Below, piece after piece: positions 1 to 51,477 of a stretch of 51,477 bases of DNA (position 1 is the first letter of the stretch; each line of letters opens with the position of its first letter). The notes under the pieces are model-generated. The model saw only the letters and a list, made by a program, of their open reading frames with translations. It was not told the origin of the DNA and searched no databases. Position numbers and translations under genes: made by a program. Source of the stretch: an uncultured Oscillatoriales cyanobacterium (lineage in GTDB: Bacteria > Cyanobacteriota > Cyanobacteriia > Cyanobacteriales > Microcoleaceae); the NCBI GenBank assembly GCA_903893625.1, contig CAITND010000072.1, forward strand, positions 1 through 51,477. The letters run 5' to 3'.

Positions 1-405
1 GGTAGAATTATAAGGATTCGCTAACGCTCAATTGTTTGCTGGTCGGCATTCATCTCACCGCTAAACCATTGGGGGTACTCGCTGCGCTCGATAAATCCCC
101 CTCGGTTATAGCGGGAGCCTTCTGCCGACATTAAGGTAAAATTGATGAGAACTACCAGTTTAAACTTAATTGCCATTAGTGTTTTCTGCATTACCGTTAG
201 GTGAGTGTGGGTAGTTCACTTGAGCTAGGATAATTACTGTGAGTTATTTTCTCCAAAATCCACAGAAATAGTGACCACATTGACTAAATCCTGAATCACG
301 GCGCGATAAATTAGAGAAATAGAGTCAGGCTAGAAGTCGGTATTTTCACCATTCTCTAAAATTATAGGTGAATCAATTATGCTTCAGAGTAAGCGGGAGA
401 ATCTT
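1..405. other. Left-edge region without a clear gene
   Basis: No recognisable gene lies here. Positions 71-101 can form a hairpin: GGGGG and CCCCC flank a CTCGCTGCGCTCG core, of the kind seen in intergenic cyanobacterial repeats. A minus-strand open frame of 56 codons (21-191) begins with a basic then hydrophobic stretch and ends in TIER; it matches no family I know. It could be a chance frame or the tail of a decayed element extending beyond the window. The right part (about 230-405) should contain the promoter of the PadR gene. Confidence 0.4.
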
Positions 406-744
406 ATGACCTTTGAAGAAATCTATCAATTTTTCCAAGAACCCCCGCCTATCTATCTCAATAAAGAGTTGGCGGTTTGCTACATTTTGTCTGTTTTTCT
501 CCAAGGGGACTCCTATGGAACCGAACTGATTGAACGACTGGAACAGGAATATTCCACCTATCGATTATCCGACACGGTTCTCTACGGCGCCCTCAAGTTC
601 CTAGAAAAACAAGGAACAATTACGGGATACTGGCAGAAGGTGGAAGGTAGAGGTCGCCCTCGCAGGATGTACCAAATCATACCTGAATATAAACATCAGG
701 CTCAAGATTTGGCACGGCTTTGGTCTGAATATACATCTCGGTAA
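406..744 (+). CDS. PadR-family transcriptional regulator
   Basis: This is a small winged-helix DNA-binding protein of about 112 residues. PadR proteins usually act as dimeric repressors that respond to small molecules or stress. The wHTH is visible as YGTELIERL, then the recognition region LSDTVLYGALKFLEKQG, then the wing GRGRPRRMYQI, which carries the family's typical G-R-P-R/K-Y pattern. I chose the ATG at 406 over one at 379 because GGGAGA lies about 7 bases upstream of it. The long C-terminal dimerisation helix of classical PadR proteins is short here, so this is a compact member. The next gene, a CCB1 homologue, is 56 bp downstream on the same strand, but the target of the regulator cannot be read from the sequence. 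Confidence 0.85.
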   Translation: MTFEEIYQFFQEPPPIYLNKELAVCYILSVFLQGDSYGTELIERLEQEYSTYRLSDTVLYGALKFLEKQGTITGYWQKVEGRGRPRRMYQIIPEYKHQAQDLARLWSEYTSR

Positions 745-800
745 ATTTATGTAAACTAAAAATCAACGAGTGACACTTTCAGACTATACTGGTTTAATCT

Positions 801-1340
801 ATGCTCATTCCCGTAATCCCTTCGACTTTCGTGCTGACGCTATTACTAGCCATTGGGTTATTCTTCTTCATTCGAGCTTCGATTAAAGATCGAACACAGC
901 AAGAACAACTCATTGCGGAACAGGAGGCGGACTCCCTGCTCACGGAAACTCAGCAGTATTTTGCGTCACGAGCCTATCGTGTTACGGAGTTGAATCGGGA
1001 AAACAATCAAATTACCTTTGAGGGGTTAGTCCGCCCCAGTTGGTTTTTAGCCATCTTCTTAACCCTATTAACAGCCGTGGGACTGTTATGTCTAGGGTTA
1101 GTGCTATCGATGGCTATTCCCAACACGGGCAAACTCCCTTGGGGGCTGGTGTTGCTTTCGCCCCTGGCGGGTTGGTTTTATTGGCAAGGTGCCCGGCGCC
1201 CAGAACAAGTCTCTCTCAAGCTAGATGCTGTTCTCGATCAGGGAAAGGGAAACCAAACCCAAAGTTTAATTACCGTTACCGCTCACCGAGACGAACTGGC
1301 AACGCTCAAACAAGCACTCCACCTCAAACCCTGCGAATAA
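801..1340 (+). CDS. CCB1-type cofactor assembly of complex C protein (DUF3529)
   Basis: This 179-residue protein looks like the cyanobacterial CCB1 family. In plants and algae the CCB proteins are needed for covalent attachment of haem c(i) to cytochrome b6 in the b6f complex. Visible features are an N-terminal membrane helix (about residues 7-27), a short linker rich in Glu and Gln, the conserved block ITFEGLVRPSWFLAIFL leading into a second helix (about 75-100), and a third helix near GLVLLSPLAGWFYW. A soluble beta-rich tail follows. The length and the three-helix layout suit the family. The protein would sit in the thylakoid membrane. Assignment is by recognition of the VRPSWF block and topology; the biochemical role is inferred from plant homologues. 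Confidence 0.75.
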   Translation: MLIPVIPSTFVLTLLLAIGLFFFIRASIKDRTQQEQLIAEQEADSLLTETQQYFASRAYRVTELNRENNQITFEGLVRPSWFLAIFLTLLTAVGLLCLGLVLSMAIPNTGKLPWGLVLLSPLAGWFYWQGARRPEQVSLKLDAVLDQGKGNQTQSLITVTAHRDELATLKQALHLKPCE

Positions 1341-1360
1341 TTGCCATCAAACCCTGATTA

Positions 1361-1380
1361 GAAGCACAGACTTCTGTGTT
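1361..1380. terminator. Possible hairpin terminator after the CCB1 gene
   Basis: An imperfect stem (AGCACAGA paired with TCTGTGTT) lies 20 bp beyond the CCB1 stop codon. There is no clear T-tract, so function as a terminator is uncertain. A second, perfect 7-bp hairpin (GATGTTG-CCGA-CAACATC) lies at 1593-1610, just past the end of the convergent DUF3155 gene, and could serve that gene. Confidence 0.35.
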
Positions 1381-1624
1381 AGTTGGCAAAAAGAGATGCA
1401 ACCAACTTTTAACCGACTAGACGCCAAGAGAAAAATTGCCCCGATTGACCTCTTTCCACCAGACACATCCGGTTCCTTTCTCTTGCGCCTGCCTTATAGG
1501 AGTTAAGGACTGAAGCTCATGTTGGTGATGGCTATCATCAGGTGTCATGGCTCAAGAAAAGTTCCGCATTTAGAAAACCCTTTCAACATGAGGATGTTGC
1601 CGACAACATCTGGACTTCTGGACT

Positions 1625-1951
1625 TCAAACCCCCTTAGTAGTAGTGGAAGCAGAAGACATCGGTGTTGCTTTTTCCACTAGCTGTTTTAAACTGGGGAAT
1701 AAAAAGTGATTTTCTTCAACATACTGGGCCCCAAACAGACCCTTTTCGGCCCAGAAGTACCGATCTGTGGTATGCTCATTTCGCTTGACAAGAAGCAAAG
1801 CAGGAGGAATAATCCCCTCAGCATGGATAAACTTGCGAGCAGCAGTTACAGGTTTATCTTCGCCACTCGAAATGCTATATTGAGGCACACATTCTAAAAT
1901 TCTACGTCCTTCTTGTCTGCGACGGCTTTTACGCTTACGTCTTCTAGCCAA
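1625..1951 (-). CDS. DUF3155 domain protein
   Basis: This 108-residue protein has a strongly basic N-terminus (ARRRKRKSRRRQEGRR) followed by the ILECVPQYSI block typical of DUF3155, a family I know only from cyanobacteria and with no assigned function. The start is a TTG at 1951, preceded 8 bases upstream by a near-perfect Shine-Dalgarno AAGGAGG (about 1960-1966). No ATG is available in this frame near the start, so the TTG is very likely real. The basic head suggests nucleic-acid or ribosome contact, but that is only inference. The C-terminus is Ser/Thr-rich. The gene is convergent with CCB1 and divergent from the histidine kinase. Confidence 0.8.
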   Translation of the reverse strand: MARRRKRKSRRRQEGRRILECVPQYSISSGEDKPVTAARKFIHAEGIIPPALLLVKRNEHTTDRYFWAEKGLFGAQYVEENHFLFPSLKQLVEKATPMSSASTTTKGV

Positions 1952-2141
1952 CTTGTTGACCTCCTTTTTAAGCAGGCGGGTTGTAAATATAGCTACAAAA
2001 TCCGAGAGAAGTATATCTGTTCTAGTTCAAAATTTCAAGCTGTTTTAATAGATTGATACAAAAGAGGGTTGACAGTTGGCGGTTGTTGGTTATCGGTTAA
2101 TAGTCAGCATCTCATCTGTCAATCGTTAAAACTCAACCGTT

Positions 2142-3557
2142 ATGATGATCACAGCAAGTTCTGAGTTTGTTCAACTCTGTCGCACTCAACTGTCATTGAC
2201 AGCGAGTTTAGGTGCGTCGTTGAGTGTGGTCTACTTAGCGGAGGCTTGGGTGGATGAGGAACAGAAGAAACTGATTCCCATTGCCACTTATCCTGAGACA
2301 TCCCTGGAGGATTTGCAACTTCCGGGTGTGATGCCTTTACCAGAAACCTTAATGCCGACCTTACCCCGCTTATTAACCCCAGAACTGGAGGCGAAAACCA
2401 GCATCCTCTTAACTTCGGAGGAGATTAACGATTTTTCCAAGACGGAAACTGACGGGGATAAACCGATGGAGGAAGCAGCCTCCTGGCAACAACGGTGTCA
2501 AACGGTTTTGCCTCTAATTCAGGAAGAAGTGGTCTTAGGCTTTTTAGTCACCGGACGTCATGATCGACCTTGGAATCCAGACGAATACCGTCAACTACAA
2601 GCGATCGCTCATACCTTAGCTATTGCCTGTATTTTAGATCAACGCGGCCAATGGTGGCAACAACAATTAGGACGACAGCAACACCTACAAGCGCAACAGG
2701 CTGATACACTTCATAATATTTTCCATCAACTCAAAAGTCCGCTCACGGCTGTTCGTACCTTTGGGAAATTATTATTAAAGCGACTGCTGCCAGAAGATAA
2801 AAATTATCCCATTGCTAATAGTATTTTGCGGGAGAGCGATCGCATCCAAGAATTGTTGCAACAAGCGGATCAAACCTTAGAAAGCACAGACTCCCCCTTA
2901 AGTCTACCTCTAACGGTAGATTCTGTCTCGATTTCGACGCCTCCATCGGCAGAAATTATTTCCCCGTCTTCGGCGTTAGCTTTGTTACCCGCCTGTAATC
3001 AGCTTGAACCCTTAGACTTGTATGAGGTATTATCACCGTTAATTTTATCAACGCAAGCGATCGCAGAAGAACGACAACTCCAGTGTCAAGTTGATCTCCC
3101 CCCCAAATTACCCCCGATCCAGGGGAATAGTAAAGCCTTACGAGAAGTTTTGAGTAATCTCCTCGATAACGCCTTAAAATATACTCCACCGGGCGGAAAA
3201 CTTTGGATTCGAGTTCGACTGAACAAACCGACTAAAAAACGGAAATCTCAACCCCCGCAAATCGGAATTGGGATTAGCGATACTGGCCCAGGAATTCCCC
3301 CAGAAGATTTAGAGCATTTATTTGAACGTCACTATCGGGGTGTCCAAGGAAATTCTGAAATTCCAGGGACAGGTTTAGGGTTAGCGATCGCTAAAGTATT
3401 AATAGAACAAATGCACGGAGAGATTCAAGTATTCTCTCCTGTTCATCCCGCCTGGGTATCGGAGGATAACGTTTCCCCCCCTGAAGACCCCAGAGGAACA
3501 ACATTTATCGTTTGGTTACAGGTTGTAACCCCTGATGGAGAATTGAACGTGATTTGA
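2142..3557 (+). CDS. hik2: GAF-domain sensor histidine kinase, probably Hik2/CSK type
   Basis: This 471-residue soluble kinase has an N-terminal GAF-like domain (about 1-165), a dimerisation/phosphoacceptor domain with the H-box FHQLKSPLTAVRTFGKLLLK (His195), and an ATPase domain with N-box NLLDNALKY (near 337), G1 DTGPGIP (near 380) and G2 GTGLGLAIA (near 409). The H-box with RTFGKLLLKRLLP and the N-terminal FVQLC..Q....LGASLSVVYL pattern match what I recall of cyanobacterial Hik2 and chloroplast sensor kinase. Those couple photosynthetic redox or salt state to gene expression and carry a conserved N-terminal Cys; Cys13 is the likely equivalent here. No membrane helix is visible. No response regulator is adjacent, as is common for cyanobacterial kinases. 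The symbol is a family guess. Confidence 0.72.
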   Translation: MMITASSEFVQLCRTQLSLTASLGASLSVVYLAEAWVDEEQKKLIPIATYPETSLEDLQLPGVMPLPETLMPTLPRLLTPELEAKTSILLTSEEINDFSKTETDGDKPMEEAASWQQRCQTVLPLIQEEVVLGFLVTGRHDRPWNPDEYRQLQAIAHTLAIACILDQRGQWWQQQLGRQQHLQAQQADTLHNIFHQLKSPLTAVRTFGKLLLKRLLPEDKNYPIANSILRESDRIQELLQQADQTLESTDSPLSLPLTVDSVSISTPPSAEIISPSSALALLPACNQLEPLDLYEVLSPLILSTQAIAEERQLQCQVDLPPKLPPIQGNSKALREVLSNLLDNALKYTPPGGKLWIRVRLNKPTKKRKSQPPQIGIGISDTGPGIPPEDLEHLFERHYRGVQGNSEIPGTGLGLAIAKVLIEQMHGEIQVFSPVHPAWVSEDNVSPPEDPRGTTFIVWLQVVTPDGELNVI

Positions 3558-3688
3558 TAAAATTATTTTTTCTTAGCTGATGTTGTACTTGTCCCCAAGC
3601 AAATACTCGTGTTGGGTGTAACTACAAACGCTTCTGAGTTCAAGAATTGATCCATTTCCTCTTACCAAATTTACCCGATTTAAAACCC

Positions 3689-4327
3689 ATGAGTTCATCT
3701 GCTAATTCTGATAATATTATCAATAACCCCGTGAATTCTTCCCTGCCTTTAGAAGACAATTCTGCCAAACCAGTCCCTTATGTTGCTCAAGAAGATATCC
3801 TTTATCGTGCTTTTGATCGCAAAACGGTCTGTCGGGTTTTGAGTCAAGCTCATATTTATGTTTCTATTCGCTGGACAAGAACCCATCTTTATATTGGAAT
3901 TCCGAGTACCGTTTTAGCCGCTGTTGCTGGTGTGCAAGCCATCTCTAGTTTAGGAGGAAATTATCAATTAGTCTCCATGATTATTCCAGTTTTAGTGGCT
4001 ATTCTCGCACCCTTGTTAACCTTTTTAGATCCCAATGGCAAAGCAAATACCCATTTAGTCGCGTCCAGAGTTTATGAACAAATGGCAGATCAATATGATT
4101 CTTTTTTACTTAAATGTCGTTTAGAACCCCGACCCATTGAGGAAGAACTTAATGATTTAGTTCAGATTAATTCTGCATATAGTGAAAGTAAAAAATCCCT
4201 TCCAGCTTGTCCTGAATGGGCTTATCAACAAGCCCTTAACACGGAAAATGCCATCCAAAAATTGATTCCTGCTGAACTTAAAGAGGCTGGGGGGCATAAT
4301 AGATTTATGACGAATTCTCCCTATTAA
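3689..4327 (+). CDS. SLATT-like two-TM membrane protein
   Basis: This protein of about 212 residues has a polar N-terminus, then SQAHIYVSIRWTRTHLYIGIP leading into two close membrane helices (about residues 75-95 and 100-120 from the ATG), then LTFLDPNGKANTHLVASRVYEQMADQYDSFLLKC and a helical cytosolic tail. The two helices followed by a conserved helical block containing Tyr and Arg resemble SLATT/DUF4231 proteins. In other bacteria SLATT proteins are predicted pore-forming effectors linked to nucleotide second messengers. The open frame extends upstream to a TTG at 3647, but the ATG at 3689 gives a more typical start; neither has a good ribosome site. It is 42 bp upstream of another two-TM gene. 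Family assignment is moderate. Confidence 0.5.
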   Translation: MSSSANSDNIINNPVNSSLPLEDNSAKPVPYVAQEDILYRAFDRKTVCRVLSQAHIYVSIRWTRTHLYIGIPSTVLAAVAGVQAISSLGGNYQLVSMIIPVLVAILAPLLTFLDPNGKANTHLVASRVYEQMADQYDSFLLKCRLEPRPIEEELNDLVQINSAYSESKKSLPACPEWAYQQALNTENAIQKLIPAELKEAGGHNRFMTNSPY

Positions 4328-4369
4328 AATTAGAGTTGGCAGGTCTAATCTGTAGCCATAGCTTCTGAC

Positions 4370-5029
4370 ATGGGTATAATGCAATCTGATTTAGAAGGAT
4401 TAGAAATTACTCCAGGGGAAATCAAACATTGGAGTGGTATTAATCAGAATTCCCTGTATCGACCTGCCACCGTTAAAAAATTGATTAGGGAAGGTTTAAA
4501 AACCTTCTGTATTTCGGGATTATTATTAATTAGTTATTGGATTTGGAGTTTAATTTTTCCTGAAATATCCTTAATTTTAATCATTATTTATTTAATCATT
4601 GGAGTGCTATTAATCCTTGAAGATAGTATCAAATTTTGGAATACCTTAACCCGTCCCCAGTTTGTTAAACTCTGTAATCAAGTTGATCGTTACAACTCTA
4701 TTGTTAAAGCTTTAAGCATTTATGATCAACTTGAAGCAACCCAACATCCCCCAGGAAAATTAAACAATCGAAAAGCCATTATTGAAGCCTTAAACTTAAT
4801 TAGAATAGAATTAATTAGAGGATTAAAAATAGAACGAACCTTGAAAAAACATCAAAAATTTATTGAGCAACATTCAGAATTTTTTGATCCAAATTTCACC
4901 GCCTTAACCGTCTTACAAACAGAAGAAACCACAACCGAACAAGGAAGACTCCTCTATCAAGCCTTTCAAATTGCTTCAGAAGTTCATGCACAATTAAAAC
5001 AACTTCAGGAGCAACAAACTTCTCGTTAA
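4370..5029 (+). CDS. Uncharacterised two-TM membrane protein, partner of the SLATT-like gene
   Basis: I do not recognise a family for this 219-residue protein. It has two adjacent hydrophobic helices (about residues 44-60 and 65-85, rich in Ile and Leu) followed by a long charged helical region (about 90-219) with LKKHQKFIEQH and a Gln-rich end. The topology, a short N-terminus then a helical hairpin and a cytosolic helical tail, repeats that of the preceding gene, from which it is separated by only 42 bp. The two are probably co-transcribed and may have arisen by ancient duplication or act together. Function is unknown. Confidence 0.6.
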   Translation: MGIMQSDLEGLEITPGEIKHWSGINQNSLYRPATVKKLIREGLKTFCISGLLLISYWIWSLIFPEISLILIIIYLIIGVLLILEDSIKFWNTLTRPQFVKLCNQVDRYNSIVKALSIYDQLEATQHPPGKLNNRKAIIEALNLIRIELIRGLKIERTLKKHQKFIEQHSEFFDPNFTALTVLQTEETTTEQGRLLYQAFQIASEVHAQLKQLQEQQTSR

Positions 5030-5097
5030 GTGGTAGGCTATTCTTAATATCCTATAAATCCTCCGATGACCTCAACACAATTTTGATAGGAACTCCA

Positions 5098-6420
5098 ATG
5101 CGACCTAAAATTATTGTTCTCGATGATGACCCCACAGGTTCTCAAACCGTTCATAGTTGCTTATTGCTGACTCAATGGGATGTCGATACTTTACGAATTG
5201 GACTGGCTGACCAATCTCCGATTTTCTTTATTCTGACGAATACTAGAGCCCTAACACCTGAACAAGCCGCCTCCGTCACCCGTGAAGTCACCCAAAATTT
5301 AAAATTAGCCCTCGCCGCCGAATCTATTACTGATTTTATGGTGGTCAGTCGTTCTGATTCTACCTTACGCGGTCATTATCCGATAGAAACCGATGTCATC
5401 GCCGAGGAACTTGGCCCCTTTGATGCTCATTTTCTAGTTCCCGCCTTTTTTGAAGGAGGAAGAATTACCCGCAATAGTATTCATTATTTAATGGTTGATG
5501 GTGTAGAAACCCCCGTTCATTTAACAGAATTTGCTAAGGATTCTGTTTTCGCTTATCAACATAGTTATTTACCCGATTATGTCACCGAAAAAACCAAAGG
5601 TTTGATTCCATCGGAAAAAGTAGAACGATTTTCTTTATCGGATATTCGGGTGGGAACGTTACCTCGGTTAATGCGTTTAACAGACAATCAATGTGTGGTT
5701 GTTGATGGTGAAACTCAAGCTGATTTTGATCAATTCGCCTCGGATATTATTACCGCCGCCAGTCAAGGAAAACGCTTTTTATTCCGCAGCGCGGCGAGTA
5801 TTTTAACCTCTTTAGCTGCTTTAGGAAATCAACCCATTCCCGCCGAAGAAATGGCAAAATACACCCGTAATGGTAAACCGGGTGTAGTAATTATGGGTTC
5901 CCATGTAAAGAAATCCACCCAACAATTAGAACAGTTATTACAAGCACCTGGAATAGTCGGAATAGAGGTAGATGTTTCCCATTTATTAGAAGAAAGTGAT
6001 CTCCAAAGACAGGAACTTTTACAACAAATTTTAGACCAAATTTATGCTATTCATAATGCAGGTCAAACCCCAGTAATTTATACCAGTCGTCAAGAATTAC
6101 AATTTGATACTGTAGAAATTCGGTTAGCCTTTGGGACTAAAGTTTCAGACCTACTGATGGATATTGTTAGAGGTTTACCGCCAGATATTGGATTTTTAAT
6201 TAGTAAAGGCGGAATTACCTCTAATGATGTCTTGAGTAAAGGATTAGCGTTAAAAACAGCCCGATTATTGGGTCAGGTGTTAGCGGGTTGTTCAATGGTT
6301 AAAACTTCTTCTAATCATCCCCTCTATCCTAATTTACCTGTTGTTTTATTCCCTGGAAATGTGGGAGACTCCGATGGTTTAGCAACGGTTTATCGACGTT
6401 TAAGTCAACCCTTAACCTAA
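5098..6420 (+). CDS. Four-carbon acid sugar kinase family protein (DUF1537)
   Basis: This protein of about 440 residues belongs to the OtnK/DtnK family, ATP-dependent kinases that phosphorylate four-carbon acid sugars such as threonate, erythronate or 2-oxotetronate. The N-terminal domain begins with VLDDDPTGSQTVH, the conserved Asp-rich substrate-binding segment, followed by SRSDSTLRGHYP. The C-terminal nucleotide-binding domain shows GSHVKKSTQQLE and ISKGGITSNDV, the family's Gly-rich loops. I chose ATG 5098 because AGGAA lies just upstream; the frame extends to a TTG at 5083. Usual neighbours of this family (dehydrogenase, isomerase, aldolase) are absent, so the substrate is unknown. Confidence 0.85.
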   Translation: MRPKIIVLDDDPTGSQTVHSCLLLTQWDVDTLRIGLADQSPIFFILTNTRALTPEQAASVTREVTQNLKLALAAESITDFMVVSRSDSTLRGHYPIETDVIAEELGPFDAHFLVPAFFEGGRITRNSIHYLMVDGVETPVHLTEFAKDSVFAYQHSYLPDYVTEKTKGLIPSEKVERFSLSDIRVGTLPRLMRLTDNQCVVVDGETQADFDQFASDIITAASQGKRFLFRSAASILTSLAALGNQPIPAEEMAKYTRNGKPGVVIMGSHVKKSTQQLEQLLQAPGIVGIEVDVSHLLEESDLQRQELLQQILDQIYAIHNAGQTPVIYTSRQELQFDTVEIRLAFGTKVSDLLMDIVRGLPPDIGFLISKGGITSNDVLSKGLALKTARLLGQVLAGCSMVKTSSNHPLYPNLPVVLFPGNVGDSDGLATVYRRLSQPLT

Positions 6421-6423
6421 TAA

Positions 6424-6461
6424 CTGTAGGGTGTGTGCGCTGCGCTTACGCACCACTCCCT
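6424..6461. repeat. Intergenic palindromic repeat
   Basis: The sequence runs GTAGGGTGTGTGCGC, TGCGCTTACGCACCA. It has the form of the widespread cyanobacterial GTAGGGTGCG...CGCACC intergenic repeat and can fold on itself. It lies between the ends of two convergent genes, where it may also help transcript ending. Confidence 0.5.
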
Positions 6462-6510
6462 AATTGAACTTAATTAATCTGCGAATAATCATAAATCACT
6501 ACTGACAAGC

Positions 6511-7971
6511 CTATGGCTTCTTCTTAAAAATCCAAGCCAGTCCGAGAATTCCTACATAAAAGAATAACGCCACTAAAAAACTGATTATCACTGATATTCC
6601 AAAGGTTATGACGGGATAATCAGTCGCATATTGATTTAATAATAGACCCGAACTAGAGCCTGTAATTCCTCCCGCACTCATTCCTGTACCGACGGCTAAA
6701 ATTTTGATTTGGAGTTGATAATTATTCTCTTGTTCCCGTTTTTCATGACCTAGTTGGTTTTCGGTTTGTTCAATTTCTGTAATCCCCCGAATAGATGCGA
6801 TCGCTCGATCTACTAAAGTAGAACCCTCAACAAAATAGTTGAGTTCATCATTAATTCTTTCTTGAAAATATTTACTATCCTGATTAATAAAACTGAGAAA
6901 AAAATCTAAGTTCTGACTATAATTAATTAATGATTTCTCTTTTAATTTCCGTTCAATTGTTTTTAAAGTTTGTTGATAGTTTTTACTATTAATTGCAATT
7001 GTATTTCTATAATGTTTTAAATTGCGGAGAGTTTGAGAATAGGTAAAATCTTGGTGAGATAAAGCTTTAAGTTTTTGTTTAAGAAACTTTAAGTCTGCTT
7101 CATCTAAAAAAGATTCATCTGTTATTTCCCGATTTAAAAACTCATTTAAACTTTTGATTTCCCCTTCAATTTCACCATAATAATTAAAGGCTTTTTCATA
7201 TTGTTTGAGGCTTTGCTGGTAGGCTGTAATCACTTTATTACGATAATAAAATAAATCAATAAACTCAGAATAACAATTAATAAAATCTTCACTGCTTTGA
7301 TTCTCTGTGAATAACCAAATTAAAACATGAAAGTAGGGAAGGTCTGAAGAATCAAGATTGATTTGACTTAAATTATCATATTCAAAAATAGGACTTCCAA
7401 ATAATTCCCCTTGGTTTTGTAGGGGAGGACGTTGTTGATTATTGGGGATAAATTCTTCTAAGCATTTTTGAGCTAAATTTTCTAAATCTTTTTGAGCTAA
7501 ATTTTCTAAATCTTCAATTAAGCTTTGTTTAAATTCCTCTGGAATAAAAGCAGTAATTAATAAAGTTTGTCCGAGGGAACTATCAACAAATTCGGGTAAA
7601 AATATCTGATCTCGATTAATTTCTCGGAAAAAATTTAACGATATTTCTTCTGTTTTTTTGCCGTTTTCCTGTTCGGGACGACGTAAATTAAACGCTACAG
7701 CATAACTATCATAAAGACATTGGGGATAAATCCTGACCGTAATGGGAATTTCACTATTAGGGAGTTTTTCGTCTATTTTAATCGGTGAAATTTTAAAGGT
7801 TTCGTCAACCAGATTTAACCGTTCTGAAAAATGCAGACTTTCTAAGATTTGATTACACTTATCCCAAAGTTTTTGAGGGTTTTCAACTCTATTATTGCCA
7901 TCATCCCTTAAGACTTTCCAGAGATGAAAAGCAAATAAATGTAAATTGGGAGCATAAACTTTTTCTATCAT
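6511..7971 (-). CDS. Uncharacterised membrane-anchored protein in CHAT operon
   Basis: I do not recognise this 486-residue protein. The first ~250 residues are soluble and mixed alpha/beta, with no motif I can name. Residues about 250-400 are charged helices likely to form coiled coils. The C-terminus has a Gly/Ser-rich hydrophobic segment (TGMSAGGITGSSSGLLL) followed by a long hydrophobic stretch (about 450-482) ending in FKKKP, so the protein is probably anchored by one or two C-terminal helices with the body in the cytosol. An 8-residue tandem repeat (DLENLAQK twice, near 155-170) comes from a 24-bp DNA duplication. It starts one base after the stop of the 147-aa gene, so translation is probably coupled, and it is the third gene after the TPR-CHAT protease. 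It is a plausible effector or substrate, which is inference. Confidence 0.65.
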   Translation of the reverse strand: MIEKVYAPNLHLFAFHLWKVLRDDGNNRVENPQKLWDKCNQILESLHFSERLNLVDETFKISPIKIDEKLPNSEIPITVRIYPQCLYDSYAVAFNLRRPEQENGKKTEEISLNFFREINRDQIFLPEFVDSSLGQTLLITAFIPEEFKQSLIEDLENLAQKDLENLAQKCLEEFIPNNQQRPPLQNQGELFGSPIFEYDNLSQINLDSSDLPYFHVLIWLFTENQSSEDFINCYSEFIDLFYYRNKVITAYQQSLKQYEKAFNYYGEIEGEIKSLNEFLNREITDESFLDEADLKFLKQKLKALSHQDFTYSQTLRNLKHYRNTIAINSKNYQQTLKTIERKLKEKSLINYSQNLDFFLSFINQDSKYFQERINDELNYFVEGSTLVDRAIASIRGITEIEQTENQLGHEKREQENNYQLQIKILAVGTGMSAGGITGSSSGLLLNQYATDYPVITFGISVIISFLVALFFYVGILGLAWIFKKKP

Positions 7972-7972
7972 C

Positions 7973-8416
7973 TTAACGATTAATCCATTGGCTTAAAATT
8001 TGCTTAACATAATCCAAAATAGGAACTTTAACCGGACAATTTTCGCCGATTTCAGAGGTAGGAGTAATTAAAATTCTAACTTCAGAATAGGAATTTTCTG
8101 ATTGAGAATATTCTGAGGTTTCAAGTTGAAAATTAGGAATAATCCAGCGATCTTTATGGGGTTCAGAATCACTAATTTCATCGAGTTCTTTTCGCTCTTT
8201 TCGTTTGGCTTTATCATATTCTTTTAACTGTTGCTCAGAAACTCCTCCACACCATTCTTTAATAGAATTTGCAGCTTGTTGAATTTCACCAGGCTCTAAA
8301 TTTTCCAGTTGTTCTAATAATCGGGTTAAACTGGATTTATCCTGATCTTGAAGAATGGGAGGTTGAATTTCTAACAGTTCTAAAAAACAAACTAGGGTTT
8401 CAATAGAGTCTTGCAT
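7973..8416 (-). CDS. Uncharacterised 147-aa protein between CHAT protease and membrane protein
   Basis: No known family is recognised. The N-terminal ~70 residues (IETLVCFLELLEIQ, LTRLLEQLENLEPGEIQQAANSI) look like a compact helical bundle. A very charged linker follows (KAKRKERKELDE), then a likely beta region (WIIPNFQLE, EVRILITPTSEIG) and a final helix. The size and helical head would suit an adaptor between sensor and effector, but that is inference. The ATG at 8416 has GAGGG nearby upstream. The gene lies 52 bp after the CHAT gene, and its stop TAA is separated by one base from the ATG of the next gene. Confidence 0.65.
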   Translation of the reverse strand: MQDSIETLVCFLELLEIQPPILQDQDKSSLTRLLEQLENLEPGEIQQAANSIKEWCGGVSEQQLKEYDKAKRKERKELDEISDSEPHKDRWIIPNFQLETSEYSQSENSYSEVRILITPTSEIGENCPVKVPILDYVKQILSQWINR

Positions 8417-8468
8417 TATTTATTCCCTCAACGAATTGACAATAATAGAAGATCAAGATAATTTTAAC

Positions 8469-11400
8469 CTATTTTCCAATTGCACAAAAACCTGCCCAAT
8501 AATAAGCTTCTTTAAAAGGTTGATAGGTTGATGAATACAACCCTAAGTTTAGCTGTTGACGAAGTTTTTGTTTGGATTCTGGTTTTAATTGTAGCTCATA
8601 CAACCATTTTAGGAGGTTTTCTTTATCAACGGTTCTTAACCAGCTTTGGGCTTGATTTAAGGCCAAACTCACGGACTTTTCAGACGGGAACAGTTCATAA
8701 AACTTAATCATTAAAATCGCCGTTGCTAAATCACTGACTCGCCATAAACTACAAATCACATTTTTAACCCCCGCAAACAGAAACCCACTGGGAAGACTAA
8801 TATATTCTTCTAAAGTCTGATCAAATTGTGTTAACCCCGTTTCACAGGCGGATAATATCACCAGTTCCCCTTTTGGGAAATATAAACTAAAGATTTCGCG
8901 GAGGGTATAACATTGCTCGGTATCGACTTGTTTACCTTTTCTCCAAGGAAGATAACGCTTGGTTTCTTGAACTTCTGACCCCCCCTCAGTCCCCCCCTTA
9001 CTAAGGTGGGGAAGATTAGACCCTCCCTCAGTTCCCCGCTTATCAAGGCGAAGATTAGACCCCCCCTCAGTCCCCCCCTTATCAAGGTGGGGAAGATTAG
9101 ACCCCCCTTTACCAAGGGGAAGATCAGAAAGTTCTTCACTCCCCACCTTACCAAGGGGGGGCTGGGGGGGGTCAACCACCGCACCTGCTAAAATTAAATG
9201 GGATAATAACGGAGACTCAAAGTTAAACGACCCGTGACAAGCAAAGTGGAGATAATTGGCATCTCGAAAGAGGTCACTATTGGGGGGTTGAGTCAGGGCG
9301 ATTTTAGTAGCTTGTTCACGCGATAAAATATTATTAGCGGTAAATTTAGATGCGATCACATCCACTTCTAATTCTGCAAAGTCTAAGTCTTTTGTTGGAT
9401 TTTGAATGGCAAATAATTGAATATTATTAACAGCATAGTCTGGATTTTCTTCCCGCAAGGCAATATTTTCTAACGACATTAACCCCATTTGCAAACTCGG
9501 TAAATATTGCACCCCCTGAGAAAATTGATCAAACAAACAGACGGTTTTTTCGTTATCTTTAGCAACGGGTAAAGCATGGAGAGGAAATAAATGTAATTCT
9601 CGATAGGGAACTAAGATTAACCGTTGACAAGTGGGCGGTATTTTGCTTAAAATATGATTAATGTTCAGAATTTTGGCTAATTCTTCTAAAAACGGTTCTA
9701 ACTGATTTTCCCAGATGTCGGTTTTGCTATTATAGGTTTCTAAATAGCGATCGCGCAATTCCACCACTGCCGTCACCGCTTCCGGTTTTGATTGCCAATA
9801 ATCCATCGAAAAACCATTAACTAAATTTTCACCCTCAACAACACTCTCACTGTCATTACTCTCACTGTCATTCTGAGCGCAGCGAAGAATCTCTGAGATG
9901 TTTCGCTCCTCTGCGTTACGCTCAACATGACACGGGGAATCTGCCCAAACTATAAACGCATAAATCCCTTCCGACGCGATAAACCATTCCACTAAGGCCG
10001 TTTTCTCTGGCAATAATGACGGAATTTCTGATAGATTAATCCGTTGCACCCGTTGGGTATATTCAAAAGTGGAATCAAAGGTTTTAATCTGTTCTAAAAC
10101 TTGATTTAATTCCTGCTTTTGCTGAACCAAAGTTTCCCGAATTTGATTAATAGAATCAATCGGAAGATTAACAGCACCCGCACTTCGACTTTGAGGAGAA
10201 TCTGGATCAATACCAGCAGTCGGAATATCGCCGCCTAAAGATTCGATAAACCGTTGATTGGCAGAAAGTTCCCGACGCAACTGTTCTAACCGTTGACAAA
10301 TCTCTGGTGGGGTATTTTTCGGCAATAAATCTCGGTTAACCAAGAGTTCAATTAAACTGCGAGACTTGCCGCGCTCCAGGGTTACTAAGGCTTGATCGAT
10401 CTGTTTCTGATGCAGATAAGCTTGGACAAGGCGTTCATAAACCCGAACATTTTCACGCCGTCGCTGTTGTTTATTGGCGTCGGAGCGATCGCGGTGACAG
10501 AGTTCTTCTAAAGCATCCAGGGCGGCTTCATAGCCCGTAATAGCCCGTTGCCAGTTTTCCACCTCAAAGGCAGTATTACCCAAATTACGCCCGATCAATA
10601 AATATTGTACCGGAAACTTCAGGGGAGAAGATAAAGCTAAGGCAGATTGCCACGTTTCCAAGGCTTGGGGGATTTGTTGCAGGTTCTTGTAGGTAGATGC
10701 CAAGCCATTCAGACTATGAAATTCTCCCCGACGATCTCCTCCGATTTCCCGTGCCATCGTTAAATACTGCTGATGATAGTCAATGGCTTGTTGATATTGC
10801 CCCAAGTCATCGTAAACATTGCCCAAATTAGCCAGAGCATAGCCTTCTCCCTGACGATCTCCGATTTCCTGTGAAATCGTTAAAGCTTGCTGATGATAGT
10901 CGATAGCTTGTTGATACTGCCCCAAGGAATGGTAAGTATTGCCCAAATTGACCAGAGTATAGCCTTCTCCCCCACCTTCTCCGATTTCACGGAAAATAGT
11001 TAAAGCCTGCTGATGATAGTCGATGGCTTGTTGATATTGCCCCAAGGAATAGTAACCATTGCCCAAATCGTTTAGAGTATTGCCTTCTCCCCCACGTTCT
11101 CCGATTTCGCGGAAAATAGTTAAAGCCTGCTGAGAATAGTCAATGGCTTGTTGATACTGCCCCAATTTATTGTAAGCAACGCCTAAACTACCCAGAGCAT
11201 TGCCTTCTCCCTGACGATCTCTGATTTCCTGTGAAATCGTTAAAGCCTGCTGATAATAGTCGATGGCTTGTTGATATTGCCCCAAGTCATCGTAAACATT
11301 GCCCAAATTGCCCAGATTCAAGGCTTCTCCCCTACGATCTCCAATTTCCCGTAAAATCGTTAAAGCCTGTTGATCATAGTCGATGGCTGGTTGATATTGC

Positions 11401-12071
11401 CCCAAGAAATTGTAAGCACTGCCCAAACGGTTGAGAGCATTGCCTTCTCCCTGACGATCTCCGATTTCGCGTAAAATCGTTAAAGCCTGTTGATAATAGT
11501 CGATGGCTGGTTGATATTGCCCCAAGGAATAGTAAGCATTGCCCAAACCAATTAGAGGATTACCTTCTCCCTGATGATCTCCGATTTTCCGATAAATTGT
11601 TAAAGCCTGCTGATTGAATTCAATCGCCTGTTGATATTCTCCCAAGTTATAGTAAGCAAGGCTTAAATTATTGAGAGCTTTTACCTCAAGAGAGCAATCT
11701 TTGATTTCCCCTGATATTATTAAAGACTGCTGCCAAAATTGTAACGCCTGTCGATATTCTCCCAATTTATAGTAAGCAAGGCCTAAATTATTGAGAGCTT
11801 TTGCTTCAAGAGAGCGATCTTTGATTTCCCCTGATATTGTTAAAGACTGCTGCCAAAATTGTAACGCTTTTTGATATTGCCCCAAGTTATCGTAAGCAAT
11901 GCCTAAACGGTTGAGAGCATTGCCTTCTCCCTGACGATCTCCGATTTCCTGATAAATGGTTAAAGCTTGCTGCCAGGATTGTAACCCTTGGCGATATTGA
12001 CCATGATCATATTCCTCAATTCCTTGATTGAATAAGCGATCCGCTTCAGCTTTTTGCTGTTCTGGGGTCAT
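8469..12071 (-). CDS. TPR-repeat CHAT-domain protease
   Basis: This 1200-residue protein has about twelve tetratricopeptide repeats of 40 residues each (about 10-490; consensus includes YxxLGQYQQAIDYxQQALTI and REIGDRQGEG), a helical linker (to about 690), and a C-terminal CHAT (caspase HetF-associated with TPRs) cysteine-protease domain. The catalytic dyad is visible as HFACHG (His946) and LSACETG (Cys1076). TPR-CHAT proteins are known as proteases activated by partner binding, including those coupled to type III-E CRISPR. Two foreign-looking segments interrupt the domain: one encoding CHVERNAEERN and ILRCAQND (about 714-735), and one of about 64 residues rich in LPHLDKGGTEGG (about 968-1031) between His and Cys. 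AGGAA precedes the ATG. It is the first gene of a three-gene operon. Confidence 0.93.
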   Translation of the reverse strand: MTPEQQKAEADRLFNQGIEEYDHGQYRQGLQSWQQALTIYQEIGDRQGEGNALNRLGIAYDNLGQYQKALQFWQQSLTISGEIKDRSLEAKALNNLGLAYYKLGEYRQALQFWQQSLIISGEIKDCSLEVKALNNLSLAYYNLGEYQQAIEFNQQALTIYRKIGDHQGEGNPLIGLGNAYYSLGQYQPAIDYYQQALTILREIGDRQGEGNALNRLGSAYNFLGQYQPAIDYDQQALTILREIGDRRGEALNLGNLGNVYDDLGQYQQAIDYYQQALTISQEIRDRQGEGNALGSLGVAYNKLGQYQQAIDYSQQALTIFREIGERGGEGNTLNDLGNGYYSLGQYQQAIDYHQQALTIFREIGEGGGEGYTLVNLGNTYHSLGQYQQAIDYHQQALTISQEIGDRQGEGYALANLGNVYDDLGQYQQAIDYHQQYLTMAREIGGDRRGEFHSLNGLASTYKNLQQIPQALETWQSALALSSPLKFPVQYLLIGRNLGNTAFEVENWQRAITGYEAALDALEELCHRDRSDANKQQRRRENVRVYERLVQAYLHQKQIDQALVTLERGKSRSLIELLVNRDLLPKNTPPEICQRLEQLRRELSANQRFIESLGGDIPTAGIDPDSPQSRSAGAVNLPIDSINQIRETLVQQKQELNQVLEQIKTFDSTFEYTQRVQRINLSEIPSLLPEKTALVEWFIASEGIYAFIVWADSPCHVERNAEERNISEILRCAQNDSESNDSESVVEGENLVNGFSMDYWQSKPEAVTAVVELRDRYLETYNSKTDIWENQLEPFLEELAKILNINHILSKIPPTCQRLILVPYRELHLFPLHALPVAKDNEKTVCLFDQFSQGVQYLPSLQMGLMSLENIALREENPDYAVNNIQLFAIQNPTKDLDFAELEVDVIASKFTANNILSREQATKIALTQPPNSDLFRDANYLHFACHGSFNFESPLLSHLILAGAVVDPPQPPLGKVGSEELSDLPLGKGGSNLPHLDKGGTEGGSNLRLDKRGTEGGSNLPHLSKGGTEGGSEVQETKRYLPWRKGKQVDTEQCYTLREIFSLYFPKGELVILSACETGLTQFDQTLEEYISLPSGFLFAGVKNVICSLWRVSDLATAILMIKFYELFPSEKSVSLALNQAQSWLRTVDKENLLKWLYELQLKPESKQKLRQQLNLGLYSSTYQPFKEAYYWAGFCAIGK
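8979..9170. repeat. Palindromic G/C-run repeats inserted in frame in the CHAT gene
   Basis: Three near-identical copies lie at 8979-9020 (42 bp), 9021-9059 (39 bp) and 9060-9101 (42 bp), followed by partial copies to about 9170. Each joins CCCCCCCTCAGT to a CCTTA-CAAGGTGGGG palindrome and GAAGATTAGA. All full copies are multiples of three, so the host gene stays open and gains PHLDKGGTEGGSN-type peptides. The edge encodes PPQPPLGK, a peptide I associate with this intergenic repeat family when it is read through. Confidence 0.85.
9867..9931. repeat. ILRCAQND-type palindromic repeat inside the CHAT gene
   Basis: The arms GTCATTCTGAGCGCAGCGAA and the near-complement GAGCGTAACGCAG...CATGAC enclose a centre with AATCTCTGAGATG. 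Read on the minus strand it encodes CHVERNAEERN and ILRCAQND, peptides familiar from an intergenic repeat found across many bacterial genomes. A partial duplication of its edge (ACTCTCACTGTCATT) precedes it. It sits at the start of the CHAT domain, in what should be a loop. Confidence 0.8.
10700..12040. repeat. 120-bp tandem coding repeats for TPR units
   Basis: The DNA repeats every 120 bp (40 codons), with strongly conserved stretches such as TAAAGCCTGCTGATAATAGT, TGATATTGCCCCAAG and CCTTCTCCCTGACGATCT. Several units differ by only a few bases, which points to recent unit duplication or gene conversion rather than ancient divergence alone. Confidence 0.85.
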
Positions 12072-12375
12072 GGCACTATTCCTGGGTCTGGGCTGGGGTT
12101 GCTGATATTGATTTTAACTTGAACAGGACTTACGCAAGCAGGCTATATATAGCGTGTCAAAAGTAGGCGATCGCATACCAATGATAATAGCAATCGCCCT
12201 CAAAAGTCCTAATTATTTATTTTCCCCCCAATTTTGGGGGCTAGGGGGCTAGATCAGCAGTTTTAGAACCGATTTCTCAAGCAGCAATATTTGCCCCCTA
12301 AATCCCCCAAAATTGGGGGACTTTAAGAGGTTGTCCTGTTGAATTCGATCAAGTGTGAGGGTTTTGAAATCCCTA
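12072..12375. repeat. MITE-like inverted repeat in the spacer upstream of the CHAT gene
   Basis: The spacer between the CHAT gene and the J-protein gene contains only non-coding elements. At 12224-12249 and 12293-12319 two arms built from CCCCCAATTTTGGGGG and its neighbour GGGGGC pair with each other, apart from a two-base bulge, so the region can form a long hairpin of about 100 bp. Each arm is itself palindromic. A 12-bp palindrome GCTATATATAGC lies at 12142-12153, and a HIP1 octamer near 12168. The CHAT operon promoter must lie at the left end, but I cannot define it. Confidence 0.6.
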
Positions 12376-12545
12376 CACGGATTTAAGAGGATTACGCTGA
12401 TTAACACAGATTAAAATCTGAACACGGATTTAAGCGGATTACGCTGATTAACACAGATTAAAATTCGGAACACGGATTTAAGATGATTACGCAGATTAAC
12501 ACAGATTAAAATCCGCGAAATCCGTGAAATCCTCTTAAATCCGTG
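12376..12545. repeat. 170-bp element with perfect 18-bp terminal inverted repeats and tandem units
   Basis: The ends CACGGATTTAAGAGGATT (12376-12393) and AATCCTCTTAAATCCGTG (12528-12545) are perfect reverse complements. Between them a 47-48-bp unit (CACGGATTTAAG, GATTACGC, GATTAACACAGATTAAAAT) is repeated three times, starting at 12376, 12423 and 12471. The right end overlaps the last codons and stop of the J-protein gene. A related short copy is at about 40706-40748. Confidence 0.8.
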
Positions 12546-13518
12546 ATCGAGGTTTAAAGGTTTCAATTTGACGTAATTTTTCATATAATTCTCGTTCTTG
12601 GGGAGTAATATTTTTAGGAATAACCACTTGAATTTCAATTAATTGATCACCTCGTTCTCCTTCAATATTCGGATAACCTTTATTCGCTAATCGTAACCGT
12701 TGACCCGATACAACCCCCGCAGGTAAACGCATTTTAACTAAACCATCAAGAGTAGGAACATCAACATCTCCCCCTAATACTGCTTCTGTGGGAGTGACGG
12801 GAATTTGACAATAAATTTCCGATTTTTCTATTCTAAAAAAGGGATGGGGAGTAATATTAATTTTTAAGAATAAATCGCCGCCATTAATTCCTTGATTTCT
12901 CAAACGGATTTGTTGACCCTTGACCATTCCTGGGGGTAAATCCACTTCTAAAGACCGTCCATCTTCTAACCGGATGCGTTCTGTTCCTCCAATATAAGCC
13001 TTTTCTAAAGGTAACGTTAATCGCGCCTCAATATCCCGTTTGGTTTCACGGGGAGTGGGTTTATAAACTGCTTTTGTCCGAGGAGAATTATAGGGGTCAG
13101 CCGCCGTCATTTGAGGCGCGTCCGGGGTGACAGTTCGCACTTCTCGGCGCCGTCCTAATAATTGATCCACAAAGGTATCAAAATCAGAAAAATCCCCATA
13201 ATCTACGTCTTCAGTTTGAGAAATTGTCCGACGACTTCCCCAATTTTTGATTCCTGAAAACGCATTTTTTTGCCAATCTTGAAACCCTTTTTGTTTCCAA
13301 AATTGACTATAATTATCATATTCTAATCGTTTTTCAGGGTCAGATAAAATATTATAAGCTTCTCCAATATCTTTAAAGGTTTCTTCTGCTTCCTTATCTC
13401 CTGGGTTTAAGTCGGGGTGATATTGTCTGGCGAGTCTGCGATAGACTTTCTTGATTTCATCAACTGACGCCTCACGGGAAACCCCTAAAATTTGATAATA
13501 ATTACGAAAATTTTGCAT
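12535..13518 (-). CDS. dnaJ: J-domain co-chaperone (type II, DnaJ C-terminal domains)
   Basis: This 327-residue co-chaperone has an N-terminal J domain (about 5-70) with the essential HPD motif (His34-Pro-Asp in RQYHPDL). A linker follows, then two beta-sandwich substrate-binding domains (about 150-320; [14 protein letters not shown] and [12 protein letters not shown] mark the two repeats). There is no Cys-rich zinc finger, so it is type II, like CbpA. It stimulates ATP hydrolysis by DnaK and delivers unfolded clients. It lies just downstream of dnaK on the same strand, and the two probably work together. The final residues (PRSRI) and the TAA stop come from the inverted-repeat element that follows, so the native C-terminus may have been altered. 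Confidence 0.9.
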
Positions 13519-13555
13519 AGGTTGAGTTTAGGTTAACGAGTTCATTATTAAGTGG

Positions 13556-13592
13556 TCAGAAACCGGGTTTCTTTTAGAAACCCGGTTTCTAG
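13556..13592. repeat. Perfect 15-bp hairpin between dnaK and dnaJ
   Basis: AGAAACCGGGTTTCT (13558-13572) and its exact reverse complement AGAAACCCGGTTTCT (13576-13590) are separated by TTT. The two arms occur again at 51086-51151. In the dnaK-dnaJ transcript this hairpin lies just after the dnaK stop and could reduce expression of the downstream gene or protect the dnaK message. Confidence 0.8.
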
Positions 13593-13597
13593 GATTT

Positions 13598-15625
13598 TTA
13601 CAACCAATCATCATCATCATCATCCCAATTATCAGTTTGAGAATAGCGACGAGAGCGAGTTGTACCCCCGCCTAAACTACTACCATTGTTACTGCGTTGG
13701 TCATAACGGGGATAACTGCGAGTCGGAGGTTCGTATGGATCAACTCGACGTTTTTCACCGGAAAAAGTTCGCCGAATGGAACCAAATAAATCATCCTCAT
13801 CGTCCTCCGTTGCAAATACGGAAACTTCCCGACTTAACTCATATAAAGCATCCTGTAAATCCACACTAATTTGATCAATTCCTCGGTCATCATCTCGTTC
13901 TAAACTATCTCTTAAAGAGCGAATTAAGGTTTCAATTCTTGACCGTTGACGTTGAGCAAATTGCATTCCATAATCTAACGCAACTTCCCTTAATTGTCGT
14001 TCGGCTTGATAGGTTAATGCTTGGGCGCGGTTGCGTTTTTCAACTTTTTCTCGTTGTAAACGGTCAACTTCTGCATATTTTTCCGCATCTCTAATCATGC
14101 GATTAACTTCTTCTTGAGACAAAGTAGACGCACCTTGAATCATCACACTTTGTTCTCGTCCGGTGGTTTTATCTAAAGCGGTAACTTGTAAAATTCCATT
14201 CGCATCAATATCTAGCGCCACTTGAACTTGAGGAACTCCACGCGGCGCAGGCGGAATTCCAGTTAATTTAAACCGTCCTAAAGATTTATTATCAACGGCT
14301 AATTCTCGTTCTCCTTGTAAGATATGAACTTCTACCAAAGTTTGGTTGTTTTCAGAAGTTGAAAAAATATCAGAACGACGCACGGGAATAGTTGTATTGC
14401 GGGGAATTAATTTTTTCATTACCCCCCCAATAGTTTCTAATCCTAACGATAAGGGAGTCACATCTAATAATAAAACATCCCGCACATCTCCGGCTAAAAT
14501 TCCCGCTTGAATTGCCGCACCAACGGCCACAACTTCATCAGGATTTACCCCTTGATTCGGTTCCAAATCAATTAAACTTCTAACTAATTGTTGCACCATT
14601 GGCATTCGGGTAGCACCGCCAACCAATATCACATCATCAATATCATTAGACGTTAATCCTGCATCCGCTAAAGCCTGTTTTACCGGACGACGTAACCGTT
14701 GAATTAAATCCCCACATAACCCCTCAAATTCTCCTCTAGTTAGGCGAATTTCTAGGTGTTTAGGGCCGTCTTCTGTGGCTGCAATAAAGGGTAAATTAAT
14801 ATCCGTAACTCCCACCCCAGAAAGCTCGATTTTGGCTTTTTCAGCGGCTTCTGTTAAGCGTTGTAAGGATTGGCGATCGCGTCTTAAATCTACCGCTTCT
14901 TCTGATAGAAATTTCTCCGCTAACCAATCAACAATTTTCTGATCAAAATCCGTTCCTCCTAGTTGCGTATCTCCACAGGTAGATTTAACTTCAAATACCC
15001 CTTCTCCCACCTCTAAAATTGAGACATCAAAGGTACCACCGCCCAAATCAAACACTAAAATAGTCCCATAATCTCGCCGTTCCAAACCATAGGCTAAAGA
15101 AGCCGCCGTCGGTTCATTTAATATGCGTTTAACGTCTAATCCCGCAATGCGTCCGGCGTCTCTGGTAGCTTGTCTTTGAGAATCATTAAAATAGGCAGGA
15201 ACGGTAATTACAGCCCCGGTAATTTCTTCCCCTAAATAACGAGTAGCTTCTTCGACTAATTTTTTTAATATCATCGCCGAAATTTCTTCCGGGGCAAAAT
15301 CCTTATTTACCCGGGGACATTTGATCCGAATATTATCCGTTTCATCCCGTCGCATCGTGTAGGGAACTCGTTTAGAGGCGGCGGTGAGGTCAGAATAGCG
15401 ACAACCCATCAGTCGTTTCACCCCATAAAAGGTATTTTGGGGATTCAAAACCGCCTGTCGTCTAGCCATCTGTCCCACGATGCGTTCTCCTTCCTTGGTA
15501 AACCCAACGACGGAGGGGGTGGTTCGCATCCCTTCAGAGTTAGCAATCACAACGGGTTTACCGCCCTCCATGACCGCAACCACAGAGTTCGTTGTTCCCA
15601 AGTCAATGCCGACTACTTTGCCCAT
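13598..15625 (-). CDS. dnaK: Hsp70 chaperone DnaK (DnaK1-like paralogue)
   Basis: This is a 675-residue Hsp70. The nucleotide-binding domain shows GIDLGTTNS (6-14), [12 protein letters not shown] and VGGATRMP; the substrate-binding domain begins near [17 protein letters not shown]. The C-terminal tail is unusual: instead of the EEVD-like or VIDAE end of DnaK2 it is Arg/Ser/Gly-rich and ends in a run of Asp then WL. Cyanobacteria carry several DnaK proteins; the length and the tail suggest DnaK1 rather than the essential DnaK2, but I cannot confirm this. It refolds proteins using ATP with a J-protein, encoded 79 bp downstream, and a GrpE not present here. The ATG at 15625 is clear. Confidence 0.92.
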
Positions 15626-15805
15626 GCGTTGCTTATCTCCTTGTCTATATGGTTTCTGGCTAGATCAATCCTATTGTATCGTGTTGTTACGCAGTGTAAC
15701 GTCTGACCCCTGCGGTTAACCAAAGTAAGAAGTTAGGTTTAGCTTATACCGAATATTTTGAGATGATATTCAAGGAGGAGTGTTTAGCCTGACATTGAGT
15801 TAATA

Positions 15806-16132
15806 ATGGATATACAACCTAAAGATGTTCAACGTTATGTTAGACCGGATGGCAAAATTCCGTTTGATCAGTGGTTTTATTCTCTGCGCGATCGCAGTGG
15901 CCGTAATAAAATAACAGCAAGACTTGATCGATTAGTTCAAGGGAATTTAGGAAACTATCGTTCTGTCGGTGAAGGAGTCTGTGAATTCAAAGTTGATTAT
16001 GGCCCAGGCTACCGAATTTATTTTGGACAAGTTGGTTCAAGAATTGTACTTCTTCTTTGTGGAGGAGATAAAAGCACTCAAGAAAAAGACATTCGCACCG
16101 CAATAGAATACTGGAAAGATTACAGGAGTTGA
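15806..16132 (+). CDS. RelE/HigB-type toxin (addiction module killer protein)
   Basis: This 108-residue protein has the compact RelE/ParE fold pattern: FDQWFYSLRDRSGRNKITARLDRL, then GNYRSVGEGVCEFKVDYGPGYRIYFG, then LLLCGGDKSTQEKDI, which is characteristic of the addiction-module killer family. Such toxins usually cleave mRNA on the ribosome. The antitoxin gene follows, with its ATG three bases beyond the toxin stop, and the toxin-first order is usual for this HigBA-like class. The ATG at 15806 has no close Shine-Dalgarno; AAGGAGGAG lies about 30 bases upstream. Key basic residues (R in YRIYF, K in GGDKSTQ) are present, so it is probably active. Confidence 0.88.
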   Translation: MDIQPKDVQRYVRPDGKIPFDQWFYSLRDRSGRNKITARLDRLVQGNLGNYRSVGEGVCEFKVDYGPGYRIYFGQVGSRIVLLLCGGDKSTQEKDIRTAIEYWKDYRS

Positions 16133-16134
16133 CC

Positions 16135-16443
16135 ATGCAGACCAGAGTTAAAAGTTTAAGTTACCATGATTTTTTAATTGAAAGTCTTAAAGACCCTGAA
16201 GAAGCAGCCGGGTATTTAGAGGCAATTATGGAAGAAAAAGATCCTGAACCTTTATTATTGAAACAGGCTTTGGCAAATGTAGCAGAAGCATTAGGGGAAG
16301 GCAAACTGTCTCAAGAACAACTTAATCAACATTTAGAAGCATTAGAACAGTTATTATCAATTGAAGGAAGCCGAGAAATTTATTTATTAGGGTTGTGGTT
16401 AAATACGTTCGGGTTAAAATTAACGGTTGCGGTTGAACATTAA
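16135..16443 (+). CDS. HigA-like antitoxin with divergent HTH
   Basis: This 102-residue protein begins FLIESLKDPEEAAGYLEAIMEEKDPEPLL, which matches the addiction-module antidote family paired with this toxin type. The family normally continues with an HTH containing GLSRE-LYKALS before GNP-LDTLLKVL-ALGLKLTV. Here the middle is replaced by LSQEQLNQHLEALEQLLSIEGS, and only the end (GLWLNTFGLKLTV) still fits. The DNA-binding part is therefore degenerate or strongly diverged, while the toxin-binding part may be intact. I chose ATG 16135 because AGGAG lies 7 bases upstream; the toxin stop ends two bases before it. Autoregulation of the operon may be impaired. Confidence 0.75.
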   Translation: MQTRVKSLSYHDFLIESLKDPEEAAGYLEAIMEEKDPEPLLLKQALANVAEALGEGKLSQEQLNQHLEALEQLLSIEGSREIYLLGLWLNTFGLKLTVAVEH

Positions 16444-16463
16444 AATCATAACTCGCTATTAAA

Positions 16464-16534
16464 CCGTAGGGTAGGTGACTTACTTCAATTTTTGATAGTG
16501 ATTGTAATCGTTTATATGATCACCCACCCGACAA
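16464..16534. repeat. Stem-loop repeat between convergent genes
   Basis: GGGTAGGTGA (16469-16478) and TCACCCACCC (16520-16529) pair with one mismatch around a 41-base AT-rich loop. It is a MITE-like intergenic element between the antitoxin and the ATPase pseudogene. Confidence 0.5.
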
Positions 16535-16553
16535 TTAAAATAAACCCCTTTTG

Positions 16554-18960
16554 TTAAATGGGTTTTCCTAACTTAGCTTTAATAACTCCTTGGGGTTGAT
16601 TGATTAACTTTAACTGTTCAAACCAGACTAAACTAATCCCGCCACCAAGTAGACAAATAGCAATATCAATTGGATGCAGAAAAGAGAAGTTAAACAATTG
16701 ACGCAAGAAGGGAACATAAAGCACCATCACCAGAAAAAATATTCCTCCACCCATAACCCACCAAAGGGCAGCATTGGGAGATTTAAGTATTTTTAAGCTC
16801 AGGGGCGAGGTGGAACTGGCACTCAAAATTAGTCCTAAATTTGCCAAAATTAATGCCGTAAACGTTAACGCCCGGGCATCAAGTTCCCCTTGTCCGCGAT
16901 ATAGCGAAATCACAAAAATTACGACAATGATCGTTAAAATTGCCCCTCCTTGTAACATCGCCAAACCCAAGGTTTTCTTGCCAAATAAGGGTTCTTTGGA
17001 ATTGCGGGGAGGACGCTTCATTACCGATTCTTCTGCTGGTTCGGCTTCTAACACAATAGAACAAGCTGGATCAATAATTAAATGTAAAAAGGCAACGTGA
17101 ACCGGAAGTAATACTAACGGTAACTTAAACAATACTGGAATTAAAGACATCCCAGCAATGGGAATATGAATTGCTAAAAGATAAGCCATAGCTTTGCGAA
17201 GATTATCAAAAATTCGCCGCCCAAGTTTTACCGCTTGCACAATTGATGAAAAATCATCATCTAATAATACTAACGCCGCCGATTCCCTAGCAACATCTGT
17301 GCCTCTTTCACCCATCGCAATCCCGATTTGGGCTGATTTTAAAGCCGGGGCATCATTGACGCCATCTCCGGTCATGGCAACGACTTCTCCTTTGGATTTT
17401 AAAGCATTAACTATCCGTAATTTTTGTTCGGGAATTGCCCTGGCAAAGATATTTGTACTTTGAATCCGCTCCTGGAGTTCAGCGTCACTCATCCCATCCA
17501 ATTCCGCCCCAGTCACAATCGCGCCCATTTGCATTAATCCAATCTGACGGGCAATGGTTTGAGCCGTGCCCGGATAATCCCCGGTAATCATCACGACTCG
17601 AATTCCGGCGGTATAACATTCTTGAATCGCGGCCGCCACGGTTGGACGCACTGGATCGGAAAGTCCCACTAATCCTAGAAATTGAAAGGGAAAGTCATGT
17701 TGCTGATCGGGTAAATGATCGGGACTCAGGGAAGGATGAGGAGGTAAAAATGGGGGTGGCGCATCAAGTAAAGACGCTTTAGCAACACCTAATACCCGCA
17801 ATCCTTGCTCTGCCATTTTAGTAATTTGTGTGGCTAGAATTTGCTGTTGTTCGGGGGTAAAATGACATAGATCTGCGATCGCTTCCGGTGCTCCTTTGGC
17901 AGCAATTTCATATTGTTTACCGTCGGCTGACTCCCAAACCTGAGACATTGCTAATAGATCGGGTGAGAGGGGATATTCTCGCAATAGTTTCCAATCATTA
18001 TGTAAATGTTCGGTATTTGCCAGGGAGCACTCGCCCAATTGTTTAAAGGCTTTTTCCATCGGATCAAAGGGATCTCTTTGACTGGCTAAAATGGAAAATT
18101 CTACTAATTCATGTACCGATTCTGGAAGCGGTTTTTTTGAATCTAATTCTAAATTATAGGGCTGAGGGTTTTCTTCCTGGTTATAGGCAAATAGTTGTTG
18201 CACCGCCATAATATTCTGAGTCAGCGTCCCAGTTTTATCCACACATAAAACCGTTGCGGAACCCAAGGTTTCTACCGCAGAAGTGCGACGAGCTAAGACA
18301 TGATTCTGAGAAATTCGCCAAGCTCCTAATGCTAAAAAGATGGTGACAACAACGGGAAATTCATTCGGCAAAATTGCCATGGCTAAGGTAATTCCTGCCA
18401 GAAATCCTTTCAGCCAATCTCCTCGCGTCAGTCCATAAATTACTACTATTACTACACACAGGGATAAAGCGATACCAAACAAACGGCTCACTAACCGATT
18501 CATTTCCTGTTGCAAGGGGGTCGCTTCTGGCTTGACTGTTTGTAAAGCCTTGCCAATTTTACCCATCTCTGTTTGAGCACCGATGGCTTGGACTTGAATA
18601 ATTCCCTGTCCCTGAACTACCAACGTGCCAGAATATACAAAGGGCAACTCATCTCCCCCCGGACGCGCCATCTCCACGTTACCCACAGCGGCAACTTTGC
18701 GAACAGGTAGGGATTCCCCGGTTAATAACGACTCATCGGTGGAGAGGTTTGAGCAAGAAAGCACAATGGCATCCGCAGGTACGCGATCGCCTTCTGCTAA
18801 GACTTAGGAAGATCGGATCTTGGATAATTTCCCAAGCGATCAAGAAAAGATTACGAGATCCGGCCGAGGGAAGTTCATTGTAGCCTTCCTGTTTCAGCCG
18901 CGCGATCGCATCTTGTTCAGATAGGCCAGTTACGGTATTAATATCAACTGGTGAAACCAT
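16554..18960 (-). pseudogene. P-type cation ATPase broken by an internal deletion
   Basis: The large frame (to about 18805) encodes the C-terminal ~750 residues of a P2-type ATPase: AEGDRVPADAIVLS, TDESLLTGES, the phosphorylation motif VDKTGTLTQN, ILPNEFPVV in TM4, MITGDYPGTAQ, and TGDGVNDAPALK. The N-terminus lies in another frame (ATG 18960: LSEQDAIARLKQEGYNEL...IIQDPIFL). At about 18800-18807 the first frame breaks off after IFL and the second resumes at VLAEGD, with a stop codon just ahead. A normal enzyme has roughly 95 residues there, covering TM1-TM2 and the first part of the actuator domain. So an out-of-frame deletion has removed them and the pump should be inactive. The junction sits on the palindrome CTAAG-A-CTTAG. 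An assembly error is an alternative. Confidence 0.85.
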
Positions 18961-20696
<1,736 letters not shown>

Positions 20697-20726
20697 CCCA
20701 TCCATCGTCGGTCACCAGAACAACGA

Positions 20727-21653
20727 ATGCTACAACTTTCTAAATCTCATTGCATGAGAACTCTGGCATCTCTGGAAGACTCCTATGAACTCTGCCGTCA
20801 GGTTACTGCGGAGTATGCCAAGACATTTTATTTAGGCACTCAATTGATGCCAGAAGCCAAGCGTCGGGCGATCTGGGCGATCTATGTTTGGTGTCGTCGG
20901 ACTGATGAATTGGTCGATGGGCCAATGGCAGCGACGACAACGGAGGAAACCTTGGATCTATGGGAAGAACACCTAGAAGCGGTGTTTGCTGGACATCCTA
21001 GTGATGACGTGGATGTGGCACTGGTGGATACGCTACATCGTTTCTGTTTTGATATTCAACCCTTTAAAGATATGATTGCGGGTCAACGCATGGATTTATA
21101 CCGCAACCGATATCAGACGTTTGAGGAGTTGGAACTCTATTGTTATCGGGTGGCGGGAACGGTGGGGTTAATGTCAACGGCGGTTATGGGTGTAGAACCT
21201 CCGGTGATTACTCCTTGGAATCCTAACCCAGAAATCATGATTCCGAATCAAGAAGCGATCGCATTAGGAATTGCGAATCAACTCACAAATATTCTCCGGG
21301 ATGTGGGGGAAGATGCGCGGCGCGACAGGATTTATTTACCCTTAGATGATTTAACCTTATTTAACTATACAGAAGAGGATTTATTTAAGGGGGTTGTGGA
21401 TGATCGTTGGCGGGAATTAATGCGTTTTCAAATTCAACGGGCGCGGAAATTCTACGCGGAAGCTGAAAGGGGAATTAGTGTTTTAAATCAGGATATTCGC
21501 TGGCCTGTTTGGACGGCGTTAATTTTATATCGACAAATTTTAGATGTGATTGAACGGAATCAATATGATGTATTTACCAAACGGGCTTATGTTCCTAAAT
21601 TTCGTAAAATGATCTCGTTACCGATTGCGTTATTACGATCTAAAGTATTGTAG
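20727..21653 (+). CDS. crtB: Phytoene synthase
   Basis: This 308-residue enzyme condenses two geranylgeranyl diphosphates into phytoene, the committed step of carotenoid synthesis. Both Asp-rich Mg-diphosphate sites are present: RRTDELVDG (first) and NILRDVGEDARRDRIYLP (second, about 188-206), together with AGQRMDLYRNRY and YCYRVAGTVGLM. It begins 30 bp after crtP and is probably co-transcribed, so its product feeds the enzyme encoded just upstream. An ATG at 20754 (MRTLASLED) is an alternative start, but the first ATG keeps a plausible N-terminus. A strong terminator follows at 21823. Confidence 0.97.
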   Translation: MLQLSKSHCMRTLASLEDSYELCRQVTAEYAKTFYLGTQLMPEAKRRAIWAIYVWCRRTDELVDGPMAATTTEETLDLWEEHLEAVFAGHPSDDVDVALVDTLHRFCFDIQPFKDMIAGQRMDLYRNRYQTFEELELYCYRVAGTVGLMSTAVMGVEPPVITPWNPNPEIMIPNQEAIALGIANQLTNILRDVGEDARRDRIYLPLDDLTLFNYTEEDLFKGVVDDRWRELMRFQIQRARKFYAEAERGISVLNQDIRWPVWTALILYRQILDVIERNQYDVFTKRAYVPKFRKMISLPIALLRSKVL

Positions 21654-21794
21654 GATTTTTGGATAGGGTCAATCTAGGGCTAAATTTATCTTCGTTGATT
21701 GGTCTTCTCCATCTGATCGCAGCAATAATTTACTTAATGATTAGAGATTGGCAATCTTAAGATTAATCAGATGATCCCTATAATACAGTTTATT

Positions 21795-21811
21795 GATGGG
21801 CAAAGCCCATC
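21795..21811. repeat. Perfect hairpin GATGGGC-AAA-GCCCATC
   Basis: A 7-bp perfect stem with an AAA loop follows the crtB stop. It resembles the GATGGGCAAAGCCCATC intergenic repeat common in cyanobacteria. It lies just before the terminator and might stabilise the 3' end. Confidence 0.55.
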
Positions 21812-21822
21812 CTACTAATAAA

Positions 21823-21864
21823 AACCCACCGAAATCAATAACGACTGAGGTGGGTTCTTTTTTT
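21823..21864 (+). terminator. Intrinsic terminator of crtP-crtB
   Basis: AACCCACC (21823-21830) pairs perfectly with GGTGGGTT (21849-21856) and is followed by CTTTTTTT. It lies about 170 bp beyond crtB and just before the end of the convergent rbp gene. Confidence 0.8.
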
Positions 21865-21887
21865 AACTAACAGAAAAACCTATAAAA

Positions 21888-22418
21888 TTAAGGGTTAGCA
21901 GCTTGAGCAGCTAACATCTGTTTCAGTTTTTCTAACTCATTAGCCCAACGGGGATCGGGTTGGAAGCCTTCATCACCCCCTGTTTTCGGAGTAGAACTAT
22001 GACCACCGGAGGAATGTTTGGATTTTTTATTCCGGCTTTTACCCCCACCACTTTTAGGCATATTACCCGATGATTTCACGGGTTGTTGCACAGGTTGTTG
22101 CTGTTGCTGTTGTTGGGGTTGTTCTTCCCCTTCATTTTCGCTACCGCCTACCCCTTCACCTTTTCCTTTTTTACGAGGTAATGCCTTTTCAATTTTTAAG
22201 GCATTTTCTCTAAACATCACCCCGTTATATTTCTCAACAATTTGATCCGCCAGTTCATCGGTCTGCACCGTTACGAACCCAAAACCGCGACATTTGCCCG
22301 TTTTGCGATCGGTAATCACTTTAGCAGAAACGGTATCTCCCTCTTCTACAAAGACTTCTTGTAATTCTTTGCGTTCAAGTTCTTTGGGAAGATTACCAAC
22401 ATAAAGACGAACAGACAT
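21888..22418 (-). CDS. rbp: RRM RNA-binding protein (Rbp family)
   Basis: This 176-residue protein has one N-terminal RNA-recognition motif (about 1-82) with RNP2 LYVGNL and RNP1 KCRGFGFVTV, as in cyanobacterial Rbp proteins, which bind RNA and are often induced by cold or bind photosystem mRNAs. After the RRM comes a low-complexity tail: Gln-rich (EEQPQQQQQQQPVQQ), then Gly/Ser/Lys-rich, then a short helical end (WANELEKLKQMLAAQAA). The usual short Gly-rich tail of Rbp proteins is longer here. I chose ATG 22418 over the upstream ATG at 22469 because a strong GGAGG (about 22427-22431) precedes it and homologues begin M-x-RLYVGNLP. A long upstream region suggests a regulated leader. Confidence 0.9.
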   Translation of the reverse strand: MSVRLYVGNLPKELERKELQEVFVEEGDTVSAKVITDRKTGKCRGFGFVTVQTDELADQIVEKYNGVMFRENALKIEKALPRKKGKGEGVGGSENEGEEQPQQQQQQQPVQQPVKSSGNMPKSGGGKSRNKKSKHSSGGHSSTPKTGGDEGFQPDPRWANELEKLKQMLAAQAANP

Positions 22419-23146
22419 GAGTAGTACCTCCAAATGAAACAAAAAATGATCAGGCAAAATCATCCCCAACTTGTGTGGTTTGAAAACACAAATAGAGGAT
22501 TAACCCCAAGGCAATTAGCACTTGGGTTTCTTAAATTGAACTCAACAGCCGATTTCATCTTCAAATTGAGATGAAGTCCCGTCATTCCCTCCATATTGAA
22601 TTCATCATGCAGAGAATGTTGGTTTGCTCGGTTGTTTTGTAAACTTTTTCCCATCGGTCAAAACTTGATGCTATAGAGTCTTGTTATTCCTGTGTTCAAA
22701 AATAGATTGAACTTCCTATAGCTAAGACGATATAAAGTCAACTCACTGGATGTTAACTTCCTGCCTTTGGAGTGCCAATAGTTGAGTACAGCATTTAATA
22801 AAAAATTTGTCATTTCTTTAAGTTGCTGTTTCGCCTCGTATGAGTCAGGCTATTGAATGGAACCTAGAACCTTTGCTATGGGTATTCCAGTACCGGATCG
22901 TTATGAGCCAATCTCTAAGATAGCACAGCCTCGAACACAGTTCTAGCGTTTTGCCAAGATTTTTGCATTTAATTTTGCAAAATTTGTAAACTTTCCAGAT
23001 CGGATACTGAAACTGACTCTATCCATGGGAGGATGGCGTTGTTTTGAATCTTTGGTTAATAAATCTAACATTGATCGGTACAAAAAGCAATCTTATTTAA
23101 TATCTTGAGATTTGCATTAACTTATAAATAAACCTAATAAATCAGT
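22419..23146. promoter_or_regulatory. Long non-coding region upstream of rbp
   Basis: These ~730 bp have no clear gene. The left ~250 bp may form a long 5' leader for rbp, as known for cold-regulated RNA-binding protein genes; this is inference. An AT-rich hairpin (TTTTGCA at 22961-22967 with TGCAAAA at 22976-22982) lies downstream of the M48-like gene and may be a weak terminator. A 27-codon plus-strand frame at 22840-22923 (MSQAIEWNLEPLLWVFQYRI...) is Trp-containing but has no ribosome site. No promoter could be fixed with confidence. Confidence 0.4.
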
Positions 23147-25807
23147 TTACCATCCTCCTTGAGAAACCAGGTAAGCACCCCAGAGGGTAAAACCGATCGC
23201 TAAAATGGTAGACCAAAGGGGATGTCCCCCTTGTAAGCTTGTCCTAGAATCAGAGGTTTCTAGGGTTTCTACATCTATCCAAGGAGTCGCACCTCGCCGC
23301 CACCATCCCGTTACCTTAATATTTTGAGTGATCAACTCCTGGGGTTGAAGCATTCTCGGCCAGAAATTCATCAGAGGAGTCCATTGGGGGAGATAATGCA
23401 GTTTAACAATTCCGGTTGAAGTTTGTAGGATTAAATCTTGAGCAAAGGTATTTCTCAAACCTGTGCGACCTAACAGTTGACCCGTTAAACAAATCGGTTG
23501 ACTATCCAGGGGGATAGTCTTGGGGTTAGTTACCAAATTGGATAAGTTGGAATTCTTTAAAAGATCAGAGGGTTTGATTTCGGGGAAAAAGGGGTTAATC
23601 CGAATAAAAATTCCCAAACTACAGCCAATCGGAATAGCGCCTGCTATAATCCAATAGTCTCCCCATAACCATTCTAATTGCCACAATCCTAATATAGAAC
23701 AGAGTCCCCCCATTAACCAAATTAATCCCCCAATTGCCATGCCTCCAGGAATTCCAAAAAACGGTGCACCTTGTAATAATAAGGGGGAATTGTTCGGGTC
23801 AAATTTTTGCGGTTTGGGTGGGTTGAGATGGGAGAGATCAAATTCGGGTTCTAATTTCCAATAATTAGCATAAAAAGAGAGAATTTTTAATCGTTCTCCG
23901 ATTAAGGGATGGGATTGATTTAAAGTCAACCAAAGGGTATAAGAATTCGTTAAATCCCATTGAAATAAAGTTTCTGGGGATGTGTAAGGGGTTAAGCTTC
24001 CCCAGGTTAATGCTTGTTGATAACTGAGGGGAGTTAATCGGTCAAATGCTTCGAGGATAAAACTGGTTTTTCCTTGTTTTTGAATTGTTTGGGATAATTT
24101 TATGGTGATTTTTAATAAGGCGCGACTTAAAGCATTAGGATTTCCGGTGAGGTTACAAGCAATGCGATCGCTATAATAAACTCGACGACGGGATAAATAC
24201 AAGGTCGGAAATCTTAAGAGTTTGTATAATCCATAGCATAGAGGACAAATAAAAATAGCGATCGCCTTTAATATTTGATATAAAATTTCTCGAATGCTCG
24301 CCGGAAAGGGAAGATTCAAATCGGGTAATTTTTCCGTTAATTCAGCTAAATACCAATAAATTAAATAGGGAATTTGACTCACAATTGTAGCCAAAGACAT
24401 GACGGCAAAATCCCATTCCCCAATTGAGGCTATTTCACGGGCAAAAATGGCAGCAATTTCATCTTCTGTTAATTGGTTTAACAATCCTTGACTGACAATA
24501 ATTCGGGCAAATCGTCGTAAACTTCCGTAGGAAAAAATAATCGGATCATCAATCGGCAATAATCTGATTTCTGGAACTTTAAAATTTTTCTTCTGGCAAT
24601 AATTTCTTAAGAGTTTATTTGTTTCTTGGCTATAGTTAAATAACGTTGTCAGGGGTAAAGGTTTTAAACCATAACTGAGTTTAAGCAGTCCATCCCATAA
24701 CCAAGGAGATAATACAAATAAAATCAATAGTGTGATATAAACCGCTTGAGTTGGATCTTGATAAAATAAAGGAATGGGTTGTAAAATCGGTAGCCAAGTT
24801 AAAGCATTATTGGTAATATCCATTAACCTATCTAATAAATGAGGGGTTAACCACAATATCGCTAAAATAGTTAATCCAAATTCGGCAAAAAATCGAGAAG
24901 TTTGCCAAATCCAACCGACGGCTAAAAGAAACCCAATAATAAAAATAATTTGCCAAGGTTGACGAGATAATTGTTGCCAAGGGTTTAAAATCGGTTGCCA
25001 AATCCAAATTTGATTTAAAGTATTATTAATAAATGCTAAAACTATCGGAATAAACCAAATTAAACCCACCGCCATTAAGAGTTGTTCGAGTTTAAAAGGA
25101 CTCGATTTTAACGGTTTAAGCGGTTTCCAATTGTTTGCTCGTCCAGCTTGTCGCCATTGCCATTCTTGAACCGCAGGAGGAGGCGGCGGTTGCATAATTT
25201 CCGGTTCTGAGTTTAAGGAGAGAACAGGAGTTTCTGCTATTGGTTTGGAATCAACATTTTCTGGGGTTACTGTTGGAGTTTGTTCGGTTTTTTTGAGGTT
25301 TAAAGGAGTTTGTTGAGATCCAGAATAATTGGAGGATTTTTGAGATTTTGATCTAGGAGAAGATTGGGGAGTCTTCGCCAGAGTAGATTTAGCTTTTGGA
25401 GTTTGTAAAGAAGGATTTAGGGGAATAAAACCCGTTGCTTCAAAGGGTGGAGATTCTGAAGGTTGATTCTCTTCAGAAGCACGAGGAGTTTCTGGTTCAA
25501 GGGATTCAAAATTATTCAGTTTAGGAGGATTTCGTTTTAATAAACTCTTTAAGTAATCTGTCGCCCAATTTTTAATCGTTTCTTGATTACATTGGGTTAA
25601 ATTTCGAGATAATGTAATTGCTAACTTAGCATTTCCCGTCCGTTCATAGGCGATTACTAATCCCATTTGTGCTCTAAATTTAGCAGTATGATTCGATTGG
25701 GCAATGGGTTCTAAAATAGCGATCGCCTGTTGATAATCCTTGGATTTTAAAGCCGCTAACCCTGATTCTAAATCCGATGAATTGGGAGGTAAATTTGAGG
25801 ACGACAT
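23147..25807 (-). CDS. M48-family metallopeptidase-like protein lacking zinc ligands
   Basis: This 886-residue membrane protein has an N-terminal TPR-like helical head (about 10-85), a Pro/Ser-rich linker (about 100-240), a block of membrane helices (about 245-380), an M48/HtpX-like domain (about 390-640) and further C-terminal helices. In active M48 proteases the zinc site is HExxH plus a Glu downstream in RxxEYxAD. Here the aligned segments read AREIA (456-460) and RRRVYYSD (Val near 542), so both His and the Glu ligand are gone while the catalytic-position Glu458 and the surrounding fold pattern (EDEIAAIFAREIASIGEWD, LTGNPNALSRALLKI) remain. It is most likely a non-proteolytic pseudoenzyme with a scaffold or regulatory role. 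The reading frame is intact over its full length, which argues for selection. Confidence 0.75.
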   Translation of the reverse strand: MSSSNLPPNSSDLESGLAALKSKDYQQAIAILEPIAQSNHTAKFRAQMGLVIAYERTGNAKLAITLSRNLTQCNQETIKNWATDYLKSLLKRNPPKLNNFESLEPETPRASEENQPSESPPFEATGFIPLNPSLQTPKAKSTLAKTPQSSPRSKSQKSSNYSGSQQTPLNLKKTEQTPTVTPENVDSKPIAETPVLSLNSEPEIMQPPPPPAVQEWQWRQAGRANNWKPLKPLKSSPFKLEQLLMAVGLIWFIPIVLAFINNTLNQIWIWQPILNPWQQLSRQPWQIIFIIGFLLAVGWIWQTSRFFAEFGLTILAILWLTPHLLDRLMDITNNALTWLPILQPIPLFYQDPTQAVYITLLILFVLSPWLWDGLLKLSYGLKPLPLTTLFNYSQETNKLLRNYCQKKNFKVPEIRLLPIDDPIIFSYGSLRRFARIIVSQGLLNQLTEDEIAAIFAREIASIGEWDFAVMSLATIVSQIPYLIYWYLAELTEKLPDLNLPFPASIREILYQILKAIAIFICPLCYGLYKLLRFPTLYLSRRRVYYSDRIACNLTGNPNALSRALLKITIKLSQTIQKQGKTSFILEAFDRLTPLSYQQALTWGSLTPYTSPETLFQWDLTNSYTLWLTLNQSHPLIGERLKILSFYANYWKLEPEFDLSHLNPPKPQKFDPNNSPLLLQGAPFFGIPGGMAIGGLIWLMGGLCSILGLWQLEWLWGDYWIIAGAIPIGCSLGIFIRINPFFPEIKPSDLLKNSNLSNLVTNPKTIPLDSQPICLTGQLLGRTGLRNTFAQDLILQTSTGIVKLHYLPQWTPLMNFWPRMLQPQELITQNIKVTGWWRRGATPWIDVETLETSDSRTSLQGGHPLWSTILAIGFTLWGAYLVSQGGW

Positions 25808-26078
25808 AGGGGGAAATTTACAATTAAGACAATTGACGGTGGCGGGTTGATGAGAAAACCAGGCTCTGAAACAATAATCATCAGCGATCCGACCTCATCA
25901 AAAGGGTTAAAAGTTGACAGAAAGCGCAATTCATCCTATTGTACCTATTTTACCGATTAAAATAGCTTAAAATTTATTTTATTTAATATTTTAATCAACC
26001 TTCTTTTTCAAAAAAAAATCAAACCCGACATCTGATCCCCGAAAGATGATACAATAACTTGGCTTAGAATCAGCCATT

Positions 26079-26942
26079 ATGGATACCAATCATTTATTCC
26101 TAGCATTTCAATTTACCTCTCCCGGCCCCATTATTTTTGAAATCGGGCCGTTATCAATTCGGTGGTATGGCTTGTTAATTGCCACTGCGGTCTTGATTGG
26201 AGTTTCCTTGTCTCAATATCTAGCCAGTCGTCGCCAAATTGATCCTGAACTTATCGGAGATTTAGCAATTTGGTTAGTGATTGGGGCAATTCCTTGCGCG
26301 AGATTGTATTATGTGGCGTTTGAGTGGGAAAATTACGTCAATAATCCCGCTAGTATTATGGCAATTTGGAAGGGAGGAATTGCCATTCATGGTGCAATTT
26401 TAGGCGGTTTAATTGCTACTTTATTATTTGCCAAAATTAAGCAGATTCCCTTTTGGCAGTTAGCCGATATTGTCGCACCTTCTTTAATTTTAGGTCAAGC
26501 CATCGGACGCTGGGGTAACTTTTTTAATTCAGAAGCTTTCGGACGACCAACAGATGTACCTTGGAAACTTTATATTCCCCCACAACGCCGTCCGTTTGGT
26601 TATGAATCCTACGAGTATTTTCACCCGACTTTTTTGTATGAATCCCTATGGAATTTAATGGTATTTGGTTTGTTAATTACCTTATTCTTTAGAGGGTTAA
26701 AAGGTAAACCTCCCCTGAAACCAGGGACAATCTTTCTGGTCTATTTATTTGCCTATAGTTCGGGTCGAATTTGGATTGAAGGGTTACGCACCGATAGTTT
26801 AATGTTGGGGCCGTTAAGAATTGCTCAATTAGTCAGTTTAAGTGGGATTATCTTGGGATTATTCGGTTTAATTTGGTTATATGGATTGAAGCGAACTTTA
26901 CCCGATGTTGTGCCGAAATCTCAGCCCTCTAACTCTCAATAG
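26079..26942 (+). CDS. lgt: Prolipoprotein diacylglyceryl transferase
   Basis: This 287-residue inner-membrane enzyme moves diacylglycerol from phosphatidylglycerol to the lipobox Cys of prolipoproteins, the first step of lipoprotein maturation. It shows about seven membrane helices and the family's key segments: IRWYGLLIA near the N-terminus, [12 protein letters not shown], and the signature [26 protein letters not shown] and the late [11 protein letters not shown] segment are also conserved. The ATG at 26079 gives a normal N-terminus. A likely client in this window is the lipobox-bearing efflux adaptor at 40750-42399. Confidence 0.95.
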
Positions 26943-26951
26943 AAATAGAAA

Positions 26952-26978
26952 AAGCCCTAGACTCGATAGCCAGGGCTT
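26952..26978 (+). terminator. Possible terminator after lgt
   Basis: AAGCCCT (26952-26958) pairs perfectly with AGGGCTT (26972-26978) around a 13-base loop. No T-tract follows, so termination is uncertain. It may instead be part of the cobM leader. Confidence 0.45.
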
Positions 26979-27075
26979 CAACCAGGGTGCATCTACCATT
27001 CTTGTCTTCTCAGTGGTTCAGTTCAGATCCGGAAAAACTAAAAATCAATCACAAATTTTGGAAAATCAAAACATC

Positions 27076-27864
27076 ATGCAACAGGAGACAAAATTGCTTA
27101 AACCTGCGGTTTATATTGTTGGGGCTGGCCCTGGTGATCCCGAATTATTAACCGTAAAAGCCCAAAGATTATTAGCCTCGGCGGATGTAATTTTATTTGC
27201 AGATTCCCTTGTTCCTGAACAAATTTTAAAAGGGGTTCGGACGGATGCAGAACTGATTAGAACGGCGAATAAAACCTTAGAAGATATTCTGCCGTTAATG
27301 ATTGAACGGGTACTTCAAGGAAAGTCTGTTGTCCGGTTACATTCGGGCGACCCCAGTTTATATGGGGCAATTTATGAACAAATTCAACAGTTAAATGAGG
27401 CAGAAATTGAGTTTGAAATTGTCCCTGGAATTAGTGCTTTTCAGGATGCGGCGGCTAAATTAAAAGTTGAATTAACGGTTCCAGAATTAGTACAAACGAT
27501 TATTTTAACCCGTGTGAGTGGAAAAGCCACTGCTGTTCCGGCGGATGAAGAATTGGAGAGTTTAGCGGCTCATAAAGCCAGTTTATGTTTATATTTAAGT
27601 GCGCGTTATGTTGAGGAAACTCAGCAAAAGTTAATCAAATATTATCCCGCCGAAATGCCCATTGCAATTTGTTATCGTTTAGGATGGCCGGATGAGAAAA
27701 TTCGAGTTGTTCCTTTAGAAAAAATGGCACAAGTAACTCAGGAGGAAAATTTAATCAGAACAACGCTTTATGTGATTAGTCCCGCGTTAGTAAAAACGCC
27801 TCCTGCTTCAACCTTAAGATCGGGATTATATAACCCTGAACATTCCCATCTATTTCGTCCTTAA
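27076..27864 (+). CDS. cobM: Precorrin-4 C11-methyltransferase
   Basis: This 262-residue SAM-dependent methyltransferase adds a methyl group at C-11 of precorrin-4 in cobalamin synthesis. The tetrapyrrole-methylase signature VYIVGAGPGDPELLTVKAQRLL is at the N-terminus, with VVRLHSGDPSLYGAIYEQ and FEIVPGISAFQDAAAKL following, all typical of CobM/CbiF. I chose ATG 27076; upstream codons in the same frame run back into lgt and the hairpin and are not conserved-looking. Between lgt and this gene are about 130 bp with no cobalamin-riboswitch pattern that I can see. Confidence 0.92.
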   Translation: MQQETKLLKPAVYIVGAGPGDPELLTVKAQRLLASADVILFADSLVPEQILKGVRTDAELIRTANKTLEDILPLMIERVLQGKSVVRLHSGDPSLYGAIYEQIQQLNEAEIEFEIVPGISAFQDAAAKLKVELTVPELVQTIILTRVSGKATAVPADEELESLAAHKASLCLYLSARYVEETQQKLIKYYPAEMPIAICYRLGWPDEKIRVVPLEKMAQVTQEENLIRTTLYVISPALVKTPPASTLRSGLYNPEHSHLFRP

Positions 27865-27931
27865 CCTTGTTTCTAGGTAGAAGCTAGAAATGCCATATTA
27901 ACGTGCAACTATTGTTCAGGAGAGATGTCCC

Positions 27932-28792
27932 TTGGTTTCGTTTGCTGAATATAAAACTATAAATTCTCAGTATATCACTTTCATAGATTCCGAATTCTAT
28001 CCTGATTATTTGGATGAAGCAGCAATAATTTATGGAAGTGTTATAGAGCAGTTTACAAATTTAGTCAATACGGCTAACAGTTCGGCTGATTTACTGTTGA
28101 GAATTACTGAAATGCCTAATCCTTCCAGAACTCAATTATTAGGAGTTTTTCGTAAGTATGTATCCCCAGATACTTCTGTTGAAATGTTGAAAATGAAGAA
28201 AAAGATTGCCAAAATTATTGAAGACCATGGAAACAGATTTAGAAATATAGAAGATGTCAAAGAGAAATTAGCAACTCGTCCTACTCCTGATGAAGCTTTA
28301 ATTGCAATTCTAATGGAATATAAAAGTCGAGGTCAGAAAGGATATGAATTAACAGAAGCATTTTTTCTCTGGTTTGAAGCCCACTTTGGATCAGCATATT
28401 TAATTCAAGGCCCCATGCGAGCAGGACGAGATATAATGCTAGATGAAGTGTTGGAAAATTGGCAGGAAAAAACACCAACAGATATTTTAATTTCTCGTTT
28501 AGATGGAACTCCTTTAGTCATTGGGTTTGCTCGTTATGATTCAGATCGAGGAGGAGCGCAGGAAGATGATCGGATTGGTGGGAATAGAGATAAAGCAATT
28601 AATATTCTCAAGTATGCAGACTCCTATCAATTACCCCTGAAAGTGTTCTTTTTAAATGATGGCCCTGGATTAACTCTGGGCTCAATGTGGAATGATTATG
28701 CCTCTTTAGAAACTTATGGAAAAGGACGAGTAATGGTCTGCACTCTAAAAATGTTAGATGAAAGATTTACCAGAGATTGGCTTGAAAGTTAA
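27932..28792 (+). CDS. Probable type II restriction endonuclease
   Basis: I infer function mainly from context: the gene is tail-to-tail with a DNA methyltransferase and its last 26 bp overlap it. The 286-residue protein is helical up to about 165, then has a region that could carry a PD-(D/E)XK-like core: LDEVLENW (169-176), PTDILISRLDGTPLVIGFARYD (182-203) and DRGGAQEDDRIGGNRDK. The usual second-strand Lys after the acidic pair is not obvious, so the exact active site is unclear. The start is TTG at 27932, with AGGAG 9 bases upstream; an out-of-frame ATG overlaps it. The final part (VFFLNDGPGLTLGSMWNDYA) looks like a family-specific block but I cannot name the family or the recognition site. 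Confidence 0.6.
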   Translation: MVSFAEYKTINSQYITFIDSEFYPDYLDEAAIIYGSVIEQFTNLVNTANSSADLLLRITEMPNPSRTQLLGVFRKYVSPDTSVEMLKMKKKIAKIIEDHGNRFRNIEDVKEKLATRPTPDEALIAILMEYKSRGQKGYELTEAFFLWFEAHFGSAYLIQGPMRAGRDIMLDEVLENWQEKTPTDILISRLDGTPLVIGFARYDSDRGGAQEDDRIGGNRDKAINILKYADSYQLPLKVFFLNDGPGLTLGSMWNDYASLETYGKGRVMVCTLKMLDERFTRDWLES

Positions 28793-30080
28793 GTAAATGG
28801 TTCCAGTCTTCAATTTGATTTTCTGTAACTTGCTCCAAATCAGATTCCATCTCAATATAGACTTCTAAACCACTTTTTAGAATTCTATTTGTATTGATTA
28901 AAGGCTCTTGTTGAGGTAAACTTCCATTTCCATCAGCAAAATTCCCCATTGCTTGAGTTCCTTTAACTAAACGCTGAATGGTAGTTTCTATGGCTAAAAG
29001 AGAATTATCAATTCCAATCCATTGCCGTTTTAATTCCTCTGCAACTGCAACAGTAGTTCCACTGCCAACAAAAGCATCTAATACCAGATCTCCAGGATTA
29101 GAAGAAGCCTTAATAATTCGTTTCAGAAGTTCAAGGTTTTTTTCTGTTGGATAGCCTGTAATTTTAATATTTTGGTTATGAGCATCTTTGAATTCAAGCC
29201 AAATATCTTGAACTGCAATTCCTTTACTTTGATCAAGGTAAACTTTGCGTCTAGGATTTCCAGTAGACGACCAGTAAATTTCACCTTTTTTATCCATTTC
29301 TTCTAAGGTTTCTGGAGTATATTGCCAATGTTTACCCGGTGGGGGAAGCATCCCACGCCAGGGTTGACCTGTTGCTCCTTTTCTTTCTCCAGGTGCATGA
29401 ATTGGAACTTTTTTATAACGTCTTCCTGTTTTTTCTTCAATGTATTGATATTCTTTAATTATTTTATCATCTGTCCAAGATTCAAAAGGTTGGTTCCAGA
29501 TATAATTATCGGTTTTTGTATAAAAAAGAATATAATCCGAGATATTTCCATATTGATTCCGAGTATAATTTTTAGGGTTACATTTTTTTCGAGTAATCCA
29601 ATTGCGAAAATTCTTAACTCCAAAAATTTCATCCATTAAAATTTTAACTGGAAAAGCCATATTTTGATCGAGATGAACATAGATTGATCCCTGATCAGCT
29701 AAAAGTTCTTTAAGTAAAATTAATCGTTGACGAATAAATTCTAAATAATCTGCACCTTCTCTGAAATCGTGATAAGCATAAGCTTGTTGTCTTGACTCAA
29801 ATCCTAGTCCAGTTGCGTAAGGTGGATCAATATAAATTAATCCAATTTTTCCTGCTATATCGGAGTTCTCTAATAAACTCCTTAAAACTCTTAAATTCTC
29901 TCCATAAATCAACTGATTTTCAAGTGCGTTTTTTACTTTTATAACGCTAGTTAATTTTGCTGGGGGACTCTCTAAAATATCTTCAATACTAACCTTTCCC
30001 GCATATTCTAAGGAAAAGGGAATTGAGCCACTATCTTTTAATTTTTTATCCTGATTTTTACTGGGTATACCTGTTGCCAT
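28767..30080 (-). CDS. DNA methyltransferase (beta-class, DPPY type)
   Basis: This 437-residue amino-methyltransferase has the catalytic motif IV first (IYIDPPYATG, Asp85-Tyr88) and the SAM-binding motif I near the end (DAFVGSGTTVAVA, 335-343), the beta-class order shared by many N6-adenine and N4-cytosine enzymes and by type III Mod proteins. The FxxEGADYLEFIRQRLILLKELL stretch and the HLDQNMAFPVKILMDEIFG block are Mod-like. It is convergent with the probable endonuclease and presumably protects the host DNA from it. The specificity region lies in the middle (about 150-310). The target base cannot be told from the sequence with certainty; DPPY favours adenine. Confidence 0.85.
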   Translation of the reverse strand: MATGIPSKNQDKKLKDSGSIPFSLEYAGKVSIEDILESPPAKLTSVIKVKNALENQLIYGENLRVLRSLLENSDIAGKIGLIYIDPPYATGLGFESRQQAYAYHDFREGADYLEFIRQRLILLKELLADQGSIYVHLDQNMAFPVKILMDEIFGVKNFRNWITRKKCNPKNYTRNQYGNISDYILFYTKTDNYIWNQPFESWTDDKIIKEYQYIEEKTGRRYKKVPIHAPGERKGATGQPWRGMLPPPGKHWQYTPETLEEMDKKGEIYWSSTGNPRRKVYLDQSKGIAVQDIWLEFKDAHNQNIKITGYPTEKNLELLKRIIKASSNPGDLVLDAFVGSGTTVAVAEELKRQWIGIDNSLLAIETTIQRLVKGTQAMGNFADGNGSLPQQEPLINTNRILKSGLEVYIEMESDLEQVTENQIEDWNHLLNFQANLW

Positions 30081-30195
30081 AGTTATGAGTTTATTGCTAG
30101 ATTTCTAGTTAAATTATACCTGATTATATCTAATTTTAACCGATCACAATATGGTTTTGTTTTTTATAAGCCTATCTTATTGTTATGGTTTTTGT

Positions 30196-30201
30196 TATAA
30201 T
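30196..30201 (+). promoter_or_regulatory. Candidate -10 box upstream of the SDR gene
   Basis: TATAAT lies 35 bases before the ATG at 30237 in an AT-rich spacer. No good -35 box is seen at 16-18 bases, so this is weak. Confidence 0.3.
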
Positions 30202-30236
30202 ACGTTAAGAGTGCGCTTACTTTCCTTACTTTCGCT

Positions 30237-31049
30237 ATGAATTTTAATCAAAAAAATATTATTATTACGGGGGGTTCGAGTGGTATTGGTAAAGCAACGG
30301 CTCAATTGTTAGTGAGTCTGGGTGCAAATTTAACCATTATTGCTCGAAATCAAACAACCCTTGATCAAGCACAAGCTGAAATTGAATTAGTAAAATTGCA
30401 TCAAAACCAGCAAATTTTAACCCTTTCTGCGGATGTTTCTGTGCGGGAAGAAGCCGAAAATACCATCGCAAAAGCAATTAAGCTGTTAGGGAGTGTGGAT
30501 ATTTTAATTCTATCGGCGGGAATTGCTCATCCGGGTTATTTTAGAGAACTCCCGATAGAAGTTTTTGAATGCACAATGGCTGTTAATTATTGGGGTTCTC
30601 TCTATTGTATTCGAGGGGTTTTACCCACAATGGTAGAACAAAAACAGGGTAAAATTGTTCTGATTTCATCAGCAGCAGGATTAATTGGAATTTATGGTTA
30701 TACTACCTATAGTCCGACTAAATTCGCTTTAAGAGGATTAGCCGAATGTTTGCGAGGAGAATTAAAACCCTTGGGAATTCAGGTTTCTATTGTTTATCCC
30801 CCCGACACCAATACTCCTCAATTAATCGCTGAAAATAAAACAAAGCCTCCAGAAACTAAAGCCATTACCGGAACTGTTAAACCTTGGGAACCGGAAGATA
30901 TTGCTCAGGAGATTATTCAAGGAATTAAAAATAATCAATTTGCGATCGCTCCTGGATTAGAAATGAAACTTTTAAATAGTCTACATAGTTTATTATTACC
31001 CTTATTAAATTACTATTTTGACCGTCTAATTCAAAAGTTTAAAAGTTAA
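30237..31049 (+). CDS. Short-chain dehydrogenase, 3-ketodihydrosphingosine reductase-like
   Basis: This 270-residue SDR has the NAD(P) motif TGGSSGIGKA (10-19), the structural NAG variant LSAGIAHPG, the catalytic Ser in ISSAAG and the YSPTK motif (Tyr-x-x-x-Lys). The segment YSPTKFALRGLAECLRGELKP followed by VSIVYPPDTNTPQL closely resembles eukaryotic 3-ketodihydrosphingosine reductase (KDSR), which reduces 3-ketosphinganine with NADPH. Typical cyanobacteria are not known as sphingolipid makers, so the true substrate may be another 3-ketoacyl lipid. A weak hydrophobic C-terminal segment (LNSLHSLLLPLLNYYF) may bind membrane, as in KDSR. No obvious operon partners. Confidence 0.8.
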   Translation: MNFNQKNIIITGGSSGIGKATAQLLVSLGANLTIIARNQTTLDQAQAEIELVKLHQNQQILTLSADVSVREEAENTIAKAIKLLGSVDILILSAGIAHPGYFRELPIEVFECTMAVNYWGSLYCIRGVLPTMVEQKQGKIVLISSAAGLIGIYGYTTYSPTKFALRGLAECLRGELKPLGIQVSIVYPPDTNTPQLIAENKTKPPETKAITGTVKPWEPEDIAQEIIQGIKNNQFAIAPGLEMKLLNSLHSLLLPLLNYYFDRLIQKFKS

Positions 31050-31291
31050 ATCATTGTTAAGAATCTTGAAATTGTCATTAATGCCTTTAATATATTAATT
31101 TGGGATCTAAACTGATTCTCTGTGCTGTTTCCGGTTGCCTCTATAGAATAAAAAAAATATTATGTTAAAATCTATAAAACCAAATCTGGTTTAGTCTATT
31201 CCGAGGTTACAATTGATACATTTTTTGAGGCGATTGCTAAATTTAATGGGATCAATCCTCGACTATGAGCCGATTAATCATTGGAGGTTTT

Positions 31292-32290
31292 ATGTTTGAT
31301 CAGCTATTTACAACTCAGCCCGATGATAATAATCCCTTGAGCCCCATTCGTCCCCGTAAAGGCGTGATTATTGGTGCTGGACAAGTGGGAATGGCTTGCG
31401 CTTATTCCTTAGTAATCCAAAACTGCTTTGATGAACTCATTTTACAAGATATTAATCAAGAAAAAGCGCAAGGAGAAGTCATGGACTTAGTTCATGGACT
31501 CTCGTTTATTGAACCCACTCAAGTGACAGTAGGAACCGTTGCTGATGCGGGACGGGATGCCGATTTAGTGATTATAACAGCCGGAGCCAGTCAAAGACCA
31601 GGAGAAACCCGCTTAGATTTAGTTGGACGAAATGTAGAAATCTTTAAAAAATTAATCGGAGAAATCGCTGAATATTGTCCGAATGCGATTTTGTTAATTG
31701 TTGCTAATCCCGTTGATATTATGACATTCGTGAGCTTGAAACTTTCCGGGTTTCCAAATTCTAGAGTATTAGGGTCAGGAACGGTCTTGGATACGGCTCG
31801 TTTTCGATATTTATTAGCCGAAAAATTTAAGCTTGATTCCCGCAGTATCCATGCTTATATTATTGGAGAACATGGGGATAGTGAAGTTCCAGTTTGGAGT
31901 AAAGTTAATGTGGCGGGAATGAAAATTTGTGATGGGGAGTGGGAAGGATGTCCCTCTTGTGAATCAGAAGAATTACAGGCAATTTTTCAACAAGTTAAAA
32001 ATGCCGCCTATGAAATTATTCAACGCAAAGGATATACATCCTATGCTATTGGTTTAGGAGTTACAGATATTGTCACCGCCATTTTACGAGATCAAAATCG
32101 AATTTTAACCGTGAGTCGTTCCGTGCAAGGATTATATGGTCTTCCTGAAATCTGTGTAAGTTTACCTGTATTAGTCAACCGTAAAGGCGCGACTAAAATC
32201 ATTAATCTTTCGTTGACTGAAACGGAAGAAAAACAGTTACAAAACTCCTGTCAAGTTTTGTATGAAATTATTGAAACCTTGAATTTGTAG
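31292..32290 (+). CDS. ldh: L-lactate dehydrogenase
   Basis: This 332-residue enzyme interconverts pyruvate and L-lactate with NADH. The NAD motif is [17 protein letters not shown]; the substrate loop [10 protein letters not shown] has Gln where malate dehydrogenases have Arg, favouring lactate; the catalytic His is in [11 protein letters not shown] (near 192). I chose ATG 31292 because GGAGG lies 5 bases upstream, rather than ATG 31265. Pyruvate kinase, which makes its substrate, is encoded 92 bp downstream on the same strand, so the pair may support fermentative NADH disposal in the dark. Confidence 0.92.
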
Positions 32291-32382
32291 AACCCATAGC
32301 TAATTTTATTCTCAGGTTAATAAAAATCTGTTTTAATTTTCCTGAGTCATCATTCTTAACTGTTCATTGAAGGAATAAAATC

Positions 32383-33810
32383 ATGAGCCTTTTGCACCAC
32401 AGAACAAAAATTGTTGCGACTATTGGCCCTGCTAGTAAATCGCCAGAAATTATTCGTCAAATGGTGAATGCGGGAATGAATGTCGCCCGATTAAATTTTT
32501 CTCATGGCAGTTATGAAGATCATGCAGAAATGGTAAAATTGTTAAGGCAAGTTTCTAAAGAATGTGATGCTCCCATTACCTTGTTGCAAGATTTACAAGG
32601 GCCAAAAATTCGGATTGGTCAGTTACCATCAGAAGAAATAGAATTAGTTGAAGGAGAATTATTAACCTTAGTTCCCATTGATAGTTTTGACAATCAACCC
32701 CATACTGTCCCCATTGATTATCCTTATTTAGCAGAAGAAGCCGAACCCGGATCTCAAATTTTGCTGGATGATGGATTGTTGGAATTAAAAATAGAAGAAA
32801 TTCAGGGAAATGCTGTTAAATGTCGCATCATTGAAGGCGGAATCCTAAAAAGTCGAAAAGGGGTAAATTTACCCAGTTTAATTTTGCGTCTTCCCGCCTT
32901 AACGGAGAAAGATCAACAAGATTTAGACTTTGGAATTTCTCAGGGTGTGGATTGGATTTCTTTGAGTTTTGTTCGTCGTGCGGAGGATGTTCAAGCGTTA
33001 AAAGCGTTATTAGTTGAAAAGGGCGCGGCGGAGATTCCAGTCATTGCCAAAATTGAAAAACCCCAAGCGATCATTAATTTACAATCTATTATTAATGAAT
33101 GCGATGGTTTAATGGTAGCACGGGGGGATTTAGGAGTAGAAATGAGCCCTGAAAGAGTGCCATTATTGCAAAAACAAATTATTCGGATGTGCAATCAAAG
33201 AGGCATTCCCGTGATTACGGCGACCCAAATGTTAGATAGTATGATTTACAATGCGCGTCCGACTCGTGCAGAAGCCAGTGATGTTGCCAATGCGATTATT
33301 GATGGTACGGATGCGGTAATGTTATCGGGAGAATCCGCCGTTGGTAAATTCCCTGTGAAAGCAGTACAAATGTTATCCAAAATTGCCAGTGATGTTGAAC
33401 CGGAAATCGAATTTAAAAACTATCCTCCGGTGATGTCCGATGAAACTCATGCTTTAAGTGAAGCCTTAAATACGATTGATAAAATCATGAATTTACATTG
33501 TATTGTTGCTTATACCAGTACCGGATATACGGCAATTTTAGCAGCAGCAGAACGACCGAAAGTTCCTGTTGTTGCCCTGACTCCAGACCTCAAGGTTTAT
33601 CACCGTTTAAACTTAGTTTGGGGTGTTAAACCTGTTTTATTAGAACATCAAGTTAATTCCTTTGAAGGGTTAATTGATCTCGCCCAAACTAAATTATTAG
33701 AACGGTCATTAGCTCAAGTTGGGGATAAAATTTTAATTATTGGGGGTGTTCCCACGAAAAAAGCACGGGGGACAAATTTCTTAAAAATTCACACGATTAG
33801 CGATGAATAG
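32383..33810 (+). CDS. pyk: Pyruvate kinase
   Basis: This 475-residue glycolytic enzyme converts phosphoenolpyruvate and ADP to pyruvate and ATP. It begins [14 protein letters not shown], with substrate and metal residues in [17 protein letters not shown], the catalytic [11 protein letters not shown] and [11 protein letters not shown], and the TQMLDSM segment. The C-terminal allosteric domain (about 345-475) ends after [18 protein letters not shown]. It lacks the extra phosphohistidine-like C-terminal domain found in the longer cyanobacterial paralogue, so it is the short form. It follows ldh closely. The stop is followed by a heptamer repeat array. Confidence 0.96.
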
Positions 33811-33815
33811 GCATT

Positions 33816-33858
33816 AGTTGACGGTTGACGGTTGACGGTTGACTGTTAACCGTTAACC
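33816..33858. repeat. Heptanucleotide tandem repeat array
   Basis: GACGGTT-type heptamers are repeated about four times, then the array turns into TGTTAACCGTTAACC, so ACGGTT and AACCGT can pair. Such heptamer arrays are a known cyanobacterial repeat class. It lies between two convergent genes. Looser relatives occur at 2070-2110 and 40631-40650. Confidence 0.7.
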
Positions 33859-33883
33859 CTGAGTTTAACTGTGCGACCTGTGA

Positions 33884-34138
33884 TTATTTTTCGGCTTCTT
33901 GAGGTGTAGATTGTCGGACTAACTCTAGGGTAGAACCAAAAACAAAACCCATCGCTGCACCCACTAGAGCGTAAGTTCGGGGTGCTCTCGACTGACTATA
34001 ACCCAGGTCTAAGGAGGAGCCGATATTACAGCATTGATATTGTTTCTCGCTATATTTTGAAGCTCCTAGTCCGGCAATTGTACCGACTAGCATCATAATC
34101 AGTCCAGAAAAAATCACAAGTCGCATATTAATAACCAT
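33884..34138 (-). CDS. Small two-TM membrane protein
   Basis: This is an 84-residue protein of unknown family. It has an N-terminal hydrophobic helix (about 5-25; FSGLIMMLVGTIAGLGA), a loop containing a Cys-Cys pair (YQCCNIG), and a second helix (ALVGAAMGFVFGSTLEL). The small-residue spacing in both helices (GxxxG-like) suits a helical hairpin. Two start codons are possible (34138 or 34126); neither has a good ribosome site. It stands alone between pyk and pcxA. Confidence 0.6.
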   Translation of the reverse strand: MVINMRLVIFSGLIMMLVGTIAGLGASKYSEKQYQCCNIGSSLDLGYSQSRAPRTYALVGAAMGFVFGSTLELVRQSTPQEAEK

Positions 34139-34406
34139 TTTACTAGGATTGCCCCAATCACAAATAGTTTGTTGTAGTCATAATCCTCTGTTTTAAAGTT
34201 AGCTCTATTTTTTCGATTTTCAAAGCTATTTTTAATCTTTTTTACAAAAGTTTAAAAAAGTTGATTAAACTTATGCAATTTTAGGGGCTTAATCTCTCAC
34301 CCTTAAAGCTTTCTAGGGTCAGTATCAAACCCTGATATACTTAATTGATATACTAACACCAAAAGTTCTGATCGCCAAGAAAAATCAGAAAGCTAAAAAT
34401 CATAGA

Positions 34407-35738
34407 TTAAGTATTCATGCGTTCATAAATTGCGGAAGCTGCTGGAGAATAACGGGTGAGGTAGCTAAAAATCCAGAATTTGATACAGGAATCAATAATT
34501 ACAGGAACCGTGGCAATAAAAGCATTAATAGCAACTGGACTTTCTGGGAGTCCAAAGTGAGTCAAAACCCCTGCTAATAAAACTTCCCATCCTTCGGCGG
34601 AGTGAAAGCCCACAAACATATCCGTAATTAAAATAAACAAAAATACTTTTAAAGGATCACTCAAATTTAAAAATGTTCGATTAGAAAAACCTCTTAATAT
34701 CGTGAGTTTAGTTCGATTAAAATAAACTAATCCCACAAATGTTAATAAAGCCACACCATCAGATAAAATATTTTTCCATCCATTCAAAGCGCGATTACGA
34801 GATTGTTGCCAAATTTCAACCGCTTTTTCCGATAATTTTTCTTCTTTTTCCGCTTCCGAAAGAGTCGGCATTACTCCTAATAATTGTTTGATTTCTAAAG
34901 CTTCTTTAAAAGCAGAATATTCTCTTAAAAACTCCTCTTGAATTGCTGAACTGAGTTCGATTTTAGTAGGATTTTTATCACTATAACTTCCAATTAAAGG
35001 ATTAAAAACTATGTTTTTGACAGCGACTTGAACCAATAAAGGAATCAAGAATAAAATCATCAACCAACGCACCGCTATTTTATCTTGAATGCGTCTAACT
35101 CGCAATTCTTGAACAACCTGTTGTTCATAGTTCGGGTTGGCTTTCTGAAACCCCAAAAATCCCCAACTAAACCAGCTTTTTCCTGGGGGTTGAAAGGAAA
35201 AATTAGATGTCGCTGCGATCATTGCTGGATCGGTAGTCCGAGCGCTCGCTGATTCATTGTTTTCTTGTTTTAATTCTTCTGAGGTTAATCCCATAACCGT
35301 CGGGGAATTTACGGCGGGAGGATTCGCCAAAATGTCAATCAGGGTATCCTCAGAATCTTGACGATATTTTTTAACAACAGAATCAATAAAATTGAGTTTT
35401 TCTACAATTTCACGCTCTGATGTTAGAAATTTATCGTTGATTAAAGTGGGTTCAACAGTCTCCTCAGAGGGTGAAAATTGAGGATTCCACAAAAAACTAT
35501 TGAATTGAAATTGAGTTAAATTTAGACGAATTTTTAATAAGTGGCGATCGCGTAAACTTTGAACATAATCAACCACTGTTTTCTGAGATTCAGGACGATA
35601 ACAAATGGGGTTTCCCTGAAAATATTTGTCTTCGAGAGCTTTAATTGCTTCAGCACTTTGATAAGCTGATTCTAACAGTTGAATTTGTCTTTGATTCAAC
35701 CAGCGATTAAGATTGAATCGGCTCAAATTTCGATTCAT
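34407..35738 (-). CDS. pcxA: Proton extrusion protein PcxA (CemA family)
   Basis: This 443-residue inner-membrane protein matches PcxA, the cyanobacterial homologue of chloroplast CemA, needed for light-induced Na+-dependent proton release and growth at low pH. The soluble N-terminal ~215 residues are variable; the C-terminal half has about four membrane helices, including RWLMILFLIPLLVQV, GVALLTFVGLVYF and FLFILITDMFVGFHSAEGWE, and ends in SYLTRYSPAASAIYERMN, the most conserved tail of the family. I chose ATG 35738 because AGGAGA lies 5 bases upstream. The GUN4-domain gene ends 11 bp before it, so the two are probably co-transcribed. Confidence 0.92.
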   Translation of the reverse strand: MNRNLSRFNLNRWLNQRQIQLLESAYQSAEAIKALEDKYFQGNPICYRPESQKTVVDYVQSLRDRHLLKIRLNLTQFQFNSFLWNPQFSPSEETVEPTLINDKFLTSEREIVEKLNFIDSVVKKYRQDSEDTLIDILANPPAVNSPTVMGLTSEELKQENNESASARTTDPAMIAATSNFSFQPPGKSWFSWGFLGFQKANPNYEQQVVQELRVRRIQDKIAVRWLMILFLIPLLVQVAVKNIVFNPLIGSYSDKNPTKIELSSAIQEEFLREYSAFKEALEIKQLLGVMPTLSEAEKEEKLSEKAVEIWQQSRNRALNGWKNILSDGVALLTFVGLVYFNRTKLTILRGFSNRTFLNLSDPLKVFLFILITDMFVGFHSAEGWEVLLAGVLTHFGLPESPVAINAFIATVPVIIDSCIKFWIFSYLTRYSPAASAIYERMNT

Positions 35739-35749
35739 AGCTCTCCTGA

Positions 35750-36337
35750 TCAATCAATTTCACAACGAATTAAACGAGCAATAAAATAAACCGCCATTTT
35801 TGCTCCATAGGGAGAACGCCACCATCCAGAGGGATGACACCCCACAGGAGCTTCTAAACTAAAATCAAGATCATCATAATCTAATAACTCATGATTCACA
35901 CTCCATCCCAATTCAGCCTCCATAGCTTGTAAAACTTTCATATCAATATCAGAAATATCATCATTTCCTCCCAACCGGGTATAAATTTGTTGTTGAACAC
36001 TAAAGCCAAAACGATCCTTACTGTAACTCATCCATAGTTGATCCAGCAAACTTAATGCACTACAGGGAAAAATCATAATCTCATCAGGAATAATATCGTC
36101 TAGGCTATTTTTATTCATAATTTCTAACATAATTCTTGTGGTTTCTTGATCTGCTTCTTTCCAATTTCCTGCTTCTAAAAAATCCCGTAATTTTTGGTAT
36201 CGGTATATATCCGTTAATAATAATAACGCTTTATCTAACTTCTGTTCTAAGCGTTCAACTCGTTCTGATAAAGCATCTAAACTCAAAGGTTGAGATTGAG
36301 GTTTAGACTGGTTGGGTTGTTGCGATGCGTTTGACAT
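35750..36337 (-). CDS. GUN4-domain protein
   Basis: This 195-residue protein has an N-terminal low-complexity Gln/Pro head and a short coiled coil (LSERVERLEQKLDKALLLL), then a GUN4 domain (about 48-190): LRDFLEAGNWKEADQETTRIML, then PCSALSLLDQLWMSYSKDRFGFSVQQQIY. GUN4 proteins bind porphyrins and activate Mg-chelatase; cyanobacteria also carry GUN4-domain paralogues fused to other modules, whose roles are less clear. This one has a divergent C-terminus (GCHPSGWWRSPYGAKMAVYF) and is not fused to a kinase. It lies directly upstream of pcxA, so it may tie tetrapyrrole sensing to membrane proton balance; that is inference. Confidence 0.85.
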   Translation of the reverse strand: MSNASQQPNQSKPQSQPLSLDALSERVERLEQKLDKALLLLTDIYRYQKLRDFLEAGNWKEADQETTRIMLEIMNKNSLDDIIPDEIMIFPCSALSLLDQLWMSYSKDRFGFSVQQQIYTRLGGNDDISDIDMKVLQAMEAELGWSVNHELLDYDDLDFSLEAPVGCHPSGWWRSPYGAKMAVYFIARLIRCEID

Positions 36338-36435
36338 ATTTTATAGAGGATTGATGATTGAAAGTTTACGACTAACCATAGCCATCATAATGCCTGTTAA
36401 CTTCGGCCCAGTATTTTATCATTTATACAACTAAA

Positions 36436-36771
36436 CTAGCCCATTGCATAACCCGTAAATTGGCGTTTGAAAGCAGAATGAAAACCCAGAATAATATCTG
36501 AAGTGGGTACGCCCATCTCCACCAATCTCTGGGCAACAGAGTCTTCAGTTCCATTATACTGAATCCAAATTTTGCCCTCTTGAATATCAAAGTGCATCAC
36601 CGGGCCAAATACCCGCTTATCTCCTTGCCAACCCACATAAGCGAGTTGATAATGGTCATGTTCACTATCAAAGATTAACTCTGCCTTCACCGTATCCTCA
36701 GTCGTTGCGATCTGGGCGTGTTCGGTCAGAATTTGTTTAATCAATTGTCGATAATGTTCTACTTTATCCAT
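36436..36771 (-). CDS. xisI: XisI family protein
   Basis: This 111-residue protein is clearly XisI-type: VEHYRQLIKQILTEHAQ at the start, YQLAYVGWQGDKRVFGPVMHFDI in the middle, and GVPTSDIILGFHSAFKRQFTGYA at the end. XisI and XisH were named as controllers of excision of the Nostoc fdxN element, but pairs occur widely in cyanobacteria without that element. Its start codon lies inside the end of xisH (13-bp overlap), so the two are co-translated. Confidence 0.95.
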   Translation of the reverse strand: MDKVEHYRQLIKQILTEHAQIATTEDTVKAELIFDSEHDHYQLAYVGWQGDKRVFGPVMHFDIQEGKIWIQYNGTEDSVAQRLVEMGVPTSDIILGFHSAFKRQFTGYAMG

Positions 36772-37175
36772 TGCTTAATCTCCTCTAATTTAGGATCATA
36801 AATCATTAGCTTGACTTGATAACGTCTCAAAGCACGTTGGATGAAAGAAATCTGAAAAAAATCCTTATAAGTTTCAGAAGGAATTGCTAAATAAACAATC
36901 CGCTCCGGTTCTTTTTCTTCAAGGGCTTGACAATAGTTAAGATATTGCCCCAAGGCAGTATGAAAAGAGCTAATATCAGAGTCTCCAATAAAGCTTTTAA
37001 TTTCTACAGCAATTTTTTCGGAATCTTTTTCTGCACCGATCGCACTTTCTGCCGCCAAATCAATTTGTAATTTTATGGATTCGCTAATGCGAATTGTTAA
37101 AGGATCATGAGTAATATTCCATCCATCTTTGATTAAAGCATTTCTAACCTGTTGATGGAAAATGTCTTTAGCCAT
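36759..37175 (-). CDS. xisH: XisH family protein
   Basis: This 138-residue protein is XisH-type: AKDIFHQQVRNALIKDGWNIT at the start, then LQIDLAAES...AVEIKSF, which fits a PD-(D/E)XK nuclease-like core (Asp then Glu-x-Lys), and SFHTALGQYLNYCQAL. The C-terminal IYDPKLEEIKQWI is also typical. Whether the nuclease-like site is active is not known. It forms a two-gene operon with xisI by a 13-bp overlap. No fdxN element or site-specific recombinase is visible around it. Confidence 0.95.
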   Translation of the reverse strand: MAKDIFHQQVRNALIKDGWNITHDPLTIRISESIKLQIDLAAESAIGAEKDSEKIAVEIKSFIGDSDISSFHTALGQYLNYCQALEEKEPERIVYLAIPSETYKDFFQISFIQRALRRYQVKLMIYDPKLEEIKQWIK

Positions 37176-37286
37176 GGTGGATGCTAGTCCTCCTAACCTG
37201 GTTAACTTGAGTCTATCAGAACTCGACTGCGACTACGACCTAGATAGCCCATTGTTTGACATTTTCCCTGATTGATTTGTAACAAT

Positions 37287-40200
37287 TTAGGGTTTACTGA
37301 CATGGCTATCGGGTTGGATAGAACCATTATCCGAGGGGGCTAAAGTCTCCGAATTTTTACCCGAAGAATGCAGATCTTCCGGTGGAGAGGGAGGTTGATT
37401 TTTATCCGATTTATTGTTATTGGATGAATCGGATTTTTTACCTTTCAGAAAACGTTCTTCTAGGGTTTTAACCGTAATGTAAAGGTTTGGGGTAATTAAC
37501 AAACTTAATAGGGTTCCTGCTAATAAACCCCCAAAAATAGCCGTACCCAATGACCAACGACTGCTAGAACCCGCTCCCGCCGCCACCACTAAGGGCCAGA
37601 ACCCGATCAAACTAGAAATGGCCGTCATTTGAATCGGTCGGAACCGTTGTTCCCCCGCTTGAATAGCGGCTTGGGTAATACTTAAACCCTTATCCCGCAG
37701 TTGGTTGGCAAACTCCACAATCAGAATCGAGTTTTTAGACGCCAAACCAATCAACATCACCAAGGCTACCTGCACATAAACATCATTAGTAATCAGGGGC
37801 CAGACCGTCCCTTGCAAGAGAACATTCGACCGGAACCAAACCGCGGCCATCGCCCCCAAGACCGCCAGAGGCACCGATAACATAATAATCATCGGATCAA
37901 TATAACTTTCGTACTGGGCTGATAGCACCAGAAAAGCCATGATAAAGGCTAATCCGAAAATTAAAATCGCCGCCCCCCCGGAAGACTTTTCTTCCAAGGC
38001 GCTACCCTGCCAAGCATAATCAAAACCGGGGTCTAAGACCTCAGATGCTAATTTTTCCATCGCGGCAATTGCTTGACCCGTACTGGCTCCAGGAGCGGGG
38101 TTTCCTTGAATCAACATAGAACGGAAGATATTAAAATGGTTGATAGTTTCCGGCCCAACAAAATCCGTGAGTTTCACCAAATTACTCAGGGCAATCATCT
38201 GTCCATCCCGGGAACGCACATATAACTGAGTAATATCCTCCGGTCGGGCGCGAAATTCTTTTTCCGCTTGAGCCACAACCCGATATTGACGTTGACCTAA
38301 CACAAAGTCATTGATATAGGATGACCCCAAATAGGTTTGTAAGGTACTAAAAACTTGGCTGACATCTACATTCAAAGCATTAGCGCGATCGCGTAATACC
38401 TCAACCCTTTTCTGAGCCTTACTAGCAGAAAACTGACTAAATACCCCGGCAAAGGTGGGATTAGAATTAGCCGCTCCAATTAAACGATTGCCATTTTCCA
38501 CTAAGGATTGAATCGGTAAATTTCCCGTTGTATCTAATAACTGAAATTCAAAGCCCCCAGTGGTACTCAAACCCTGCACCGGGGGAGCATTCACGGCAAA
38601 GGCTTGAACTTCAGGAATTGATTGTAACGACCCATTTAAGCGTCTTAAAACCCCAAAAACCGATTGAGACGCCTCCGGTCGCTGATCCCAAGGTTTGAGT
38701 AACACAAAAGCAATCCCCTGACTGGGATTCTGTCCCTCAAAACCAAATCCAGGAACCGCAAAGATACTTTCAACTTCAGGAATCGCCAAAGTCCGATCGA
38801 CAATTTGTTCAGCAGCCTTAGCGGTATAGTTAAGGGACACCCCATCAGGAGTCCGAAAGATCACGATCAGATAGCCCTGATCTTCTTCCGGGACGAACCC
38901 CGATGGCACTTGTTGATAAACAAATACCGTTGTTGCTAACCCCACCACAAATATAATCATCACCAAAGTATTAATCTTGGTGAGAAAGGTAACAACTCCA
39001 GCGTATTTTTCCTGTACCCAACCAAAACCTCGGTTAAATTGCTCAAAAAACCACCCCAAAGGCCCCCCGGTTTTCTTTTGGCGACGTAACAATAGCCCCG
39101 CCATACTCGGAGAAAAAGAAAGGGCATTAAAGGTAGAAAAGATTACCGCAAAAATAATTGTCACCGCAAATTGTCTATAAATCACCCCCGTTGTTCCCGG
39201 GAAAAACAATACCGGAACAAACACCGCCAGCAGGACTATTGAGGTAGCAATGATCGCCCCGGTCAGTTCTGACATGGCATCTAGGGCTGCTTGCAGGGGT
39301 TTCATCCCCTGTTCAATTTTGATCATCACCGCTTCGACAACCACGATGGCATCGTCCACGACTAAACCTGCGGCTAAGGTACAAGCAAATAGGGTTAAAG
39401 TATTCAGTTCAAATCCCAAGGCTTTTAACCCAGCCATGGCTCCGATCAAGGCTACCGGAATCGCAATTGCTGGAATTAAGGTCGCTCGCCAATCTTGCAA
39501 AAATACAAAAATCACCAGTATCACTAAGGCAATGGCCATGATTAGGGTGATCGCCACTTCCTGAAGGGACACATTAATAAACAAGGTTGTGTCATAAGCA
39601 ATCTGGCTTTTAACGCCGGGAGGGAAATTTTTACTCAGTTCCGCTAGGGTGGCTTTGAGTTGTGCTGCGGTTTCTAGCGCATTACCACCCGGAAGTTGAT
39701 AAATCCCTAAACCGACGGAGGGTTCGCCATTAAAGGTCGATTCCAAATCATAATTTTCTGCCCCTAACTCAGCCCGTCCCACATCCTTAATGGTGATTAA
39801 CTCGCCATTGTCTGTGGTTTTGAGTACCATTTGTTCAAATTCCTCGACGGTGCGGAGGCGACTAGCGGCCTGTAGGGGAATTTCAAAGAGTTGATCGGCG
39901 GGTGTGGGTTGTTGACCGATTTTTCCGGCTCCCACCTGGACGTTTTGTGTTCTTAATGCTGAGGCTACATCCTGGGCTGTTAATCCCCTGGCAGCCATCC
40001 GAGACGGATCAAGCCAGAGCCGCATGGCATATTTCCGCTCTCCAAAGATTGTTACCTGACCCACCCCAGGAACCCGGCTCAATTGGTCAACAATAAAAAG
40101 ATCAATATAATTACTAATAAATGTGGTGTCATATATCGGTTTTCCGCTTTCGTCTTTATCGGAATAAAAACTGATCACCAATAGAATACTCGGAGATGAA

Positions 40201-40601
40201 GCCTGCACGGAAAGCCCAATTTGCCTAACAACATCGGGTAAATTAGACTCAGCCTGAGCGACTCGGTTTTGAACGTTAACTTGGGCAATATTCCGGTCAA
40301 CATCATTGGGAAAAAACACGGAAATATTACTGATGCCGTTATTTCCCGTACTGGAGGAGAGATATTTCATCCCCTCCACCCCGTTAATTTCCCGTTCTAT
40401 GATCGTGGTGGTCGTGGTTTCAGTAGTTTCAGCATCCGCACCAATATTAACCGCCGTGATACTAATTTGGGTATTCGCTAGGTTGGGCAGTTGAGTAATC
40501 GGCAGTAGGGGAATCGAGATAGCACCCACCAAAATAATCAGGATACTACAGACTGTCGTTAGGACAGGTCGTTTAATAAAAGTGTTAACAAACAGGATCA
40601 T
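37287..40601 (-). CDS. RND efflux permease (HAE1/AcrB type)
   Basis: This 1104-residue inner-membrane pump has the HAE1 layout: TM1 after FIKRPVLTTV, a large periplasmic loop, TM2-6, a second loop, and TM8-12. Proton-relay residues are present: the paired Asp in GLVVDDAIVVVEAV (TM4) and Lys in GLASKNSILIVEFA (TM10), which mark drug/proton exchangers and not metal-type CusA pumps. The cytosolic tail (about 1055-1104) is long, Ser/Asn/Pro-rich and likely disordered. It is 148 bp downstream of the adaptor gene, with repeats between. An outer-membrane TolC partner is not in the window. Confidence 0.95.
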   Translation of the reverse strand: MILFVNTFIKRPVLTTVCSILIILVGAISIPLLPITQLPNLANTQISITAVNIGADAETTETTTTTIIEREINGVEGMKYLSSSTGNNGISNISVFFPNDVDRNIAQVNVQNRVAQAESNLPDVVRQIGLSVQASSPSILLVISFYSDKDESGKPIYDTTFISNYIDLFIVDQLSRVPGVGQVTIFGERKYAMRLWLDPSRMAARGLTAQDVASALRTQNVQVGAGKIGQQPTPADQLFEIPLQAASRLRTVEEFEQMVLKTTDNGELITIKDVGRAELGAENYDLESTFNGEPSVGLGIYQLPGGNALETAAQLKATLAELSKNFPPGVKSQIAYDTTLFINVSLQEVAITLIMAIALVILVIFVFLQDWRATLIPAIAIPVALIGAMAGLKALGFELNTLTLFACTLAAGLVVDDAIVVVEAVMIKIEQGMKPLQAALDAMSELTGAIIATSIVLLAVFVPVLFFPGTTGVIYRQFAVTIIFAVIFSTFNALSFSPSMAGLLLRRQKKTGGPLGWFFEQFNRGFGWVQEKYAGVVTFLTKINTLVMIIFVVGLATTVFVYQQVPSGFVPEEDQGYLIVIFRTPDGVSLNYTAKAAEQIVDRTLAIPEVESIFAVPGFGFEGQNPSQGIAFVLLKPWDQRPEASQSVFGVLRRLNGSLQSIPEVQAFAVNAPPVQGLSTTGGFEFQLLDTTGNLPIQSLVENGNRLIGAANSNPTFAGVFSQFSASKAQKRVEVLRDRANALNVDVSQVFSTLQTYLGSSYINDFVLGQRQYRVVAQAEKEFRARPEDITQLYVRSRDGQMIALSNLVKLTDFVGPETINHFNIFRSMLIQGNPAPGASTGQAIAAMEKLASEVLDPGFDYAWQGSALEEKSSGGAAILIFGLAFIMAFLVLSAQYESYIDPMIIMLSVPLAVLGAMAAVWFRSNVLLQGTVWPLITNDVYVQVALVMLIGLASKNSILIVEFANQLRDKGLSITQAAIQAGEQRFRPIQMTAISSLIGFWPLVVAAGAGSSSRWSLGTAIFGGLLAGTLLSLLITPNLYITVKTLEERFLKGKKSDSSNNNKSDKNQPPSPPEDLHSSGKNSETLAPSDNGSIQPDSHVSKP

Positions 40602-40629
40602 GGGGATCTGCTCTGAATAGGGAAGGGCG

Positions 40630-40748
40630 TTGACGGTTGACAGTTGACGATTGACTCCCCCCTTGCCCCCGTGTACGGGGGGTTGGGGGGGACGGTTGAC
40701 GGTTAACTAAATCCGTGAAATCCAGTTAATCCGTCTTAATCCGTGATC
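40630..40748. repeat. Composite repeats between adaptor and RND pump genes
   Basis: Three repeat types sit together. Heptamer-like GTTGACGGTTGACAGTTGAC is at 40630-40650. A G/C-run palindrome follows at 40656-40690 (CCCCCCTTGCCCCC, GTGTAC, GGGGGGTTGGGGGGG). A copy of the ATCCGTGAAATCC, TTAATCCGTG element is at 40706-40746. Related sequences occur in the CHAT gene and beside dnaJ. The G/C hairpin could lower expression of the pump relative to its adaptor. Confidence 0.75.
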
Positions 40749-40749
40749 A

Positions 40750-42399
40750 TTATTTGGGTTTTGGAGCCTCCTGAGTTGAAGATGAAGCCGGAGTGGGTTG
40801 CTGTTTTTGATTGGTAATGGGCGAACCATCTCGTAATTTAACCACACCATCGGTAACAACCTTTTCTCCAGATTTTAAACCGGATAGGATTTCAAAGCTT
40901 TGGCCTTGAATACTGCCCAACTTCACGGGTTGTTGTTTTGCCACTAATTGAGTTTTCCCATTTTCGGTTTTTTCTTGGGCGATAAACACAAAACTTTGAT
41001 CTCCAATCCGACTAATGGCCGTTACCGGAATGGTAATTCCAGATTGTTGTTCCCAGATTACCTTAGCTCGGACAATTTGATCCGTTCGCAGTGTATTATC
41101 CCGATTATCGTAAATCGCTTTGACTAAAATCGTTTGAGTTCCCGTACCCGCACTGGGAGCAATATAAGACACCTGAGATCTTCCGATTAATTCTCCGGTC
41201 TCTTGACTCAGCAGTTCAACGAGGGTTCCGGATCTGACTTGGGATAAACGCTCAACGGGAATATTAATCTGAACTTCTAATAAATCATTTTGGCGAATAC
41301 TGGTAATTTGGGTTTGGCTATCGACAAAATCCCCCGCTTTCACTAGCACATCTCCCACTATCCCAGTAATTGGGGATTTGATCTCGTAATATTCTAACTG
41401 TACCTGTTGAGCCGTTGCACTTGACCGAGCTTGATCAATATCTCGCTGTAGTCGTTGTAAGTCTGCTTCTTGAGCAACGATGACTTGTTCTTGAGTGGCA
41501 ATTTGAGCGTTGAGGGTTGAAACTTGGCGACCATAACTTTGTTTAGCACTTTGAACTTTAGCAACGGAAGCATCAACTCGTCTTTGTTGAGTCTCAATTT
41601 GAGCATTGAGGGTGGAGACTTGGCGCTCTAGGTTTTGTTGAGCAGTTCTGACTCTCGCCTGTAGGGACATGATCTCCCGTTCTTGAGCCGCAAAATCCGC
41701 TTCGGATGCTTGATAGTCTCTTAATTTTTGATCGTAGATTTCTGACGAGATCACTCCTTGTTCATACAGTTGTTGATAGCGATCATAAGCTTTTTTGCGT
41801 TCGTTCATAATCGCCCGTCTGCGCTCCCGTTCTTTGATCCCGACCTGCACATTCTCTTTCGCGGTTTGCAACTCATCGGCAACGGAGGTATATTCTAATT
41901 CATACTGTAATCGCTCTTTTTCGTTCTTTTCTGCGGCTAGAGTTTGTTGAGCGTCTTCTAAATCCGCTTCTTGAGATTGGTAAGTCAGTTGGGCTTGAAT
42001 GCGTCGCAATTCGGCTCGTTGAGCATCCAAATTCGCCTTGGCACTATTCAACTGGGCAATTCTGGACTCAACCGTAGCTAATTGACTTTCATAATTCGCC
42101 TGTTGCTGTCGTCCGTCAATTTGAATTAGGGGACTATTTTGAGAAACACGGTCGCCCAACCGCACATAAACTTGTTTCACCAAACCATTCACACGGGGTT
42201 GAATCACCGCATTCTGAACCCCCTCAACTCTAGCATTATAGATGCTACTGTCTTTTACGTTACTAGATCCTACCGTCGCTAAACTCACCACAACGGGTGG
42301 GGGTGCTGCGGCTTGAGGTTCACTCCCACAGGCACTCATCAGGAGGCTCGTTAAGATCAGAGGAACATAGGAATTCCCAAATGGCGGATGCTTCTTCAT
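40750..42399 (-). CDS. RND efflux periplasmic adaptor lipoprotein
   Basis: This 549-residue membrane fusion protein joins the RND pump to an outer-membrane channel. It has a lipoprotein signal with lipobox LLMSACGSE (Cys24), a split lipoyl/barrel region (VQPRVNGLVKQVYVRLGDRV ahead and SPITGIVGDVLVKAGDFV behind), and an unusually long coiled coil between them (about 85-340), rich in Gln, Ala and Arg. Within the coiled coil QVSTLNAQI occurs twice about 47 residues apart, pointing to internal duplication. Typical RND adaptors are 370-420 residues, so the hairpin here is greatly extended, more like HlyD-type adaptors. It is 148 bp upstream of the pump gene. Confidence 0.92.
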   Translation of the reverse strand: MKKHPPFGNSYVPLILTSLLMSACGSEPQAAAPPPVVVSLATVGSSNVKDSSIYNARVEGVQNAVIQPRVNGLVKQVYVRLGDRVSQNSPLIQIDGRQQQANYESQLATVESRIAQLNSAKANLDAQRAELRRIQAQLTYQSQEADLEDAQQTLAAEKNEKERLQYELEYTSVADELQTAKENVQVGIKERERRRAIMNERKKAYDRYQQLYEQGVISSEIYDQKLRDYQASEADFAAQEREIMSLQARVRTAQQNLERQVSTLNAQIETQQRRVDASVAKVQSAKQSYGRQVSTLNAQIATQEQVIVAQEADLQRLQRDIDQARSSATAQQVQLEYYEIKSPITGIVGDVLVKAGDFVDSQTQITSIRQNDLLEVQINIPVERLSQVRSGTLVELLSQETGELIGRSQVSYIAPSAGTGTQTILVKAIYDNRDNTLRTDQIVRAKVIWEQQSGITIPVTAISRIGDQSFVFIAQEKTENGKTQLVAKQQPVKLGSIQGQSFEILSGLKSGEKVVTDGVVKLRDGSPITNQKQQPTPASSSTQEAPKPK

Positions 42400-42481
42400 G
42401 GTTTTATTTAGGTTGAGGTTAACAGTAGAAATAGAAGTCGAGATCTTAGGATTCTGTTGTTTAGAGTTTTTCTATTATTCA

Positions 42482-43144
42482 TTATTTTCCATTCTGGGGG
42501 GAGATTTCGCTATTATTTAAGGGAACTCTTGCTATCAAATAGAACAAAGGGCCAAATAAAGGAACCAGGCTAACTGTCCAAAATATTACAGGATTTTTCA
42601 TTCCTCGTCTAGTCAGATCATCTCCTAATAAGGTCGGGAACAGAAGAGTTAATAAACAAAAGTCGAGACTCATGACATGAATAAAACGGTTAGTTTGCCA
42701 CTGTTGAATAAAGTCTACCCAGTTTCCTTGCGTTAAACCATAACTCACTATAGCGATCGCTGCTATTGTTAATAATAGTCCCGTAATTCGAGAATCTAAC
42801 ACTTTAATCAAGACTGATTTTTTTCCTAAAAATTGGGGGTTAGGTTGACGCAAGGCTAAATAAGGTAAAATAGCAAACGCACCCACTCCAAAGGATAATG
42901 TTGCAAATAGCCAAGCCGGAATTTTTTGTCCCTGTCCATCGATAAACAGAACACAACTATAGATAAACGGCCAAATTCCCATCAGATTAAATAGGCTAAT
43001 AATCAGAGGATTAATCCCTGTCCAATTCCCCGTTGAGAGATTTTGAATTAACGTTAAGGTATCGGGTTGATCGGGGGGTGCAAAAATAAACGCATACAGG
43101 ATAAATCCCAACCAAATCGACCCAAAAATAATTTTATTTTTCAT
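42482..43144 (-). CDS. Conserved multi-pass membrane protein
   Basis: This 220-residue protein has about six hydrophobic helices, starting IIFGSIWLGFILYAFIFAPPDQPD, then LIISLFNLMGIWPFIYSCVLF, and later RFIHVMSLDFCLLTLLFP and FWTVSLVPLFGPLFYLIARV. I recognise the pattern from conserved cyanobacterial/chloroplast hypothetical proteins but cannot name a function. AAGGA precedes the ATG. It starts 21 bp after the metal-sensor gene, so it is probably in that operon and may be under its control. Confidence 0.7.
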   Translation of the reverse strand: MKNKIIFGSIWLGFILYAFIFAPPDQPDTLTLIQNLSTGNWTGINPLIISLFNLMGIWPFIYSCVLFIDGQGQKIPAWLFATLSFGVGAFAILPYLALRQPNPQFLGKKSVLIKVLDSRITGLLLTIAAIAIVSYGLTQGNWVDFIQQWQTNRFIHVMSLDFCLLTLLFPTLLGDDLTRRGMKNPVIFWTVSLVPLFGPLFYLIARVPLNNSEISPQNGK

Positions 43145-43165
43145 AGTTCAATATCCTTTCATACT

Positions 43166-43519
43166 TTAGGGCAAAAATCGATCTAATGCTGCTTTTAATG
43201 CTTCAATTTCAACCTCAATATTTCCTTCTTGCGCGGCTCTAGCGACACATTCACTCAAATGTTCATCTAAAATAATTCGAGCTACCCGATCTAAAGCACC
43301 TCGAATTGCAGCAATTTGAACTAACACATCAGGACAGGGACGATTTTCTTGTACCATAGTTTTCACCCCTCGAATATGTCCCTCCAGTCGTGATAGACGA
43401 TTTACTATCTTTCGCAAAGATTCTTCACTATGAATATGGGGATGGCTAGAATGTTCAGGATGATGATGATGTTCTAGCAAGTTGTTGAGTTCTTCTACTG
43501 TGGGATCTAAGTCATTCAT
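43166..43519 (-). CDS. CsoR/RcnR-family metal-sensing repressor, InrS-like
   Basis: This 117-residue helical repressor of the DUF156 family has Cys62, His87 and Cys91 (RPCPDVLVQ and DEHLSECV), the C-H-C spacing shared by CsoR (copper) and InrS (nickel). The N-terminus is strikingly His-rich (EHHHHPEHSSHPHIHSEES), as in cyanobacterial InrS, and may gather nickel or another metal. The fold is a four-helix tetramer that leaves DNA on metal binding. I chose ATG 43519; a TTG at 43537 lies upstream in frame. It heads a run of leftward genes that ends in an RND efflux pump, which suggests metal or stress control of export, though the pump itself looks drug-type. Confidence 0.88.
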   Translation of the reverse strand: MNDLDPTVEELNNLLEHHHHPEHSSHPHIHSEESLRKIVNRLSRLEGHIRGVKTMVQENRPCPDVLVQIAAIRGALDRVARIILDEHLSECVARAAQEGNIEVEIEALKAALDRFLP

Positions 43520-43661
43520 CTGTTTTTTAATATACAATTGACAAATATTTTATGATTGTACCTCAATCTTCATTCGTATTTTATAATCTAGTAGGGTGTT
43601 TGTACAAAAAATAGACAATCTGGTTAAATACCCTATAATTCAGATGTCACTCCCTTAATTC

Positions 43662-44090
43662 ATGGAAAGAAAATGTATGGTTATCGACTCAATCAAACTT
43701 ACTGACGAAAAAATTGCCCAATATCGCACTGAATTGGCAGATAATCCTGATTTTCTATCGGCACTTGATGTGATTGAAGAATGGCGTGGAGATTTGGCGG
43801 ATGCTGCTGAATCCATTGCTACTCAAAATGGCATTGAAGGGGTAGAAGATAACGCTGATTTTCGTTGGTTTGTTATTTGTCTCCAAAAATGTCGCGCTTA
43901 CATCTGTCAACCTAAATATGAAAACTTGAGAGAAAAATATTTGCCTGCTCTTATTCCTCCTTTAACAGAGTTTATCGCAGGAGCTTTCATGTGTCCACCA
44001 GGTGTCGCAGGGATTTTATCGGCTCCAATTGCTATTTATATTCAAGAAGAAGGAATGGATAAATTTTGTCAGATTTATACTGATAGTTAA
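43662..44090 (+). CDS. Uncharacterised small protein facing the second CHAT gene
   Basis: I do not recognise a family for this protein of up to 142 residues. It is acidic and helical in the first ~95 residues (ALDVIEEWRGDLADAAESIA), then has a hydrophobic Gly/Pro/Ala-rich stretch (FIAGAFMCPPGVAGILSAPIAIYI), which could be a membrane-active or buried segment. ATG at 43662 or 43677 could be used. Its stop codon overlaps that of the convergent TPR-CHAT gene on the shared bases TTAA, so the genes run end to end. A functional link with the protease is possible but unproven. Confidence 0.6.
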   Translation: MERKCMVIDSIKLTDEKIAQYRTELADNPDFLSALDVIEEWRGDLADAAESIATQNGIEGVEDNADFRWFVICLQKCRAYICQPKYENLREKYLPALIPPLTEFIAGAFMCPPGVAGILSAPIAIYIQEEGMDKFCQIYTDS

Positions 44091-47000
44091 ATTCCAGTTG
44101 CGATAAATGCAGTCCAATAATAGGGCTTCGCAAAGGGATAAGAGTCTCGTTTAACGGTAGCTTCTAGTAGTTCTTTGAATTTTTTGTAATCCCGTTCATT
44201 ATCGGCAAAAATTTCTAGGAGTAATTGCTGAAATTTTTCGCTGTTTTTAATTCTCGCTAACTTTTGACTGCTGAAGTTTTTTAACCAAGTTTGAGTTTTA
44301 TTTAAAGTAATAGCAATGCTGCCTTCATTTAGAGTTGGCATTCTGTGGAGATTGCGATAAAACTTAGTCATAAATAAGGCTGTGGCAAGCGGATCGACTG
44401 TCCAAAGGGTACTAACGACACTAGAACTACCAGCAAAAAGAAAACCACTCGGTAAACCGACGTATTCATCGCTAATAATATTCGGATCGATTATGCCACT
44501 TTCGCAGGCAGAAAAGGTAACTAAACGACATTCTCTTAAGTCAAGTTTTTCAAAAACTTCTGCTAAGGTTAGGTTGGCTGATTCACCTAAGTCACCTTCT
44601 GGATCGGCTAATAATAAAGCTGAATCGAGAGGAGAATCATGGTTGAATTTGCCATGACAAGAAAAATGAATACAATGAGATGATTGTAATTCTTTCCGGC
44701 GGTTCTGTAGGGTCATTTCTGATGCTTCTGATTCAGCGATAATAATGGTTTTATTAGGATCAAAATATTGACTAATTTTCTTAGTTTCTAGATTGGCTCC
44801 TAATAGTGATTTAGGTGGTTTTCGTGTGGGATTTTTAATGACGAATAGACGGTTGAAGTTTTGTTTTTGTGATGATTGGACAAGTTTTAAGAGTTGGCAA
44901 CTAGGTGCATATCCCACACCCTTGGGAAAGGATTCATAGAGAAAATTTCCATTTTTCAAGCAAAGACAATGAATCGGTAAAATATGCAAATAACAGTGGG
45001 GAACAATAATTAGGCGTTTACAGGTATTGGGAATGAGCGCAAGAATATCGTCGATGTGTAGGGTTTCAGCCAAGGTTTGTAATAGGTTGGAAAGTTGCTT
45101 GATCCATTTGCATTTTTCGGAATAGTAAAGCTGTAGATAATTGTTCAGAGTGTCAATAAATGTTTGTAAATCAGTTTCTGATGATTGCCAATATTGAATA
45201 TTTCCATCGGCAGAGACGACAAAGGCTAAGATTTTTTCGCTGGTGATGTACCATTGCAACAGACAAGTTTCAGGATCGATTAATGCCTGAATATCTTTAA
45301 AGGGGATAGGTTCAACTTTTTGAGTTAGTTTGAATGTGGAATCAAATGGAGTGATTTTCTGATCAATAAAATCGTCTAATTCTTGTTGATATTCCTTGAG
45401 ATGGCTCTGATCTATCACATAAGGCATTAAGTTGTCAATACGGCTAATATTCTGGTTAATACTTTGATTTTGGAGGCTGATTTGTTCTGTAACTACTCTT
45501 TGACGTAATTCATCATATTGATCAATGGTAGCTTGATCAACATTCTTGGGTTTGACATTTTTCTGAGTCATCAATTCCACAAGGTTTCTCGCTTTACTGC
45601 GTTCAATGTATTCTAAGGCTTTATCTGGTTGATTGAGATGAAGATGCGCTTGCACAATGCTATGAAATACATCAATGGCATTAGATAAAACTTCTTGGCG
45701 ACTTTGGGGATTAAGTGCTTCTGATCGGGCATTTTCGAGGGCTTCTATGGCGAGGTGGTAGGCTTCTGTGGCGGATTGCCATTGTTTTTCGTTGTAGTGG
45801 AGGTTGGCTAAGTTACGAGCAGTTTCTAAACAATTAAGAGGATCAGCTTTTTGAGTACGAATTTTTAAGGCATCATTATAATAATTGATCGCTGTATCTA
45901 AATTAGCAGCTTTAGACCCTCTAATTCTATGAGAGTAAGCATTTCCTAGATTATTTTGTATTCTTGCCCATTCATAAGGAAAAGCATCTAAAGTATAAAC
46001 TTTCAAGGCATTTTGATAATACATGATTGCTTGTTCTAAATTTTCTGCTTTATCACCTCTAATTCTGTGACAGTAAGCATTTCCTAAATTATTTTGTGTT
46101 GATGCCCATTCATAAGGAAAAGCATCAAACGTTCTAACTTTCAGAGATTCTTGATAACAAAAGATTGCTTGTTCTAAATTTTCTGTTTTATCGCCTCTGT
46201 TTCTTTCACTATAAGCATTAGCCAATAGATTTTGTGTCATTGCCCAATCATAAGGAAAAGTATCAAAAGTTCTCACTTTCAGGGCTTCATTACAAGCTAT
46301 AATCGCCATTTCTAAATTTTCTGCTTTATTACCTCTGATTCTGTGAAGGTAAGCATTAGCGAGATTATGTTCCGTACCAGCCCATTCTTGAGGGAAAGCA
46401 TCAAAAGTTATGACTTTGAGAGATTCTTGATAAGAAATGATCGCTTGTTCTAAATTTTCTGCTTTATCGCCTTTTAATCTGTCACGGTACGCATTTCCTA
46501 GAGTATTCTGTGTTCTTGCCCAATCTTGAGGAAAATTGTCAAAAGTTCTGACTTTCAGAGCTTCTGTACAGGCTGTGATTGCCTTTTGTAAGTTTTCAGC
46601 TTTATTCTCTCGAATTCTATCAATATAGGCAGATGCGAGATTATGCTGTGTACTTGCCCATTCTTTAGGGAAAGCATCAAAAGTTCTGACCTTAAGGGCT
46701 TCTTGATAATTAGTAATTGCCATTTCTAAATTATCAGCTTTATCACCACTAATTCTAGCCCTATAAGCGAGGGCAAGATTATTATTTGCAGCAGCCCAAT
46801 TTTCAGGAAAAGTATCAACAGTATAAACCTTGAGTGTTTCTTGGTAAGCAGTGATCGCTTTTTCTAAGTCTTTAGCTTTATTCCCCCTGATTCTCTCACG
46901 ATAAGCAAGAGCAAGGTTATTCTTCACAGCAGCCCAATTTTCAGGAAAAGCATCAATAGTATAAACTTTGAGGGCTTCTTGATAAGCTACGATTGCATTT

Positions 47001-47827
47001 TCTAAATTTTCAGCTTTATCTCCTTTGATTCTAATACGGTAAGCATTAGCGAGATTATAAAGTGTTGCAGCCCATTTTTCAGGGAAATTTTTATCGGTCC
47101 TGACTTTCAGGGCTTCGTGGTAGGCACTGATTGCTTTTTCTAAGTTTTCGGCTTTATCTTCTTTTATTCTATCGGTGTAAGCACCAGCAAGATTGTATTG
47201 CATTGTTGCCCATTTTTCGGAAAAAGCTTCAAAAGTATAAACTTTTAGAGATTCTTGGTAAGCACTGATCGCCTTTTCTAAATTTTCTGCTCTATCTCCC
47301 TTGATCCTATCACTGTAAGCAAAAGCGATACAAAATTGTGTTTCTGCCCATTCTTGAGGAAAATTATCAAAAGTATAAACATTTAGAGCTTTTTGGTAAG
47401 CAATGATCGCTTTTTCCAAGTTTTCAGCTTTATTTCCTTTAATTCTATCTAAATAAACATTGCCAACATTATGAAGAGTAGTAGCCCACTTTATAGGAGA
47501 TGTCTCAAAGTTAACAACATCTAAAACAATTTTATAACCATTGATTGCAATTTCTTTATTAACAGCAATACTACGGAGAGGAAATCGGGCAATGAAATTA
47601 CTGAAATAAAAAATATCCGTAGCAATAGAATTGGCTTGTTGTGGAGTAACTTGTGTTAGTGTTTGTCTTGCCCAATCATCTAAAACTTGGATCAAATTTT
47701 CATCTAATTTATCCAGATTTTGAGCCAGAAAAGGATAAATTAACTGGGGGTTAGGATTTTCAGAGATTTTTTGTAATACTTTCAGCAAGAAATTGAGATA
47801 GTCTTGAGGTGTATTTGCTGTTTCCAT
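44087..47827 (-). CDS. Second TPR-CHAT protease
   Basis: This 1246-residue protein has an N-terminal helical region (about 1-95), about thirteen tetratricopeptide-like repeats of 46 residues (about 100-690; YxxRIRGDKAENLEQAIxxYQEALKVxTFDAFPxEWAxTQNNLGNA), a linker and a CHAT domain. The catalytic dyad is intact: IHFSCHGKF (His1058) and FSACESG (Cys1108). The repeat type differs from the 40-residue TPRs of the CHAT protein at 8469-12071, so this is not a recent copy of that gene. The distance between His and Cys is 50 residues, against 130 in the other protein. No operon partner lies downstream on this strand; the 142-aa gene is convergent. Confidence 0.93.
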   Translation of the reverse strand: METANTPQDYLNFLLKVLQKISENPNPQLIYPFLAQNLDKLDENLIQVLDDWARQTLTQVTPQQANSIATDIFYFSNFIARFPLRSIAVNKEIAINGYKIVLDVVNFETSPIKWATTLHNVGNVYLDRIKGNKAENLEKAIIAYQKALNVYTFDNFPQEWAETQFCIAFAYSDRIKGDRAENLEKAISAYQESLKVYTFEAFSEKWATMQYNLAGAYTDRIKEDKAENLEKAISAYHEALKVRTDKNFPEKWAATLYNLANAYRIRIKGDKAENLENAIVAYQEALKVYTIDAFPENWAAVKNNLALAYRERIRGNKAKDLEKAITAYQETLKVYTVDTFPENWAAANNNLALAYRARISGDKADNLEMAITNYQEALKVRTFDAFPKEWASTQHNLASAYIDRIRENKAENLQKAITACTEALKVRTFDNFPQDWARTQNTLGNAYRDRLKGDKAENLEQAIISYQESLKVITFDAFPQEWAGTEHNLANAYLHRIRGNKAENLEMAIIACNEALKVRTFDTFPYDWAMTQNLLANAYSERNRGDKTENLEQAIFCYQESLKVRTFDAFPYEWASTQNNLGNAYCHRIRGDKAENLEQAIMYYQNALKVYTLDAFPYEWARIQNNLGNAYSHRIRGSKAANLDTAINYYNDALKIRTQKADPLNCLETARNLANLHYNEKQWQSATEAYHLAIEALENARSEALNPQSRQEVLSNAIDVFHSIVQAHLHLNQPDKALEYIERSKARNLVELMTQKNVKPKNVDQATIDQYDELRQRVVTEQISLQNQSINQNISRIDNLMPYVIDQSHLKEYQQELDDFIDQKITPFDSTFKLTQKVEPIPFKDIQALIDPETCLLQWYITSEKILAFVVSADGNIQYWQSSETDLQTFIDTLNNYLQLYYSEKCKWIKQLSNLLQTLAETLHIDDILALIPNTCKRLIIVPHCYLHILPIHCLCLKNGNFLYESFPKGVGYAPSCQLLKLVQSSQKQNFNRLFVIKNPTRKPPKSLLGANLETKKISQYFDPNKTIIIAESEASEMTLQNRRKELQSSHCIHFSCHGKFNHDSPLDSALLLADPEGDLGESANLTLAEVFEKLDLRECRLVTFSACESGIIDPNIISDEYVGLPSGFLFAGSSSVVSTLWTVDPLATALFMTKFYRNLHRMPTLNEGSIAITLNKTQTWLKNFSSQKLARIKNSEKFQQLLLEIFADNERDYKKFKELLEATVKRDSYPFAKPYYWTAFIATGI
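44800..47500. repeat. 138-bp coding repeats in the second CHAT gene
   Basis: Within about 45880-47480 the DNA repeats every 138 bp (46 codons), with recurring TTCTAAATTTTCTGCTTTATC and GGAAAAGCATCAAA stretches. The copies are less alike than those of the first CHAT gene. The earlier part of the interval given here is CHAT and linker sequence with no repeats. Confidence 0.6.
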
Positions 47828-47991
47828 TGTCTTATTCCTCCAATAACCCTAATGCTTCTGCTAACTATTGCGCCTCATTTTCCCTTCCATCTCATGAGTT
47901 GGCAGAGGTTTGAGGAGAATTATTCTTCAAGTATAGTCTCAACAACAGTGATCGTTTGCTTGAATGTTTGCAGTAATGGTTCTAGGCTCAG

Positions 47992-48047
47992 GGTGCGTCA
48001 GATGAGAAAGCTCTGTAAAATCGAGATCGTCTGAGGTCTGATGCGCC
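47992..48047. repeat. Short element with imperfect terminal inverted repeats
   Basis: GGTGCGTCAGA (47992-48002) and TCTGATGCGCC (48037-48047) match as inverted repeats at 9 of 11 positions, around a 34-bp centre. It lies in the 281-bp spacer between the divergent second CHAT gene and the Tse2-like gene; I see nothing else there. Confidence 0.5.
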
Positions 48048-48108
48048 ATATTTATTTGTTGCAGCCTTATACTAATTAAGGCGTTAGATTAGAACCCAAT
48101 CCCCAGCA

Positions 48109-48435
48109 ATGCCAGAAACATCTGTGTTTTTATACCGCCAAGGTAATGCGAATTCACCTCGGATGGACAACGTTCGCGATCGCGATGTTAATATATATGA
48201 TTATAGTGGCGAAAAATGGGTGGAAGCATTTTCCGGTGGCATTTCTACTTTTGAATCGCCCAAATTAGGTCAAAACTGGTGGCGTATAGATGCCGGAATA
48301 CAAATTCCTGATAGTATAAATTTAATTAACGACCATAACGACCATTGGCTCTGGCAACCAGCATATAATATGCGTTTATTAGAATATCAAGAATTACTTA
48401 AACAAGTAAGTATTCATTTCGTAAAATTTAATTGA
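48109..48435 (+). CDS. Tse2-like ADP-ribosyltransferase toxin candidate
   Basis: This 108-residue protein resembles the core of Tse2, a Pseudomonas toxin with an ADP-ribosyltransferase-like fold. The shared pattern is LYRQGNANSPRMDNVR at the start, GEKWVEAFSGGISTFE (compare GGTSVF), WWRIDAGIQIPDSINLINDH (compare FVIPDGTDIPPDLKV), and HWLWQPAYNMRLLEYQELL (compare HYTIMPAKPM...LMGHL). I recalled the Tse2 sequence from memory; no alignment was computed. The ATG at 48109 has no obvious ribosome site. The gene following on the same strand, 31 bp on, encodes an unknown protein that could be an antitoxin or unrelated. The protein has no secretion signal. Confidence 0.6.
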   Translation: MPETSVFLYRQGNANSPRMDNVRDRDVNIYDYSGEKWVEAFSGGISTFESPKLGQNWWRIDAGIQIPDSINLINDHNDHWLWQPAYNMRLLEYQELLKQVSIHFVKFN

Positions 48436-48466
48436 CAAAACATTTCTTAGGAGTTAAAATAAAAAA

Positions 48467-49378
48467 ATGGATTATTCTATCAATTTTTCATCAAAATCAA
48501 TCAAATTTATTCTGGAAGCGATTGAATTTAGGCTTCAAAAATACCAAGAGCAACTTTCTGAATTAACCGACGAAGATGAAATTTCAGATATAGGAAATGA
48601 CTGTTATTTCTTAGAAGCAATTGCTGAGGATTTAAAAAAATATCAGATTGCTAATAGAAGCCAACATTTAGAATTGTATAAACTTTCAAAACAGCAGCAA
48701 TTTATCGATCAAGAACTAGCATCTGCTCCAACACATTCTTTAGAATATAAGGTGAGATTTCCTATTCCAAATTACAATATCTCTAAAGATAAAGTTGCTA
48801 AAATTCAAGTAGAAAATCAGATTCCAGGTATTGAAAAAAAACTAATACCACTTGGCTGCATGGAATCCTTTGAAGTTTGGCTTCCCAAGGCGGACAGAGC
48901 AATATTACTAGATGAAGATATTAAACTACTGAAAAATGACTGTGCTAGAATTGAAAAAATATGTGATCGCTTGTTTTCTTTGCTTGACTGTATATGTTCT
49001 GATAGCTACCAATGGAGGAAAAATGTAGATGAATTAGAAAAAATTACCAGTTGGAAAACTGCTCAGGAAAAGTTATTAGAATGTGGATTTGAGTATCAGG
49101 CGATCGCCATTGATTACGAGCCTACTCAAATATCTCCCAGAAGCAATAACTTCTTAGAATGCAACAGTGATGTTGAATCTTGGGATGCTATACCTGAAAA
49201 ATGGATAGTAACTCTGTACAATTTTGAGCAATCTGAATTTGGTTTTGGCTACAAACTAAACTCTGCTCCTTTCTGCTTTGAAATGCAAATATCCCGAAAA
49301 TTGCACCCAGAAGTAAATAGATCGGAAGCAGAAAGGGAGAAAATTTCTCCTCCATTTTCCTCTGCTTCTTTGACTTAA
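48467..49378 (+). CDS. Uncharacterised 303-aa protein
   Basis: No family is recognised. The first ~75 residues are helical (SSKSIKFILEAIEFRLQKYQEQLSEL, ending DLKKYQ) and look like a small stand-alone cyanobacterial domain. A charged middle and a helical segment (about 150-200) follow, and the C-terminal third contains WDAIPEKWIVTLYNFEQSEFGFGYKLN, likely beta. AGGAG lies 12 bases before the ATG. It starts 31 bp after the Tse2-like gene and its stop is separated by one base from the ATG of the DUF364 gene, so all three may be one transcript. It is too large for a typical type II antitoxin, but its head could bind the toxin; that is speculation. Confidence 0.55.
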   Translation: MDYSINFSSKSIKFILEAIEFRLQKYQEQLSELTDEDEISDIGNDCYFLEAIAEDLKKYQIANRSQHLELYKLSKQQQFIDQELASAPTHSLEYKVRFPIPNYNISKDKVAKIQVENQIPGIEKKLIPLGCMESFEVWLPKADRAILLDEDIKLLKNDCARIEKICDRLFSLLDCICSDSYQWRKNVDELEKITSWKTAQEKLLECGFEYQAIAIDYEPTQISPRSNNFLECNSDVESWDAIPEKWIVTLYNFEQSEFGFGYKLNSAPFCFEMQISRKLHPEVNRSEAEREKISPPFSSASLT

Positions 49379-49379
49379 A

Positions 49380-50150
49380 ATGAAAATTCATCCCCGCGAG
49401 ATTTACGATCTGCTACTAGAATCAAGCCACAGTAACGCCACGGTGCAGGAGATTATTTTGGGACTGACCTGGACATTCTGCCAAGCCGAGGGTATTGGGT
49501 TGTGTATGAGTCCTGGCCAACCGAACCGTACTCTATCCTGGTCAGGGACTTTGGTGGGTAAAGCCATCGCTGATTTAGCCCCCTGGGTGCGTTCCTGGGA
49601 TAGCTACCAGGCCAGTATCGGTATGGCTGTGATCAATTCCGTGATTAATAGTACATCACCCTTAATACAACAAGCTCAACCCCTTTCCCCTCAAGGTTCA
49701 GCTAATCTAGCCGTATTTGAGCATTTTCTCCCGCTAATTCGGGGAAAACGAGTTGTGATTATTGGGCGCTACCCCGGACTTTCTCAGTATGAACAAGAAG
49801 CCGACATTACCGTCCTAGAGCGTCAGCCCATTTCCCAGGATTTACCCGATACAGCCTGCGAATACCTTCTCCCAGAAGCCGACTGGGTTTTTCTCACCGC
49901 CACCTCCATTGCTAATAAAACTTTCCCCCGCTTGGTGGAGTTATCACAACAGGCGCAGTTAGTGTTGATGGGGCCTACGACTCCCTGGCTACCAGAGTTA
50001 GCGGACATGGGGATTAACTATTTGGCTGGGGTGGCTATTACCGATGCAGACGCTTTACGGCAAACAATCGCTGAAGGAGGGGGGACTCGTATTTTTGATG
50101 TTGGGGTACAATATTGCGTCTTACAGTTATCAGTAACCAGTAACCAGTAA
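49380..50150 (+). CDS. DUF364 domain protein (putative metal chelatase/Rossmann)
   Basis: This 256-residue protein has the DUF4213/DUF364 layout: an N-terminal alpha/beta domain (EIYDLLLESS, then IGLCMSPGQPNRT) followed by a Rossmann-like domain with VVIIGRYPGLSQYEQEADITVLERQP, DWVFLTATSIANKTFPRLVELS and VLMGPTTPWLPELADMGINYLAG. Structures of this family suggest a substrate or metal binding role, possibly in molybdenum or nickel chemistry, but function is unsettled. The ATG directly follows the preceding gene. The final residues (LSVTSNQ) and the TAA stop are encoded by a heptamer repeat array, so the original C-terminus may have been replaced. Confidence 0.85.
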   Translation: MKIHPREIYDLLLESSHSNATVQEIILGLTWTFCQAEGIGLCMSPGQPNRTLSWSGTLVGKAIADLAPWVRSWDSYQASIGMAVINSVINSTSPLIQQAQPLSPQGSANLAVFEHFLPLIRGKRVVIIGRYPGLSQYEQEADITVLERQPISQDLPDTACEYLLPEADWVFLTATSIANKTFPRLVELSQQAQLVLMGPTTPWLPELADMGINYLAGVAITDADALRQTIAEGGGTRIFDVGVQYCVLQLSVTSNQ

Positions 50151-50198
50151 TCAGTAATCAGTTATCAGTTATCAGTTATCAGTTATCAGTTATCAGTT
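50124..50198. repeat. Heptanucleotide array overlapping the DUF364 stop
   Basis: About ten copies of a 7-bp unit run from CAGTAAC through CAGTAAT to CAGTTAT. The first variants fall within the end of the DUF364 gene and supply its TAA stop. The later copies are identical to each other, which suggests recent growth at that end. Confidence 0.85.
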
Positions 50199-50241
50199 TA
50201 AGACAACGTGAGTTCGATGGGTTCAAGTTAAGCACTATATC

Positions 50242-51012
50242 TTAGGAATTTAAAACTTTCACAATTTGACAAAATCCCTCAACTTCTGAACCTGCGGTTA
50301 TATAACGGGGTTTATGGGTTAATTGATCACTATATTCTAAGATATTAGCGACTCCAATAGACTGAGGGAATAACTCAGAATTAAATAGGGTTTGATCATT
50401 GGGACTATCACCAACGGTGAGAATTTGTTCAGGGGTTAATTTTGACCAATATTGCTGAATTACTTTTAATAATCCCGTTGCTTTATCTTGGGTTTTGGGT
50501 TTAATATGACCTTGAACGGTGCTATAGGTAAATCCCCAGCCTAATTCTTCACAGAGTTCTGTTAATAATTTAATTTCAGATAAACTAATATTTTGAATAT
50601 CAAATGTCCAATCTGTAAACCGAAAAGGATTATCGGCGGAAGCTTGGAGGTGAGGACATTGGACTTGGAGAATTTGAAAGGCTTGAGCTAAATTTTGGCG
50701 ATGTTGGGAGAGGGAATTTAAGGAAATTAAAAATTGAGGTTGATCGGACTCAAAGGGATAATATAATCCGCCATTTTCGGCGATCGCACCTGTCACTGGA
50801 AGATAATGTTTTAACGCTTGTACCCATCCAGCAGAACGTCCTGTAATTAAAATTATGGGGATTTTTGCTTGTTTTAATTGAGATAAAGCTTGTAATAAAT
50901 CCGTTGTAAATTTTCCTTGTTTTGTTAAAGTTCCATCGATATCCGTTGCAATTAGACGAATATCATGGAGTACATTAGCTTCTATGGCTTCGGTAAATGG
51001 TATTAAAGACAT
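50242..51012 (-). CDS. HAD-superfamily IIB phosphatase
   Basis: This 256-residue HAD hydrolase has motif I ATDIDGTLT (nucleophile Asp24, acid/base Asp26), motif II LITGRS, the cap domain (about 85-180; IAENGGLYYPF is typical of the IIB cap), a Lys near IKPKTQDKATGL and motif IV TVGDSPNDQTLF. It resembles mannosyl-3-phosphoglycerate or sucrose-phosphate phosphatases and Cof-type enzymes. The GDSPND variant is consistent with sugar phosphate substrates, but the substrate cannot be fixed. I chose ATG 51012, with AGAGG 9 bases upstream, over the ATG at 51039. Confidence 0.88.
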   Translation of the reverse strand: MSLIPFTEAIEANVLHDIRLIATDIDGTLTKQGKFTTDLLQALSQLKQAKIPIILITGRSAGWVQALKHYLPVTGAIAENGGLYYPFESDQPQFLISLNSLSQHRQNLAQAFQILQVQCPHLQASADNPFRFTDWTFDIQNISLSEIKLLTELCEELGWGFTYSTVQGHIKPKTQDKATGLLKVIQQYWSKLTPEQILTVGDSPNDQTLFNSELFPQSIGVANILEYSDQLTHKPRYITAGSEVEGFCQIVKVLNS

Positions 51013-51085
51013 CAACACAACCTCTGTATAATGACTCAAATTATTTTACTTGTTTTTTACATCAATTGAGATGTGGGTGGGGATC

Positions 51086-51151
51086 AGAAACCGGGTTTCT
51101 GATTTAAGGTTTATATTAGTTAAAAAAAGTTATTGCAGAAACCCGGTTTCT
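51086..51151. repeat. Inverted repeat AGAAACCGGGTTTCT / AGAAACCCGGTTTCT
   Basis: The same two 15-bp arms found between dnaK and dnaJ lie here at 51086-51100 and 51137-51151, separated by 36 bp. They stand between the divergent HAD and kinase genes and can form a stem. Confidence 0.75.
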
Positions 51152-51203
51152 TGGAGTATACTGCTAAAATTAAGTTAGCATCTCATTACCCCTAGACTTA
51201 ATC

Positions 51204-51477
51204 ATGAGTCAATGCCTTAACCCTGATTGCCTCCAACCCAACCCGAAAACGACAAATTTTTGTCAAAAGTGTGGTTCTAAATTACTGTTAACAGATCGAT
51301 ATCGGTCTTTAGAAATATTAGGACAAGGGGGTTTTGGTCGAACGTTTCTAGAGGTTGATGAGTATAAACCGTCTCAACCCTATTGTGTAATTAAACAATT
51401 TTTACCCCAAGCTCAAGGCACGAATAATCAACAAAAAGCCGAGGAACTTTTTAAACAAGAAGCCATACAATTAGAAC
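51204..51477 (+). CDS. Serine/threonine protein kinase with zinc ribbon (partial)
   Basis: Only the first 91 codons lie within the window. The N-terminus carries a four-Cys zinc ribbon (Cys4, Cys9, Cys20, Cys23: CLNPDC and FCQKCGS), followed by a Ser/Thr kinase start: YRSLEILGQGGFGRTFL (Gly-rich loop) and CVIKQFLP with the ATP-binding Lys. Cyanobacterial Hanks-type kinases often have this head. The rest lies beyond the right edge. Confidence 0.9.
   Translation, partial: MSQCLNPDCLQPNPKTTNFCQKCGSKLLLTDRYRSLEILGQGGFGRTFLEVDEYKPSQPYCVIKQFLPQAQGTNNQQKAEELFKQEAIQLE

Follow-up and report, generated by a model that had tools for sequence, protein, structure and literature searches.

A conserved TPR-CHAT protease operon of cyanobacteria encodes a candidate protease-triggered membrane system

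Part of the name CHAT is derived from HetF, and to our knowledge few substrates are known for cyanobacterial CHAT proteases. In Craspase (Csx29-Csx30) of type III-E CRISPR, as described in the portions of the literature drawn on here, a TPR-CHAT protease is encoded together with its substrate. The same portions present bacterial gasdermins as encoded next to caspase-like or CHAT proteases and as following a logic of proteolytic activation (PMC9612521), and the two-gene BELL/BASS amyloid signalosomes of filamentous bacteria as pairs of a membrane-helix executioner and an adjacent sensor, in which CHAT is an occasional alternative (PMC7889193). In the ternary MoxR-vWA-iSTAND systems with bDLD1 (Kaur et al. 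2020, 2021; PMC7159879, PMC8195603), the relevant sections describe a linker beside the vWA protein that carries variable effectors (PMC8195603). Two papers also mention CHAT genes that adjoin MoxR-vWA or hypermutation loci (PMC10907252, PMC12691664), and a CHAT gene of Nostoc punctiforme is recorded in one of them as co-expressed with neighbouring MoxR and vWA genes (PMC12691664).

We analyzed a window of 51,477 nucleotides (the whole stretch of DNA considered here) from an uncultured Oscillatoriales cyanobacterium whose genome comprises 5.83 Mb in 277 contigs. At positions 6511 to 12071, three genes are read leftward, on the minus strand, with the sizes and gaps that had been predicted originally: an ORF for a 1200-aa TPR-CHAT protease (8469..12071), one for a small soluble protein of 147 aa (P2, 7973..8416, ORF and alignment) separated from it by 52 bp, and one for a 486-aa protein with a conserved core and a C-terminal membrane region (P3, 6511..7971, ORF, alignment and hydrophobicity scan) that follows after 1 bp. 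A Pfam scan of eight flanking genes returned DnaJ, Hsp70, a histidine kinase, an SBD_N/NBD_C protein, a P-type ATPase, an amine oxidase, and 2 proteins without a family. Promoter and terminator scans of the locus gave signals no higher than the shuffle level. The closest relatives of P3, at 84% to 85% identity, are encoded by Planktothrix rubescens PCC 7821 and by an Oscillatoriales MAG, and close counterparts of the locus were found in 3 relatives; G179, which belongs to the genus of the source genome, lacks a close P3 (best E 8e-13).

This operon resembles each of the described systems in part. Like Craspase, it contains a TPR-CHAT protease, and P3 is a candidate for its substrate; however, the 1200-aa protein scores only 52.9 bits against the Csx29 model, for which the NCBIfam cut-off is 300, no CRISPR-related gene was found by Pfam among the eight flanking genes scanned (including the 2 without a family), and P3 has no significant match among PDB sequences. 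With the gasdermin loci it shares a protease gene beside a candidate membrane-acting protein, but P3 has no significant sequence match in Pfam or PDB, the hydrophobic part lies in a short stretch at the C-terminus, and its predicted model is too poor for a structural comparison. In contrast to BELL/BASS, there is no NLR in the operon, and the putative executioner is a protein of 486 aa with a C-terminal hydrophobic part. Finally, MoxR, vWA, and iSTAND genes are absent among the same eight flanking genes, so that, set against the ternary systems, the operon looks like a compact protease-adaptor-membrane version; in 3 related genomes (G459, G548, and G508), P3 core, P2, and CHAT appear as swappable parts of such systems. 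Descriptions of P2 or P3 are absent from the relevant passages of PMC7159879 and PMC8195603, and the trio is not described in the titles and abstracts, among the matches listed, of the literature on CHAT with cyanobacteria, conflict systems, gasdermin, HetF, or Csx30. The word "CHAT" does not occur in the main texts of PMC7159879 and PMC8195603 either, although their "caspase superfamily" may include CHAT.

To judge whether the trio is a unit, we collected, from 104 loci, 105 P3 ORFs with a minimum length of 300 aa, among which a single gene appears twice (L141/L143). CHAT and P2 genes lie upstream on the same strand of 73 of these ORFs, and another 5 are preceded by a CHAT protein to which P2 is fused; 7 have a CHAT but no P2 match, 10 have no CHAT, and 1 (L143) has a CHAT elsewhere within 5 kb. 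Once 6 ORFs that lie at a contig end and 3 for which P2 alone precedes such an end are set aside, 96 decidable cases remain, 85 of which have a CHAT at most 3 kb upstream on the same strand, some of these CHATs being fragments (e.g., 159 aa in L058 and 117 aa in L067). Seven of the 10 ORFs without CHAT also lack P2 and any alternative partner that could be named. In 6 near-complete genomes, at least 27 of 38 P3 genes follow, on the same strand and at no more than 3 kb, a CHAT among the matches listed; 1000 random placements gave 0.24 on average and 3 at most. The observed number is a minimum, since the P. rubescens counterpart of the locus (L050) was scored as a miss even though its CHAT is present. 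In the same genomes, 23 of 27 P2 places adjoin CHAT or P3. The outcome that would have spoken against the original prediction, partners sitting mostly apart from CHAT genes, was thus not observed. Among 74 pairs of P2 and P3, the genes overlap in 32, lie 0 to 30 bp from each other in 22, and are separated by over 150 bp in 14. Distances between CHAT proteins and those between P3 proteins, compared pairwise over 80 loci, correlate with r = 0.634, and this value exceeds those obtained in 500 shuffles that relabelled the loci within their own genome (mean 0.32, maximum 0.48), indicating that each CHAT tracks its own P3 neighbour beyond shared ancestry. The weaker test, restricted to within-genome pairs (n = 38), gave r = 0.74, and 41 of 2000 relabellings were as high. 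Altogether, the CHAT, P2, and P3 genes are one conserved module.

The 1200-aa protein belongs to the CHAT family (PF12770) with 149 bits against a Pfam cut-off of 24, and many TPR families likewise score far above their cut-offs. Its TPR part is encoded by a tandem array of a 120-bp unit in approximately 10.4 copies (10722..11972, minus strand), and counting the units by regular expression in this protein and 3 close orthologues gave 10, 8, 6, and 2. The predicted catalytic His946/Cys1076 dyad is intact, with the histidine codon (9234..9236) in the motif LHFACHGS, the cysteine codon (8844..8846) in the motif ILSACETG, and both in the expected alignment columns. Across 80 aligned CHATs, the histidine is present in 77, the cysteine in 78, and both in 76; of the 4 exceptions, 2 are ORFs without the region and 2 have a changed residue or a gap. 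The spacing between the 2 residues is 130 in the 1200-aa protein and 68 in the median of the aligned CHATs, and an in-frame 39-bp tandem repeat (8980..9108, minus strand) lies between their codons. CHAT genes are numerous: the source genome has 29 matches, 2 of them inside the 8469..12071 gene itself, and the 6 near-complete genomes have 26 to 59 each. Only 27 of the 148 CHAT places among the matches listed in those 6 genomes are accompanied by P3, and the majority of CHAT genes therefore have another role.

Neither partner could be given a family name, in agreement with the original prediction. Both lack a match above the curated cut-offs of Pfam or NCBIfam and any match in PADLOC, and profiles built from 22 members of P2 and 28 of P3 found no significant match among PDB sequences (best E 0.09 and 0.15, respectively). 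Scanned member by member against Pfam, the 2 sets hit scattered unrelated families, each in at most 3 of the 22 P2 and at most 4 of the 28 P3 members. AlphaFold models computed from 3 sequences each (pLDDT 47.5 for P2 and 45.8 for P3) are too poor for naming a fold. The 147-aa protein had been described as helical, and in its poor model this appears to hold for the N-terminal part and not for the rest. Leu33 and Trp55 are invariant in the 22 aligned members. No EAD or bDLD1 match was found for P2, either in the Pfam scan of the window protein or in that of the 22 members (25 of 42 families listed), and the idea that P2 is a diverged bDLD1 was rejected by hhalign against 11 bDLD1 sequences (probability 0.8, about 1%). 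P2 is found on its own and also fused to several effectors, the behaviour expected of a small adaptor domain. Besides the standalone form, it occurs as CHAT-P2 (L044, L103, L113, L115, L122, and L166) and as Lipase_3-GTPase-P2 (L160). At 5 of these loci (L044, L103, L113, L115, and L122), P2 is joined to the C-terminus of CHAT, and these fusions are so alike in sequence that they perhaps go back to a single event.

The membrane segments of P3 had been predicted to lie only at the C-terminus, and a simple hydrophobicity scan of the 486-aa protein indeed gave residues 461 to 479 as the sole strong segment; the Gly/Ser-rich stretch ahead of it stays under the hydrophobicity cut-off in this copy. 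The putative membrane region (6535..6720, minus strand, from alignment and hydrophobicity) thus consists of a Gly-rich part at approximately residues 418 to 445 and the hydrophobic segment, and it is preceded by a core of approximately residues 1 to 400 (6772..7971, minus strand, boundary approximate), the part that is fused elsewhere to bDLD1 and enzymes. This layout is general in the family: among 99 P3 ORFs of 400 to 619 aa, 97 have at least 1 hydrophobic segment in the last 22% of the protein, 81 have 2 or more C-terminal segments, and 94 have none elsewhere. In the alignment, a conserved N-terminal region is followed by a long middle, which may be helical according to the weak predicted model, and by the Gly-rich and then hydrophobic C-terminus. 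Since a soluble domain, long helices, and C-terminal membrane segments suggest a CorA-like channel, this candidate was tried and rejected (hhalign probability 0.3, with only 2 CorA rows; no GMN motif in the 486-aa protein). The P3 core also occurs in proteins without a hydrophobic C-terminus, and the hairpin is therefore not its universal output.

These proteins are encoded in 4 genomes of a related family. In 3 of them (L141, L142, and L159), the P3 core breaks off near the expected start of the hairpin and gives way to bDLD1 and Trypsin_2, the architecture of L142 being read from its own sequence and its likeness to L141; hydrophobic segments are absent from the 2 fusions tested (L141 and L142). 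In a fourth genome (L160), the core is followed by a sub-threshold bDLD1 (24.4 bits, cut-off 25) and a Metallophos calcineurin-like phosphoesterase. The operon of G459 encodes, in this order, a P3 core-bDLD1-trypsin protein, a protein of 363 aa that has no match in Pfam, bDLD1-iSTAND, a MoxR-like AAA, a CoxE-type vWA, a 758-aa protein (linker, P3 core, and bDLD1), P2, and TPR-CHAT. The gene immediately following vWA in G459, G548, and G508 encodes a protein whose N-terminal region is 68% to 81% identical between genomes; from its position, we infer this region to be the published linker. The C-terminal parts of the protein differ: P3 core-bDLD1 (L168), Lipase_3-GTPase-P2 (L160), and TPR-CHAT-P2 (L166). 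Being attached to the same vWA-adjacent N-terminus, the P3 core and CHAT-P2 would both take the published effector position. MoxR, vWA, and iSTAND are associated with the module only in these 3 relatives. At 3 further loci (L161-L163), in regions chosen for their bDLD1 matches, CHAT and P2 lie near genes for bDLD1-NB-ARC-TPR, bDLD1-caspase, or bDLD1-phosphorylase proteins. The bDLD1 and iSTAND contexts come from a handful of genomes in one other family and not from the genus of the source genome. The fusions and the placement in ternary operons lend support to the original ideas of a conflict system and of an adaptor plus membrane effector, as far as gene architecture can suggest them.

The partners are not special to the locus at 6511 to 12071, since they belong to large families. 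P3 was detected in 111 of 195 genomes sampled from the order and, by profile across the phylum with at most 4 candidates scored per genome, in 47 of 386; 46 of the 47 belong to the same order, and the one outside it is a partial, weak match. By the P3 count in the 195 sampled genomes, the module is widespread in one cyanobacterial order. The source genome has 8 P3 matches, and up to 14 were found per genome, partial ones included, with some copies decayed. Nine plasmid records carry a P3 relative; a conjugative Nostoc plasmid (C052) and the Planktothrix agardhii plasmid p4 show the order CHAT, small hypothetical protein, P3 relative, and the P2 profile matches the small protein of the former and not that of the latter. 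No P3 relative was found in phage records by tblastn or in viral contigs by a pattern scan. A caspase-nSTAND1 gene is found upstream of two P3 copies in the genus of the source genome (L048 and L118), separated from them by the gene for a 173-aa partner and by further small genes. That the partner of 173 to 177 aa beside other P3 copies is a diverged P2 was rejected (hhalign probability approximately 1%).

Direct support for the module comes from the conserved operon, the co-divergence, the dyad, the P2-CHAT fusion, and the replacement of the P3 C-terminus by bDLD1 and an enzyme. We propose, at about an even chance of being right, that its three parts form a membrane system triggered by the protease, one of the predicted systems for conflict or programmed cell death. 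The CHAT protein would sense or scaffold a trigger through its TPR array, P2 would be a small portable adaptor, similar to an effector-associated domain, that couples CHAT to P3, and the P3 core would restrain a membrane hairpin. Upon triggering, CHAT would act on P3, most simply by cleaving it between core and hairpin, after which the hairpin, set free or rearranged, might permeabilise or rewire the membrane. The biological purpose is probably that of a death or defence switch.

The strongest rival, unlikely as we consider it, reverses the roles of the outer partners: P3 would be a membrane receptor or anchor, P2 a relay, and CHAT the effector that cuts other proteins of the cell. The large and conserved soluble core of P3 next to a small hairpin agrees with it, as does the finding that CHAT-P2 itself takes the effector position in one of the ternary iSTAND operons (L166), but the P3 core is found in that position too (L168) and carries swapped-in enzymes, and in the published ternary systems, according to the sections concerned, it is effectors and not receptors that vary by such swaps. 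Also improbable is a regulatory module of cell biology, acting in division, differentiation, or stress adaptation instead of immunity. HetF is a precedent, being described in the relevant part of PMC8406250 as a divisome component that Anabaena requires to initiate heterocysts, and a module that is common, mostly on long non-plasmid contigs, and with counterparts of the locus in 3 relatives would fit; however, G179 of the same genus has no close P3, copies are multiple, some decayed and some on plasmids, and Death-like, iSTAND, or caspase genes adjoin related loci. Accidental neighbourhood is suggested by the sheer number of TPR-CHAT genes, with 26 to 59 CHAT matches in every one of the 6 genomes, but is contradicted by the counts (27 of 38 observed, 0.24 at random) and by the recurring gene order, overlaps, and fusions, and we regard it as extremely improbable.

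As a broader reading of the protease-triggered system, we tentatively suggest, with somewhat less than even confidence, that CHAT-P2-P3 is a death switch widespread in cyanobacteria and so far without a name, in which P2 would be a new adaptor family and the P3 core a new module carrying either a hairpin or a Death-like-domain/enzyme output. If this is true, a single chassis would underlie a minimal protease-membrane system as well as the large ternary iSTAND systems, and the module would connect, as a missing link, the caspase-like proteases, Death-like adaptors, and membrane executioners of bacteria. The fixed pair of partners offers a testable candidate substrate and adaptor for some CHAT proteases, and the replacement of the hairpin by bDLD1 and an enzyme on the same core suggests that bacterial cell-death machines may be built from exchangeable parts.

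P3, the 486-aa protein encoded beside the TPR-CHAT protease gene in the window, also occurs in other genomes apart from CHAT genes. At two loci, L048 (4251-10221) and L118 (2968-9144), a caspase-nSTAND1 gene lies upstream of P3 and its 173-aa partner, and no CHAT gene was found near P3 at either locus. The P3 genes of L071, L073, L075, and L078 (four genomes of one family) likewise lack a CHAT gene, and the protease partner of P3 in these 4 loci, if any, must be encoded elsewhere. Their P3 neighborhoods are alike, with genes for a 108-aa protein and a 511- to 513-aa protein upstream.

In three genomes, a gene of approximately 300 aa lies directly downstream of P3 (L131, 2041-2952; L138, 2108-3001; L135, 8368-9279), at distances of 39, -1, and 32 bp, respectively, and its product was assigned to RNase H by Pfam in the 2 cases tested (L131 and L138).

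In the window, DnaJ and Hsp70 genes (12535-15625) are located 463 bp upstream of the CHAT gene on the same strand, and a 1246-aa ORF with a CHAT match (44087-47827) represents a second CHAT gene. Locus L167 carries a tandem of four TPR-CHAT-type genes (776-14167) followed by a gene encoding the P3 core fused to bDLD1 and trypsin.

Within the CHAT catalytic domain, a 39-bp tandem repeat (window 8980-9108) lies in frame between the catalytic His and Cys, and looks like an interspersed repeat that has become coding sequence. The His-Cys spacing is 130 residues in this protein and 138 in its Planktothrix rubescens orthologue (L050), whereas the median is 68. The TPR array (window 10722-11972) comprises approximately 10 similar units. 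Because the number of units varies among this protein and three close orthologues (10, 8, 6, and 2 by regex count), we suggest that the TPR array of CHAT is a fast-changing sensor array.
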